From Magnolia sinica (taxonomy: Eukaryota; Streptophyta; Magnoliopsida; Magnoliales; Magnoliaceae): 64,000 bases of DNA. The DNA lies in NCBI RefSeq assembly GCF_029962835.1, contig NC_080582.1, positions 76,566,177 to 76,630,176 on the forward strand, given 5' to 3'. A program made the position numbers and the translations under genes. Positions 1 to 64,000 of this stretch are shown here, piece by piece. The first letter of the stretch is position 1. Every line of letters begins with the position of its first letter. Under the pieces are notes generated by a model that had not been told where the DNA came from, ran no database searches, and saw nothing but the letters and a program-made list of their open reading frames with translations.

Positions 1-2580
1 ATGTGAATTGCTCAAATCCTCAATTTCAACAATTCAGTCACACCTTATGGCAAAGGAAGAAGCTAGGGTACCCCAGCTTCATCCCAATCTAGAAGCACAA
101 TGTGAAGAAAGTGATCATAACTCGCTTGTGGAAGAAAATGAAATGACAAATGAGGAGTTGGATTCCATTAATGAGCATATGGTTCAATTACTCGATAAGT
201 CAATTTCGATAATTGTCCACAGGAATGATCAAGAGACGTGGGTGTCTTTCAAATACAATGATAAACTTCACTCAGATAACACACCTGATTTTAATAATGA
301 GGAAGATGTTAGTTTATTCGAACCTCAACCCAATCTAAAAATAGAATGTGAGGAATGTGTTCCCATCCCAATTAAGTGTATACTGCACTGAATTGGATGA
401 TGATGAGTATTGGGATTCAATCTCCATTTTGGCCCATATCAATGATCAAGAGATTCAGGAAGTTGTCAACTATAGTGACCTACTCCACCAATCTGACATG
501 ACCAATTTAAACGTGGAGAATGAACCGCTTCCACCTAAACTTTCCAACCTTTATGATGCATGTATTGGCTACTCCCTTGAATTGAATGATGATATAATTC
601 AGGAGATGGACGAGTCGCCCGATATGACTTTGGGAATTGACACCATTCAGTTAAGGTCACCATCTGAGTTGTCGACTCTTGACAATACAATGCCTTTACT
701 GGATGGTACCGATGAATAGAGTCCTCACATCAATATTTTGTCTACTGACCCTCAATCTGTTTGTGTAGGGCTGGAGCAAAAGAGCATACCTCCATTTCCT
801 TTTAAAGACGATGGAGTCCTTGAGCATCTCATTACAAATTTCAATGTGGAAAATAAGTCACTCTCAGTTGAATTTTCCAACTCTTTAGATGATTGCTTGA
901 CATATTTTTTATATTCGAACGATCTTATGACTAAAAAAATAGTAAATGCCTTGCAAGAGAATATCTCGGTAGTTGTTACTAATCGAGAGAACCCTTATTC
1001 TGAAGCCCCTCCTTCCCCAGATCTTGAATGTCTAATATTAAAAGAGGAGGAGCTAGAAATTGATCCAAAGTCTGGAACTTCGGAATGTGTTGAGACTACA
1101 TCTGCTGAGAATTTTCCTGAATTTTATTTACTTAGAGTCTCCAATTCACCATGGGATACTAACTCTAAAACTTTTTATGTCATAGGTGAATCATATATCC
1201 TTTGGACACCTCAGGAAATTAAAAGGAAACCTTATGCTGAGGTTCATAAATTTCTTTGGAAATTCATGCTCCAAGGCATCCAAGCCTATTATTAAAAGGG
1301 CTTTTAAAAGATTTTGTTGAGAAACCTACTGAAAAATTTATCAAGATACTGGCCGGAAGAGGAACCTTATGGCATGACTGAGTAGTTTTTCCCTACTTTC
1401 ATAGGACTAGGGTAGTTTGCTTTTTACTGTTCTAAGATAGTCGGTTTTATCCCATTAGGCTAGTTTGCTTTTTACATTGTTTTATGATAGTTTGCTTTTG
1501 TTAGTTTCACTCTTGTGCCGAGCCGCTCTCATCCTGCGATCTCTTGGTAAAAGCTTCTTGATTTTTTCGTCCAGTTACTATCTTCCCATCACTTCTCATT
1601 TACTTTCATTGTCTCATATGCATTGCATGCTCATATCTGAAACGTTGAGGACAACGTAGATTTTAGGTTGGGGGTGAGAGATTAGGTTACCTAATTAGTA
1701 TTTTCTTGGTCTTGAGCAAAATTGTGAAATTGTGAAAAATTTTAACTTTTTCTAGAAATTCTTGTGAATTCGAAGTGATTTTGAAGGATAGTCGTGATTT
1801 GAGAAGTATCAGATACGTAATGTTGGTAATTTATGACTCTTGAATTCATTTATCTATTAAATTTCACAGTTAAGTTTGAATTGTCAATCCATGATTAGAA
1901 GTTTTAAACATTGATTGAGTCATGATTTCACATGTCACATCTCACTTACACATTAAGGTATTAATTTGATATTGAATTGTTAACTTGGTGATCATTAAGC
2001 ATGGAAGGAACTAACCTGGGGAATTTGTCCATCATGTTCAATAAGGAAAAAAAAAGAAAGAAAGAAAGAAAGAAAAAAAAATACCCAACTAAAAAACAGT
2101 TGTCATTAGAAAAGGTAGTGTGAACAATCTTCACTATGGGTTTGCTCCTTATGGGTGAGGAATCGATTCCCCACCCCATCGATGTAAAAATTAAAAGCTC
2201 AAAGAATGAAAAGAAGAACTGTAAGGCAAGTATTGATTTAGGTTATGGTTATCCTGAATGCACTTTTGATCATCAGTGTTATCATGGAAATTGACGATTG
2301 AATCTCTTAATGATGATAAGCTGAGATTACACTATACACCAATGGAACTCAATGTTTAGAATGTTTTCTAATTGATGGATTAATACTTTGAACTTGACTA
2401 TGAAATTTACCATGAGCTTGAGTCCAGGAGGAAGTAATGCCCAACATTCATGAATCTTTAGAATTCTACTATCTGGATTATTTTTCAAAAATCACATGAG
2501 TTTATAGAAATTATGTTGTGGTTCTCAACTTATTTTTTGCATACTTTGCTTGGGACTAGCAAAATGCTCGTTGGGAGTTT
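1..2580 (+). mobile_element. Ty3-type LTR retrotransposon, 3' part of internal region (fossil)
   Basis: This stretch leads into the LTR that starts at 2581 and reads in the same direction, so I take it as the back end of an element whose front lies left of the window. Several acidic, low-complexity open frames lie between 8 and 1295; I recognise no domain in them. Near 1645-1685 is a 'ttgaggacaa...ttaggttgggggtg' stretch, which I associate with the region behind pol in Athila/Tat-like Ty3 elements. A purine-rich tract just before 2581 could be the polypurine tract. The element is broken. Assignment rests mainly on position and this motif. Confidence 0.5.
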
Positions 2581-5500
2581 TGTTGAGGGTCAAATATTGT
2601 ATATTTGACCCCAGTTATTGCCTGGATTTACGTACATGATACTGTTTAATAACCCATTTTAATCGTGTTTGTGATGCAATGTGTATTTACAAGCTTGGAT
2701 TGAAAAAAGGGTGATAAAAGCATGAATTTAACGCTCATAAATCACCAAGGCAAGGGACAGACGCTAGAGGATCGAGATCGAAGACATTACACGCCAGAGA
2801 TCCGAGAAAACTAGGCTACACGTTTAAATGGGCCTGAAAATTATCTAGAATGCAAGATTACAGGGTTACCACTATTCGTTTGGCTCGAAACTTCATATAT
2901 GGCCTGAGGACCATAAATTAACCATCCACGTAGAATTTTAACCACTGGATCTTCGTGAAATTTTCCCAAATGACAAATCAGCTACTAAATCTTTGATCTG
3001 GGGCCCACTTGATATCTGGATAAGCTTCAATTTTGGTCTCAACGCGTTAAATGAGCTGACAATATGGATGGACGGAAGGATTTCTCATGAACATCTTCGC
3101 AGGACCTCATGTACATAACGTGTGCATAGTGCACAAGTGCACCAGTCGTGCACCGAATTTCTCAAAGTCGGTCAGCGCACGCTGACCGACTCTCTCTTCT
3201 CCAATTCAAAAACGGACACAGCATCCTCATCGTGTCCGTCGATTTTTGATTGTGGGCCCCACCCGTCGTCCATGTGGACAATCAGAGCTGTCCATTGTGA
3301 CCAGAGGTTGGGTATGACCCTCGCATAGGTGGATGTTGGCCCCATGAATACATCGTATGTGCATGAGGACTCAAACGGATGATAGACGGTAGAATAGAAG
3401 ATCTTGTGGGCCACATCGAAATCAATCCAATCTCGCTATTCCCAGATGGTTTTTCGTCGTGAAACTAATGGACGGTGTGTATTTCTCCATCACTGTCAAT
3501 CTGGGACCCACCGACCATCACAACGCGAATGCGCAGGCTCTGTTTTGCAAACAGAGCCTGCGGACAGAACTTGTGGGCCACCATCAAGGACTCACGTTGT
3601 TGATCTGGACCTTCCATACTGTTTGGGGCTTCTTTCAATACAAAATCATAAATTTTGGAGGATTCATGCAAGACGTAGCATGCGCAGGCATAGTCGCAAG
3701 GGAAACCGCTTCTTTTTGAAACTAGAAGATCTCGGTTGTTCTGTGATCAGCGGGCCATTTTATGGTGTGATCAGGACCATAAAAACTTATTCCAGGGGAC
3801 AACTAACCAAGGCCAAGAAGCCTGACTGGTTAGATCTTGTATCGGGCTCTCAGTTTCGCCAAGACAAAATTCTTGCAACACAGAGTCGGTTGCAGTTTCT
3901 TTTCCGCTGCATAAGTTGTCGCACAGGACTGACAGCTCACTGACTTTCTCCATCGCCTGCAGGCTTCTCGGGGGGGGGGGGGCAAGAAGAGCAAGAAGGA
4001 GAGAGAAAGCTCCACCGTTGGTTCCTTTTCTTCCCTGCTTTTCTCAATTTTATTTATTTTTAAGATGTTTAGCCTTGCCATGTCTATGCTCGGCTAAACC
4101 TCTTAGCTAGGGTTAAGAGGTGAAGCTTGTAGAGTGATGGAGAGACTTTTTGCTTGTGCCTTTTGTTTAGATTGAATTGAAATTGATCGTAGTTTGATTA
4201 TGGGAAATGCCTGTAGTTTTTAATGGTTTATTGTAACTTAAATTACAGTAGATCTGTAAGACCCGTATCATAGTCCGTACTATTCTATAGATTCCTGCAA
4301 TCCTCCCTGTCGAATTTCGGTGATCCGCGACTTATAATTGGTGTTTGCGCGTGATCCTGAGTCGTGTCCCGTATATTAGAATCGACTCAACCCGAGACTT
4401 GTACCAGTGCGACCGCGCCGTCGCCACGGTTCCGATGCCATGTCTTGTGCGCCGAGACAATACTCGGGATAGGAGATGTGGGCCTGCGTTCAGTTCGAGG
4501 GAAACGCCACATATTGCAATCCCAAGAGAATGTCCCATCAATCGCATCAAGTGTCAAGTACCCCATCCCATCATGTCAAGTACAAACACCCATCCCCAAG
4601 CAACCCCTAAAGTCAACACACTCTCTCTCTCTCTCCACCCATCAAGTACACCTATCCATCACTCACATCTCTCACCTATCACCTCTCTCTCTCTCTCTCA
4701 TTTCTCTCTCATTTTCTCTCAAGCTCCATAAGAGCAACTCACGTCCAAGCTTCCATGGGAGAGAGCTTGTGTAGCCCACTTTCCTACCTCCCATCTCCAC
4801 CATCCAATGATCATCTAGACCGTTGAAATCATCCACTTGGAACTCTAGATCACATTGGCGGAAGAAGGAAGAAGAGATCAAAGGTAGGTGTTTCTTTTGT
4901 TTTGTTTGTGTGGATTTGATTATTAGAGGGCCCACATGTGGTGGGACCCATCTTGATGTATGTTTTGCATCTTGGAGGGGCCCATAGTGGCGGGGTCCCT
5001 CCCTTTTTTTTTTTTTTTTTTTACTGTTCTCTCTCCTTTTCTCTCTTCTTTTTTTTTGGTGAAGATGATAATGGGTGGGGCCCACTTGATCCATTCCATA
5101 CAACCGTGAGGACCCACCTCAATGTATGTATGCATCTGGCCATCCATCTGCTGGACTACCTAGGATGGTGCCAGGCCATACCATGATATATGTTTGATCC
5201 ACACTGTCCAGACAGTTTGGACAGGCGCTGGACGGTGCTGTGAAGGCCACACTATGATGTATGTATGATCCACACCTTTCAGACAGTTTGGACAAGCGCT
5301 AGACAGTTTGGACGGTGCTGTGAAGGCCACACCATGATGTATCTTTTGATCCACCCGTCCAGCCGTGGTACCCACCTTGATTTATGTATTTCCTTTTAGC
5401 ATTGTACTCAAATGATTATATTAGTGGATATGTGATGATGATGTTACCTTTGTGAATTGGGTAATCTTGTGGTTATGCTTATTATGAGTTAAATGTATAA

Positions 5501-6218
5501 AAAAAAATTCTCCTTGTAGGATCCCAGGATCGGAATCTGGCGTCTGGACGCTAGGAGCCGAGAATGGGTACTACGGAGGTTGTCAACACAGAATTTGGTG
5601 ATCGAGATTCCTGAGAATCCGATTTTCGGGTTTGGGGCGTGACAAGATCTGTGATGACTTTGAGTATTTCCTTTTCCTTATTATGATTATGACGTCAAAA
5701 AGACCTGTTGTTCACCATTGTCTCCTGGGCATGGTTGGATGACGGAACCCTTCCTAACCTTCATATATCTTTCTGATTGGTTATAGATTGGTTTAATTCT
5801 GTTGTTTACTTTGTCTCCTGGGCATGGTTTGGTGACAGAATCCATTCTAATTCTTATACCTCTCTTCTCTTGAAAACTAGATCAAAGGAAGTTCAGATTT
5901 GATTTTCATGCTTACACGCTCCAACTGGATGAAGATGGGACTCTAAATCCAGTTGAGTTCTTGAATCAAGCATAAAGATCTCACTGATCTCTACAAGTGG
6001 ATCCTCTAAAACCCTAGTTTCCTACATTTGAATTTCATGAGTTTTAGTTAAATAAATTCACAATTATTCCCTTTCTTTTACTTGATTTAGATTTCATCTT
6101 ATCCTAGTTCTAATTCAATTTATTTTCAGATTACGTACACCGTTCAATCCTTGTGGATTCGACTTTGGTCTTACCGAGTTTATTTCTACATCACAACCCT
6201 ATACTTGGGATGTGAACA
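2581..6218 (+). mobile_element. Ty3-type 3' LTR, interrupted by a solo LTR
   Basis: The LTR begins TGTTGAGGGTC at 2581 and ends GTGAACA at 6218. The same LTR occurs inverted at about 31467-33600, sharing the start, the 'tggcctgaggaccataaatta' region and the end 'cacaaccctatacttggg'. Removing the 1390-bp solo LTR and its 5-bp duplication leaves roughly 2.2 kb, close to the 2.1 kb of the other copy. A G-run lies near 3970. Open frames inside it (for example 3404-3943) are chance frames of LTR sequence. Immediately to the right begins gag sequence of an oppositely oriented element, so this element probably inserted there. Confidence 0.75.
4255..5644 (+). mobile_element. Solo LTR of a second Ty3 family (Tekay/Del-like)
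   Basis: It starts TGTAAGACCCG and ends GGGGCGTGACA, with TG...CA termini, and is flanked by a perfect 5-bp target duplication 'agatc' at 4250-4254 and 5645-5649. There is no internal region and no second LTR, so it is a solo LTR left by recombination between the two LTRs of one element. Its length is 1390 bp. It contains a CT-rich tract, a long T-run near 5005-5022 and two repeats of a 'cagacagtttggacaagcgc' type near 5200-5310. It sits inside the LTR of 2581-6218, so it is younger than that element. Confidence 0.85.
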
Positions 6219-7845
6219 TGGGCCAGAAAGGTCCTAGTCTCCTTAACATTCGGTTGTGTATCAAGTCTTGCAATCAAAGTTCTAAGTTCATTCATAGCCT
6301 GTAGTTGGTCCTGCCTAAATGTATCTAATGTATTCTCAAGGGTTCTCCTGGGTGGAGGTCCATTAGATGACCCTTGTGGATAATTGGTTACATTTGCAGT
6401 TGGTTCATTTTTTCAATTAAAGTTTTGCCAATAAAAAGTGTTGGTATTAGAATTTGGTGCACTAAGTAGCCGTTGATATGGATTTGTAGTATCTGCTTGA
6501 ACGTGAAACACCTCTTAAAAAGCTAGGATTATAGGACAATCATTGGTTAGGTGTACAACGCTCTCATAATTTTCACATACGGTTTCAACGATTGTTTTAA
6601 ACTGAGTTGATTCCTTCCTAGATTCCAAGTCCTCAATTTTTCGTGTAAGAATTATCAACTGTACATTAATATCATCCTCCTTGTTGAGTACACGTACTCC
6701 TATCTCTCTTGACACTTCCTTGGGATTACTAGCTTAGTTTGATGTGTCCCATGATTGGGAGTTTTTAACTAGAAGTCAAAGTAATCCTGGGCATCTTCTG
6801 GTTTCTTATCCATGAACTCGTCATTACACATTATCTGTACGAATTGGTGCATGTTCGGACTAAGTCCGTCATAAAAAAAGATCAATTGTTCGCCAAGTTT
6901 CATAACCATGGTGCGGGCAAGTGAGAAGTGAGTCTTTGAACCGTTCCCAACATTCAAAGAAGGTCTCATTATTTTTCTAGGAGAAGTTCATTATTTTCCG
7001 TCTAAGAGTGTTGGTTTTATGAGTCAGGAAGAACTTTTTAAAAAACTCCTGGTTCATCTTTGCCCATATGCCAATGGATCTAGGCTTTAATGAATGAAAC
7101 CATGATTTGGCCTTTTTTTTTATATAGAGAGAATGGAAATAATTTAAGGCTAATTGTATCAGAAGGAACATCATCAAAATATATGTTCGTAACGATCTCT
7201 TCAAATTCTTTAATATGAATATATGGATTTTCTTAATCAAGTCCATGAAACTTATGAAGTAATTGGATTATCTCAGGTTTAAAGTCCACGTTTCTTGTAT
7301 TGATTGGGAGAATTATGCTGGAAGGTGTACTTGTTCTCACTAGTTGTAAATAATCTTGTAAAGTTTGAACCGGTGGAACCCGATGCACTTCATTCTCATC
7401 ATGCACCGTCCTGATAGGTGGTGTGTGACGCACATGATCTTCATCAATATAATGTTATTGAGCTATGCGTTCAGATGATATTTCAGGAATATTTAAGGGT
7501 TTTCTAACACGTTGATGGATTGTGAGTCCTTCAACCAAACCTCCTTCACTCAAAAGTCTATGAGTGTTGTCACAAACCCACTTGGGCATGAAACACTTAT
7601 AACCTTCAAATTCTAAACAACTAAAACCAAAGGAGAAGAAAAAATTACAGAAATTAGAAATATGAAAAGAAGAGAGTTGGAGAGGAGTTACCGGATTGGA
7701 ATTGCTATGTAAGTTGCTATAAAACAAAAAACGAGGTTAGTTTCTAAAAACAAATTGAGAAAAACCTAACCTAAAAATACATAGAAAAAAGCTATAATCC
7801 TAAACTAATTCCAATACTAATCAATCTCAGAAAAATGTACCCCAA
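6219..7845 (-). mobile_element. Athila/Tat-like Ty3 element, leader and gag region (fossil)
   Basis: Minus-strand frames between 7433 and 6515 resemble plant Athila/Tat gag. The stretch 'KAKSWFHSL...IWAKMNQEFFKKFF..HKTNTLRR' (7246-6977) matches the typical 'kAkaWl.sLp...ltW.el...FL.kFFp..kt..lr.ei' pattern, and 'EQLIFFYDGLSPNMHQFVQI' (6969-6769) matches the following conserved block. Gag-like sequence continues toward 6230. The region lies between its own primer-binding site and LTR on the right and the foreign LTR end at 6218 on the left; pol is not present in the window. It is broken at several places. Confidence 0.65.
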
Positions 7846-7863
7846 GTCCCGATAACGGCGCCA
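7846..7863 (-). other. Primer-binding site, tRNA-Asp type
   Basis: Read on the minus strand this is TGGCGCCGTTATCGGGA, one base away from the TGGCGCCGTTGCCGGGGA type that pairs with the 3' end of plant tRNA-Asp, the usual primer of Athila/Tat-like elements. It follows the LTR end by a few bases, as expected. Confidence 0.65.
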
Positions 7864-7868
7864 AAAAC

Positions 7869-9240
7869 TTATTCACAACCCCAAGTGCAGGGTCGTGATG
7901 TAGTAATAACTCAGTAAGACCAAAGTCGAATCCACATGAACTAAACTTGTATGTATTCTGAAAATAACTAGAAGCAGAACTAGAATCGAAAACTAATTCT
8001 GAAATAAAAGAAGTAATTGTGAATGAGTATCGATCAATCAAAAGGAAACTAGAGTGCCAAGGATCTACTTATAGTTATCAAGATACTACCTTACTTGATT
8101 CAATAAACACAACTGGAATTGAAGTCATATCCTATCTAGTTGGAAAATAAAATAATTGAATCACAATCTGAACTTTATATTGAATTAGTTCAACATAAAG
8201 GAGTATCGTGATGATTGGAAGGGATTCCATCATCTTACCATGCCCAGGAGACGATGGTGAATAACAAGATTTATCGATCTCAAATTCTTAGAATGGAAAA
8301 GAAGATTTTCAAAACTATTGCAGCGTTTTGTAATTTGAGTCACAATAAACTATAGAAAACTGAAAATATTTCTAAAATTCAAGTTTGAAATCAATTAAGT
8401 TCAACATAAATAAGAATCAAAGCAAAATAAACATCCCAACACACTACAAGCTTCACCTTTTAGTTTTAGCTAAGAGATTAGCTAGTCATAGGTAACTCAA
8501 AAATATAAGAAAAATAAAAAGATCTACTATAACCCATGAAGAAATCGAAGCAGAAGAACGTCGTTCGCACTTCACCTAGGCCTCCTGTCCATTTTCAAAC
8601 CCTAGAAGATGCTTTCGAACATCATAGACACTCCTATTTATAGTTGTGGAACTCTAACTTTCGCATTGAGGTGGAAAAATCCACAAATCTCCTCAACTTT
8701 ACACACTTCGCGTAAGCTCCGCATAACGCCTTCGATGCCATCGAACAACCTTCGATTATACCTTCAATCGCACCTTTGATGTCATCGAAGCTTTTCTAGA
8801 ACTGTCTAGCGAGTTTGGCTTGAAAAATCCTGAAATTCTCGATTGCATCGAATTAGCTTCGATTGCACCTTCGATGCCATCGAAGTCTATTCTGCCACTT
8901 TTTCAGAACTATGTTTTTCTATCTCCGGAATTTCAGCATATCTTTTTTCAGGACAATTTTCAAGATTCATTTTCTTCACTTCAAATTTTCAAATATCTTC
9001 ATTTTTCACATGGTTTCCTTAGATCTTTGCCATGTGAATTCTTATTAATGACTTCCAAATCTCCAATTCTTCATTGTCTTCTTTTAAGATCTAAATTCAT
9101 CCTTTTAATTGTACATTTATCATATGCTTTCAAATCATTTCGTATGACAAAAACGCATATAATTAAATCAAATTATCAATTAAATGCCAGAAAAACCAAT
9201 GTAATTGAAGGGTTAAATATGAAATATTTGAGTCTCGACA
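7869..9240 (-). mobile_element. Athila/Tat-like 5' LTR (minus orientation)
   Basis: On the minus strand the LTR runs from TGTCGAGACTC at 9240 to about GTTGTGAATA at 7869, followed by the primer-binding site. Its start resembles that of the LTRs at 2581 and 33600 (TG, then 'gag.gtcaaatatt...atatttgacc'), so it is a related but distinct subfamily. The section 8730-8900 carries several copies of the short palindrome-like motif 'cttcgatgccatcgaa'. The right 650 bp (8591-9240) are duplicated at 13934-14583. Confidence 0.75.
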
Positions 9241-9543
9241 GCCAACCTGGCACATGTGCAAAACTTAGCATCCATCAAATGAGTTCCACCATCTTAGATG
9301 CAGTTTCCAAAAATTAAGTTCATCCACACACACCAGATGAACAACATTTTATATAATAAATGGACCGGTGAAGAAGCAGAGGCAAGTTTTTAACAATGTG
9401 GCAATTTCATGAAAGGACATGCCTACTTTTGGGCAATGGTATCTATCATGATATTACCCACGTAATGAATGTCTTGGATCCTCTAAACTGTGTCATGTGA
9501 TTCTTACCATCCGATTAATAGCTAAGAAAATGGAGGGTCCATA
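8591..9543 (+). repeat. 953-bp direct repeat, left copy
   Basis: Identical in length to 13934-14886, with about 6 base differences and no gap seen by eye (about 99.4% identity). It covers the U3 side of the minus-strand LTR (to 9240) plus about 300 bp of neighbouring unique sequence. The two copies exactly bracket the Ty3 fragment 9544-13933. Homology stops at 'ggtccata', after which the left copy continues into gag sequence and the right copy continues toward the receptor kinase gene. Confidence 0.95.
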
Positions 9544-12500
9544 GGTGGGTTGCGACCAACAATTCAGGACCGAGTTCAGATGTACCCAGTCGGGACTGTG
9601 GATGAAGCAGTTCAATTGGCGGGTAGGGCAGAAACACAACTTGCAAGAGCTCCTGCTCGTCCATATCCTTCAACTCGACCCCCCATGACGGGTCCCACGC
9701 AGGATCCAGTGCTGCCACGAGGAAAAGACCCAGTACCTCAACTTCCTACAACCGCAAACCGTGATACGGGGAGCAGCTCATCCAGACCTCAACGTGCAGC
9801 ACCCACAACAGCGGGTCCGAGTAGGATTCCAAATCCTTATGCTCGGCCAAGGTCGAACAATTGTTACCGCTGTGGCCAACCAGGCCACTTATCAAACACT
9901 TGTCCTCAACGTCCCGCAACACACTTGACTATAAACTAAGGGGGCACTGAAGATGAGGCCGCAGAAGAAGACCATCACTTTAATGAACATGAACAAATCA
10001 CTGAAGAAATAGCAAATGACGATAAAATGAAGAGCGAGGATCGTGGCAAATTTCTAGTTGTGAGGCGATTGTTGTATGCCCCACGAAAGGAATTACATCC
10101 ACAACGACACAATATATTTCGTACTCGGTGCACCGTCAATGGAAAGGTCTGTGATGTGATCATAAACAGTGGTAGTAGCGAGAACATCATCTCAAGAGTG
10201 ATGGTGGACAAGTTGCGGCTACCAACGATGAAACATCCTTCCCCGTACTCAATTAGCTGGATAAAAAAGGTGAATGAGATCAATATAATTGAATAATACA
10301 CTATCTCATTTTCAATTGGCAAAAATTATAAAGATCAAATACTTTGTGACGTGGTCGATATGGAAGCTTGTCATATGTTACTCGGTCGACCCTGGCAGTC
10401 GGACCGTGATGCGACCCATCGGGGACGAGATAATGTTTACGTATTCGTAAAGGATAGTCGAAAAATAATCCTTACCCCTATGGCACCAGAGAACCACCCT
10501 GAAGCCTCTAAAGTGGAGGGGAGTTCCTTCTTCACCATTCGGGATTTCATGAATGAATCTAAGGAAATCGGTGAGGTATACGCTGTAGTGGTGAAAGGCG
10601 AGGAAGAGGAACCCTCAAACATCCCTCCAAGTTTAAGATTGTTGTTAAACAAATTCAAAGAAGTCTGGCTTGAGGATTTACCTGATGGATTGCCCCCTAT
10701 CCAACATCACATAGACCTCGTCCCTGGGGCTAGCCTGCCCAACCGTCCTCATTATCGGATGAGTCCGAAGGAGTGTGAGATACTTCAGGGGCAAGTGGAG
10801 GAATTGATCCGTAAGGGTCTCTTGAGAGAGAGCATGAGCCCATGTGCCGTACCAGCATTATTAACGCCAAAAAAAGATGGAAGCTGGCGCATGTGTGTCG
10901 ACAGCCGAGCAATCAACAAAATTACCATCAAATATTGATTCCCAATACCATGGTTGGACGACATGCTCGATATGTTAGAAGGGGCCAAGGTGTTCTCTAA
11001 ACTAGATCTAAGGAGCGGGTACCATCAGATTCGTATTCGACCCGGTGATGAGTGGAAAACGGCATTCAAGACCAAGGAAGGGTTGTATGAGTGACTAGTC
11101 ATGCCCTTCGGCCTATCGAACGCACCAAGTACTTTTATGCGTTTGATGAATCAAGTTCTAAAACTGTTCATTAGCCGATTTGTGGTAGTATATTTTGATG
11201 ATATATTGATAAATAGCCAGGATGAAGTGGAGTATAGGAACCATCTCAGGCAGGTGCTGCATGTCTTACAAATTAACAAGTTGAACCTCAACTTGAAGAA
11301 GTGTAGTTTTTTAATTGATGACCTATTGTTTCTAGTATTTGTTGTAACGTCCACGAGCATTCATGGGGACGATGAAAAGGTGCGAGCTATTAGGGAATGG
11401 CGATCCCGACAAACATTCATGAGGTGAGGAGTTTTCACGGGTTGGCGACTTTCTATCGTCGATTTGTGCGAGATTTTAGCACCATAGTCGCACCTTTAAA
11501 CAGATTGCATGAAAAAGGACCGTTCAATGGACCGATAAAGCCGATAAGAGCTTTCATGAGATCAAGCATCGTTTGTCTACAACACCGGTCTTGGTGCTCC
11601 TAATTTTGACAAATTGTTTGAGGTTGAGTGTGACGCTTCATATGCCGGAATTGGAGGAGTATTATCACGGGAAGGCAGGCCGGTAGCTACCACGAGAAGC
11701 TCAGAGAAGCCCGAAAGAAGTGGTCGACTTATGAGCTTGAGTTTTACGCATTTAAGCACTGCGACATTGGCGGTATTATCTGATTCAAAGAGAATTTGTT
11801 TTGTACACTTACCATCAAGCATTAAAGTTTATTAATAGTCAGACTAACGTGAATCGTGTGCATGCTAGATGGGTTGCGTTTTTACAGGAATTCACGTTCG
11901 TTCTGAAGCACAAGTCAGGGCAGCAGAACAAGGTGGCTGATGCACTTAGCCGTCGTGCATCACTACTAGTAACAATGAGCAACGAGGTAGTCGGCTTCGA
12001 CTGTCTCAAGGAGCTGTATGCCGAGGATGAGGACTTCAAAGATTCTTGGATGAAGTGTCAAGAAGGTCACCCCAGTGACCTTCATATACGGGACGATTTT
12101 CTCTTCAAAGGGAATCGATTGTGCATCCCCCAAAGTTCTCTGAGGGAGCAGATTATTCAGGAGCTACATGGAGGTGGCCTTGGTGGACACCTGGGGCGAG
12201 ACAAGACGCGAGCTCTTGTGGAAGAGCGGTATTACTGGCCGCAGTTAGTACGCGATGTGGGAAAAGCCGTACAACGTTGTCATGTTTGTCAGACCTCCAA
12301 GGGGCAATCTCAGAATACGGGCCTCTACACCCCGTTACCTGTGCCTAACGGCCCTTGGGAGGATTTATCAATGGACTTCGTACTTGGTCTCCCACGAACA
12401 CAACGCGGCATGGATTCGGTGTTCGTGGTGGTAGATCGTTTCTCAAAGATGGCGCACTTTATCCCATGCAAGAAGACCCTCGATGCAACACACGTGGCGA

Positions 12501-13933
12501 ATTTATTTTTCAGGGAGGTCGTTCGGCTACACGGGGTCCCCAAGACCATTACTTTCGATCGTGACACGAAGTTCATTAGCCACTTTTGGCGGACTTTATG
12601 GAATCGATTCGATACACGACTTCAATTTAACAGTGCTTACCACCCATAGACTGAGGGCAGACCAAAGTTGTGAATCGCACGTTGGGAAACCTCCTTCGCG
12701 GTATTTCAGGGAAAAATAAAGCAGTGGGATTTGGCCTTGTCTCAAGCAAAGTTTGCATTCAACAATATGGTGAACCGCTCGACAGGGAGATCACCGTTCC
12801 AGATTATTTACGGACGAGTGCCTCGCCACACACTTGACTTAGTCCCTCTGCCTAAGCACTCAGGCACGAGCATTGCAGCAGAACATATGGCAGACAAGAT
12901 CATGGGCATCCATGCAGAAGTGCAGACCAAGCTACATGCCTCGAACGAGAAGTACAAGGAACAATCGGACAAGCATCGGCGACAAAAAGTGTTCGAGGTA
13001 GGCGACCGCGTTATGGTCCATCTTCGCAAAGAGAGATTTCCGACCGGGACGTACAACAAGTTGAAAAATAAGAAGATTGGACCAGTACCAATCATCCGAA
13101 AGATCAATAACAACGCTTATGTTGTTGATCTCCCAGATGACATGGCAATCTCACGGACTTTCAATGTCACGGACTTAATCGAGTATCATGAACCAGAGCA
13201 TGACGAGAACTCGAGGACGAGTTCTTTTGAAGTGGAGGAGACTGATGTAGAGCAGGTCGCAGACAGTTACATTACCAAGATGGATCGAAAAGGCCCGGTC
13301 GAGAAGTGATCCCGACCATCGAACCTTAAATCGGGCGTATCTTGCAATCCGGAATGAGTTATCGACGTAAAATATATGATTTTGGGGTAGAACGAGCTAC
13401 AAGCCAACCAACCCGCTACGCCGGGTTACGCAACCCGAAATTGCGAAAAACCCCTGGATCGACGGTCGTTTTCCTGTTTTAATTTCATTTTTACTATAAA
13501 TAGTTAGTTTTAGTTTGATTATAACTCTTCATCCATCGGGCTTTAGGAGTTGTGTCCAACATGAAAAGAGCTTAGAATAATTAGGAAAACGGTTTGGTGA
13601 AGCCAAATAGGACACTTACTATTTTTGACCAAAAACCTTGCGCACTAGTAGACATCACGACCGTCTATTAATAGTAAGTTTACTATTTATAGTAAGTCAT
13701 GAATTCTAGGAGTTTTAGTTGTAGTTTGATTTTGATTTCTTTCTCATTGTTTGGTTCCCCTATTTAAAGGGTTGTGAACTCATTTTTATGCATTCATTAA
13801 TCAATTTCAAATTTATTAGAATTTATTTCTATTTTCTACTTTCTTTCCTCGTGAATTCGAGAAGTCTCTGTGAGGAGTCCAGGGAAGTTCCATGGATTCG
13901 GAATAATTATCCCCATCACGTTCATCCTTCTCA
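9544..13933 (+). mobile_element. Front-truncated Ty3/gypsy (chromovirus-like) element
   Basis: Parts in order: the back of gag with a CCHC zinc knuckle (CYRCGQPGHLSNTC, about 9862-9905); an aspartic protease region around 10140-10210; reverse transcriptase with the [14 protein letters not shown] block (about 10855-10900) and the YFDDIL catalytic motif (about 11190-11207); RNase H; integrase with an H-H-C-C zinc finger (about 12165-12300) and catalytic core; an integrase tail (to 13306); and a 3' LTR. There is no 5' LTR and the front of gag is absent. The coding part is broken in several places, about five or more. The very similar flanking repeats suggest it arrived here recently, even if the element itself is older. 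CRM or Reina clade is possible; I cannot decide. Confidence 0.9.
13307..13933 (+). mobile_element. 3' LTR of the Ty3 fragment
   Basis: The LTR begins TGATCCCGACC right at the end of the integrase frame and ends near 'catccttctca'. It contains a TATA-like 'cctatttaaagggttg' at about 13763-13780. A second LTR of this family lies inverted at 20236-20854 in the receptor kinase intron; shared blocks include 'tttaaagggtt', 'gaggagtc' and 'ttatcccc'. The right end falls at or within a few bases of the family's LTR terminus and touches the second copy of the 953-bp repeat. Confidence 0.75.
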
Positions 13934-14886
13934 ATTTTCAAACCCTAGAAGATGCTTTCGAACATCATAGAGACTCCTATTTATAGTTGTGGAACTCTAA
14001 CTTTCGCATTGAGTTGGAAAAATCCACAAATCTCCTCAACTTTACACACTTCGCGTAAGCTCCGCATAACGCCTTCGATGCCATCGAACAACCTTCGATT
14101 ATACCTTCAATCGCACCTTTGATGTCATCGAAACTTTTCTAGAACTGTCTAGCGAGTTTGGCTTGAAAAATCCTGAAATTCTCGATTGCATCGAATTAGC
14201 TTCGATTGCACCTTCGATGCCATCGAAGTCTATTCTGCCACTTTTTCAGAACTATGTTTTTCTATCTCCGGAATTTCAGCATATCTTTTTTCAGGACAAT
14301 TTTCAAGATTCATTTTCTTCACTTCAAATTTTCAATTATCTTCATTTTTCACATGGTTTCCTTAGATCTTTGCCATGTGAATTCTTATTAATGACTTCCA
14401 AATCTCCAATTCTTCATTGTCTTCTTTTAAGATCTAAATTCATCCTTTTAATTGTACATTTATCATATGCTTTCAAATAATTTCGTATGACAAAAACGCA
14501 TATAATTAAATCAAATTATCAATTAAATGCCAGAAAAACCAATGTAATTGAAGGGTTAAATATGAAATATTTGAGTCTCGACAGCCAACCTGGCACATGT
14601 GCAAAACTTAGCATCCATCAAATGAGTTCCACCATCTTAGATGCAGTTTCCAAAAATTAAGTTCATCCACACACACCAGATGAACAACATTTTATATAAT
14701 AAATGGACCGGTGAAGAAGCAGAGGCAAGTTTTTAACAATGTGGCAATTTCATGAAAGGACATGCCTACTTTTGGGCAATGGTATCTATCATGATATTAC
14801 CCACGTAATGAATGTCTTGGATCCTCTAAAGTGTGTCATGTGATTCTTACCATCCGATTAATAGCTAAGAAAATGGAGGGTCCATA
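13934..14886 (+). repeat. 953-bp direct repeat, right copy
   Basis: Matches 8591-9543. The first 650 bp are LTR sequence of the Athila/Tat-like element; the last 300 bp are the unique 3' flank of the receptor kinase gene. Because this copy is continuous with the gene flank on its right and the left copy is continuous with the rest of the LTR on its left, the original locus must have had a single copy joining 8590 to 14887. Confidence 0.95.
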
Positions 14887-15095
14887 TTAATTGTATTGAA
14901 AAAGATCTGTAATTAAATTGCCTCAGTGTGCTCATTTCACCAAAAAAAGAAAAAGATAAAAAAGAGTGCATTTGGGCTTCTCTTATTGAAATGATGATAG
15001 AACATAATCTATTACACCAAAAAAATGTGTACGTACACATATCAGACATTTACAAGATCAAGCCATTAATCTAGTGATCCCAGAATGAGTGGTAC
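14887..15095. other. 3' flank of the receptor kinase gene
   Basis: About 200 bp directly downstream of the stop codon on the minus strand. It should hold the 3' UTR. A-rich stretches are present but I see no poly-A signal I would defend. No other feature seen. Confidence 0.4.
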
Positions 15096-15511
15096 TCAAT
15101 CCTCTCCAATGATGGTAGAAGATGATATCCCAAGTGACGATGCAAACGTTGCGCTAGTATCGCCTATAAGATATCTCTTGAGCCGATCCAAGTCGTCGGC
15201 TGCATCGAGCATGGTGGGCCTCGTCGAAGGGACCTCTTGGGTGCATAGAACACCCAATTCAATCAGCTCGCCGATAGCGACTTCCCACATCTTCTGCACT
15301 TCTGGGCTCTGGTCCCTTGCAGATCTGATCAATGAAGAATCTATCACCTTCTCCACCCTCCCATGATAGTGGCGCTTGACCCATTTGTGCAGATCCAGGC
15401 CACCAACAAACATGTCGTCAGTGGGTCTCTTTCTAGTCACCATTTCAAGCACTAGAATGCCAAAGCTGTACACATCTCCTTTGGTAGATGTATTTGTTCC
15501 ATATGCATATT
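15096..15511 (-). CDS. LRR receptor-like kinase, exon 2 (kinase C-terminal lobe)
   Basis: This exon completes the kinase begun in exon 1 (21106-23686). The acceptor is ...ttgggcag with the exon starting AATATGCATATGG; joined to the exon 1 end it restores GSIGYIAPEYAYGTNTSTKG, the activation-loop end and APE motif (subdomain VIII). Then follow GDVYSFGILVLEMVTRKRPT (subdomain IX), a C-lobe with the usual distal arginine (QEVPSTRPTMLDAADDLDRL) and a short Ser-rich tail ending IIGED. It adds 137 full residues, giving a total of 998 (992 from the second methionine). The frame is open throughout and ends at TAG/TGA-type stop at 15096-15098. No residue expected of an active kinase is missing here. 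Confidence 0.93.
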
Positions 15512-17168
15512 CTGCCCAAACCAATGTATAAAACTTTAATTAAAATACATTTGTGCATGTAAATATGGAAGAGGCTTCTAGACATGTTTGTACGTGTGTT
15601 TTAATGTTCCAAATCATTTGTATGATGAGCCCATAGTTTAAAAAAGCAAAAAATAAGAGTGACTCAAAATCGAGTTGACTGGAAAACTCAAGCTGAGTTT
15701 TTCAAAAACTCTTATAAGCTTTACTAAGTTTTTTCAGTATTATTTAATATTTATGAAGTGTAAATAGTATATAAAGAATGTCGAGTTGTGCAAAGCTGAA
15801 GTCCGCATTTTGTCATGGTTTTTTAGTCTAGTTTCTTGATTAATTTTATTTTGACTCGAGAGAACTGAGCCCGAGTTATTTCAAGTTCTTAAAATTATGG
15901 ATGGGCCAGACTATTGGCATGGAGATAAGTGAAATAAGAAATATTTCAACCCTTTGATTATTGAACTATTTTTTTTTTTTTTTTTTAAATAATAATAAGA
16001 AGATGTCCTCAAAGGGATGGCGGCTGATAATGTGCAAATGGGTTGGGTTGAATTGACAGGCCTTGTTCGAAAATAAGTGAGCCTATAGGTCCTAATTTTA
16101 GAGCAATGGGGTGAACCTGGGTCCAAAAGTTCAACCCAAATTACTAATGCGTCCTCTCAAAATAAATCAGACACAATCCGATTTGAACCTAGTTTAAACA
16201 GGTTCAATGTAGCTGATGCTAAAATAGGCCCAATCTAAGCCCAACCCAAATCAAGATCCAATGTAGACTCAAGGAAACATAGTTAAGATTACAACAATGG
16301 TTTATTACTGTTTTTTTTTTTCCTTGTATCTAAAATGAGATTACCCATCCACTACTTTTGTGACAATCTACACCGTATAAGTTGTGAACCCTTGTCAAGG
16401 AAAAATATACTAAAATCTTATTTTATTATATATTCATTGATTTTTGGACCGCTGGCCTTCTTTCTCTACCCTCAAAATTGGTAGCTACCACCAATTGAAT
16501 AATTTGTAACATTATTTGTAAGAAAGCTCATGTGTAATGCGTATACTCGACTCAAACCTAATGCAAATTAACCTGACCCATGTGATAAATGGGTCAGGTC
16601 TGGTGATGATGATGGACCTCACCATTGATGGTGTACAATCATTTCTTATATTCCTAGATCAGATAATGATTAGTCTCAGTGGATGAAAAAAGAGAGTAAT
16701 GTTTTGAAATATTTTATAATAATAATAATAATAATAATAAAATGAGAAGTGAGAAACCTTCCAATTCTCTTTGAGCACTATAAGTTATGGTGCTTTTAGT
16801 TTCTCTTGGACAGTCCGATATATCAACGTAAACTATCTATTAATCTCGAAACACATTTCATGGACTACCGTATAAAAATCTCGTTGATGAGATGATAATA
16901 AATGAGAAATGAGAAATGCTCCAATTCTCTTAGAGCCCTGGAAGTTATAGTGCTTCTAGTTGCATCCATTCACTTGGACAGTCCAATCCTATTAATTTCA
17001 AAACACACTTTATGGAGTATCTTACAAAAATTACACTGACCAGATAATCCAATCCATCATTGATTTCACCTTATTTTCTAAAACTATCCCTTTCCCAGCC
17101 ATGGATGGGATGGTTCTGATTGCCTTAAAGCTAGGTAATCCATGAAGGGCACTAACAAAGAGACAGAT

Positions 17169-17740
17169 AGGGGTGTACATCGAGTTGATGATCTCAGCTG
17201 GAACTCGGCTCGGCTCAGTCCTTGAGCCTGACTGGCCAGCTCGGCTCGGTTCAGTCAACAGCTCGGGCCAGCTTGAGCCGAGTTCGAGCCAAGATTGAGC
17301 CAAGTTCTCCATTGAGGCATTTCTACAAACACCTAGACTGCATCTTCAAAATCCCTCTGTATGTGAAACAGAAGCAATGGTTTTACATGTATTTTATCAA
17401 ACACCTTCTAGGCAACATAAAAACCAAGAAAAATCAAGAAAAACGGATATTTGTTTCATGTACATACCTTCTTTGCCATCGGCCACACTTCGTTGAGTCA
17501 TTTTATCAAACACTCGGTGAGCAACATCAAGGACAAAGTAATCGAGTCACCGAACTGGTTCAATCCGAGTTTGATTCAAGTTGGATTCGATCCGAGTCAA
17601 ATCGAGCTGGGGCTTGTTCGAACTCGGCTCGAACTCATTTTCGAGCTCAAAAAATCAGCTCGACTCGGCTCGAACTCAGCTTCGAACTGAGTCAAGTTGA
17701 GCGAGCTAACCAAGCTAGCTCGGTTTGTGTACACCCTTGT
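17169..17740. mobile_element. Non-autonomous hAT-like element with 8-bp target duplication
   Basis: The element starts AGGGGTGTACA and ends TGTACACCCTTGT, giving short inverted ends, and is flanked by a perfect 8-bp duplication 'agacagat' (17161-17168 and 17741-17748), the hallmark of hAT elements. Its subterminal regions are packed with 'gagctcggctcg' and 'cgaactcggctcg' motifs, as in many plant hAT families. No transposase is encoded. It lies in the kinase intron. A related end with the same 'ggtgtaaacgag...gccgagc' look occurs at 62465. Confidence 0.88.
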
Positions 17741-18225
17741 AGACAGATCATGTTCCCGCCTAGTCTTTTTTTTTTTTTTTTTTTAATCTTTTTAAGAATC
17801 TTGACCATACATAGCAAAGGACATTGATCAAATGGTCAATATTCATCAAATGGGTGCGATGTTTGCATGCACGTTAGGCCACGAAATATGTGTTGGACAT
17901 AATGACTGGCCTAGACTAAGTAGCCCAACCCAAGGTTCATATACTTTAGCCTTAACTCAACCCAACCTAACCTTAGGTTGGAAATTCTCAACCCAACCTC
18001 AACCCAACTGGGCTCGTTCAGGTTGGTCAGATGGACATATGCTAATATTTTCGTTATTATATTTGTCTATTATATTTTCAATGCATGTCTTATTTTTTGT
18101 ACATATAATTTTATTATTATATATGTAGTTATTTATAGTAAAGAAGTTCATTTTTTCTAAGAAAATAAGCTAAAATATAGGACAACTGTTCCTTAAAAGT
18201 CATGTTGTATAGCGTGCTATTTGGG

Positions 18226-18387
18226 TACACCCTGAACTATAGTTCAAGTGGTAGACTCAGTGAAAGATACCTTGTTTCAACACTGAGGTCTTGGTATCGA
18301 TCCCTAGTGGGGGTGGCTAACACTGAAGTGTGAACTGACAGTGGGGTGTACTAAAAAGCTAACAGCAAAAAACAAAAAAAATAAAAA
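18226..18387 (+). mobile_element. SINE, tRNA-like head, copy 1
   Basis: A 162-bp element with a polymerase III A-box-like stretch (GTGGTAGACTC, near 18249) and a B-box-like stretch (GGTATCGATCCC, near 18293), ending in an A-rich tail. It is flanked by a 17-bp target duplication with one mismatch (18209-18225 and 18388-18404, 'atagcgtgctatttggg'), which shows target-primed insertion. A second copy in the opposite direction is at 51946-52069 and a relative at 43574-43731. The copy lies in the kinase intron. Confidence 0.9.
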
Positions 18388-19249
18388 ATAGCATGCTATT
18401 TGGGAGAGAAATCCAATGTTTCCTGTTAGCTTGAGTCATTGGAAATGACCGGGACCAATGAAACCCGATGGCATTGGAATTTCCTGTGCCTTCAACACAG
18501 ATGATCTGCACTCATTTATAATTTATATATCGTTCCGGTTTGGGTTGGGTCAGGCAACCTGAGATCTCAACCCAAGCCTGACCCAAGTTTTATCTGGCTG
18601 GTGTTCATATAGCCTAAGCTCGAGACTAAACCTGATACATCCAGCCCAAGCCCAACCCAATGCCGGGTCAGTCACGGGTTGAACCCACCCCACTTTCAGC
18701 CTTACGGTGGAGCCCATCAGGTGAACGTCTTGATCTCCCAAAGATGGGCCCCACTTTGGTACTCTGGCAGAGTGTGACATTGATACACAAGCCAATGTAT
18801 TGGAAACTTTGAATCCAAGTAACTCCAACTTCAAGCCTGGAATTGATGGACATTTACTGGATGAATGAAATCAAAAGCAGTAAATGGTTTCCAATTCAAC
18901 AAACCAACGTCCATTAATCAGAGTATGAGACTGGACAATTCGTCAGATTCCAGGACAATAGCCTATGGACAACGCGTCCTGAGATTTGAATGGTTTTAAT
19001 TTAGATAACATATGCCACGTGTAGAATTATGGGGAACCGAGTTAGGTTATTTTCACTAATATAGAGCTATGTGGGTAGAACTTTCATAAGATAACTCATT
19101 TCAAGTACGTTGCCTTGTCCACCATGGAATGGAAAAATAAAAATAATCCAGCACTCAGGTGGGCCACACCACAGGTAGACGTGCATCATTAGTTCCGTGT
19201 AGGGCTCATCTAGTTCATTTTTTCTATGCCATCTAATTCAATAGTAGCT

Positions 19250-19735
19250 GATTGCCTCCAGCACCCTAGCACGACTTGTAACACTTGCTGTAATGTATGT
19301 GTCTTATCCACACCATTCATACGTTTCATCAGCTTTATTTTAGGCCTGAGCCCAAAAATTGAAGCAAATCCAAAGCTCAAGTGACCCACACTACAGGAAA
19401 TAGTTGGGACAATGACACCTATTGTTGAAACATTCCTAGAGCCCACCGTGATGTTTATCTGCCATCCGATCTGTTGATAGGGTCACACAAACCTAGACAC
19501 AAAAAGCACAAATTTCAGCTTGATCCAAAACTTCTGGCCCTAAGAAGTTTTCAATGGCCAGTGTTCAATCCCCACAGTTTCCTGTGGTGTGGTTCACTTG
19601 AGCTTTTAATCTGCTCATTTTTGGGCTCATGCACTAAAATGAGAGGGTAAAACAGATGGATGGTGTGGATAAATCACATACATCATGGTGGGCATCACAG
19701 AGTCCCACCACTGGTGGCTGGTGCTGGAACGTCTT
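19250..19735. mobile_element. Palindromic fold-back element
   Basis: The left arm (from 'cagcaccctagcacg', through 'taatgtatgtgtcttatccacacc' and 'taggcctgagcccaaaaattg') is repeated inverted in the right arm ('tttttgggctcatgcactaaaatg', 'ggtgtggataaatcacatacatcatgg', 'ggctggtgctgg'). The centre is the shared 'ctagagcccaccgtgatgtttatctgccatcc' region. This architecture recurs at least ten times in the window. A truncated piece of the same sort may precede it at 19140-19200. Ends are approximate. Confidence 0.7.
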
Positions 19736-19812
19736 AGTTCCTAATTCATTTATCATAATGAAACAATTACTAGAAGACCGTGGTATTTCAAAACTTAGTA
19801 GGCCATAAAACA

Positions 19813-19815
<3 letters not shown>

Positions 19816-19853
<38 letters not shown>
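19816..19853. repeat. (TA)n microsatellite
   Basis: An uninterrupted TA dinucleotide run of about 38 bp in the kinase intron. Confidence 0.97.
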
Positions 19854-19856
<3 letters not shown>

Positions 19857-20235
19857 GAGGTAGCCCTAGCCCACCAAAAATCATCCTAATTTTTGGGAGC
19901 AAGGCCACATAATGGCTGGACCATGCTTACCATTTTTCTTTTTATTTTCTGAGAATGAGTGGGAGGTCGAGCATTGTGAGACCGACGTGATGTTTATATG
20001 TCACCAACCATGATAATCAGGCAAACAGAAAATCAGTGCAACTGTGACCCAGTGAGAGGACCCCTTGTAGCATTACCATGCATGTAGTTTTGGCCCCAGC
20101 TTCGGTCAATCTCAACCATTAGTCCCTCTATTGCCCAAAGATCAGGTAAAAAAATTCATTTCTCAATGGAAAAAAAAAGATCACCGCGATCAAGGGTTAT
20201 AATGGGCTCAAGCGAAAATGGGCCCCACGGCATTG

Positions 20236-20935
20236 TGAGGCAGGGATGGACGTGATGAGGTCAGTCACCGTCTTCCTCAAGGGGATAACTAGTCCGAATC
20301 AACGGTGTTTCTCTAGACTCCTCATAGAAATTCCTCGAACATATGAGGAAAAATTAAAATATAAAAAGAAATTCTAAGAAATTCAGAAATTAATTAATTA
20401 ATCATAAAAACGAATTTATAACCCTTTAAGTAGTGAGGCCAATCCTAGGAAGAAGTTTAAGAATCAACTACAACTCAAAACTCCCTAAAATCTTGATTAC
20501 TATTCATAGGTGGTCATGATTTTTACCAGACTATGATTTTTGGCCAAAAATAGTGTCCCATTTGGCCTAACTATATTGTTTTTGTAATTTTTCTAAGCAT
20601 TTTTCATATTGGACACAGCTCTTAAGACTCAAAGGATGAAGAGTTATGATCTAACTAAAACTTACTATAAATAATAAAAACGGAAATAAAATGGTTTTCT
20701 ATGGTCGATCTAATGGAATCTCGCAAATTCACCGTGGCCAACCGGACATAGAGGGGTTGGGTGGCTAAAGTAGCTTCTCCTAACCCCAAAATCATACATG
20801 GTACGTTCCTGTTTGCGAGATATACTTGTTTTAAGGTTCTGATGGTCCTAATCACTTCTGCCTTCGATCTGACCTTCTCTGGTCCATCTTGAACAAGAAA
20901 GTGTCAGCAACCCGCTCTACATCACATTGCATGCA
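20236..20935 (-). mobile_element. Ty3 element tail: integrase end plus LTR (fossil)
   Basis: On the minus strand, 20935-20855 encodes an integrase tail (DVERVADTFLFKMDQ) matching DVEQVADSYITKMDR at the end of the element at 9544-13933, followed from 20854 by an LTR starting TGATTAGGACC and ending near 20236. The LTR shares TATA-like 'acttaaagggttataaa' and other blocks with 13307-13933 but is clearly diverged, so the two insertions are not recent duplicates of each other. It lies about 170 bp from the splice donor. Only the last part of the element is present. Confidence 0.8.
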
Positions 20936-21105
20936 TTATATTTAAACCTACAAGAATCCAATCCAATCCATTGATTGCAGACTCGTTGACTCAGCCATCT
21001 CGGGGACTGAACCTCGACTCTGAGTTGACTCGGACGAGTTCTCAAACCATCCACGATCCAATCCAAATAGATAAAAGCAATGAAAAGGGAAGAAAAGAAC
21101 AGTAC

Positions 21106-23686
21106 CTGGTGCAATGTATCCAATGGACCCACTCAACATATTTGCAGTAGAATTCCCCACGTTTTCAGGCCCACCATTTCCAGCTCCTCCAACGTTCATC
21201 ACCAACCGTGCAATCCCAAAATCAGACACCAGAGCGGTCATATCATCGTTGAGAAGAACATTGCTAGGCTTCAGATCGCAATGTATAACTCTCACCGGTG
21301 AATGGTGGTGCAAGTACGCCATCCCCTCAGCTATATCACTGCAAATACTCACTCTTTGTATCAATTCCAAATCTGACGGCTCTGATCCCATCCTCGCTGA
21401 CGCCGGATATAGATGGCTCTCCAAGCTGCCATTTGCCATGAACGGCAACACCAATGCCTTGAATTCCGGCAGGCTGCACGCCGTTATGATCCTCATGAGG
21501 TTCCGGTGCCGGATCCTCTTCAAGACCTGGCATTCCCTATTGAAACTCTTCGTCGAGTTGCCAGTTTGCAGGTGAAGGACCTTAACAGCGACGATGGTTC
21601 CATCCTTGAGGACCCCACGGTAGACGTGTCCAAAGCTTCCAGTCCCGATCAGCCTCCCTTGATCGAATTCTGCCGTCGCTTCTGCTAGCTCCTTATATGT
21701 GATCCTTGGGAAGCTGAGTTTCAATGAAGGCGTGGACTTGCTCGATGCGTCGGCCTTCCTTGGGACTATTTTCCATTTGATCTTCTTGAATGCAATAATG
21801 TAGAACACCGCCAAGAGTAATGCTGATGCCGGCGCGACGACAGAAACAATGATCTTGAACTTGCGCGAGTGCCACCATCTTCCCTTCTTCATGCAAGGTG
21901 TCACGCCAGGGATTGATCCACATAGTTTTGGATTTCCGAGGAAGGAGAGATATGTGAAGTTTGCAAAACTTCTGTTCCTTGGTATCGGTCCATTGAAATC
22001 ATTATATGAGAGGTTCAGCTGAACAAGACTACCGGAATCCCCGAGACCAACCGGGATCTCTCCATATAATGAATTGTTGGAGACGTCGAGTGATTTGAGG
22101 TTCCGAAGTAATCCTAACGCACTGGGAAGCTTCCCTTCAAGCGAATTAAGAGAGAAATTGATCATGACAGCGGCGATGCAGCCGTCTAGCTGAGGGGATA
22201 TGTTTCCATGGAAATGGTTCGACGATAGATCAATTTCTTGGACTGTTTGCATCTTGCTAAGCTCTGATGGCAGTGGCTCATTTATAAAATTGTGTGAAAG
22301 ATTCAAGAAAATTCCCATATGGGTTAGTCCAAATATTTCTTTAGGAACTGCTGTTAATGTGTTGAAAGATACATCCAACCTGTTTAAGGACATGCACTTT
22401 CCTAGAGAAGGTGAGATTCCTGAAAGCTTGTTTTCTTGAAGAAAAAGATCGCTGAGGAAGATGAGGTTTCCTAGACTATCTGGGACTTCGCCCGATAATC
22501 TATTTTTTGATAAATCAAGCTGATTCAACAGATTAATCTGTCCAATTGATGGAGGAATTGGGCCGATTAGCGAATTGTTGGATAAGATTAGCCATTGCAG
22601 GTTCTGTAATTGGCCTATCTTGTCTGGGATCGTCCCGTTTAGGAGGTTGCTTGATAAGTTGAGTACAGTGAGATTGGAGAGGTTGACTATGGTGGTCGGG
22701 ATCGATCCGAATATCCAGTTGTCTTGGAGATATATGCGTGATAAGTTGATCCCGAGCCGATCGATGGTGGTCGGTAATTGGCCTCCAAGGCCCATTCCCG
22801 CCAATTCGATGGCCTGTAAGTGAGTACAGTTGGAAAGGGCTGTGAAGAAGGGGACAAGATTGGTGTTGTGATCATGGCTTGTGAAATGGTTGTTTGATAG
22901 GTGGAGGAGTTCGAGGAGTGGCCATCTGCCGAGGATTTCAGTGGGCAATTCGCCAGAAAAGCTGTTGTTCTCCACATCCAACCATTTCAAAATGGTGCAA
23001 TTTGATAGCGATGGAGGGAGTTTCCCACTCAAATTATTTGAATATAGCTGGAGGAACATTAGGTTGGAGAGATGGTTTCCTATCTCTGGTGGGATTTCTC
23101 CATGGAGGGTGTTCTCAGATAAATCTAAGTAGCCTAATGATGTGCAATTGTACAAGATCGATGTGGGGATGGTGCCTTTCAGACGATTTCCTTTGAGGTC
23201 TAGATAAAATAGTTGAGAAAGGAGGGAGAGTGAATCAGGGATCGGACCGTCGAGACGGTTTCCGAAGAGGTTGAGCTCATTGAGGCGCCATAGGGAGCCC
23301 AGTTCTGGCGGTATGGGCCCCACAAGGTTGTTTTCAGATAGGTCAAGTAAGAGTAGCCCAGTGAGATTGGAGAGGAACGGAGAGAGCAGTCCATGAATGC
23401 CGCTACGGTTGAGCCAGAGTTCAACCACACGGTGCTGCCGATGGTTGCACACCACACCTGTGAAATTGCACACATTGGATGAATTTCTCCAGTTTGCAAG
23501 TGCAGCTTGAGTGTCTTGAGTCATGGCGGCCTTGAAGGCCAGGAGCGCGGCCTTGTCAGTGAGAATTGTAGGATGGTGATGATGATAGATCGACGGGTGT
23601 GCTGTTGTGTAGATCATATGTAAAAAGAGTAGTAGAAAGATGGTCTTCTTCATGGGGTGGATCTCCATGTCGATGGTGGCGATCAT
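21106..23686 (-). CDS. LRR receptor-like kinase, exon 1 (ectodomain, membrane span, most of the kinase)
   Basis: Plasma-membrane receptor kinase of the At2g24130/LRR-XII-like type (family named from memory). Residues counted from the ATG at 23686: signal peptide about 12-29; LRRNT-type cap about 43-81 with the paired-Cys NVCNFTGVVC; about 20 plant LRRs (LxxLxLSxNxLxGxIP) from about 88 to 580; C-terminal Cys cap NPKLCGSIPG; one membrane span about 611-633; kinase from about 677 with GTGSFG (681-686), VAVK with Lys702, IHCDLKPSN (801-809) and DFG (822-824). HCD instead of HRD marks a non-RD kinase, common in plant immune receptors. The ATG at 23668 (residue 7) is the one conserved in the paralogue, so it may be the real start. 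Exon 1 ends at 21106 after CACCAG; exon 2 is at 15096-15511. Confidence 0.95.
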
Positions 23687-23944
23687 TTGTATGGAGAAAG
23701 TATCAGTGCCTAATTATCACTTCCATGGCCGTTGCACTGAGTTTTGAGTGTAAGCGATCGTTTTACGCCGTCCGATCTTCGATCAATCGGCGGTTTGTGG
23801 AAGACCACTGATTTATATGGTTACTGTGGATGAAACATTATCAATTTCGAGTGGTGGTCACACCTCACGATGACCGAATGATCACAATCCAACTATTTTC
23901 AATAATCACATACATGGAAAAAATTCAGTGTAAGGTTGCAAAGG

Positions 23945-23998
<54 letters not shown>

Positions 23999-24380
23999 GG
24001 GAAGTGATATTTCGAAGGAGTTTTCTACTGAGGCTATGATTTGTTGTGGGACTTGGGGTATTTGCTTTGCACGAGCGCGTCATTTTTATAAAGTGGGTGC
24101 TTAATCCTTTCCCATTTTGAAGCATTTGACACCGTTGGATTTGAATTGATGGAAAGGATTGGCTGTCCACATAGATGAAGGCTGGATTTTGATGAACCGT
24201 ATTGCTGTCTGATTAATGGTCAGAGGGTGATGGGAAGTGAGCCACAGGTGATCGCACTACAGGTTCATAAGTCAATGCTAGTGGGGCCCACTTGTTGGCA
24301 TTGGACAACCAATCACCTATAGTGAGATAGTGCTATGGGTGTTTTAGAAGATGGGTCTAGTCAGCTTAGGCATTGGTTGT
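23687..24380 (-). promoter_or_regulatory. Upstream region of the receptor kinase gene
   Basis: A TATA-like CCATATAAAT lies at 23811-23820, about 130 bp before the ATG; the paralogue has CAATATAAAT at the matching place. Sequence conserved with 53990-54775 includes 'atttcgagtggtgg', 'gatcacaatccaactatttt', 'tttgctttgcacgagcgcg' and 'cacaggtgatcgcactac', so the promoter was part of the duplication. The gene probably depends on this TATA box; I see no recognisable inducible element that I would name. Confidence 0.6.
23947..23994. repeat. (GA)n microsatellite in the receptor promoter
   Basis: About 48 bp of GA repeat, reading (TC)n on the coding strand, some 130 bp upstream of the TATA-like box. 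At the corresponding place the paralogue has only short 'gagagaga' pieces around 54267-54330, so the tract expanded after duplication or contracted in the other copy. Confidence 0.97.
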
Positions 24381-24389
24381 TCGGATGGA

Positions 24390-24974
24390 GGAAGCGGATT
24401 ACGTGGTGGGACACACACCATCGGGTATGGCGGTGCATTGACGTGCAAAGTTATGTGGGTTCTAGCATGATGTATGTGTTATATCCACACCGTTCATCAA
24501 TTTTGCAAGATTATTTTATGATATAAAAAAAAAGAAAAAGAAAAAGAGCCAGATACAAACTTAAGTGGACTACACCACAGAAAAGCAGTGGAATTGAATG
24601 CCTACCATTGAAAATTTCTCTAGGACCACATGAGTTTTGAATCGAGCTTATATTTATATTTATCCTTCAGCCAGATCTGTGTGATCTTATGAACGGTATT
24701 GGATGGCAAATAAACCTCATGGTGGGCCTTAGGAAGGTTTCAACGGTAGGCATCATAGTCCCACTGCTTTGTGTTGTGTGGTGCACTTGAGGTTTTAATC
24801 TGTCTCATTTTTTTAGGACATACCCTATAATGATCTCATAAAATGGATGGACGGTGTGGATATAACACATACATCATGTTGGGGCCCACAGAGCTTTGTT
24901 ATGTCAAAACACCACCGATGGCTGTGGTCCACCGATGTCTGTGGTGTGTAGCACGCCACGCAATCCGCTTTCCC
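24390..24974. mobile_element. Palindromic Mutator-like non-autonomous element with 9-bp target duplication
   Basis: Inverted ends GGAAGCGGATTACGTGG and (reverse complement of the right end) GGGAAAGCGGATTGCGTGG. The flanks are 'tcggatgga' (24381-24389) and 'tcggatggg' (24975-24983), a 9-bp duplication with one mismatch, which points to the Mutator superfamily. The arms carry the recurring 'atgatgtatgtgttatatccacaccgt' module in inverted orientation around the central 'tgaacggtattggatggcaaataaacctcatggtgggcc' region. No coding capacity. A decayed counterpart lies at the paralogous position near 54783 and 60338-60660. Confidence 0.82.
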
Positions 24975-24983
24975 TCGGATGGG

Positions 24984-25239
24984 AATATTGATTTTTTTGC
25001 TGACTGAAATATTAGTCGCACCCTCACGATGGAGCTATTTTTGTCCGTTGATTAAGATATATCTCTGACTTTTGTGACGCACCATTAGCGGTAGGAGGCT
25101 TTTTAAATGGAGGAAAGCTTTGATACTCTGGCAGTGTGTTGGATGATACGCAGGCATTTGGAAATTGCATATGTGGAACATAGGTGAGTCAAATTAAACT
25201 GTCCGAATTATAGTTTCTAGGTTCAGATGCATTGTGAAA
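24984..25239. repeat. Segmental duplication anchor shared with 60665-61430
   Basis: The run from 'atattgattttt' through 'caccctcacgatgg', 'agctatttttgtccgttgat', 'agcggtaggaggc' and 'gatactctggcag' to 'gcatatgtggaacataggtg' is repeated at 60665-60714 plus 61258-61430, where a fold-back element interrupts it. It marks the outer end of the duplication that produced the two receptor loci. The 'gatactctggcag' module also occurs separately near 18750 and, inverted, near 36440-36490, so part of it may itself be an old repeat. Confidence 0.8.
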
Positions 25240-25440
25240 GGAAGTGGATTGCGTCCAGCGATGTATGGATTTTATCCACGCCGTTCATTCATTTTTTTTA
25301 ATTATTATTTTTTTTCCAGATAATTTTAGGCATGAGCCCAAAAATGAGAAAGATCCAAGCCTCAAGCGGACCACACCGCAGAAACAAGAGATGATCATAA
25401 CTCTTACCCTTAGCCTGGGGCGATTATGTGAAAGCTAGCT
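25240..25440. mobile_element. Half of a palindromic fold-back element
   Basis: Starts GGAAGTGGATTGCGTCC, like the ends of the other copies, and contains 'tttatccacgccgttcattc' and 'aggcatgagcccaaaaatga', then breaks off after 'accacaccgcagaaac'. Only the left arm is left. Confidence 0.6.
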
Positions 25441-25868
25441 CATGACTCAATCCACTTCACTCCACATAAGCTTATTCGACAAGAGAATAGGCTTTTGAAT
25501 ACTTATTAAGGCTGTCAATCCTCGAGACATCCTCGAGACGCACATTCTCTCTTATCAATATATTTTAGGTGGGTCTTACCTTTTTATATGAAAATAAATA
25601 AATAAATAAAAATAAAATGGCCATGGCTGTGCTTGAGGTTGACTTGGGCTCCATCCAAAATTATTTTAGCCTAGCTTGGCGATTCAGCTCCATCCAAAAT
25701 TTTGATTTTGCTTGGCTTGAGCTCGATCATTGACTGCCCTAACATTTATTAGATGGTTAAAATGACAAATATCACCATAGCTGTGTTTCAACAAACGTGG
25801 CTTAAGTAATGTAGGGTTTTATACTTTTGCAGGTTGTATTTGATTTGAGTTTTTTTTTTTTAATTTTT
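25441..25868. other. Intergenic, no gene seen
   Basis: AT-rich sequence with 'aaataaataaataa' runs near 25587-25610 and a 'ggcttgagctcgatc'-like stretch. Nothing I can name. Confidence 0.5.
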
Positions 25869-26217
25869 TACACATGCACACACACCACACCAATTCGTAT
25901 GGAACTCGTGCAAACTTTTTTGAAAACTCATCATAAGTAATGTGACACTAAAATCTGAACTGTCCATATGAAAAAGCACCTTGTGAAACCCTTTGGACCC
26001 AATTTTTACTTTGAACCAAAATTTTGGTGGGCCATGAAAAATAAAAACAGTTTCCTCCCTTGATTTGCATTTCTCTTTTCTATGGCCCACCAGAATTTTA
26101 AATCGGGTTGAAAATTTGTCCATTGGTGTTTCATGGGATTCCGCATCAAATGGACTGTTCAGATTAGACGCCCATAACACGTGTGCAAAAGTATGCACAT
26201 GCCTAGGTGTACAGGTG
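25869..26217. mobile_element. Fold-back element of a second kind
   Basis: Two imperfect inverted arms of about 140-170 bp: 'ctgaactgtcca' (left) pairs with 'tggactgttcag' (right), 'ttttggtgggccatgaaaa' pairs with 'tctatggcccaccagaattt', and the ends 'cacatgcacac' pair with 'gtatgcacatg'. The fold would be a long hairpin with a short centre near 26050-26080. No coding capacity. A (TA)n run follows at 26228-26250. Confidence 0.7.
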
Positions 26218-26250
26218 AGCATGACTTATATATATATATATATATATATT

Positions 26251-27078
26251 CAATCATATTAGATAAGCAGGCGGCTATATTCATATTTGAATCCAGATCC
26301 TTTACCTGCCACAACCAAGAAAATCTTGCTTTCCTGCATCATTACCGGTCTACATTATCACGGTCGTTGTCAAAACTGATGCAGCGTGTAATGATGTGGT
26401 CCAAATAAATTGCAACAAGCAGATTTTCCCACCTATGGCCACCAGGGGATGCAGATTCTTCATATTCATACATATACTTATTTGTACAATTTTACGGGTA
26501 CAACTGTAAATATATTTCCTATGCTCTGAGCTTCTCAAATCTCCACAGGAAAAGACAGAGCACCCATTTTCCTACTCATTTACAGCCCTAGATACAAATA
26601 GAAAAAGATTGCTTGCACTTTTAGGTTCTGTTCTTTTAATTCATTAAGGGGAAAAATAGAAAGTAAATTAAACATAAAGTTTTTTCAAAAAAGGTCTAAT
26701 GAAAATATTGACCTATCCAATGTGAATCGGGTACTAACTATTGGGAGAAGGATCGCTACTTAACCACACGCATAATAATATTGAAATCAAATAAAAACAA
26801 TGATGCAAACCATGACATAGAGATTTGCATGGTTCATTTTCAGCATGTATACGAATTCATACAAATCTACTATAATTAAAGGCAAAAAAAATAACAAAAA
26901 TATAAAAGGCAGCTCTCAGTATAATGACAATTCTCTCTTTCTCATAGAAGAATATATGTTACCTCATATAAAATATGTTTTATATAAAACTTCATATGAA
27001 ATTACAAAAGTATTGATTGAATAAATGATACATATCTGATCAACAAGCTCCACGAATATTAACACTACCCTCGCATGT
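26251..27078. other. Intergenic, no gene seen
   Basis: AT-rich, no open frame with recognisable content and no repeat structure that I can see. Confidence 0.5.
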
Positions 27079-27527
27079 CCCGAGCTCGGCATAGGCTGGG
27101 ACTCTGAGTGACCACCATGATGTATGGGTTTCATCCACACCGTCCGCCCATTTTTCCATATCATTTTTGGGTATAATCCACAAAAATGAGGTAAATCCAA
27201 GGCTCAATGGGACCACACCATAGTAAGTAGTAGTTATAGTGACATCGACCATAGAAAACTTTCTAGGGCCCAACGTGATGTTTATTGGCCATCCAACCTA
27301 TTCAAAAGGTCATATAGATCTAAATTAAAGGCAGACATAAATTATCAGCTTGATCCAACACTTTTGTGGCCTCTAAGAAGTTTTGGATGATAGTAATTCA
27401 ATCCTTGAGCCTCGGATCTACCTCATATTTGGGATTACGGCCTAAAATAATATGGAAAAATGGATGGTCGGTGTAGATAAAATCTGTACATCAGGGTGGC
27501 CCCTCATAATCCTAGCCTGTGCCAAGC
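27079..27527. mobile_element. Palindromic fold-back element
   Basis: Inverted ends CGAGCTCGGCATAGGCTGGGA and, on the right, TCCTAGCCTGTGCCAAGCCGG. Both arms contain the 'atgatgtatgggtttcatccacaccgtcc' module, the right one inverted, around the central 'ctagggcccaacgtgatgttta' block. Same family architecture as 24390-24974. The following stretch to about 27970 holds no gene that I can see. Confidence 0.75.
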
Positions 27528-27994
27528 CGGGGACAGGCAGGGGTAGTACCCAATATGCGTCCATCCAATGTAGGATCTATCAAGAAGGAATTATCTAAAA
27601 AGGAGTATCTACTGGAATAAAAATTAAAGGGATGTTAGAAAATAGTGCAGAAAGGATATTTCTTATTCCTTTTTGTATCCGTCCAATCAATAGCCTATAA
27701 AACAATGGTTATGACTGTTTATGAAAAATTACTCAATGTCCATAAAAATAGAAAAACCCACATTAGATGACCAATCAGGACCTTTAATGCTCTACTTTTG
27801 TATTGTATACCTTTCTTAACTCATAGAAATATACGTGAAAGATGGAGAAAATCAACCCCTCGGATCAACAATCTGAACAATCCAGTTCATGGGGTCCACC
27901 TTGACTGATTATGATTTCTAGAGAATGGCATTAAATCAGCATCATATCCCGGCTAAGGAAATGGGTAACCTCTATAAAGGGGAAGTGGATTGCG

Positions 27995-28582
27995 TGTACA
28001 ACACGCCAACAACACAGTAAACCGAGATCCAATCTCCGGTCATACCCACAAATGATAAACAAGAAGAAATATAGAATAGAAACAGAATCAAAGCATTCCA
28101 AACAAACCACAAGACAAGATATACGTGGAAAAACCCCAACAAGGGTAAAAAACCACGGATACAAATTTTCACTATGAAGAAAAACGAATATTACAAGGCA
28201 ATGTACTAACCTCTCCCTTAGAAGTACAGAGAAAACTCTTTGCCCACACCTTAGAATTATTTCACATACCCTAGAAAAGCCCTAGGGACACCTATTTATA
28301 GTTTAGACAACTTCCCTTTCACACCTCTGCGAAAATCAACTAAAAATTCCCAGTCCGCATCAAATCCGGAAACGAATCTGCGTAACCTCGACTGATCGAG
28401 TGAACCCCTCGACCAGTTGAGCATGGGTCACGACCGGTCGAGCACCTCTGCACAAAAAAAAACTGATGCTCACTGGACTTTGAGTCGTGCCTTTCCACGA
28501 CTGGTCGAGTGGGCCACTCAACCGGTCGAGTAAGGCACTCGACTGGTCGAGCAGCTCCCAGATGTGGCTCCACATCTCAACA
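27995..28582 (-). repeat. Copia 3' LTR
   Basis: About 588 bp, TG...CA ended, matching 35070-35800. TATA-like 'tataaatagg' reads on the minus strand at about 28290-28300. The U3 part (28380-28555) carries at least six copies of near-palindromic CGACTGGTCGAG / CGACCGGTCGAG. Confidence 0.92.
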
Positions 28583-29413
28583 AGCCATAAACCTTCGTCT
28601 TCTACATCCGAAGTGTACCACCTCCCCGTCTTCAAGCCTGAAGACCAATTAAAGCTGAACAGAGCTTCAACTTCTCCCATGTGACCGACTTGGTCAGCAT
28701 ATCTACAGGATTCTCACTTGTATGAATCTTCTTCAGAGCAATCGATCCATCTTCCAGTAACAAACGTATGAAGTGATATCTGATGACAATATACTTGATC
28801 ATTGAATGAAAGGCTGAATTCTTAGCCAAGTGTATTGCACTCTGACTGTCACTGTACAGCTTGTAATCTACTTGCTTCTTACCCAACTCTTTCATGAAAT
28901 CTTGTATCCATACCATCTCCTTGCACGCTTTTGTAGTCGCAACATATCTGCTCTGTCGTACTAATAGATACTATCTTCTATAACTGAGAGACCCAACTGA
29001 CTACAGCACTACCCAGAGTAAAGACATAACTTGTAATGCTTCTTCTGCTGTCAATATCTCCTGTCAAATCTAAATCTATGTAGCCTTATAGTTTGATTTT
29101 CGATCCACTATAGCACAACCCTATATCCACAGTACTTACCAGGTATCTGAGGATCCATTTCACAGCTTTCCAATGTTCCTTTCCGGGGTTGTTCATGAAC
29201 CTACTAACAACTCCCACTGCTTGAGCAATGTCTAGCCTCATGCTCACCATAGCATACACCAATAGCTGACGCGTATGAGACTTTAGTCATGTAGTCCCAT
29301 TTCTCCCGCGTCTTTGCCCCTTACTCCTTAGATAGCTTGAAGTGGTTAGTTAATGGAGTGCTAACCGGCTTAGCACCTCCCATATTGAATCGATCAAGTA
29401 CCTTTGCTATGTA

Positions 29414-30094
29414 CTCTGCCTGTGACAAAATTAGTTTCTTGTTTTCCCTGTCACGCTTTATCTTCATACCTAGGATTTGTTTTGCAGCTCTTAAATCCTT
29501 CATGACAAATTCTCTAGATAGTTATCTTTTGAGATCTGAGATGTCCTTCATGCTTAAACTAGCTACAAGCATATCATCAACGTACAGAAGAAGGATGATG
29601 TACGACATATCAAACTTCTTCAAATAGCAACAGTGGTCTGCATGACATATTCTAAAACTAGTTTCTCGTTTTCTCTGTCACGCTTTATCCTCATGCCTAG
29701 AATTTGTTTTGCAGCTCTTAAATCCTTCATGGTAAATTCTCTAGATAGTTGTCTTTTGAGATCTGAGATGTCCTTCATGCTTAAACTAGCTACAAGCATA
29801 TCATCAACGTACAGAAGAAGGATGATGTACGACATATCAAACTTCTTCAAATAGCAACAGTGGTCTGCATGACATATTCTAAAACTAGTTTCTCGTTTTC
29901 TCTGTCACGCTTTATCCTCATGCCTAGAATTTGTTTTGCAGCTCCTAAATCCTTCATGGAAAATTCTCTAGATAGTTGTCTTTTGAGATCTGAGATGTCC
30001 TTCATGCTTAAACCGGCCACAAGCATATCATCAACGTACAGAAGAAGGATGATGTACGACGTATCAAACTTCTTCAAATAGCAACAGTGGTCTG
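29414..30094. repeat. Three tandem copies of a 227-bp unit
   Basis: Units start at about 29414, 29641 and 29868, each running from 'ctaaaactagtttc' through 'caacgtacagaagaagg' to 'caacagtggtctgcat'. The two right units are almost identical; the left is more diverged. The array lies in the reverse-transcriptase region of the copia fossil. Confidence 0.93.
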
Positions 30095-31382
30095 CATGAC
30101 ATCTCCTAAAACCGTTTCCCGACATGAAACTGTCGAACTTCTTGTACCACTGCCTCGGGGCCTGCTTCAGGCCATATAAACTCTTCTTCAGTCTGCACAC
30201 CTTGTTCTCCTTTCCTGGTGCCACGTATCCTGTCGGCTGATGCATATATATCTCTTCTTCAAGGTCCCCATGAAGAAAGGTTGTCTTAACATCTAGCTGC
30301 TTTAGATGTAAGTCCTCTGTAGCCACTATACTCAAGACCATACGAATCATAGACATTTTCACCATAGGTGAAAATATTTCAGTGAAATCGATACCTGCCT
30401 TTTGTTGAAACCCTTTCACAACCAATCTAGCCTTGTACCATTTCGAACCATTGTGCTCCTCCTTTACTCTGTAAACCTACTTGTTATGAAGAGTTTTCTT
30501 ACCCTTGGGTAGAGTGACTAGCTCCCATGTACGATTAGACTCAAGAGAGTCCATCTCATCATCCATGGCCTGCTCCCACTTAACCCGTGTATCCGACTGT
30601 AATGCCTCTTCAAAACACTCTGGTTCACCATTATCTGTCAGCAGTAGATAATATAAAGAGGGTGAGTATCAGACCGTGGGTCTCCTCTCCCGAGTAGACC
30701 TCACAACAGGTGTCTGTGGCTCTACCTCATAATGCTCCTGTGCATGATCATTTTGTGGCGTTGTAACACCCATGTACGGTAACTCTTACAACTCTACAAA
30801 TTTATTTTTTTCGGCCTTATTTTCCTGCATAGTCCTTATGTATCACTATTTCATTGAAGACTACATCTTTGCTTCTGAAGATTTTCTTATTTTTTGCATC
30901 CCAAAACTTGTAGCCAAAATCATGCTGCTCGTAGCCTATAAACTTGCACCTCCTGGACTTCTCATCCAGCTTGTTTCTGTGCTCTGCATTAATGTGAACA
31001 TATGAAGTGAACTGAACACTCTGAGATGTGCAAGGTTCATTTTTTTTCCGGTCCACGTTTCTTCTGGTAGCCCACCATCCAATGGTGCTGAGGAACTTCT
31101 ATTAGTGAGATATGCGACAGTATTCACAGCATCTGCCCAAAAGGTCTTGGGCAACCCTGCATGTAACCTCATGCTCCTGACGTGCTCAAGGATGGTCTTG
31201 TTAATGCACTCAGCTACACCATTCTGCTGCGGTGTCCCTGGAATCATTTTCTGATGTTTGATTCCATTTGCTGCACAATACTCCTCTTATCACAGTACTC
31301 TCCCCAATTATCAGATCTAAGACATTTTAATGTTCTACCTGTCTCGTTTTCTACCATAACTTTTCACTTCTTAAATACGTTA

Positions 31383-33600
31383 AAATCTTAATCTTAAATT
31401 AATTCTAAAACTAATTAATTTCAGAGAATCGTAACCGTCAGTCCCCGGCAACGGCGCCAAAAACTTTTTCACTCCCCAAGTATAGGGTTGTGATGTAGTA
31501 ATAACTTGGTAAGACCGAGGTCGAATCCCAAGGGACTGATATTTGTACGTTGTCTGAAAGTAATTAGAACTAAAACTAGAATGAGATGAAATTTAATTCG
31601 AATTGTAATTTGATTAATAAGAGTGAACACTAATCTAAAACTTAAGTAATTTAGAGGAAAGAAACTAGGGATTCAGAGGATCCACTTGTAGGGATCAGGG
31701 AGATCTTATGCCTGTATCAATAATTATAAAATTTAAACTGAACTTACTTGATCTGGTTTTCAAGAGATGAAAGGTATATGAATTAGAATGGATTCCATCA
31801 TCTAACCATGCCCAGGAGACAAAGCAAACAACAGGATTAAACTAATTACCAACCAATCAACAGCAGATGAAAGTCAGGAAGGGTACCGTCATCTAACCAT
31901 GCCTAGGAGATTATGGTGAACAATAGGGCTTCCTGACATCATAAACATCAAAAAGGGAAAAGAAATATTCAAAGCCATTGCAAATCCATTGTAATTTCAG
32001 TCACAACAGACCATTAAAGACTAAGAAAAACATTCCTTTAATGATCAACACAAATCAAATTCAGTTCATGAATTTAAGTTAAAAGCTTGAAATAGTATCT
32101 CCCATCTCGCTACAGGCTTCACCTCCTAGCCCTAGCTAAGGGGTTTAGCCACACATGAATGAGCTAAAATAAACAAATAAACAAAAGAAAAAGAAGAGGA
32201 AAAAAAACCACAGTAAGAAAATTAAAGTAAAAAGAAACTTCTCTCTCTTCTCCTTGGCTTCACGTTCCAATAGCCAAGATCTCCTTTTCCTCCGGTCCCA
32301 AACCTCCTGCTTGAATCCCCTCCATCTCTCCTTTCTCTTGTATTTTATACCTGCCAGGGGTTCGGAACAACTGCTGCGATATACGCAGTCCATAAGCATG
32401 CGCGTCAACGTGGAGAATTTTCGCAGCAACAGTGCCGCGGATCTGGTTGCAGACTAATTTACGTGCGCGTGAAGTATCTTCTGGATGCGAAACCAGTTAG
32501 GTTGGGGCCGAAACTGTCCTATGAATGTGATAGACGAATTGGATTACCCAGTTCGATCACAGGGGTGGGCCACATCAAGTCGCAATGGCGAGGCTGCCTG
32601 TTCACGTACGCGACGAGAAATCCCATTGATTCCGGGATTTCCTACGAAATTACTTTCTATTTTCTTTTTCTTTCAATCCTTCTCCATGTGTGGCCCACTT
32701 CCTACAAATCCTCCAACCTGATGGACGATCTGAATCATATGTGGGTCCCACCATCTTGCAAACAGGCCCTGTCCATCAACTCCAAGGTTTTTCTGCTGAG
32801 AAACACGTACATCTACATGTAGATGTCCACGAACACACACCTAAGGTCCGGTCAGACGTGGCCCCTGATCATGTTGAATGGTCTGGATCATCCGAACGGA
32901 TGACAATGATGGCCCACAACGTCCATCAAACGGACGTTGTGCGTTTGCTGTGCGCTGCTGCAAAACAGGGTTGCTGTGCGCGGCTGTGGATATGGGAGGG
33001 ATATCTCCTAATTTGAATAGGAGCCAGTGCACAGCTGGTGCCTGGTTGTTGGTGAGCTTACACTGCACGCGGGGTCCACTGATGATGTATACGAGAAATC
33101 CGCTCCGTCCATCCGTTTTGACACCCAATTTAAGGGGTTGAGACCAAATTTGAAGCGTATCCAAATATCAGGTGGGCCCCAAATCACTGATTTATGGGCT
33201 GATCTGTCCGTTGGGCCACTTCCAGAGGGATCCACTGGCTGAAATTTAACGTGTACGGTTAATTTATGGTCCTCAGGCCATGTATAAAGTTTCAAGCCGA
33301 ACAGATGATGGAAACTCAGTGATCTTGCATTCTGGCTTACTTTCAGGCCGCTTGAGCTTCAATTTCTCGATTTTCGCGAATCCCTAGCGTGTAATTCCGT
33401 CGATCTTGGTCTCCTGGAGTCCGTCTCTTGCCTTTAGTGTCATCAGAGCGCTAAATCCATGTTTTAAGCTTCCTTTTCAGTCCATGCTCGTAACTACACT
33501 CTGCAACACAAAAACGATTTAAATCGGGCCGTTAAACAGTATCATGTTCGTAAAATCCGGCAATAACTGGGGTCTGATATGTAATATTTGACCCTCAACA
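31383..33600 (-). mobile_element. Ty3 5' LTR with primer-binding site, nested in the copia element (fossil)
   Basis: On the minus strand the LTR runs from TGTTGAGGGTC at 33600 to about 31467, followed by a tRNA-Asp-type primer site TGGCGCCGTTGCCGGGGA (31442-31459) and about 60 bp of leader before copia sequence resumes. It is the same LTR family as 2581-6218. Only the front of the element is present. The U5 side contains 'ccatgcccaggagacaaag', a stretch also present near 5730-5830 and 8230-8260. Sequence between 33601 and about 33830 is of unclear origin. Confidence 0.85.
31442..31459 (-). other. Primer-binding site, tRNA-Asp type
   Basis: TGGCGCCGTTGCCGGGGA on the minus strand, the standard Athila/Tat-type primer site, a few bases behind the LTR end. 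Confidence 0.85.
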
Positions 33601-35069
33601 CAGATCACTCCCTTCAAGGCCCTCTTGTATCTAGAATTAAGGCATTCATTGGGCTACTAAGATCCCTCCCCTGAAACCAAATGTCTGGCTATTGATTGGG
33701 CTTGTGCATTAAAGGCTTTGGCTGTTAACCATGGGTCTTTTCCTAGGGGTCATGGAGAGTGTCTTCCCCTTTGTATCTCGAATGGTGCCTAGTCATCCTT
33801 TTGTATATTTTTTAATGCGACTGCGAGTAAACTATACGATCCTGAAGTCACGTATAAAGTACCTTCCTTCTTCCCTCGAGATATCACCAAGGCACCTTTT
33901 GTAATTTTCTAGAAATCACTGGTGAATGTCGTCACATAACCAGTATTGGCCAACTGCTCCACTGAGATCAAGTTCCGTTTCAAACTCGGTAAATGTCTGA
34001 CATCCTTCAATCTCAAAGCCCTTCCATCTTTCTGATTTATATGAACGTCTCCCTTTCTAACGATATTACACGACTCATCATCACCCAGGTAGACTCCCGA
34101 AGTCACCTGATACATAATTACGCAGAACTTCCTTACACGAAGTGGCATGAAACGAAGCACCCGAGTCTATAACCCAAGACTCATTCCTCGCATTAAGAGA
34201 CAAGATCAACGCCTCTGTGTCACTCTCCTCAGATAGATTCACTGAATCCTTCTTTGAGACCTTCTTTCTTGTTTCTTGAGTGCCCTGCAATCACGTTTCA
34301 TGTACCCCTTCTTGTCGCAATGTCAACACCCATCTTTGTCTTTCAGTCCCTTGGACTTCTTCCTTGACTTAGAACGTCCGTGTTTATTGTCTCTTTTGTT
34401 CAGCAATCTTCCTCTTCCTTCACTGTTTAGAACATTCCCTGAATCCACTGAAACTCCTGATGCTTTTCTTCTAGATTCTTCGCTGAGAATTAGACTGGCC
34501 ATATCATCAAATTTCAGCTTTGTCGACCCTAAAGAATTGCTCACAGCAATCACCAAACCATCCCAACTGTTTGGCAAACTGGACAAGATCAATAACGCCC
34601 TAACCTCATCCTCAAAAATAATGCCAACGGATTCCAACTGGCTAGTGACTGTATTGAACTCGTTTAGATGTTCAGCCACGCTCCTACCGTCTGACATCTT
34701 CATGTTGAATAGCTGTTTCATAAGATGAACCTTGTTGGACGCTGAGGGTTTTTCATATATGGTGGCTACGGCTTCCATTAATTCTTTTGTGATTTTCATC
34801 TTAGATATATTGAAGGTGACACTCTTAGATAAAGAGAGTCAGATCGTTCATAAAGTCTTCTGATCCAATAAAAACCATTCATCATCTGTCATCTTTTTTA
34901 ATTTTTTCTCTTTTCCTCCTAGAGGAATATAGAGGTCTTTCTGATACAGATAATCCTCCATCTACATCTTCCAGAAGGCAAAGTTTAAACCATCAAACTT
35001 CTCAATTCTAGTCTTCTCTTCTTCCGTCATCGCTCCCAATAGAACTAAACCAATAACTTTGATACCAGT

Positions 35070-35800
35070 TGTTGCGTAGCACGCCAACAATGCAGTGAAC
35101 CGAGATCCAATCTCTAGTCTCACCCACAAACCATAAACAAGAAGAAATATAGACTAGAAACAGAATTAAAGCATTCTAAATAAACCACAAGACAAGATAT
35201 ACATGGAAAAACCCCAATAAGGGTAAAAACCATGGATGCAAACTTCCACTATGAAGAAAAACGAAGATTACAAGGTAATATACTAACCTATCCCTTAGAA
35301 ATACAGAGAAAACCTTTTGCCCATACCTTAGAATTATTTCTCATACCCTAGAAAAGCCTTAGAGACACCTATTTATAGTTTAGACAACTTTCCTTTCGCA
35401 CCTCTGCGAAAACCGACTCAAAAATCCCCAGTCCGCCTCAAATCTGGAAACGAATCTGCGTAACCTCGACTGGTCGAGCATGTGCCACGACGAGTTGAGC
35501 ACCTCGGGACCCAAAAACTGATGCTCGCTAGACTTTGAGTCGAGCTTGTCCACGACTGGCTCAAAAATCCGCAGTCCGCATCAAATTCGGAAACTAATCT
35601 GTGTAACCTCGACTGGTCGAGCAGGCTGCTCGACCAGTCGAGCGGACCCCCGACCGATCGAGCATGGGCCATGACCGGTCGAGCACCTCAGGACCTAAAA
35701 ACTGATGCTCGCTGGACTTTGAGTCGAGCTTGTCCACGACTGGTCGAGTGGGCCACTCGACCGGTCGAGCGGCCCCCAGATGTGGCTCCACATCTCAATA
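35070..35800 (-). repeat. Copia 5' LTR
   Basis: About 731 bp, longer than the 3' LTR because a segment of roughly 150 bp in U3 (about 35418-35570, with 'cagtccgc.tcaaat...ggaaac.aatctg' and the palindromic motifs) is present twice in a row. It carries about nine CGACTGGTCGAG-like motifs. The primer site follows on the minus strand. Confidence 0.92.
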
Positions 35801-36177
35801 TTGCGTACTGAGTAAACTCTATGGGGCCACCATGGATGTATGTACCTTATCTACACCATCCAATCAATTTTCAAGATCATTTTAGTGCATGAGCCTAAAA
35901 TTGAAGCATATCCAAACTCTGTGGGCCCACATTAATGTTTATTTGTCATCCAACCTGTTCACAAGATCACATAAACATGGATGAAGGTAAAACACAAATA
36001 TCAGCTTGATCCAAAACTTCCGTGGCCCCAGGAAGTTTTCGACGATGGGCTTTCAATTCACACTATTTCCTTGATATTGGGCTTATGCCTTAAAATTACC
36101 TGATAAAACGGATGACATAAATCACGGTGGACCCCATAGAGTTTACTCAGTACTGTTAACTTGGCTTCCTGAAAAGG

Positions 36178-36925
36178 TGTTTTTTTGCAAGTCCACTTGT
36201 AATGAATCGTCTAGATGGTGGGACTTGCCTTGTACAGGTCATCATCCAAAGATCAGATTAATTTGTTTGCTAGTTGGATAGTTTTTGGCTATTTTTCATC
36301 TAGACCGTCCATTATATCCACCAATTTATCAACTAGGAAATGAAATCAGTGTAATTTTTATTTTACAAGCATCTAAGTTGGGACCCAAGATTTGGATGGT
36401 TTAGTTTAAGTTTACCTGTACGGTACCAGCTCAGTTTCTAATGCTCGTGTATCAACCATCACATTCTCCCAGAGTATCAATGTTCTTTTGTTTTTCCCTG
36501 GTATTCCAAAAAGAGTGGACTGGAGCTAATGGACAGTCCAAATCGATTGATTGCATGGTCGATGTGTCCCTATGTAGCTAGTAGCACTGTAGCTGGTAAG
36601 TGTTGTGGGAGCTCTCAATGGTCTCATGGTCTTACTAAAGCAACGAGGTTAAGAGAAAAGGGTAACCGCCCATGTGAGGCATGCCACTCTTGCCAACGTG
36701 ACAATGCGTGTGAGACAGCACCTCATCAGGTGGGCTTAAACAATTTTAGGGCAATTTACTCATCAGGTGGACCATAGGCATTTAAAAAAATAGACGCCTC
36801 AAAAATTACCAATAGTCGAGATTGAGCAGGTAACACACTAATGGCTTATGGTGTTTTGCCAAGCATATTTGTAAGGTAGGCCGGTCTTATGAGAGGCTCT
36901 AATCTTGCATAAAAGTGCCATGTTC
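36178..36925. other. Intergenic, no gene seen
   Basis: Contains an inverted copy of the 'gatactctggg' module near 36440-36490 and several short frames without recognisable content, including 36529-36777. No gene supported. Confidence 0.45.
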
Positions 36926-37330
36926 GTAGGCACGTAATTCGCGAATTTGTGTATAAGGTCCATCGAAAAACCAATAATAACGATGGATTTGGTCTGTTGC
37001 TGTTTGCTATGCAGAAAAAATTAAACGACGAATCCGATCCAACACAAAATTTCAATGGGACAGAACTGCGACGGACATAGGCCGTCGTATAATCCGTCGC
37101 TGTTGGCAAAAATTAAACGACGGATGGGATCCATCGCAAATTTCTAACTGCTACGGATTTAATCCGTCATAAAAACTGAAATCCGTCGCAACTAGGGAAA
37201 ATCATATCAAAATTATTCGTCATTTTAAACTTTTGCGACGGTTATGGTCCGTCGCTGATTTTAGGGGAGGCATTGGATTCTTGTTAAGAAATTAGTGACG
37301 GATTTGGTCTGTTGCTAAAATTTCTGCAAA
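36926..37330. mobile_element. CACTA-like subterminal repeat cluster
   Basis: About a dozen short, degenerate motifs of the type GCGACGGAtttGGTCCGTCGC in both directions, for example near 36978, 37068, 37095, 37155, 37238 and 37298. Such dense GACGG/CCGTC subterminal repeats are typical of En/Spm (CACTA) elements. I did not find a CACTA terminus or transposase, so this is a remnant or one end only. Confidence 0.55.
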
Positions 37331-37580
37331 TTTCAAAAAAAAAAAAAAAACAACAGCGTCATATTTGGTTTTTTTTATTTTATTTTAATCTGTTACATTG
37401 ATAGTCATCAAAAAAATAAAAAATAAAAAATAAAAATTCATACGATTGACCCACTGTGATGGATGTATCATATTCATGCCATTCATTCGTTCTGTAAGCT
37501 TATTTTAGGAAGAGTTTAAAATAGGAAAATCTAAAGCTCTTGGGTCTTTGAAACAGTTCGAATTATTTTGACAATAATCA

Positions 37581-37755
37581 GTTTGATCTGTTTTACCAAG
37601 AAGGTCTACGGTTTGAGTCCGTATAGCCCTATACTTATTTGTATAGTTTTCATTTCCTAATTAATGCTTGCTTGTGGCTAGTCGGTTAATTGGTCCATAG
37701 AAATGGAATCATTCCCACATGCTCACGGAGATCGATCCCTCGAGGCATGAAAATG
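37581..37755. pseudogene. Plastid-derived fragment: 3' exon of trnV-UAC and spacer
   Basis: 37581-37594 matches the end of the plastid trnV-UAC intron, and 37595-37631 is the 3' exon (ACCAAGAAGGTCTACGG... to ...GTATAGCCCTA), with a few changes from the usual plastid sequence (for example accgag to accaag, ttcgag to ttgag). The following 'catttcctaattaatgcttg' and 'cggttaattggtcc' resemble the plastid spacer beside trnV. Without the 5' exon this cannot make a tRNA. Recognised from memory of plastid genomes. Confidence 0.8.
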
Positions 37756-38310
37756 TTCTGTATTCCGATCTGGAAAAAGAAAATGATAGCTTGTACTTCT
37801 GTCGTATCAATTATCATTTCAACGATCAACTTCTCCCATAATGATATCTATACTACCTAGTATCGTCATGATAACAGTTAATTTCATTCTTTTAACCAGC
37901 TGAGGAAGAAATTGTAAATTGATGAAATCGGGTGGACGAATTTTCCATCTCCAGGGAAAAACACTATTATCTCCTATCAGAAAATTTTCCAATTCTCCTC
38001 TTGGGGCTTCTACTCTGACATAAAGTTCTTGTTTCGACAATTCAAAAGTGGGAGAAGGCTTTTTACTAATGAATTGATATTCAAAATCATTTTACTTGGA
38101 ATCCCTTGCTTTCTCAAAGTGACAGACTTCTAAATTCTCATAAGGTCCCCCCGGAATTCCTTCTGGAGCCTGTTGAATAATTTTTATGGATTCCGCCATT
38201 TCATTGATTCGTACTTAAAAAAATGAGCTAATGAGTCTCCTTCTTTTTGCCATTGGACTTCCCAATCGAATTCATCGTAACACTCATAATAAGTGAACCA
38301 TGCCATATGA
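37756..38310 (-). pseudogene. Plastid-derived fragment: start of ndhA and 3' part of ndhH
   Basis: On the minus strand 38040-37819 reads [20 protein letters not shown], then [20 protein letters not shown] and ends [12 protein letters not shown], the C-terminus of plastid NADH dehydrogenase subunit H. Upstream sequence to about 38310 still matches ndhH ([17 protein letters not shown]) but the frame is lost by small indels. Right after the ndhH stop, ATGATAATTGATACGACAG (37817 leftward) is the start of ndhA, the plastid gene order. ndhH is normally about 393 residues; only the last third is here. It is a nuclear plastid insertion and not functional. Confidence 0.88.
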
Positions 38311-38349
38311 AATATTAGCTAAAGGACCTGATGTATTGATAGCTAAAAC

Positions 38350-38640
38350 TTTCTTGAGGCCTACGATAATATTAATTTGTCATCCAACCTGTTCATAAGG
38401 TCATATTGTCATGGATAAAGGACAAACATAAAAAATGAACTCTAAAAATGCTTATGTGGCTACCAAGAAGTTATTAATGATAGGTGTTCAATTTTCACCG
38501 TTTATTGTGGTGTGGTTCACTTTAGCTTTGGATCTGCCTTATTTTTGGGCTCATGCCCTAAAATGAGCCAACGGAACAAATGGACGGCATGGATGACATA
38601 TAAATCATGGTAGGCCCTACAAATTTTGCACCCAAAATAT
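38350..38640. mobile_element. Palindromic fold-back element, truncated
   Basis: Central block 'ttgaggcctacgataatatta...catccaacctgttcataagg' followed by a right arm with 'tttttgggctcatgccctaaaatgag' and 'tggacggcatggatgac'. The left arm is missing. Confidence 0.6.
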
Positions 38641-38904
38641 TTTCTGGCCTCTTTTTCGAGGTAAATGCACTAATTACAAATGCAAGTAATGATGGCTATT
38701 TTACAATGTATTTATATTGTAATTTCAAAATAAGGGCTTATTTGATTTTATATTTACTTGTAAATGCTCATTATATGAGTCATTATTATGGTTAACGTTG
38801 AATTTTGGAAAAAAAAATACTACCTTAAAAATTTTGGAAAAGAAAAAAAAAGACTACCTTAAAAATATATGTAAATTTTAATTGAATTGCATTTGTTTCA
38901 ATGT

Positions 38905-39395
38905 GTAACAATTGTGGGGGCCAACATGATGAATATGTTATATCCATACCATTTATTTGTTCCACAAGCTCATTTTAGGTTGTACATCCAAAATTGTGGC
39001 AATTGTCCACCACTTAAACGGACCAACATGAAACATTGGTTGTAACGGACCTCAATCATTTAAAGTTAATACCTTACTAGGGCCTGAACCTTAATCGTTG
39101 AAAGTTAATACCTTACTAGGGCCTACACTGATGTTTATTTGTCATCCAACTTGTTTATAAGATCATACAAACATGGATAAAGGAAAAGCAAAAAAATAAA
39201 AAATAAAAATCAACTTGATCTAAAAAATTTATGGCCTCCAAGCAGTTACAGGCATTCAATTCCCACGGTTTAATATGATGTAGTTCACTTGAGCTTTAGA
39301 TTGCCTTATTTTTGGGCTCATGCTCTAAAGTGAGCTGGTAGAATGGATGGACAACATGGATATGACCTATACATCATGGTGGGTGGGCCTTATAA
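38905..39395. mobile_element. Palindromic fold-back element, decayed
   Basis: Left arm with 'gatgaatatgttatatccatacc', a centre that contains a short tandem repeat ('gttaatacctta ctagggcct' twice, 39066-39130), and a right arm with 'tttttgggctcatgctctaaagtgag' and 'ggatatgacctatacatcatgg'. Both arms are diverged. Confidence 0.6.
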
Positions 39396-40840
39396 TTTTT
39401 ATGCCCCAAATATCTTCTCACCTTGGTTTTGCACAAAAACTTTTAAGTTGTCAACATCAAACTTGGGCCAAAATCCATAAATACATGTGTAAATAATGAT
39501 GAATATTCTATAATGTAATTATGTTGTAATGTGGGAATCAAAGAGGCTCTATCCTAAAATGCAAGGTAAATGAGTCATCATTATTACTTTCAGGTGTTTG
39601 TTTTAGGAGGAATTATTGATCACAAATAGTCATTGAGAAAAATCATCATTATAGTCAAATGTGAGTGATGCCACCATATAATTACAGGAGTAAATAATCA
39701 TTACCTATTTGCAGCCATTAAACTATGTAATTGGAAAATGAAATGGGCCCTTAGGGGAAACACTTGAATTGTGACAATAACCTCGTGTTTCTCATTATGG
39801 TCATTGGCCATTCTTTAGGTACAAGCTCAACCCTATTGGATAAATGACATTAATTTATGGCCATGGGATGGTTATTATTATTATTATTATTTTAAATAAA
39901 AGGGTTGTGTGAATGCCGCGGAGTAGAGCATACACTCGCTTCTTTTGTTATGTTGTGCAAATGGGTTGTAGTGTTAACTTGGATGTGATATGTTTGACTG
40001 GAGTCGCCATTAGCAAAATGAAACTTAAAATCTATGGTTGAATGGAAATCGTAGAATCACTTGAGGGTTGGGGAATCGGAAGATTCTCCATCTCAAGTGA
40101 CTCTTGTGATTGGTTTGCAATCATATATTCCGAGTAAAGGCCTAAATGATTTAAAAAAAAAAAAAAAAAGAAAAAAGAAGAAGAAGGGGAAGACATCATT
40201 TTTTACCCATATGATGTGCCGTCTCTACTTTACGTTATAGTTTTTATTTTTTTGAGATTCAAGTAGAATTTTGGCATTGCTACATTTTGTTGTGTTTCGC
40301 AGAACCCTTATGGGATAAGGCATGCAAATAAAGTAAAAAACAGCCTTATTTCACAGAGTTTAAAAATTCGGCTAGACAAATAAAATAAAAGCACTCTAAC
40401 CTTGCTTCGTAGAGCTTAAGTCTCCAGGTTGGCAAATAAAGTAAAAAATAATGTGAAAGGAGAGAATATCAAAATAAAAATAGACAAATGCGAGTAGGTA
40501 TTGCAAATGTGCTTTAAATGTGTAGAGAAAAATGCTATTGAATTGAGATGTGAGGAGAAAAAAGAGAGACCAAACACAATTTTTTTTTTTTTTTTTTACA
40601 AAAGGAATGGTCGGATATTTTTTACTTTTACCCTACTTTTGACTTTAGTGGATTCTTTATTAGTAAGCTATTTTCTCTTTATTCATACTCCCATACCAGT
40701 CATTACCTCGACATTATTATAAAAAATAAAAAAAATAAAAGGCCAGTAGGGAATCTTGGACTGTCCTACGTACGTACTGCCTCTCATGAATTCTCAATCT
40801 ACCCTAGCACTCTCCCTCTCCGGACATCCTCCAAATGCTA
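39396..40840. other. Intergenic, no gene seen
   Basis: AT-rich sequence with A-runs near 40152 and 40570. No frame with recognisable content and no clear repeat. Confidence 0.5.
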
Positions 40841-40844
40841 GTTG

Positions 40845-41470
40845 TCATGCCCTAAATTTTGGTAGCTAGTCCCAAATCCTGCATCCCAAGACATGACTTA
40901 TAATTTAAACATTTACAAACTATGATTCCACAAATATCACATAATATTAATCCATATTTTCATTAAATAAACTCATTAAAATAAAATTTTAAATATTATC
41001 ACAATAATCTAAAGTTTCATCTACTCTTTCGCCATAATTCTTTTTTACAATGAATTTAATTTGAAAATAAAACTAGAAATAACCAGATAGCTAGAACTTT
41101 GCTCCACTTTGCTCCCCAACCAGACTTTGCTCCTAAAATTTAATAATAAAGGGTGAGCTTGGCAACCCAGTAAGAAAATATCATACGATTTACCACACTT
41201 AATTATAATTTCAAATCCGCAAAAAAAAAAAGAAAAAGAAAAAGGCAATTCACATGGCGGCATTATTTTTCTTTCGGCAAGTTTCTGCACATAGCAACGG
41301 AATTTATAGTAAAATATTATTAAAGATGTAACATGGATTGGCTTCTTATATTTAAATTTATTTATTTTTTTACGAAACCATCAACCCTTAATTGGCCGGT
41401 GGTGGCATTAAAATACCTTTTTTTATCAAAAAGTTTTTTTTTTACCTTCTTATGCATTACCATCTTTTAA
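40845..41470 (-). mobile_element. Possible Ty3 LTR remnant
   Basis: The left end TGTCATGCCCTAAATTTTGG looks like the reverse complement of a Tekay/Del-type LTR end (compare GGGGCGTGACA at 5644). A 'gggtgagcttggcaaccc' stretch follows, also seen in such LTRs. No second end or target duplication identified. Confidence 0.3.
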
Positions 41471-41474
41471 AAAA

Positions 41475-41985
41475 ATGCTGGTATCTCTCTCAGTACATAT
41501 CCATTTTCGACAATTTTGGACTCATTGGAAACATAATTTGATATGCTCTTCAATGGAACTAGAATTACTTCAATAGGATACCATTTAACATATCAAAAGA
41601 GGTTCCAAAATTGTTACAATTTTGACTATGCGGTGCGCGAAATCTCTTTCATTACATGTCATTTTTAGTTATTTTGGGCTCGTTGGAAAGATTTTGATAA
41701 GTTTTCTAATATAATTAGAATCACTTCAATCAAATACCATTTAATCCATCAAAAGTGGTCTCAAAGTTGTTATAGTTTTGACCACTTGATTTACGAAATC
41801 TCCCTCATTACATGTTCATTTTATTTATTTATTTATTTATTATTATTATTATTTTGTGATTCTAGGCTCGTTGAAAAGATCATTTGATAAACTTTCCAAT
41901 AAGATTGGAATAATTTTAATCAGATACCATTTGATCTATCAAAAGTAGGCATAAAGTTGTTATAGTTTTAGCCATTCGATGTGCA
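41475..41985. repeat. Three degenerate tandem repeats of about 170 bp
   Basis: Each unit contains 'aaatctc.ctcattacatg', 'ggctcgttggaaag', 'taccatttaat.catcaaaag' and 'gttatagttttgacca'. Starts are near 41475, 41640 and 41790; a TTTA/TTA microsatellite is embedded in the third (41820-41853). Confidence 0.7.
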
Positions 41986-42394
41986 AAATTAGTAAAGCGT
42001 TGTTTTAATAAACAAAACAAATCTTCCTCAGCATAACTTTGATTGAAGCAAACTTGCGCTTGTTGAGAAGATAATTTTACAACATTTCCAAGGAATCATA
42101 AATCACATTTATTAGAGATCATTTAGTGTCATCATGTAATTCGAGCTTTGCCTTTTGTAATGTATAAGAACAAATGTGTTAATCTTGATCTCAATATAAC
42201 TTAGAACGAGAGAGTTTTTTGGTGGGTTTTAGATTTGCTAGTCGGATCCATTAGTTATCTCGAGAAGCACTGATGGCCCTTTCTATTTGATACCTTCATA
42301 TTTTTAATGTTTGCGTGTCGACAGAGACAATTTTATTGAAGCCAAATTGAAGCTTAAAAAATAGTTTGTTCTTATTTTAGGTGAGGTATCTACA

Positions 42395-42735
42395 GGTTAT
42401 GATTCAATGAGTGGCCCTCATGTGAGGGGTGGACATCAATAAAAAAATATGTGCATATTGAACACTTGTCAAAGATGCATGCCATTCATTAATGTGGGGT
42501 GTATTGCAAACATGCCATGCATTAAAAAAACTGATGTTGGTCCACTGATCTAAACTTGTGTGAGAAACAAAAAAGAGTGGTTAGAAGATAAAAATGTATA
42601 AAATTATGTTATTTTACCCTGACATTTTCCATTGGCATGTCCACAGTGAGCCCCACCTGATGGATGACATGGATCTTTGACATTATGTGTCATAAAAATG
42701 GATACTTGACATGTGCTACTCATTGAATCATAACC
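42395..42735. mobile_element. Small inverted-repeat element (MITE)
   Basis: 341 bp with nearly perfect 20-bp inverted ends: GGTTATGATTCAATGAGTGG on the left and, on the right, the reverse complement of GGTTATGATTCAATGAGTAG. No coding capacity. I see no clear target duplication, so the superfamily is open. No other copy in the window. Confidence 0.8.
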
Positions 42736-43573
42736 CATCAAAGAATATCCATCACGTTTTTCTAAAATCATGAAGTCACAACAATTAAGATTTAAAATTA
42801 AACTAGTTTAAGGTGGCACCCAAATAAGCACTGGGCTTGATTGGGAAGATGGAAGGAGGGTACATGACATTTTCTTTAAAAATTATTTTTCAAGAAAGCA
42901 TTAGGTAAAAGAAAAACCAAAGAGAGTAAAAAACTTTTAGGACTTTTTCTATGAAACATGTTCTTGAAAAATGTTCTCCACCAAAAAAGTGAATTCTCAG
43001 TAAGAGAGTCTCTTGAAAAGTACTTCTCGCCTGAATTAATTCCTGAGTCCCCAAATAGAAAACTTAGAACTCCATCGATGCAAAGTGGGCCGTCAATGGG
43101 CTCTGCTAGGCTAGATGTGAGCCTAAGCCCAATCCCTAAATTCCAGTATCTAGGCCAACTTGCACTTGACATGCACTAAGCCTAACCCCATCTTGTTAAA
43201 TACCTTATAAATGTACATAATTAAGAGTATATAATGTGTATTAATGTATCATCAGTATCAGGCCTACATGAGACTAACGAGCGTACCGATTGGCCTAATT
43301 AGGAATTTTGTTTGAACCTATAGACCCAACCTAGCTACCTAGGAGTCTAGGCCCATGAAGAATCTATGATTGGTTGTGCCTAGTGAACAACCTTATGGCA
43401 GCCCGGACCAGTAGTAAAGAGCACGCCTTGTGTATTGAAGTTAGGGCATGAGCGTAAGGCCCAATAACCAATTGAGTTGGGTCTGGACTTGGAAATGCAT
43501 AATGCGCTGATGTGATGACCCGTCCTGTCCTGGTTACTTGAATTGGATAGGGCTATTTAGATCACAGGCTAGG

Positions 43574-43731
43574 CTCAGGTTCGAGTCCTTTTCAGTGATA
43601 GACTCTGACAACTTTCAACACGAGGTCTTGGGTTCGATACCCATAGGTGGTGAAATCCCACTACGGCGTGTGTGGGTGTGTGTGTCTCAGGCGTGTGTGT
43701 AAAAAAAAATAAAAATAAATAAATAAATAAA
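43574..43731 (+). mobile_element. SINE, relative of copy 1
   Basis: Contains 'gatagactctgac' (A-box side), 'caacacgaggtcttgggttcgatacccat' (B box GGTTCGATACC) and a GT-rich then A-rich tail. Possible 13-bp target duplication 'atcacaggctagg' (43561-43573) and 'atcgtaggctagg' (43732-43744) with two mismatches. The B-box half matches the SINEs at 18226 and 51946; the 3' half differs, so it is probably a sister family sharing the head. Confidence 0.7.
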
Positions 43732-43814
43732 ATCGTAGGCTAGGTTGGATAAAAATCACGGCCCAACTCATTTCGGCCATTTGCTTTCATGGCCAAGCAT
43801 ACCTACAGACGTCC

Positions 43815-44065
43815 TGAATTTCAAAGGTGATTTACCATAAATGTAGCTTCATGCCACACAAGCGAGATCTTACCATTCATCTGTGAACACTTGCTGGCAC
43901 AAAAATGTTCAAAATTAAAACTTTTTAGGGCCCATTTGGGTCCACTCAAGCTTCAAATCTCCTCGTTTTTCGCTCGTGCCCTGAAATGGGCTGGCTGAAT
44001 GGATGGGCAGGGTGGATAAGATACATGCATCATGGTGAGCCCTACTACTTTTACATATGGAAATT
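43815..44065. mobile_element. Fold-back element remnant
   Basis: A right-arm-like stretch 'gtccactcaagcttcaaatc...gctcgtgccctgaaatgggctgg' and 'ggtggataagatacatgcatcatggtgag'. Left arm not found. The sequence from 44066 to 44480 shows nothing further. Confidence 0.5.
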
Positions 44066-44480
44066 GCACGAATGTAATTTATAAAGTGGGAAATTTTGCA
44101 AATAACCTCCCCATCAATGTTAACCTTGGGCCTGCTGCGTAAATATAGGTAAATAATCATTATGAAAAAACAAACACTACTCGAGTAAATCATGCTGAAT
44201 GAATGATTTTGACCATGGTTATCCATAGATGAATTTATAACAAGAAGAGAAAATTTTCAACAACTATTGCTCAACTTAAAAAACCAAAGTTTAAAATCAA
44301 AGTAAATGATTAGAAAATGGAAGAATGAGTATTCTTTTAAAAATAATATGGACAGTTCAAATGATCAAAATATCCCACCTCGATGTATATGCCTGTCAAT
44401 GGGCTGGGCACGGGGTAGGTCTCGGCCTGGATTTTGAACTGTTTTGGGAAATTCTGACTTTTCAGGCCCGAGCCCTATAA

Positions 44481-46990
44481 CGCCCTAAAATCTAGGGATC
44501 ATATGCGCTCATAATTCCGAAATTCCCGAATGTCAGTTATGCATGCAGAAAGGTAATTTAATGATTAAATTAATTTGATCAACTCACTTACCGATATTTA
44601 AATTGAAACAGTATATAATGACTGAAATTTAAGTAATAATATACAAATTTCACAAATGTTCATACCATCATTTCATCATTAATACATAAAATAGTTCAAA
44701 TAAATGGGGAATTCAGAAATTAACTCTAACATTAATTCTTCAACTTAATACATCTGTGTATGCCTTCATTTGTAGTATCAAATTATAGACAATTCGAATT
44801 AGTTCTGATCCTCTATCTCAGTAGCCTCCATATCCCACATCCAATTAATTGTTAGGTGTTTTAAAACACCGTCCCAAGTGAGAGTGAGTGGTCAACTCAA
44901 TGTTAACATTTCCTACAATTAAACATAATATCAACATAATCAAGTTTAGGTAATGAATCAAACTATTACAAGCAGGTCCAAATCTATTTTTTTAATGCAT
45001 GGATACATGGTTCGGATAATTTTAACATGGGGCTTTTTTGCCTACCACTCTTTAGGGCTCTCTCGTCTTTCACCCTAGACTAGGGGTTGAGTTAACCACT
45101 GGGGTTCTCGTTGAATAAATGGACACTCGATACACCTGTAAGAACCTATGCACATGAATTCATGATTGCCAAACCTTTATTAATCCATATTCAATCAACA
45201 GTATTACTGAAGCCAGATTACCATAATTGTATTATGAGTCTAATACATAGGAAACACATGGCTCATCACTAAGGACTTTAATCCATTCAAGGTCATCACC
45301 TAATATTTAATTATCTATGTCACGACTCAGATTTTGGGTACTTGGCGTGTACTTTAGACCCGATATCCACATCATGAATTGTAAACTAAGTGTACTTAAA
45401 TTATTTGATATGCTTACACAAAATTTTCCTACCTAGTAATACTACCATAGATTTAAGTTCCATTCATACTTAGCCATATCTTATGAATAAGAAATTGATT
45501 ATCAATTCTAATCATCAGTTAGTAGCATATTTGAGGATCCTCCCATTTGGGGTCTTATACAATAAAATAAATCTTGTCCGGTAAACTTGAAAGAAATAAA
45601 TAATAATCGAAGAATATCAAAGAGAATTAAAACGATAATCATGGTTGGTATAGGGCAACAACTTCTTCCTCTGTCAAGTAGGGTCATGTGTCCATTGGGT
45701 CCTTTTCTAACTTGATCGCGTACTCCTGTTCTTGAGTCACTGACTTACCCCCAATCATATCTGCATGGTTTTATATAAATATAGGGTAAGTTACCCAGGC
45801 CTAGTGAGAGATCTTGACATGGTTCTTCACATCAAATTAGAATAGAATAACAATAATTATATACAATATAAGTTCAGAAAGAAAATGCAAATATTATGCG
45901 ATGTGTGAATGCACGAATGCATCAAGTGGGAATCTGTTCACTTGTTTAAGTTGGAATCTATCAACTTACATCTATCCCTTAGCAGGATTCTACCATTTGG
46001 TATGCATAGGTAAGGCCTGCATCTATTCCTTGAGCAGGTTTTCACTAGTATAGTGGACTTCTGATAATGTACGATTCGACTAGGTATATCATCCTGGGAG
46101 GTCTCTCAGGAATTCAACACGTGTTATGTATACAAATGATGGATGCTCAAGCGTATCAAGTATTTGCAAATGATATATCATATGATCATCTCCATTCTCA
46201 AATTTGAATTATTGTAGTTTTCATGCTAACTGGTAATATCATCACAACCATCAATTTATATTTATATTCATTCAACAAATCAGATCAGCAGTTGCAATTT
46301 ACAGAAAAATTATATCATAAGTTCATCAACACAATAAATAAGATCATTGGCTATACTAGCATATTGAACAAATCACATCATTAATAATACAACAGTCAAA
46401 ATTATATGTTCAATTAAATTCAATAAGAGATCATAATAACAATGTTAAAACATACATATAACATATCATCAATAAATCTATTTTAACTTAAAGAGAGAAA
46501 ACACATAGAAATCACTCACTTTGATCCGGTATATATGATTGATGATGTTTGCAATTTCCATTACTTTTCCCTAGTTGTGTTCCCTCCAATTTCCACTCCT
46601 ATAGGAACCAGCTCAAGAACCCTGGACTGGGACCCATGTTGACCTCTCCCTTACGGCGTCCCGTATCCTTGGGCGTGTTTTCGATGAAGACCTTTCTTGG
46701 ATTTCTTGCATTTTTTCAATAGTACGGAAGCCGTTCTATGAATTGGGTTTGAAAGAGATTGAGAGGAGGAAGTATAATAGGTCGTGAAAGCAGCACGTGA
46801 AGGTGGAGGTGGACCATCATCATGATTATATGTGACCATCCAACCGTTGATTAATTTACAAACCCATGATGATCCATTCATTGAATCTTCAAACTAACCA
46901 TTGGAAAAATATTTTTAGCATCGATCTACTTGTGGATCTGATGGATAAATCACACCGGACTTGGCAACCCACTCCATAGATGCTAAGCAT
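44481..46990 (-). mobile_element. Possible Ty3 LTR remnant
   Basis: The left end 'tataacgccctaaaatctaggg' is the reverse complement of a '...TTTTAGGGCGTTATA' LTR end, and 'gtcccaagtgagagtgagtgg' (44873) resembles the U5 of Tekay/Del-type LTRs. The right limit is a guess. No coding region is present. Sequence 46990-47540 has nothing I can name. Confidence 0.35.
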
Positions 46991-47541
46991 TCTCACTTCA
47001 CTCATGTATACTTGTGTAGGAACTTGATTCATTAAGATTTGGCAAGTGCCACCACTTCATCCTACATACATGTACATCATATATGATAAATCATATGCAA
47101 ATTTCCATGTTCATATTCATATTTCATCATCTCATTGTCATCAATAGATTAGTAGATGAGTGGAAGAGAGCATAAGAGCGAAGTCATGAGAGGTCACTTG
47201 TTTAAATTCTATCTAGAATAACATTTTAGTTACTCTTTTATTTAGTTTTTTCCTAGCTTGTAAAGTTTAAGTAATTTTTTATTTTCTTTTTCTTTTTCTT
47301 TGAAGAAGTAAATCTTAGATTATGTGGTTAGTAGCGATTAATTAGGTTTGGAATGAGTTAAAGGGTTCCCATGGTACAAAACTTTTTTATTTTCTTTTTT
47401 GCAATTCCTCATTCTTAAAGTCAACTCTCTAATTAAACTGGACAAAAATCTAGATTTTCTCCTGAATTTAGCAAAATACAACTCATGCACATGAGGCATG
47501 ATGGTGCATAAAAGGATCTAAAGCCCTATAAAGAGGGGATC

Positions 47542-47542
<1 letters not shown>

Positions 47543-47597
<55 letters not shown>
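47543..47597. repeat. (GA)n microsatellite
   Basis: About 55 bp of uninterrupted GA repeat. Confidence 0.97.
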
Positions 47598-47600
<3 letters not shown>

Positions 47601-47949
47601 GGCCCACATCTTGGCCAACTCTGATCACACGAGGGACCCACCTCTTTACCTCAATTCAGCCACTAATTAGCTCCCTCCAGTAAGTGGATCCCACCCCTAA
47701 CACCTTCCTTTATTTTCTTTTTGCTAGTATCGTTTTTTATGAGGTCTTGATTTCAGCCCAATCTAGTTGTATATAGACTAATCTAACCAATAACGGAGCT
47801 AGGCTCATCAAGGGTGGAAACAACACCCTTAGATGTCCCCAGATGATAGTACAAACGCACCTCAAACCATCCGTTCAATGATCACATAAATGGATGGCTA
47901 GATCAGGCCGATCGCATGTAAAACTACTTGTGTATAGCTATCTGATTTG

Positions 47950-48910
47950 CTAGAATGATTGGGACGGAAGTGGGGCCCACTTAAGCCTCAAATGAGTTAC
48001 GGACCAGCGGTCCAAAATGGACAAATTGATGGGCCCAGTGGGCAGCGTGGGTCCGGTCCAAACCGTGGACTGGTTTGGGACCCAAAATGAACCAACGTGC
48101 AGAAGGCCTTAGGGCCTCGTTTGATCAGTTGTGGGGCCCGCCAATGGCCCCAACAATCATCCGTTCAACTCTTTGTATAGTGCGAAATCTTAGCCGTTGG
48201 ATCGTTATTTTGGTTTGTGTATCAAAACCGTTTTGCTGGAGTTTGTGGGGCCCACTAATGGCCCCCAAAACCTCCATCAAGTCAACCTTGCTTGAGCATG
48301 AAATGCTTCTAAAGTTCGATTGTTTTTCTAATATTATAAATCTTAATGTCTAGACTTCAAGTGTTGTGTTTGTAAAATAGGTTTGTTGATGTAACTTGGG
48401 ACTAAAGTGGGGCCCACCTAAGGCTTATCACGCCAAGAATTTGTGGTCCAAAATGGACCGGCAAGCGGCGCCCACGCTGCCACGTTTTGGGCAGCATGTG
48501 AGGCCCACTTGTGGTCTCTTATGAAGAAATTGATCGAGGCCGTCCTAGGCCTAGGGCGTGGAGAGCTTGATGGCCCTCTTTTTCGATCCAATGTGGGGCC
48601 CACTAATGGCCCAAAGATCTTCTATGTGAAGTCCGCAGATTTGTAGAAAGTTCAGTCTAAATTTCTTCATATGATTGATGTTCCGATTTTTAAATCGTCA
48701 CCATTGATCTTTTATGATAATGGGGCAGAACTGGATGTCACTTTGGACCTAAAGTGGGACCCATTTATAAATCATTCTAGGAGCAAATTAATGGCCCATT
48801 AATATAGACCAGGAAGTGGGTCCCACTTGCGGTCCACTAAGAAAACGCCGGTTGATGCCCTTAGACCATGTTTTAAGCCTAGACATGGTGCCCACTCACT
48901 AAGGGCCCAA
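47950..48910. repeat. Degenerate tandem repeats with 'gtggggcccactaatggcc'
   Basis: Three partial units of about 300-400 bp (near 47955, 48400 and 48735), each beginning 'gggac..aagtgggGCCCAC', followed by a 'ggtccaaaatggac' block (first two) and one or two 'ggggcccactaatggcc' blocks. The arrangement could be the U3 of an LTR ending at 50658. Confidence 0.55.
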
Positions 48911-49439
48911 TAACATATCAGTAAGCACATGTCTTAAAACTCTCTAAAAACCTGTCTCTTGTGTGATGGTTGGTATATGAATCAGATTGTCACAATGGTC
49001 GAAATGTGGACTAATCGGACCAATCGATCAAGATCACCCAATCACTCATTTTTTGTATGCATTTGTTTTATTAAAATCCAAGTTTTCCTCCTTGATCGAC
49101 CCCATCACTATCGGGCCTAATTCAGGCCCATGTGATAATTTAGACTAGACCGCACTTGGGCACTTGAACGACCCATGTGGGATAATTGATTTAAACATAT
49201 ATGAGACTCAACACATGGAAATACCTAATAACCTTTGGAAATTATATGCCTAAGTGGGCTATTAGTGAGATCGAGTAAGTCTATGATAGATCGTGGAATT
49301 AGCCCTGCTTTGTTTATAGTTGGTCCATTCCATCCCACCCAAATAAAGTCGTTTTCTTATATATGTACCCGATTTGGATCCAAGTTAGGAAGGAGTTATT
49401 TTAGAGGGTTATTGTGAATAGGAAAGTATGTATTAGACA

Positions 49440-50658
49440 AGTTAGTAGGCCGAAAGCACCGTGAGGAGACACTTTCCCAAGCTTGCACCTAAGAAAGTCT
49501 TGGACAAAAAGAGAAGAAGCACTTCAAGTGCCACAAACATAGTGGCCGAGAGTGTTTTACCTACATTTTTTAATCGAATTGGGTGAGTGGTTCTGATCCA
49601 AGTAGGCAATTGCATTCATACATCATTCTATATTTAAAAAGTTCCCAACTTAAAATTTTTTATTTTTTAAAAATAGTCTCTTATTAAGAAAGTGCTATTT
49701 TAGAATGTTTATTTTTGGAAAGTTTATAAAACTACACATGTATTTCCATTTCTACATTTACCATGGACATATTAAGAACATTAGTTGAGAGGGTGAGAAT
49801 TGAATTAGAGTAGGTGAGGAATTGGTTGAGTGACTTGAGTGATTCTGAGTGCTATTTTGATTGATTTGAAATAAAGAGGAACATTGAGGCGTCTCCAGAG
49901 TTGAAAGTCTTTATTTTTATATGGTAACAATCAAGGTCTTCCTTAAATCCAGGACATGGGTCATGTCGGGATTGACCTCTGGTTGTCTAATGAGAGAATT
50001 GATGATAAACTCCTTTATAGAATTCAGTTTGTTAAGTTCTAAAGCTCATTATTATCCAACTGAAAAATAGAAATTTCAGATTTTGAGAGTGACTTAGCTT
50101 GGCCAATTGTGAGTGAATTGACCCTAGTGTTCATTAAGTAAATTGTACTAAGAATATCGGTGAAGAATAAACATGCATCTACATCACGCATTCATGCTTT
50201 TTATATCATTAACAATATACCATTTGTTTTACACTTTGAAAATCATTTGATGCTCTTATTTCGGAACTATCTCACTAAGCTGTGAAAAGCTCATCTCATT
50301 CAACTTGTTGACTTACAGGATAAGGAGACAATAAAAAGGCTTAATAATTGGCTGGATGAGTTTTACAACTAATCATTTACTTTAGATTTTCTTATTACTT
50401 GAGACACTTGGTGACATGGTTTGGAAGTTTAGTTATTCTGATGAATGATGTCAATGGAATTAATGATTTATGGCTAGAATAAAGTCTTTTTTTCTTTTCT
50501 TTTCTTTTCTTTTTTTTCCGTAATATCTACAACGGCATTGTGTAAATGTATCGTTGCGAAAGATGAATATGGATGTTTAATACTTTATCCCAGATCATGT
50601 TCCTTAACCTAAGGCTAGAGTTTGTCTTAACAATGGTTCCAAAGTTGGGGACATGACA
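49440..50658 (+). mobile_element. Possible Ty3 LTR remnant, U5 side
   Basis: Ends 'aaagttggggacatgaca' at 50658, like the end of the solo LTR (GGGGCGTGACA). 'aaaagctcatctcattcaacttg...acaggataagg' near 50285-50325 resembles the U5 of the same kind of LTR. Start not found. A polypyrimidine run lies at 50488-50518. Sequence 50659-51000 shows nothing. Confidence 0.3.
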
Positions 50659-50999
50659 CAAAGTTTGTAGAAGGAAATAAACAAAAGGCTGCTTATGCCC
50701 TTATATTGGGTTGTTTCCTGTTCATAGGATGGTGGTGATAGTCATGCATAAGATATGGGGTACTCGTTGATGAATGGACAGGATGCTGGTGTGTCCGGGT
50801 CGTGCAGGCTACGATCCACATCAGTGAGGCCATTTGGCAGGAGGTGAGTGTTAGGGCACATTTGGATGCCTGCAAGTTCTTTAAGGGATTGTTTGATTTT
50901 TCAAACCGCCTTATAAATATTTGCGAATGGGTAATGATTATTTAACATTGAAATTACAACAGCATTCCAAACCTGATATTGATAAGTACAATTTGTCTC

Positions 51000-51480
51000 T
51001 AAACCCGATGCGGAAAACAAAAAACAGTGGGGCATGCCTATGTGACTAATCTGCTCAACCCATCCCTTTCGCAAGCTCATTTTAGGGCATGAGCCAAAAA
51101 AAAAGGCAAATCCATAGCTCAAGTCAACCACTCCACAGCAAACAGTGGGATTTAAACACTTATCATTGAAAGCTTCTTAGGGTTCTAGAAGTTTTGGATG
51201 AAGTTGATATCTGTGTTTCCCTTTAACCATGCCTCTGTATCCTTTTGGACAGGTTAGATGACAAAAAACCTCAATGCAAGCCCAAAGAAGGAAATCGCTT
51301 TCAACAGTGGACCTCTTTAAAATCACTCTTTCTATGGTGTGGTCCACTTGAGCTTTGAATCTGCCTCATTTTTTTTTTTCCTTTTATCATAACGTACAAT
51401 GTTATGGTAAAACTGATGGATGGCGTGGATAAGTACTCACATACATCTAAGGTGAGGCCTACAAATGTAAGTTAGCTTTT
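51000..51480. mobile_element. Palindromic fold-back element
   Basis: Left arm 'cattttagggcatgagccaaaaaaaaaggcaaatcc...cacagcaaacagtggg' and inverted right arm 'ctatggtgtggtccacttgagctttgaatctgcctcatttt...acatacatctaagg' around 'ggttctagaagttttggatgaagttgatatc'. Ends not fixed. Confidence 0.65.
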
Positions 51481-51945
51481 TTGAGACCGATTTTCGAGGA
51501 AATATACACTTATTTCCATACCATGGCAAACATTTGTAAAAGGTAATAATGACTTACTTCCTTGCATTTATAGGTTGATTTGGAAAATCAAACAGATTTA
51601 AGTTGTAATTTATAGGTAATTCTATGGATGTAAACGGTGAGTTAGAAGTTTATTTATTTTTTATATTTTATTTTTTATTTTTTAAATATAAAGTGCAAGT
51701 TACTTAAAGGTAAATTGATTTTTATGTTTGAATAACCTATATATTAGTTACGGGTAAGAAATTATATATTTACAACAAGCATAACTTGGACTAGAGAATC
51801 ATTTCAAAATTTGATTAATACATAAAAAAGCTTGTTACAAAGTATGGCATTTTGTCAAATCCATCTAAACGAATGGTTGAGCTGATTCTTAAACTAAACT
51901 AATGATTAGGAGGGCTATGAAAATGAGCCCTCATGCTCAAGACAC

Positions 51946-52069
51946 CTTTTTTTTTTTTTGTTAGCTTGTTAGTACACCCACTGTCAGTTCACTGTTAGCC
52001 ACCCCCCCTAAGGAAATCGATTCCAAGACCATGTTGAAACGAGGTATCTTTCACTCAGTCTACCACTTG
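51946..52069 (-). mobile_element. SINE, copy 2
   Basis: On the minus strand it reads GTGGTAGACTGAGTGAAAG, CGTTTCAACATGGTCTTGG, then a B-box-like AATCGATTTCC and 'gtggctaacagtgaactgac' and ends in an A-rich tail (the T-run at 51947-51959), matching copy 1 at 18226-18387 nearly throughout. Flanks 'tcatgctcaagacac' (51931-51945) and 'tcatactcaaaacac' (52070-52084) form a 15-bp target duplication with two mismatches. It lies just downstream of the LRR-only gene. Confidence 0.88.
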
Positions 52070-52213
52070 TCATACTCAAAACACATGTAATATAGAGTTG
52101 TAACTTAATGCAAGCAACAAGAAAGCGAAATATTCTTATTTTCAATACAAAATATATTTACAATATTGTAATGGGAGAAACATACAAACAAACTACATTA
52201 ACCATCTTCTACT

Positions 52214-53989
52214 CTACTTGCAAACTGGCACACCGGGGATTGACCCACATATGTGTGGATTGCCGAGGAACGAGAGAGACGTGAAGTTCGTGAACCTTCC
52301 GCTCGTGGGTATCGGTCCATTGAAATCATTATATGAGAGGTTCAGCTGAACAAGACTAAGGGAACCCCCAAGGCTGACCGGGATCTCGCCAGACAATGAA
52401 TTGAAGGAGATGTCAAGCGATTCAAGGTTCTCAGGCAATTCTAACATACTAGGAAGCTTCCCTTCGAGTGAATTATGTGAGAGATTGATCATGCGAGCAG
52501 CAGCACAGCCCTCTAGCTGAGGGAATATGCTGCCATGGAAACTGTTCGACGATAGATCAATCTCATGGACGCTTTTCATATTGCTTAGCTCTAACGGCAG
52601 TGGACCATTTATCAGATTGTGTGAGAGATTCAAGAAATTTTCCATCAGGGTTAGTCCAAATATTTCTTTGGGAATTGCTGTTAATCTGTTGAAAGATACA
52701 TCCAACTTGTTTAAGGACTCGCACCTTCCTATAGAAGGTGAGATTCCTGAAAGCTTGTTTTCTTGAAGAAAAAGATCACTGAGTAAGGTAAGGTTTCCTA
52801 GATTACCTGGGACTTCACCCGATAATCTATTTTTCGATAAATCGAGCTGACTCAACCTGTCAATCTGTCCGATTGATGGTGGAATTGGGCCGATCAGCAA
52901 ATTGTTGGCTAAGATGAGCGATTGCAGGTTCTGCAATCGGCCTATCTTATCTGGGATCGTCCCATTTAGGAGGTTGCTTGATAAGTTGAGCACCATGAGA
53001 TTGGAGAGATTGACTATGGTGGGTGGGATCGACCCGAATATCTGGTTGTCTTGGAGATATATGCTTGATAAGTTCATCCCGAGCTGATCGATGGTGGTTG
53101 GCAATTGACCTCCAAGGCCCATTCCCGCCAATTCAATGCCCTGCAGGTGAGTGCAGTTCGAAAGGGCACTGAAGAATGGGGCAAGATTGGTGTTGTGATC
53201 ATGGCTCGTGAAAAGGTTATTGGATAGGAGGAGGAGTTCGAGGAGTTTCCATCTGCTGACGGTTTGGGTGGGCAGTTCGCCGGAAAGGCTGTTGTTCTCC
53301 ACATCCAACCATTTCAAAATGGTGCAATTCGAGAGAGATGGAGGAAGTTTCCCACTCAAATTATTCGAATATAGCTGGAGGAACATTAGGCTGAGGAGAC
53401 GGTTTCCTATCTCCGGCGGGATTTCTCCGTGGAGGGCGTTTTCAGATAAATCTATGTAGCCTAATGATGTGCAATTGTACAAGATTGACGAGGGGATGAT
53501 ACCTGTGAGGTGGTTTCCTTTAAGGTCTATAAAAAAGAGTCCAGAAAGGAGGGAGAGTGAATCAGGGATTGGACCGTGGAGGAGGTTTCCGAAGAGGTTG
53601 AGTTCGTTGAGGCGCCATAGGGAGCTCAGTTCAGGTGGTATGGGCCCCACGAGGTTGTTTTCGGATAGGTCTAGTAAGCGTAGCCCAGTGAGATTGGAGA
53701 GGAATGGAGAGAGCGGGCCATGAATGCCGCCACCGTTGAGCCTGAGTTGCTCCACACGGTTCTGCTGATAGTTGCACACCACACCTGTGAAGTTGCAGAC
53801 ATTGGATGAATTTTGCCAGTCTGCAAGAACAGCTTGAGAGTCTTCGGTAATGGCGTCCTTAAACGCCAGGAGTGCTGCCTTGTCATTGAGAATTGTAAGA
53901 TGGTGATGGATCAATGGTTGGGCTGTGGTGTAGATTATAGGTAGAAAGAGTAGTAGAAAGACTAGCTTCTTCGTCGACTGGATCTCCAT
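52214..53989 (-). CDS. LRR-only receptor-like protein, truncated paralogue of the receptor kinase
   Basis: 591 residues from the ATG at 53989, aligned with the kinase paralogue over its whole ectodomain at high identity: signal peptide (KKLVFLLLFLPIIYTTAQP), LRRNT cap with NVCNFTGVVCN, about 20 LRRs and the C-terminal Cys cap NPHICGSIPGVPVC, then one Lys and a stop. The paralogue continues with a basic stretch, a membrane span and a kinase; here nucleotide similarity continues for only about 20 bp past the stop and I find no kinase sequence farther downstream. The product, if made, should be secreted to the apoplast. The frame is open over 1.8 kb, which argues against long neutral decay. No intron is needed. 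It could be a decoy, a co-receptor, or a young pseudogene. Confidence 0.9.
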   Translation of the reverse strand: MEIQSTKKLVFLLLFLPIIYTTAQPLIHHHLTILNDKAALLAFKDAITEDSQAVLADWQNSSNVCNFTGVVCNYQQNRVEQLRLNGGGIHGPLSPFLSNLTGLRLLDLSENNLVGPIPPELSSLWRLNELNLFGNLLHGPIPDSLSLLSGLFFIDLKGNHLTGIIPSSILYNCTSLGYIDLSENALHGEIPPEIGNRLLSLMFLQLYSNNLSGKLPPSLSNCTILKWLDVENNSLSGELPTQTVSRWKLLELLLLSNNLFTSHDHNTNLAPFFSALSNCTHLQGIELAGMGLGGQLPTTIDQLGMNLSSIYLQDNQIFGSIPPTIVNLSNLMVLNLSSNLLNGTIPDKIGRLQNLQSLILANNLLIGPIPPSIGQIDRLSQLDLSKNRLSGEVPGNLGNLTLLSDLFLQENKLSGISPSIGRCESLNKLDVSFNRLTAIPKEIFGLTLMENFLNLSHNLINGPLPLELSNMKSVHEIDLSSNSFHGSIFPQLEGCAAARMINLSHNSLEGKLPSMLELPENLESLDISFNSLSGEIPVSLGGSLSLVQLNLSYNDFNGPIPTSGRFTNFTSLSFLGNPHICGSIPGVPVCK

Positions 53990-54775
53990 CTCCAAAGTAG
54001 CAATGATTTGTATGGAGAAAGCTTCAGTGCCTAATTATCACTTCCATGGCAGTTACACCAAGTTTTGAGTATAAGCGATTGGTGTAAACCGTCTTATCTT
54101 AGATCAATCCCGTTGTGTCGAAGACCACTTATTTATATTGTTAGTGTGCATTAATCGTTAGTAATTTCGAGTGGTGGGTCCCAACTCACAGTGACCGCAT
54201 GATCACAATCCGACTATTTTGGATAATCACATAAATGGAAATTTTTAGTGTAAGTTGCATTGGGTTGAGAAAGAGAGAGAAAGGGAAGTAATATTTCAAT
54301 GGTTGCAGTGGATTGGAGAGAGAGATCGAGTGGGAAGTAATATTTCAGTGGTTGCACTGTGTTGGGGAGAGCGAGGGAGAGATATTTCATGGAGTTTTCT
54401 ATTTAGACAGTGATTTGTTGGGGTACTTAGATCTTTGCTTTGCACGAGCGCGGCATTTTTATATAGTGGGTGCTTATTGCTTAATCCTTTCCACGAGTAC
54501 AGCATTATATAGTGGGTGCTTAATCGTTTCCCATTTTGGAGCATTCGACACCGTTAGATTTGGATTGATGGAAAGGATTAGCTGTCTGAATAGATTACGG
54601 CTGGATTTGATGAACCATATCGCTGTCTGATCATTGGTCAGATGGTCAGAGGGTAATGGGAAGTAAGCCACAGGTGTTCACACTACCTCTTCAAAATTCT
54701 ATGCTGGTGGGACCCACTTCTTAGAATCAGTCGACCAATCATCAACACTGAGATGTTGCTACTCGTGTTTCAGAG
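53990..54775 (-). promoter_or_regulatory. Upstream region of the LRR-only gene
   Basis: Collinear with 23687-24350 of the receptor kinase locus. A TATA-like CAATATAAAT lies at 54131-54140, about 145 bp before the ATG. A short tandem duplication ('aagtaatatttca.tggttgca.tg', about 54287-54365) and short GA runs take the place of the long (GA)n of the other copy, and a second small duplication ('gtgggtgcttaat.g/c tt', about 54465-54535) is present. The conserved TATA region suggests the duplicate was born with its own promoter. Confidence 0.6.
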
Positions 54776-54782
54776 GAGGGGA

Positions 54783-55290
54783 GCGGATTAGGTTAGGCAC
54801 CGTACTCACCCAAGGCGGTTCGACCCTTACGGTGGGGCCGACCTTGATTAATGTATTTTATATCCACGCCGTCTGTCCTTTTTTCTGGATCGTTCGAGGG
54901 CACTGTCCAAAAATGAAGCAGATCCGATTATCAGGTGGACCATGCAATAGGAAACAGTTGTGATCGAACGCCCTACCATTAAAAACTTCTTAGGGCGTAC
55001 CTTAAGTTTTCCATAGTGTTTATTTACCATCCAATCTGTTGATAAGGTCATATAGGCATGAATGAAGGGGAAAAACAAATATCAGCTTGATCCAAAACTT
55101 TCGTGGCCCATGAATGGTCAATCACCACTGTTTTTTGTGGCATGGTCCACTTGATAATTGGATCTGCTTCATCTTTGGGATAATGACCTAAAATGATACG
55201 GAGAAATGGATGGATGGCATGGATATAGAATTCATATATCATATGTCCTATGGTAACGGACGCACCATCTTGGGCGAATCCGGGTCTCAC
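54783..55290. mobile_element. Palindromic fold-back element, decayed
   Basis: Left end 'ggagcggattaggttaggc', left arm with 'ttgattaatgtattttatatccacgccgtc', centre with 'ccatccaatctgttgataaggtcatataggcatgaatgaagg', right arm 'tggtccacttgataattgg...ggcatggatatagaattcatatatcat'. It sits where the paralogous locus has the Mutator-like element 24390-24974. Confidence 0.65.
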
Positions 55291-55292
55291 CT

Positions 55293-55998
55293 GATGGGTA
55301 TTTTCAGGTGGGGCATTGATTGTTCGGATGTAATGAAGCGGATTGGGTGGTGTGCCTCGCACCACCCATCTCCATGTTGCGTTGACGTGGTAGAGTTCCG
55401 TGAGCCCACTATGATGTACGTATTTTATCCCCCACCGGCCATCAATTTTGCAAGGTCATTTTACAACATGACACAAATCCAACCTAAGAAGAGGAGAATG
55501 GTTGAGAGAAGAAATTTGAAAGTCTACATAAAAACTATGATGGGTATTTTCAGGTGGGGCATTGATTGTTCAGATGTAATGAAGTGGATTGGGTGGTGTG
55601 CCTCGCACCACCCACCTCCATGTTGTGTTGACGTGGTAGAGTTCCGTGAGCCCGTCCATCAATTTTGCAAGGTCATTTTACAACATGACACAAATCCAAC
55701 CTAAGAAGATGAGAATGGTTGAGAGAAGAAATTTGAAAGTCTACATAAACACTATGATGGGTATTTTCAGGTGGGACATTGATTGATCGGATGTAATGAA
55801 GCAGATTGGGTGGTGTGCCTCGCACCACCCACCTCCATGTTGCGTTGATATGGTAGAGTTCCGTGAGCCCACTGATGTATGTATTTTATCCCTCACTGTC
55901 CATCAATTTTGCAAGGTCATTTTACAACATGACACAAATCCAACCTAAGAAGACGAGAATGGTTGAGAGAAGAAATTTGAAAGTCTACCTAAACACTA
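55293..55998. repeat. Three tandem copies of a unit of about 245 bp
   Basis: Units start at 55293, 55539 and 55756 with 'gatgggtattttcaggtgg' and contain 'gaagcggattgggtggtgtg', the small perfect hairpin GGTGGTGTGCCTCGCACCACC, 'gttgacgtggtagagttccg' and 'aacatgacacaaatccaacc'. The middle unit lacks about 29 bp after 'ccgtgagccc'. The unit is a partial fold-back element that multiplied in tandem. The open frame 55210-55704 is a by-product. Confidence 0.93.
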
Positions 55999-56908
55999 AA
56001 AAATAATAATAATAGTAATAATAATAAAAACAACAACTATCCCATACATCAGAGTAATAACATTTGAAATTTCTGAAACATCACAGAAATTAACTAAGTG
56101 AAGAAACACATAGAAATAGATGAAATTTTTTGTTAAGCCCGGTTTCAAGTAATGATATTACAGAACCCATTTGTCTGTTACTCGTCCAAAGGAAAAGAAG
56201 TGAACAAATAAGCTTGTCTCCACTCCAAGTAGATATGAAGAAATTCAAACAATGAAATGTATGCCTAAATAGTTGACATAATATGCTTATTCAAAGGGTA
56301 ATTGTCAACAAAAATGGCAACATACTTCCATTTTCTCTGTAATAACTTAGTCCATTAACCAAAAATGGCAACATACTACCATTTTCTCAGCATCGGCAGT
56401 GCTTATCACACGCGTGACTCTAATTGCAAGATATGCGAGTCATAATCATTTAACCCCCCAACAGATTTGCTGGCGAAACCCACATAGGCAGTCACTGTCG
56501 ATATTTCGAGAAGATGGAAGATTGGAGAAGGTGCAGAGAGTTGGAAGTCAGCTTTTTGTTCTGTTTTTTGGTTTAATCTTTTTCTTTTTCCCGTTTTCAG
56601 ACATTGATCTCTTCTAAGGTTATAGAAATTATACTACTGTTTTTTTTTTTTGCTGTAAAAGGTTTTGGACCACCAGAGATGGGGTCATGCATGAATAAAA
56701 AAAGAAATAGATTGTTTCTGTCAATTAGACCCCTAGCAATATCATACCCAATAGTTTTTTTTATTGAGAAGAAAAAAAATGGGAAGGGAAGAAGACTTCT
56801 TACCAAATCATGGCAAGAGATATCAATACAAGACCCCATGTTCCACCATCTAAGGAAATAGGTGAAAAAAATGGACCATGGAAAATACACTTAGATCAAA
56901 GTGCATAC
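55999..56908. other. Intergenic, no gene seen
   Basis: AT-rich with (TAA)n-like repeats near 56004-56030 and a short repeat 'aaaaatggcaacatact' (56312 and 56361). No coding region supported. Confidence 0.5.
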
Positions 56909-57482
56909 TGTAAGAACTCTATTTGGTGGGCCTTACTGATCAAAAGTCTGGATTGTCATTCAGTTGGACTGAATGATTGAGTAGACCAGTGGGCCCTACT
57001 TCAGGTGATCTACTGCGCAACTCTAATTGCGCAGCAATGCGTATTAGGGCTGGAATGTTGTAGCTGTTCATGCAGACAACAATTTAAGTGGAACTAGGAC
57101 TCATCAATGTGGAGCGTGGGAGAGAGAGTTTTGACGAGTTTCAAACTCTCTCTCCACAGTCTCTATATAAGAGAGCTAGGTCCCCTACACCACGGTAGAA
57201 TTCGAGTCTCATCTTTTGAGTTGTAAAAAGGGTGTGAAGGAGAGGAAGATCCTAAGCTCTATCAGTATTCTAGTATTATTATCCGGCTTCTATGGCGGCG
57301 TCACATCTAGGTACATTATCTGAACCCTTGATCCCCATATCCTATGCACAGATATATTCGTGGGCCTATTCCGCATATAGATTAAATCCCACACATACGT
57401 GAGGAATACCTTCTAGTCAAAGACGAAGAACGAGCAGAGACTGCCGAATCTCTTCAAATCTGTATGCTTCGGTGCGGCTGCA
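56909..57482 (+). mobile_element. Possible copia-type LTR
   Basis: Starts TGTAAGAACTC, has a strong TATA box in 'tctctatataagagagc' (about 57163-57180), and ends GCGGCTGCA at 57482, followed within a few bases by 'ccgtatcaagc', which resembles a decayed initiator-tRNA-Met primer site. Length 574 bp suits a copia LTR. No second LTR or recognisable copia domain was found, so the call is tentative; it could also be the promoter of an unrecognised gene. Confidence 0.45.
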
Positions 57483-57491
57483 AGGTCCGTA

Positions 57492-57935
57492 TCAAGCATA
57501 AGGACCCACATGTATCAGAAAATCTCCTGACGGAAGGAGAATATGATGGGAAGATAAGAGGCAAATACACATCTGGAGTGAACTACTCCTCTCTACAAGC
57601 CATGGGTACCTGTTTCCCTTGATGGAGTGCTTCTCCCTCTCCCAAGATGAATGACACACAACTTGAATAATTAATGATCGATTTCCCGCCATTTAGGTCC
57701 AACACCCTTGCCATTACAGTCAATCCCTGCCGATGAAAACCCATCCCACAGTTTGTATGCTGCTTTCGGGAAGACAATGGGATGGGCTCGAGGATGAGAT
57801 TCGTGAGGGCGGAGAATCCAATAAGGGATATCGCAATCCCACTGAGATCATCCCATGTGCCCACTCAATGCAACTCGGTTGTATATCCATCCTCATCCAA
57901 ACAAGGCCAGTTTGGTCTGTTGTGGGCTTTGACAA
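57492..57935 (-). pseudogene. Unidentified minus-strand reading frames
   Basis: Two overlapping minus-strand frames (57864-57583, beginning GTWDDLSGIAISLIGFSALT, and 57935-57720) have balanced, non-repetitive composition unlike the AT-rich surroundings. I do not recognise either product. The stretch could be part of a mobile element linked to the LTR-like sequence on its left, a decayed gene fragment, or chance. Confidence 0.25.
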
Positions 57936-57989
57936 TCCTATCCCTCGTAATAAACCATAAATCAGATACCCAAACTCCCCCTAAGTGTA

Positions 57990-60337
57990 CATGAATCCAC
58001 CCAATTACACAATTATTAAGAGCCACAATTCACATGTATTGTAGATCGTCACCATATTAACATTCATACATCTAACTTTTTCCACTCCATTTATTAACAC
58101 TTCATTCATAACATTCACATTCATAAAAATAAATTATCAAAACTATTCTAAGTCTGCCCATTTAGGACTTTAATCAACTAAAATAATCAATCTTTGTCTA
58201 ACAATGTCATGGTTAAAAACATATTTCAAATTTAGTCAAATTAGTTACAATTAAAATAAATAGAAATTAAAACTCTTAGAATTAATTGTATAATCAATTT
58301 AGTTGTCTAATGCAACGAGCTCGTCTTCCGCCAAATACGGTCATTGGTCATGCGTTTCATCCACCAACTTGGCCTCATTTTTTTGCACTTGATTAGATTG
58401 TCATGCATCGGCCATCTTTGTACGATTGTTTATCCACAACATTAGCTAGCTAGGCTAGTGACTAAACTCAATATATGGTTCATACATAGCATAATATAAC
58501 TGAAATAGTAAACATCCAGTATGAGCATGAATGTAAAAATGTCATGAGGTGCATGTTAAGTGGGATGATCGTCCACTTGCTTAGGTTGGATATCCATCAA
58601 CTCAAAAATTGTACCCTTCAGACATCCACCATAGATAGGCATGTGCAATCTTTTCCCATCAAACATCTATCTAGGTAGGCATGAGTAGGCAAACATCTAC
58701 TCTATGAGTAGGATTCGACTATCGTGGGCATCGGATAACTAATCTACTAGGCGTAACCATCCACATATATCCCTTAGGAACCCAGGCATGAGGTGCACAC
58801 AATCATAATGGATGCATGCAATACATGCTCAATATCTATGTATCAACATGATCAGTCGGTGTATTCATCCCTTAGTTCAAGAGGAAAACAATTGTTTAAT
58901 GATTGCAATGGTTTACATGTTCATGTATTCATTTCACATTTACAATCATAGAGCATAAATCAATACAGAAGAATCAACTCCACATGTAATTATAGCAACA
59001 TAAGAGTAACTCAATCATAGCAATCGTCACAAACATATCTCATATCTTAATCATACATATATGAAACACGTTGGGATTCACTCACCTATTCGTTGTAAGG
59101 TCGAATCTATCGAATAGTCAAACGCTTTGAAAACCATGCATATTTCAAATTCCTATTGAGATGATTTAGTATACTACAATTCAATTACATTATTCCACCT
59201 AGTGTGGTCTATCTTTGATTCAAACAAGATGTCCCAACATTAATTCTTAAATTTAAATTTTAAAAACAACAGGGACTGTCAATCAATACATTCGATCGAT
59301 CAATACAGCTTGAGGTCCCTTGATCGATCGACCATGGATCAATAAAAATCGAATTTAGTTCCTTAAGTCTCTGGACATTTTTGGCCACCTTCACATCGAT
59401 CAATTGAACCTGGACATCGATCAATCAAAACTCAACATAATTTTTTCAACTTTGGTCGCTGGACAAAAATCTTGACTCCTTTAATCGATCGAACATTGAC
59501 TTTAATTTATTGACCGAGGTCGAATAGGTTCTACTGCATGGTCTGATTTTCTAAAATTTTTAGGGTTTTTATTATTCTTCCTTAGTTTTCATGATTCCCA
59601 TTGATCACAGAGTTAGGTTCAATCTATCTAATGATTTTTCTCATAGTCGAATTTGGAAAACCAAACGATCGATCAAATCTAAAATATTTATATTCTAAAA
59701 TTGGTAGTATAAAACTATTTTCGACAAAAGCTCACAACTTTGCAAATCATTGTGGGGAATCTATTCGTCAATTCAATTTAGGATTGGAGGCTCTAACACG
59801 ATTTGGCTTTAAGATCCATAGGTTCGAATTTCCTAAAATTGAGACAACTGGATTTCTCATAGTTGATCATCATTGTTGCATAAATTTGTTCAAAAATCAA
59901 TCTCTATCATCAAAACTTACTCACAGATCAGAACAATGATCATAGGATTAATCTGTTTTGCTTATTGTTTCAATCTGGGCCTGTTAGATAAATTTTTAGG
60001 ATTAAAACTAATGAACTAAATTAAAACTTACTGGCAGAGGCTTCTCGTTCGTAGGACTTCTCTCCCGCCTTGGGTTGCTCTTTTGGGTTTAGGGTTTTCT
60101 GCAACTTTTCCCTTTAAATAGAGAGGGAGCCCAAGCCCTAGTTCTAGAAGATTCCACCATATTTTTTATGGATTTTGGCAAAAAAATCATGGAATATTGA
60201 GAGTCAATCCCCTAATCATACATAGAATGCTCCTATTAACTAGGCTAAGTGTTTGTTTTTATTACCAAAGGAAAATCAAATTATTAATTTGTTTAGTCAT
60301 AATCTCAAGTGATCAGTCACAAAAATCAAGGTCGTTA
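57990..60337 (-). mobile_element. Probable Ty3 LTR, minus orientation
   Basis: On the minus strand it would start TATAACGACC at about 60337 (a changed TG start), with a TATA-like CTATTTAAAGGG about 220 bp in (near 60110-60120). The section 59285-59510 has many 'gatcgatc' motifs. It interrupts a fold-back element whose sequence resumes at 60338 with 'ttgaatacctaccattaaaaactt'. Left end uncertain. No coding region found. Confidence 0.4.
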
Positions 60338-60664
60338 TATTGAATACCTACCATTAAAAACTTCACAGGGACTACATAAGTTTAGGATCAAGTTTATATT
60401 TGTGTTTTCCCCTTCATCTAGGTGTGTGTGAGCCTATGAACAAGTTGGATGGCAAATAAACCTCATAGCATTCCCTAGGAAGGTTTCAATAGTCGGTGTC
60501 ATTGTACCACTGTTTTCTGAGGTGTGGTCCACTTTAGGTTTGGATCTGCCTCATTTGTTGGACTCATGCTCTAAAATGATCTCATATAATGAAAGTTTGA
60601 TGTGTACATAAAACATATATCATGTAGGCCCACAAAACTTTGTGGCGCGCAATCGCTTCCGTTT
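60338..60664. mobile_element. Right half of a fold-back element (counterpart of 24590-24974)
   Basis: Follows 24593-24974 closely: 'ttgaatacctaccattaaaaacttc', 'caagtttatatttgtgttttcc', 'gaacaagttggatggcaaataaacctca', the inverted arm with 'tgtggtccactttaggtttgg' and the end 'gcgcaatcgcttcc'. It is joined directly to the segmental-duplication anchor at 60665. Confidence 0.75.
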
Positions 60665-61430
60665 GGAGATATTGATTTTTTACTTACCGAAATATTTGTT
60701 ACACCCTCACGATGGGAAGTAGATTGCCTGTGACCCTGCGCATGGAGATATTCCCAGCCCCTGATGTGAAACTGGATGGCGCCCACAAAGATGCCCGTGA
60801 TGAATACACTCCGTCCATCAGTTTTGCATGACCACAATAAGACAGGAATCTAGAAATCAGGCAAATCCAAAACTCACATAGACTATACCACAGAGAACGG
60901 CAGAGATTGAACGCTCACCATTCGAAACTTCTACGGGGCAACATAAGTTGTGTCAGGATGATATTTGTACCGACAGTTTTATCTTATTGCTATTAACCCT
61001 ATGAACGGTTTGGATGGCATATAAACATCATGGTCGCTCCAAGAAGGTTTGGATGGGGGACGTTTCCGTTCCCTCGTCTGGTGTAGGCCGCTTGAGTTTT
61101 GTTTCTGCCTGATTTTTAGAGTCCGGTCCTATTGTGGTCTTACAAGACTAAGGAACGGAGTGGATTTGTCACGGGTATCTTTGTGGGCCTCACACAGCTT
61201 CCAACGACAAGGGGCACAGGAATATCTTTGTGCTAGTGGCGCAGGCAATCCACTTCCAAGATGATGAGCTATTTTTGTCCGTTGATTAAGATATCCCTGA
61301 CTTTTGCCAAGCACCAATAGCGGTAAGAGGCCTTTTCAGCTTTGATACTCTGGCAGTCTGATGGATGATACGCAGGCATTTATAAATTGCATATGTGGAG
61401 CACAGGTGAGCTAGTCAAATTAGACCTGGC
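60665..61430. repeat. Segmental duplication anchor, interrupted copy
   Basis: 60665-60714 and 61258-61430 together match 24984-25239; the break lies in 'ccctcacgatgg|agctattttt'. This ties the sequence upstream of the LRR-only gene to that upstream of the receptor kinase gene, although here it lies about 7 kb from the gene instead of 1.3 kb. Confidence 0.8.
60715..61257. mobile_element. Palindromic fold-back element with known empty site
   Basis: Inverted ends GGAAGTAGATTGCCTGTGAC and, on the right, GCGCAGGCAATCCACTTCC (reverse complement GGAAGTGGATTGCCTGCGC). Both arms carry 'tgatgaatacactccgtcc'-type and 'caggaatctagaaatcaggc'-type stretches. The empty site is preserved at 25025-25040, which shows insertion in or just before 'gatggagc' and a short, diverged target duplication of about 9 bp. 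It inserted after the segmental duplication. Confidence 0.82.
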
Positions 61431-61439
61431 ATGGACGGA

Positions 61440-62400
61440 AATCAGTCCAGGCAGGGGACATCATGGGTTTTTTCCACGCCCTTCATCCATTTTTCCAGAT
61501 TATTTTAGTTACGTGTGCAAAAAATGAGGCAGATCCAAGGATCAAATGGACTACACCACTGGAAGCAGCTGTACTGGTAATGATGCCCATTATTGAAAAC
61601 TTGCCGGGGCCCACCATTATGTTTATTTTCCATCAAACCTATTCATAAGGTCACAAACCTGGATCAAGAGAAAAGAAAAAAAAAAAAAAAAACAAAACAA
61701 ATGTTAGCTTCATCCAAAATTTCTTGTAGCCCCCCAATATGCCTTTAATGGTGGGCATTCAATCCCCATTGTGTGGTCCACTTGAGCCTTGGATCTGCCT
61801 CATTTTTGGGACCCAAAGCCTGTTTGGAAGGTGGGATTAGATGGTGTGGAATTGCATTTGGTCCTATGCAAATTTCACCAGGAGTTTGGAAATGGTGGAA
61901 GGATTGGATTAATCCAGGTAACATATTATTTAATCCCAACAGTGAATTTCGAAATCCACTACATTTGTGGCCCCTACATTAATGCATGTGTTTTATCTAC
62001 ACTATAAATTTATATGTGCCATTTGTATATGATATTTGAGATGCATATGTATACAGGTGACCAACATCAGTTGTGACTTTGGTCTATTGATTACAATTTA
62101 ATGGTCAAGCAAATGCACATTTCACTTAATAAAGTGCTTTTTTTTCCCAAAGGAAGGATTTGATCCCAAAGCAAGGAATTGGATTATTAAAATACCATGG
62201 TATTTTCCAACATGCAATCATCGTGCAAAAATGATGTTAATTCCATCCAATGCAATTTCATACCATTTAATCTCACGGACCAAATGAGCCCTAAAACGGT
62301 CTAGAAAAATGGATGAACAATATGGATAAAATCCATACATCATGGTGGATGCCACAGACCCTCTGCTTGGAGTAATTCCATCGAGGCGGGCCAAGATGCA
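61440..62400. mobile_element. Fold-back element split by a Tourist-like element
   Basis: Left arm and centre 61440-61817 ('catccatttttccagattatttta', 'ccattattgaaaacttgccggggcccacc') and end of the right arm 62290-62400 ('cctaaaacggtctagaaaaatgg', 'ggataaaatccatacatcatgg'). Between them lies the inserted element 61818-62289. Confidence 0.7.
61818..62289. mobile_element. Tourist-like inverted-repeat element
   Basis: About 472 bp with imperfect inverted ends of about 40 bp: GCCTGTTTGGAAGGTGGGAT...GGAATTGCATTTGG on the left and CCAATGCAATTTC...GACCAAATGAGC on the right. A '(GG)GCCTGTTTGG' start is common in Harbinger/Tourist elements. The short target duplication expected for that group is not clear. 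Confidence 0.65.
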
Positions 62401-62464
62401 ATTTACTTTTATCAGATAATCAAAATTTAAATTTAAAGCTTATTTAATAATCAGGGCATATGAT

Positions 62465-62800
62465 TAGAGGTGTAAACGAGTCAAACCGAGCCGAGCTTTG
62501 CCCAACTCGTGCTGGACTCGGATAGCTTGAGTCTCAACTTGTGCTCGGCTTGGCTCGGCCTTTGAGCTTGGAACAGCAGCTCGTGCTCGGTTCGGCCAGC
62601 AGCTTAGGCCAGTTCGAGCTGAGTTTTCGAGTTGAGTTCGAGTTCGAATTCGAGTCTTCTTACCGGTTTCGAGTTCGAGTTTTTAAGCCGAGTTTCGAGT
62701 TTCGAGTTCAAGCTTTAAGCCGAGTTCGAATTCGAGTTATTTATTGAGTTTGATTTGAATTTGAATTCGATTATCAAATTGGCATTTAAGGTTGAACAAA
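62465..62800. mobile_element. hAT-like element end
   Basis: Begins AGAGGTGTAAACGAG, like the end AGGGGTGTACATCGAG at 17169, and continues with dense 'gccgagc', 'gctcggcttggctcgg' and 'gagttcgagttcgaattcga' subterminal motifs. It would be the 3' end of an element that continues to the right. The opposite end is not in the window. Confidence 0.6.
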
Positions 62801-62955
62801 ATAATAAAATATATAAAATACATAACTTACGATTAAAATACTTCGATAACTATATTGTTTAAAATTACAATTTACAATTAACCACCGGAGGAGGAGTGTC
62901 TTCCTATATTGTCATTTGATCCATCCGAACTACTATCTAATTTTTCATATACATA

Positions 62956-63578
62956 TTAGTTCACTTCCTCCGAGTCAGAAGGCGAAGAGATGTTTCTTTT
63001 GTTTTCTTTTACATTTTGAACTAGATTTTTCAAACTTTCTTTATGTGAAGATTTGTATGTAGTACCCAACGCCTTATAAAATTCATCAAGATGGGTGAGG
63101 AATTTTAATTTGTTATTCTTCTTCTTTTTCTTGTTTGTCGTACTCGATCCTGCTTCAACATCATGTTGTCTTTGAGGATATCCCAGAAGTCTAGAAACTT
63201 CTTCCATACTGCGTTTTAAGATGAGTTGGAATTGTTATTCTTCCAAAGCTTTTAATCTGGCTTCCTTCTCTACTTCTTTCGTGGAATTCATTCATGTATT
63301 AGATCCATAATCAGAAGATTTGGATGGAGTGGAAGGTTTTTTATTTAAATCTAAAAGGGCCTAAAAAAAATTTGGAGATCCTTATGAGCATTGGGATATG
63401 GTTTTACATCACTATTTCGACATGACAAGTGTAACCGAAATCGATTAGTCTTATTCACAAACTTTGCGTCATACAAACCACACACAATCTTTATTCTTCT
63501 TGACCTTGGTGGCGATTCAACTAGGGAAGCGTAGTCCCAAATGTTTTGTCGATGGGTCAGATAATGACATATCTGCAC
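62956..63578 (-). pseudogene. hAT-like BED-finger region, decayed
   Basis: On the minus strand 63578-63351 reads QNIWDYASLVESPPRSRRIK followed by VCGLYDAKFVNKTNRFRLHL and KPYPNAHKDLQ, resembling the N-terminal BED zinc finger of DUF659-type hAT proteins (Trp-Asp, Cys-x2-[Cys], spaced His). The second finger Cys appears as Tyr. Further on, 63300-62956 encodes a charged, Lys-rich stretch (EARLKALEE, RSMEEVSRLLG, NKKKKKNN) with stops between the pieces. Identification is by pattern and is moderate. Confidence 0.45.
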
Positions 63579-63813
63579 TCAATTTTTAATAAAAAAAAAA
63601 TCAGAATGTTGATAAATAATTTGAAATTGATATAAGAAGAAAATAAAAGCAATATAAATATATCAAAAATAAAAGCAAATGAATAGTAATGAGTAAATAA
63701 AAATCAAAGTCTTACAGACCATATTCCACCACTTTCATCTTTTAAGTTAAATAATATTACATATCATTCAAGTTTCAATCAAAAAGAAAATAATTGAAAA
63801 ACCGAAAACGCCT

Positions 63814-63999
63814 TCATGTATTTGTTGCTGCAGGTAGAGACTCGTCATGAATTTCAATCTCTTCTTCTTCCTCATCATTAATATCATCTCCTCCCCATAT
63901 CGGACGCAACCAATCTTCCTTACAAATTAATGCTTTAACTCTATTTGGTGAAAGTGAGTTTCAATACTTGTTCACAACCCTGCTCCTTGTGCTGAATGC
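63814..63999 (-). pseudogene. hAT transposase, C-terminal dimerisation region (partial, runs off the window)
   Basis: The minus strand reads AFSTRSRVVNKY, one stop codon, then NSLSPNRVKALICKEDWLRP and an acidic tail ending LPAATNT. This is the standard C-terminal end of hAT transposases (SxaFSTggRv...sLsp.tveaLiC..dWlr). The internal stop means this copy cannot make a full transposase unless it ends there. It lies upstream of the BED-like region on the same strand, so the two belong to different copies or to a rearranged one. Confidence 0.8.
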
Positions 64000-64000
64000 A

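Follow-up and report, generated by a model that had tools for sequence, protein, structure and literature searches.

Duplicated sequence around transposons and breaks may have several causes. Joins between sister chromatids or homologous chromosomes have been proposed for tandem LTR elements (section of PMC11899658 on these structures), and tandem duplication at breaks has been described (in part of PMC8355091; compare PMC5730883). Large indels in wheat are attributed to double-strand-break repair and unequal crossing over in an excerpt of PMC6097286. Duplications may also be introduced during assembly. According to excerpts of PMC9516828, 4 to 16% of the sequence in earlier vertebrate assemblies was falsely duplicated, mainly through unmerged haplotypes, and the signs of such false duplications are gaps between the paired copies, halved depth and read pairs that are discordant.

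The locus described here lies in a window of 64,000 bases from Magnolia sinica (the whole stretch of DNA that was analysed), in which a 5'-truncated Ty3 element is set between two 953-bp direct repeats (Table 1). It is a real sequence feature that combines an ordinary Ty3 integration with one unusual joint, and it is most simply explained by the joining of an unoccupied version of the insertion site to an occupied one, whether by the plant or by the assembler. We met no description of this exact layout in a small sample of the literature, and make no claim that it is unreported.

The initial annotation had described two flanks of 953 bp with about six substitutions and no indel, and our comparison bore this out to the base. 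The two copies, offset by 5,343 bp, differ by six substitutions (at 8629, 8671, 8790, 8993, 9136 and 9488 in the coordinates of the left copy) and by no indel, and the match breaks off sharply at 8590 and 9544; positions 8588-8589 also match, outside the mismatch at 8590. The pair gives E=0.0 with blastn, which excludes chance, and a repeat finder recovered a 300-bp family, 99% identical, with the same spacing as the 953-bp pair. The whole window contains no N, and the joint at 9543/9544 is gap-free. The copies have diverged by 0.63%, or about 0.3% change per lineage, and a difference of this size without indels is compatible with allelic divergence. Five of the six differences are transversions, which is unusual for natural divergence, though the numbers are small (with transition fractions of 0.33, 0.5, 0.6 and 0.67, one transition or none among six would be seen with probabilities of 0.36, 0.11, 0.04 and 0.02, respectively).

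The 4,390 bp between the repeats consist of a decayed Ty3 element. Ten stop-free pieces, picked from 70 open frames on both strands that overlap the fragment, were used as input to a Pfam scan, and seven of them gave matches at E up to 0.1. The domains follow one another as CCHC zinc knuckle, protease, reverse transcriptase (RT), RNase H, integrase (H2C2/rve) and a Tf2-1-like SH3 domain, which includes the protease, RT, RNase H and integrase order of Ty3 elements. RVT_1, RT_RNaseH, Integrase_H2C2, rve and SH3_Tf2-1 each exceed the Pfam cut-off in at least one piece, in that order; the protease matches, which are weak, and the first RT and first RNase H pieces fall below it. RT is represented by two pieces of the same frame with a stop between them, and RNase H by two pieces of different frames. 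The fragment starts inside gag, as originally annotated, with the zinc knuckle downstream of 9544.

The copy is thus truncated and incomplete, with one LTR bearing TG...CA ends in place of two LTRs and a matching 5-bp target-site duplication (TSD). A nucleotide search of the fragment against the window found no second LTR of this element, the one other similar stretch being 20281-20924 on the minus strand, which lies in a solo LTR. A translated search against the rest of the window returned this solo LTR and, dispersed near 24.0, 31.8 and 35.7 kb, three short stretches. Outside the window, the 27-base pattern of the left junction had no exact match in viral_contigs, and an integrase piece had no relative in viral_contigs and 11 pattern matches in genome_contigs, none of them confirmed. 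These misses mean little, since the two are not plant collections and the genome records of the window itself were possibly omitted from them.

The right end of the fragment was calibrated against the solo LTR, which belongs to the same family. Read from 20924 to 20236, the solo LTR runs TGATGTAGAGC...CTCA, with CAATG directly on each side as a perfect 5-bp TSD. By this independent yardstick, a purine-rich tract lies ahead of the 3' LTR of the fragment, and the final base of that LTR (13933) is immediately followed by the start of the right repeat (13934). An end that had been placed "at or very near" the LTR terminus can therefore be placed at it. Because the fragment ends exactly at its LTR terminus, 13933/13934 is an ordinary integration end, and the ATTTT that follows it would be one half of a TSD whose partner is presumably 8591-8595 of the empty site. 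A giant target-site duplication made by integrase is ruled out by the size of the repeats and the truncated left end: instead of a direct repeat of 4-6 bp at both ends of an element, there are 953 bp, and the left end lies inside gag.

Table 1. Features of the locus and of the remainder of the window (coordinates in the window; strand given as + or -, or as a point where none applies).
Feature	Coordinates	Strand	Remarks
Left repeat copy	8591-9543	.	Probably the unoccupied target, presumably continuous with the left flank
Junction of repeat end and gag interior	9543..9544	.	Repeat match ends, gag knuckle downstream; the only junction needing an illegitimate join
Ty3 internal region, 5'-truncated and decayed	9544..13242	+	End of gag (zinc knuckle), protease, RT, RNase H, integrase; from ORFs and Pfam
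3' LTR of the Ty3 fragment	13243..13933	+	691 bp, TGATGTAGAGC...CTCA; matched to the solo LTR
ATTTT, presumed 5-bp TSD of the Ty3 insertion	13934..13938	.	Suggested by the exact LTR end; 5' LTR missing
Right repeat copy	13934-14886	.	Target beside the occupied insertion; the right flank beyond it holds a kinase-like gene end
Kinase-like gene end in the right flank	15099-15539	-	Pfam PK_Tyr_Ser-Thr 21.1 bits, cut-off 23.1
Solo LTR of the family of the Ty3 fragment	20236-20924	-	689 bp, TSD CAATG on both sides; yardstick for LTR ends
Three diverged leader-region copies of one element	3986-6216; 7775-8591; 31373-32269	+; -; -	Similarity ends at nearly one point
Related LRR frames	20948-23686; 52214-53995	-; -	85% identical over ~2.1 kb; first with LRRs and a kinase domain, second with LRRs only
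Tandem array	29427-30112		Period 227 bp, 3.0 copies, 96% matches
Tandem array	55435-55870		Period 217 bp, 2.0 copies, 94% matches

Besides the components of the locus, the window contains two related LRR frames, which possibly represent a tandem cluster with a truncated member, and an open frame (17192-17824, plus strand) to which no Pfam family was matched. The solo LTR adjoins the first of these frames, which encodes an LRR receptor kinase.

We tentatively favour a biological join, made in the plant rather than by the assembler, of an empty copy of the locus to an occupied one through end-joining or a template switch. A Ty3 element would have integrated normally just left of the repeat and duplicated ATTTT, so that the occupied chromosome would have the order left flank-ATTTT-Ty3-ATTTT-repeat-right flank, and the empty one the order left flank-repeat-right flank. 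The two would have coexisted either as homologous chromosomes or as sister chromatids just after the insertion. A single illegitimate join, by end-joining or a backward template switch, could then have led from the empty copy, at a point 953 bp beyond the site of insertion, into the gag region of the occupied copy. Its product would consist of the left flank, the empty target, the truncated Ty3, the target again and the right flank, with the two repeats as allelic versions of one stretch.

Such a joint explains both the 953-bp duplication and the 5' truncation. With an exact LTR terminus on the right of the fragment, only 9543/9544 needs an illegitimate event. A join of empty and occupied copies requires neither a 953-nt overhang nor fill-in synthesis for the second copy, and it places the first base of the repeat at the insertion point in both copies automatically; the right copy does abut the exact terminus of the element, as it would after such a join. 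A narrower version, in which the locus is a heritable end-joining product of homologs or sisters that differed by one retrotransposon insertion, with the empty and filled alleles now in tandem and a part-element between them, is somewhat less probable than the join in its broader form.

In the empty site that we infer at the left, the left flank would run directly into the repeat. This continuity is plausible but unproven, since the similarity to a paralogue stops at 8591 and alignment scores on the repeat side do not clearly exceed those of shuffles. The paralogue is a diverged relative of the left flank within the window (31373-32269). A strict alignment of the two ends at 8591/32269, and a lenient local alignment extends through the repeat to 9541/33163. 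Against the relative, the score of the last 60 bp of the left flank was reached in 1 of 500 shuffles and that of its last 120 bp in none of 500. Beyond the border, the scores of the opening 60, 120 and 250 bp of the repeat against the continuation of the relative were reached by 164, 269 and 147 of 500 shuffles, respectively, and that of 8591-9100 in 19 of 300. For a stretch spanning the border, the score was reached in 15 of 500 shuffles, compared with 273 of 500 for a control (the last 120 bp of Ty3).

The left flank may itself be an LTR that ends at 8591. The third copy of this leader region (3986-6216, interrupted and on the opposite strand) ceases to resemble the relative at about this position, and the border region may thus be the variable U3 of the family. 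A TATA-like sequence on the minus strand (8642-8636) would fit a variable U3 just past the border, and is only suggestive. An exact 10-base primer-binding-like core, which we take to be tRNA-Asp-like, is found only in the two minus-strand leader copies, at 7854 and 31450. The plus-strand copy and the copy in the left flank face each other.

Instead of a join in the plant, the assembly itself may have made the structure. In a plant with an ordinary Ty3 insertion on one of its two haplotypes, an assembly that changed at 9543/9544 from the empty haplotype to the occupied one would write the target twice and lose the 5' part of the element. The warning in the initial annotation that two haplotypes might have been joined is well founded. 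An assembler switch at this joint would give a sequence identical to that of the biological join. We regard this explanation as a serious possibility, albeit a less probable one. The repeats differ at 6 of 953 bases, as two haplotypes might; an overlap-based assembly, on the other hand, has no reason to join ends that do not overlap, which counts against a switch. Unmerged haplotypes are the main source of false duplication in the vertebrate assemblies treated in excerpts of PMC9516828, but gaps between the copies, a typical mark of such duplications in the same source, are not seen here: the joint, like the rest of the window, is free of N.

The age of the Ty3 element bears on how the join of empty and occupied copies is to be understood, as well as on the remaining explanations. 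In-frame stops are present at 10294, 10936, 11092 and 12647, and a fifth, at 9937, is possibly the natural end of gag. At the divergence of the repeats, the coding part of the fragment would be expected to have gained 11.6 substitutions and 0.51 new stops. The probability of at least four stops is then about 0.002, and of at least five 0.0002 (0.027 and 0.006 if the divergence is taken at its upper confidence limit), with piece boundaries for the calculation set by eye. Counting just 11092 and 12647, the stops most closely bracketed by Pfam matches of the same frame, gives a probability of 0.09, or 0.31 with the upper limit, and values of this size are no evidence. The absence of indels from the repeats has a probability of 0.05 if Ty3 contains seven frame changes and of 0.66 if it contains one; up to seven were judged by eye, and the Pfam pieces support only one, inside RNase H, where one of the pieces concerned is below the cut-off. 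By its CpG observed/expected ratio of 0.92, compared with 0.63 in the window, 0.59 in the left flank (7000-8590) and 0.83 in the left repeat, the element does not look old. The stop count suggests, though not beyond doubt, that Ty3 predates the separation of the repeats or was defective already at its insertion. Under a join of empty and occupied copies, an older Ty3 needs a later homogenisation of the repeats, or else an element that was already defective; homogenisation by gene conversion would also account for the difference in age.

The initial annotation had preferred a staggered break, with nicks about 953 nt apart, filling-in of both strands and a retroelement copy captured as filler. 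Its geometry fits the locus, a linear cDNA would also give the exact LTR end, and the tandem duplications from break repair that Vaughn and Bennetzen reportedly found in rice in 2014 lend it support. We nevertheless consider it improbable. A very long overhang is required, and copying of the filler from a genomic element would leave the exact LTR terminus unexplained. The stop count is also high for fresh cDNA of an active element: with four to five in-frame stops where 0.51 are expected, capture of a fresh copy is hard to reconcile with the fragment. This last argument does not hold if the copy came from an element that was itself defective, a possibility for which the undepleted CpG leaves room. 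The geometry of the proposal stands, but as the simplest reading it gives way to an integration with an exact LTR terminus, for which one illegitimate junction suffices.

A history of three events is about equally unlikely. Here a larger tandem duplication would be followed by insertion of Ty3 into the second copy, and then by loss of the sequence between the first repeat's end and a point within gag. Each of these steps is common in plants, and together they yield the observed order of parts. In the relevant part of PMC11899658, moreover, illegitimate recombination is the main remover of LTR-element sequence and leaves truncated copies. Three events are nonetheless invoked where an insertion and one join are enough. 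The duplication must also predate the insertion, so that a divergence of 0.63% beside a stop-rich Ty3 needs either gene conversion or an element that was defective at insertion.

Less probable still are two template switches in one replication across an old, fixed insertion, the first forward over the element via the 5-bp microhomology of the TSD and the second back into gag from 953 bp further on. They would allow an old Ty3 between young repeats, in agreement with the stop count, and would dispense with an empty allele, but two switches are required, the first of them exactly at the TSD, and the CpG ratio of Ty3 (0.92, compared with 0.63 in the window) does not look old. A tandem duplication followed by the chance landing of Ty3 at the repeat border was rejected as the main reading, since it needs an exact positional coincidence.

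If the structure is real, it records the joining of two alleles that differed by a transposon insertion. Any plant genome could then be screened for the succession of empty site, truncated element, exact terminus and filled site, and joins of this kind counted by that signature. If the assembly switched haplotypes, the same layout is a cheap flag for gapless mis-joins of haplotypes. Either way, the locus cautions against calling long direct repeats around a retroelement giant target-site duplications.

Among described systems, the tandem LTR retrotransposon structures (PMC11899658, in the section cited above) resemble the proposed join in that a connection between chromatids or homologs at an LTR element gives a rearranged and partly duplicated structure. 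In that account, however, the proposed join runs from LTR to LTR, whereas here it would run from the flanking target to the interior of gag, duplicating the target and not the LTR. The heterotype false duplications in the excerpts of PMC9516828 likewise present two allelic versions in succession, with a divergence like that of heterozygosity; gaps and half depth are typical of them, whereas the magnolia window, judged from its sequence alone, has no gap. The tandem duplications from break repair in rice share with our locus the direct repeats at a repaired break. They differ from it in that one of the two junctions here is a normal integrase end, and that a 4.4-kb element lies between the 953-bp repeats.
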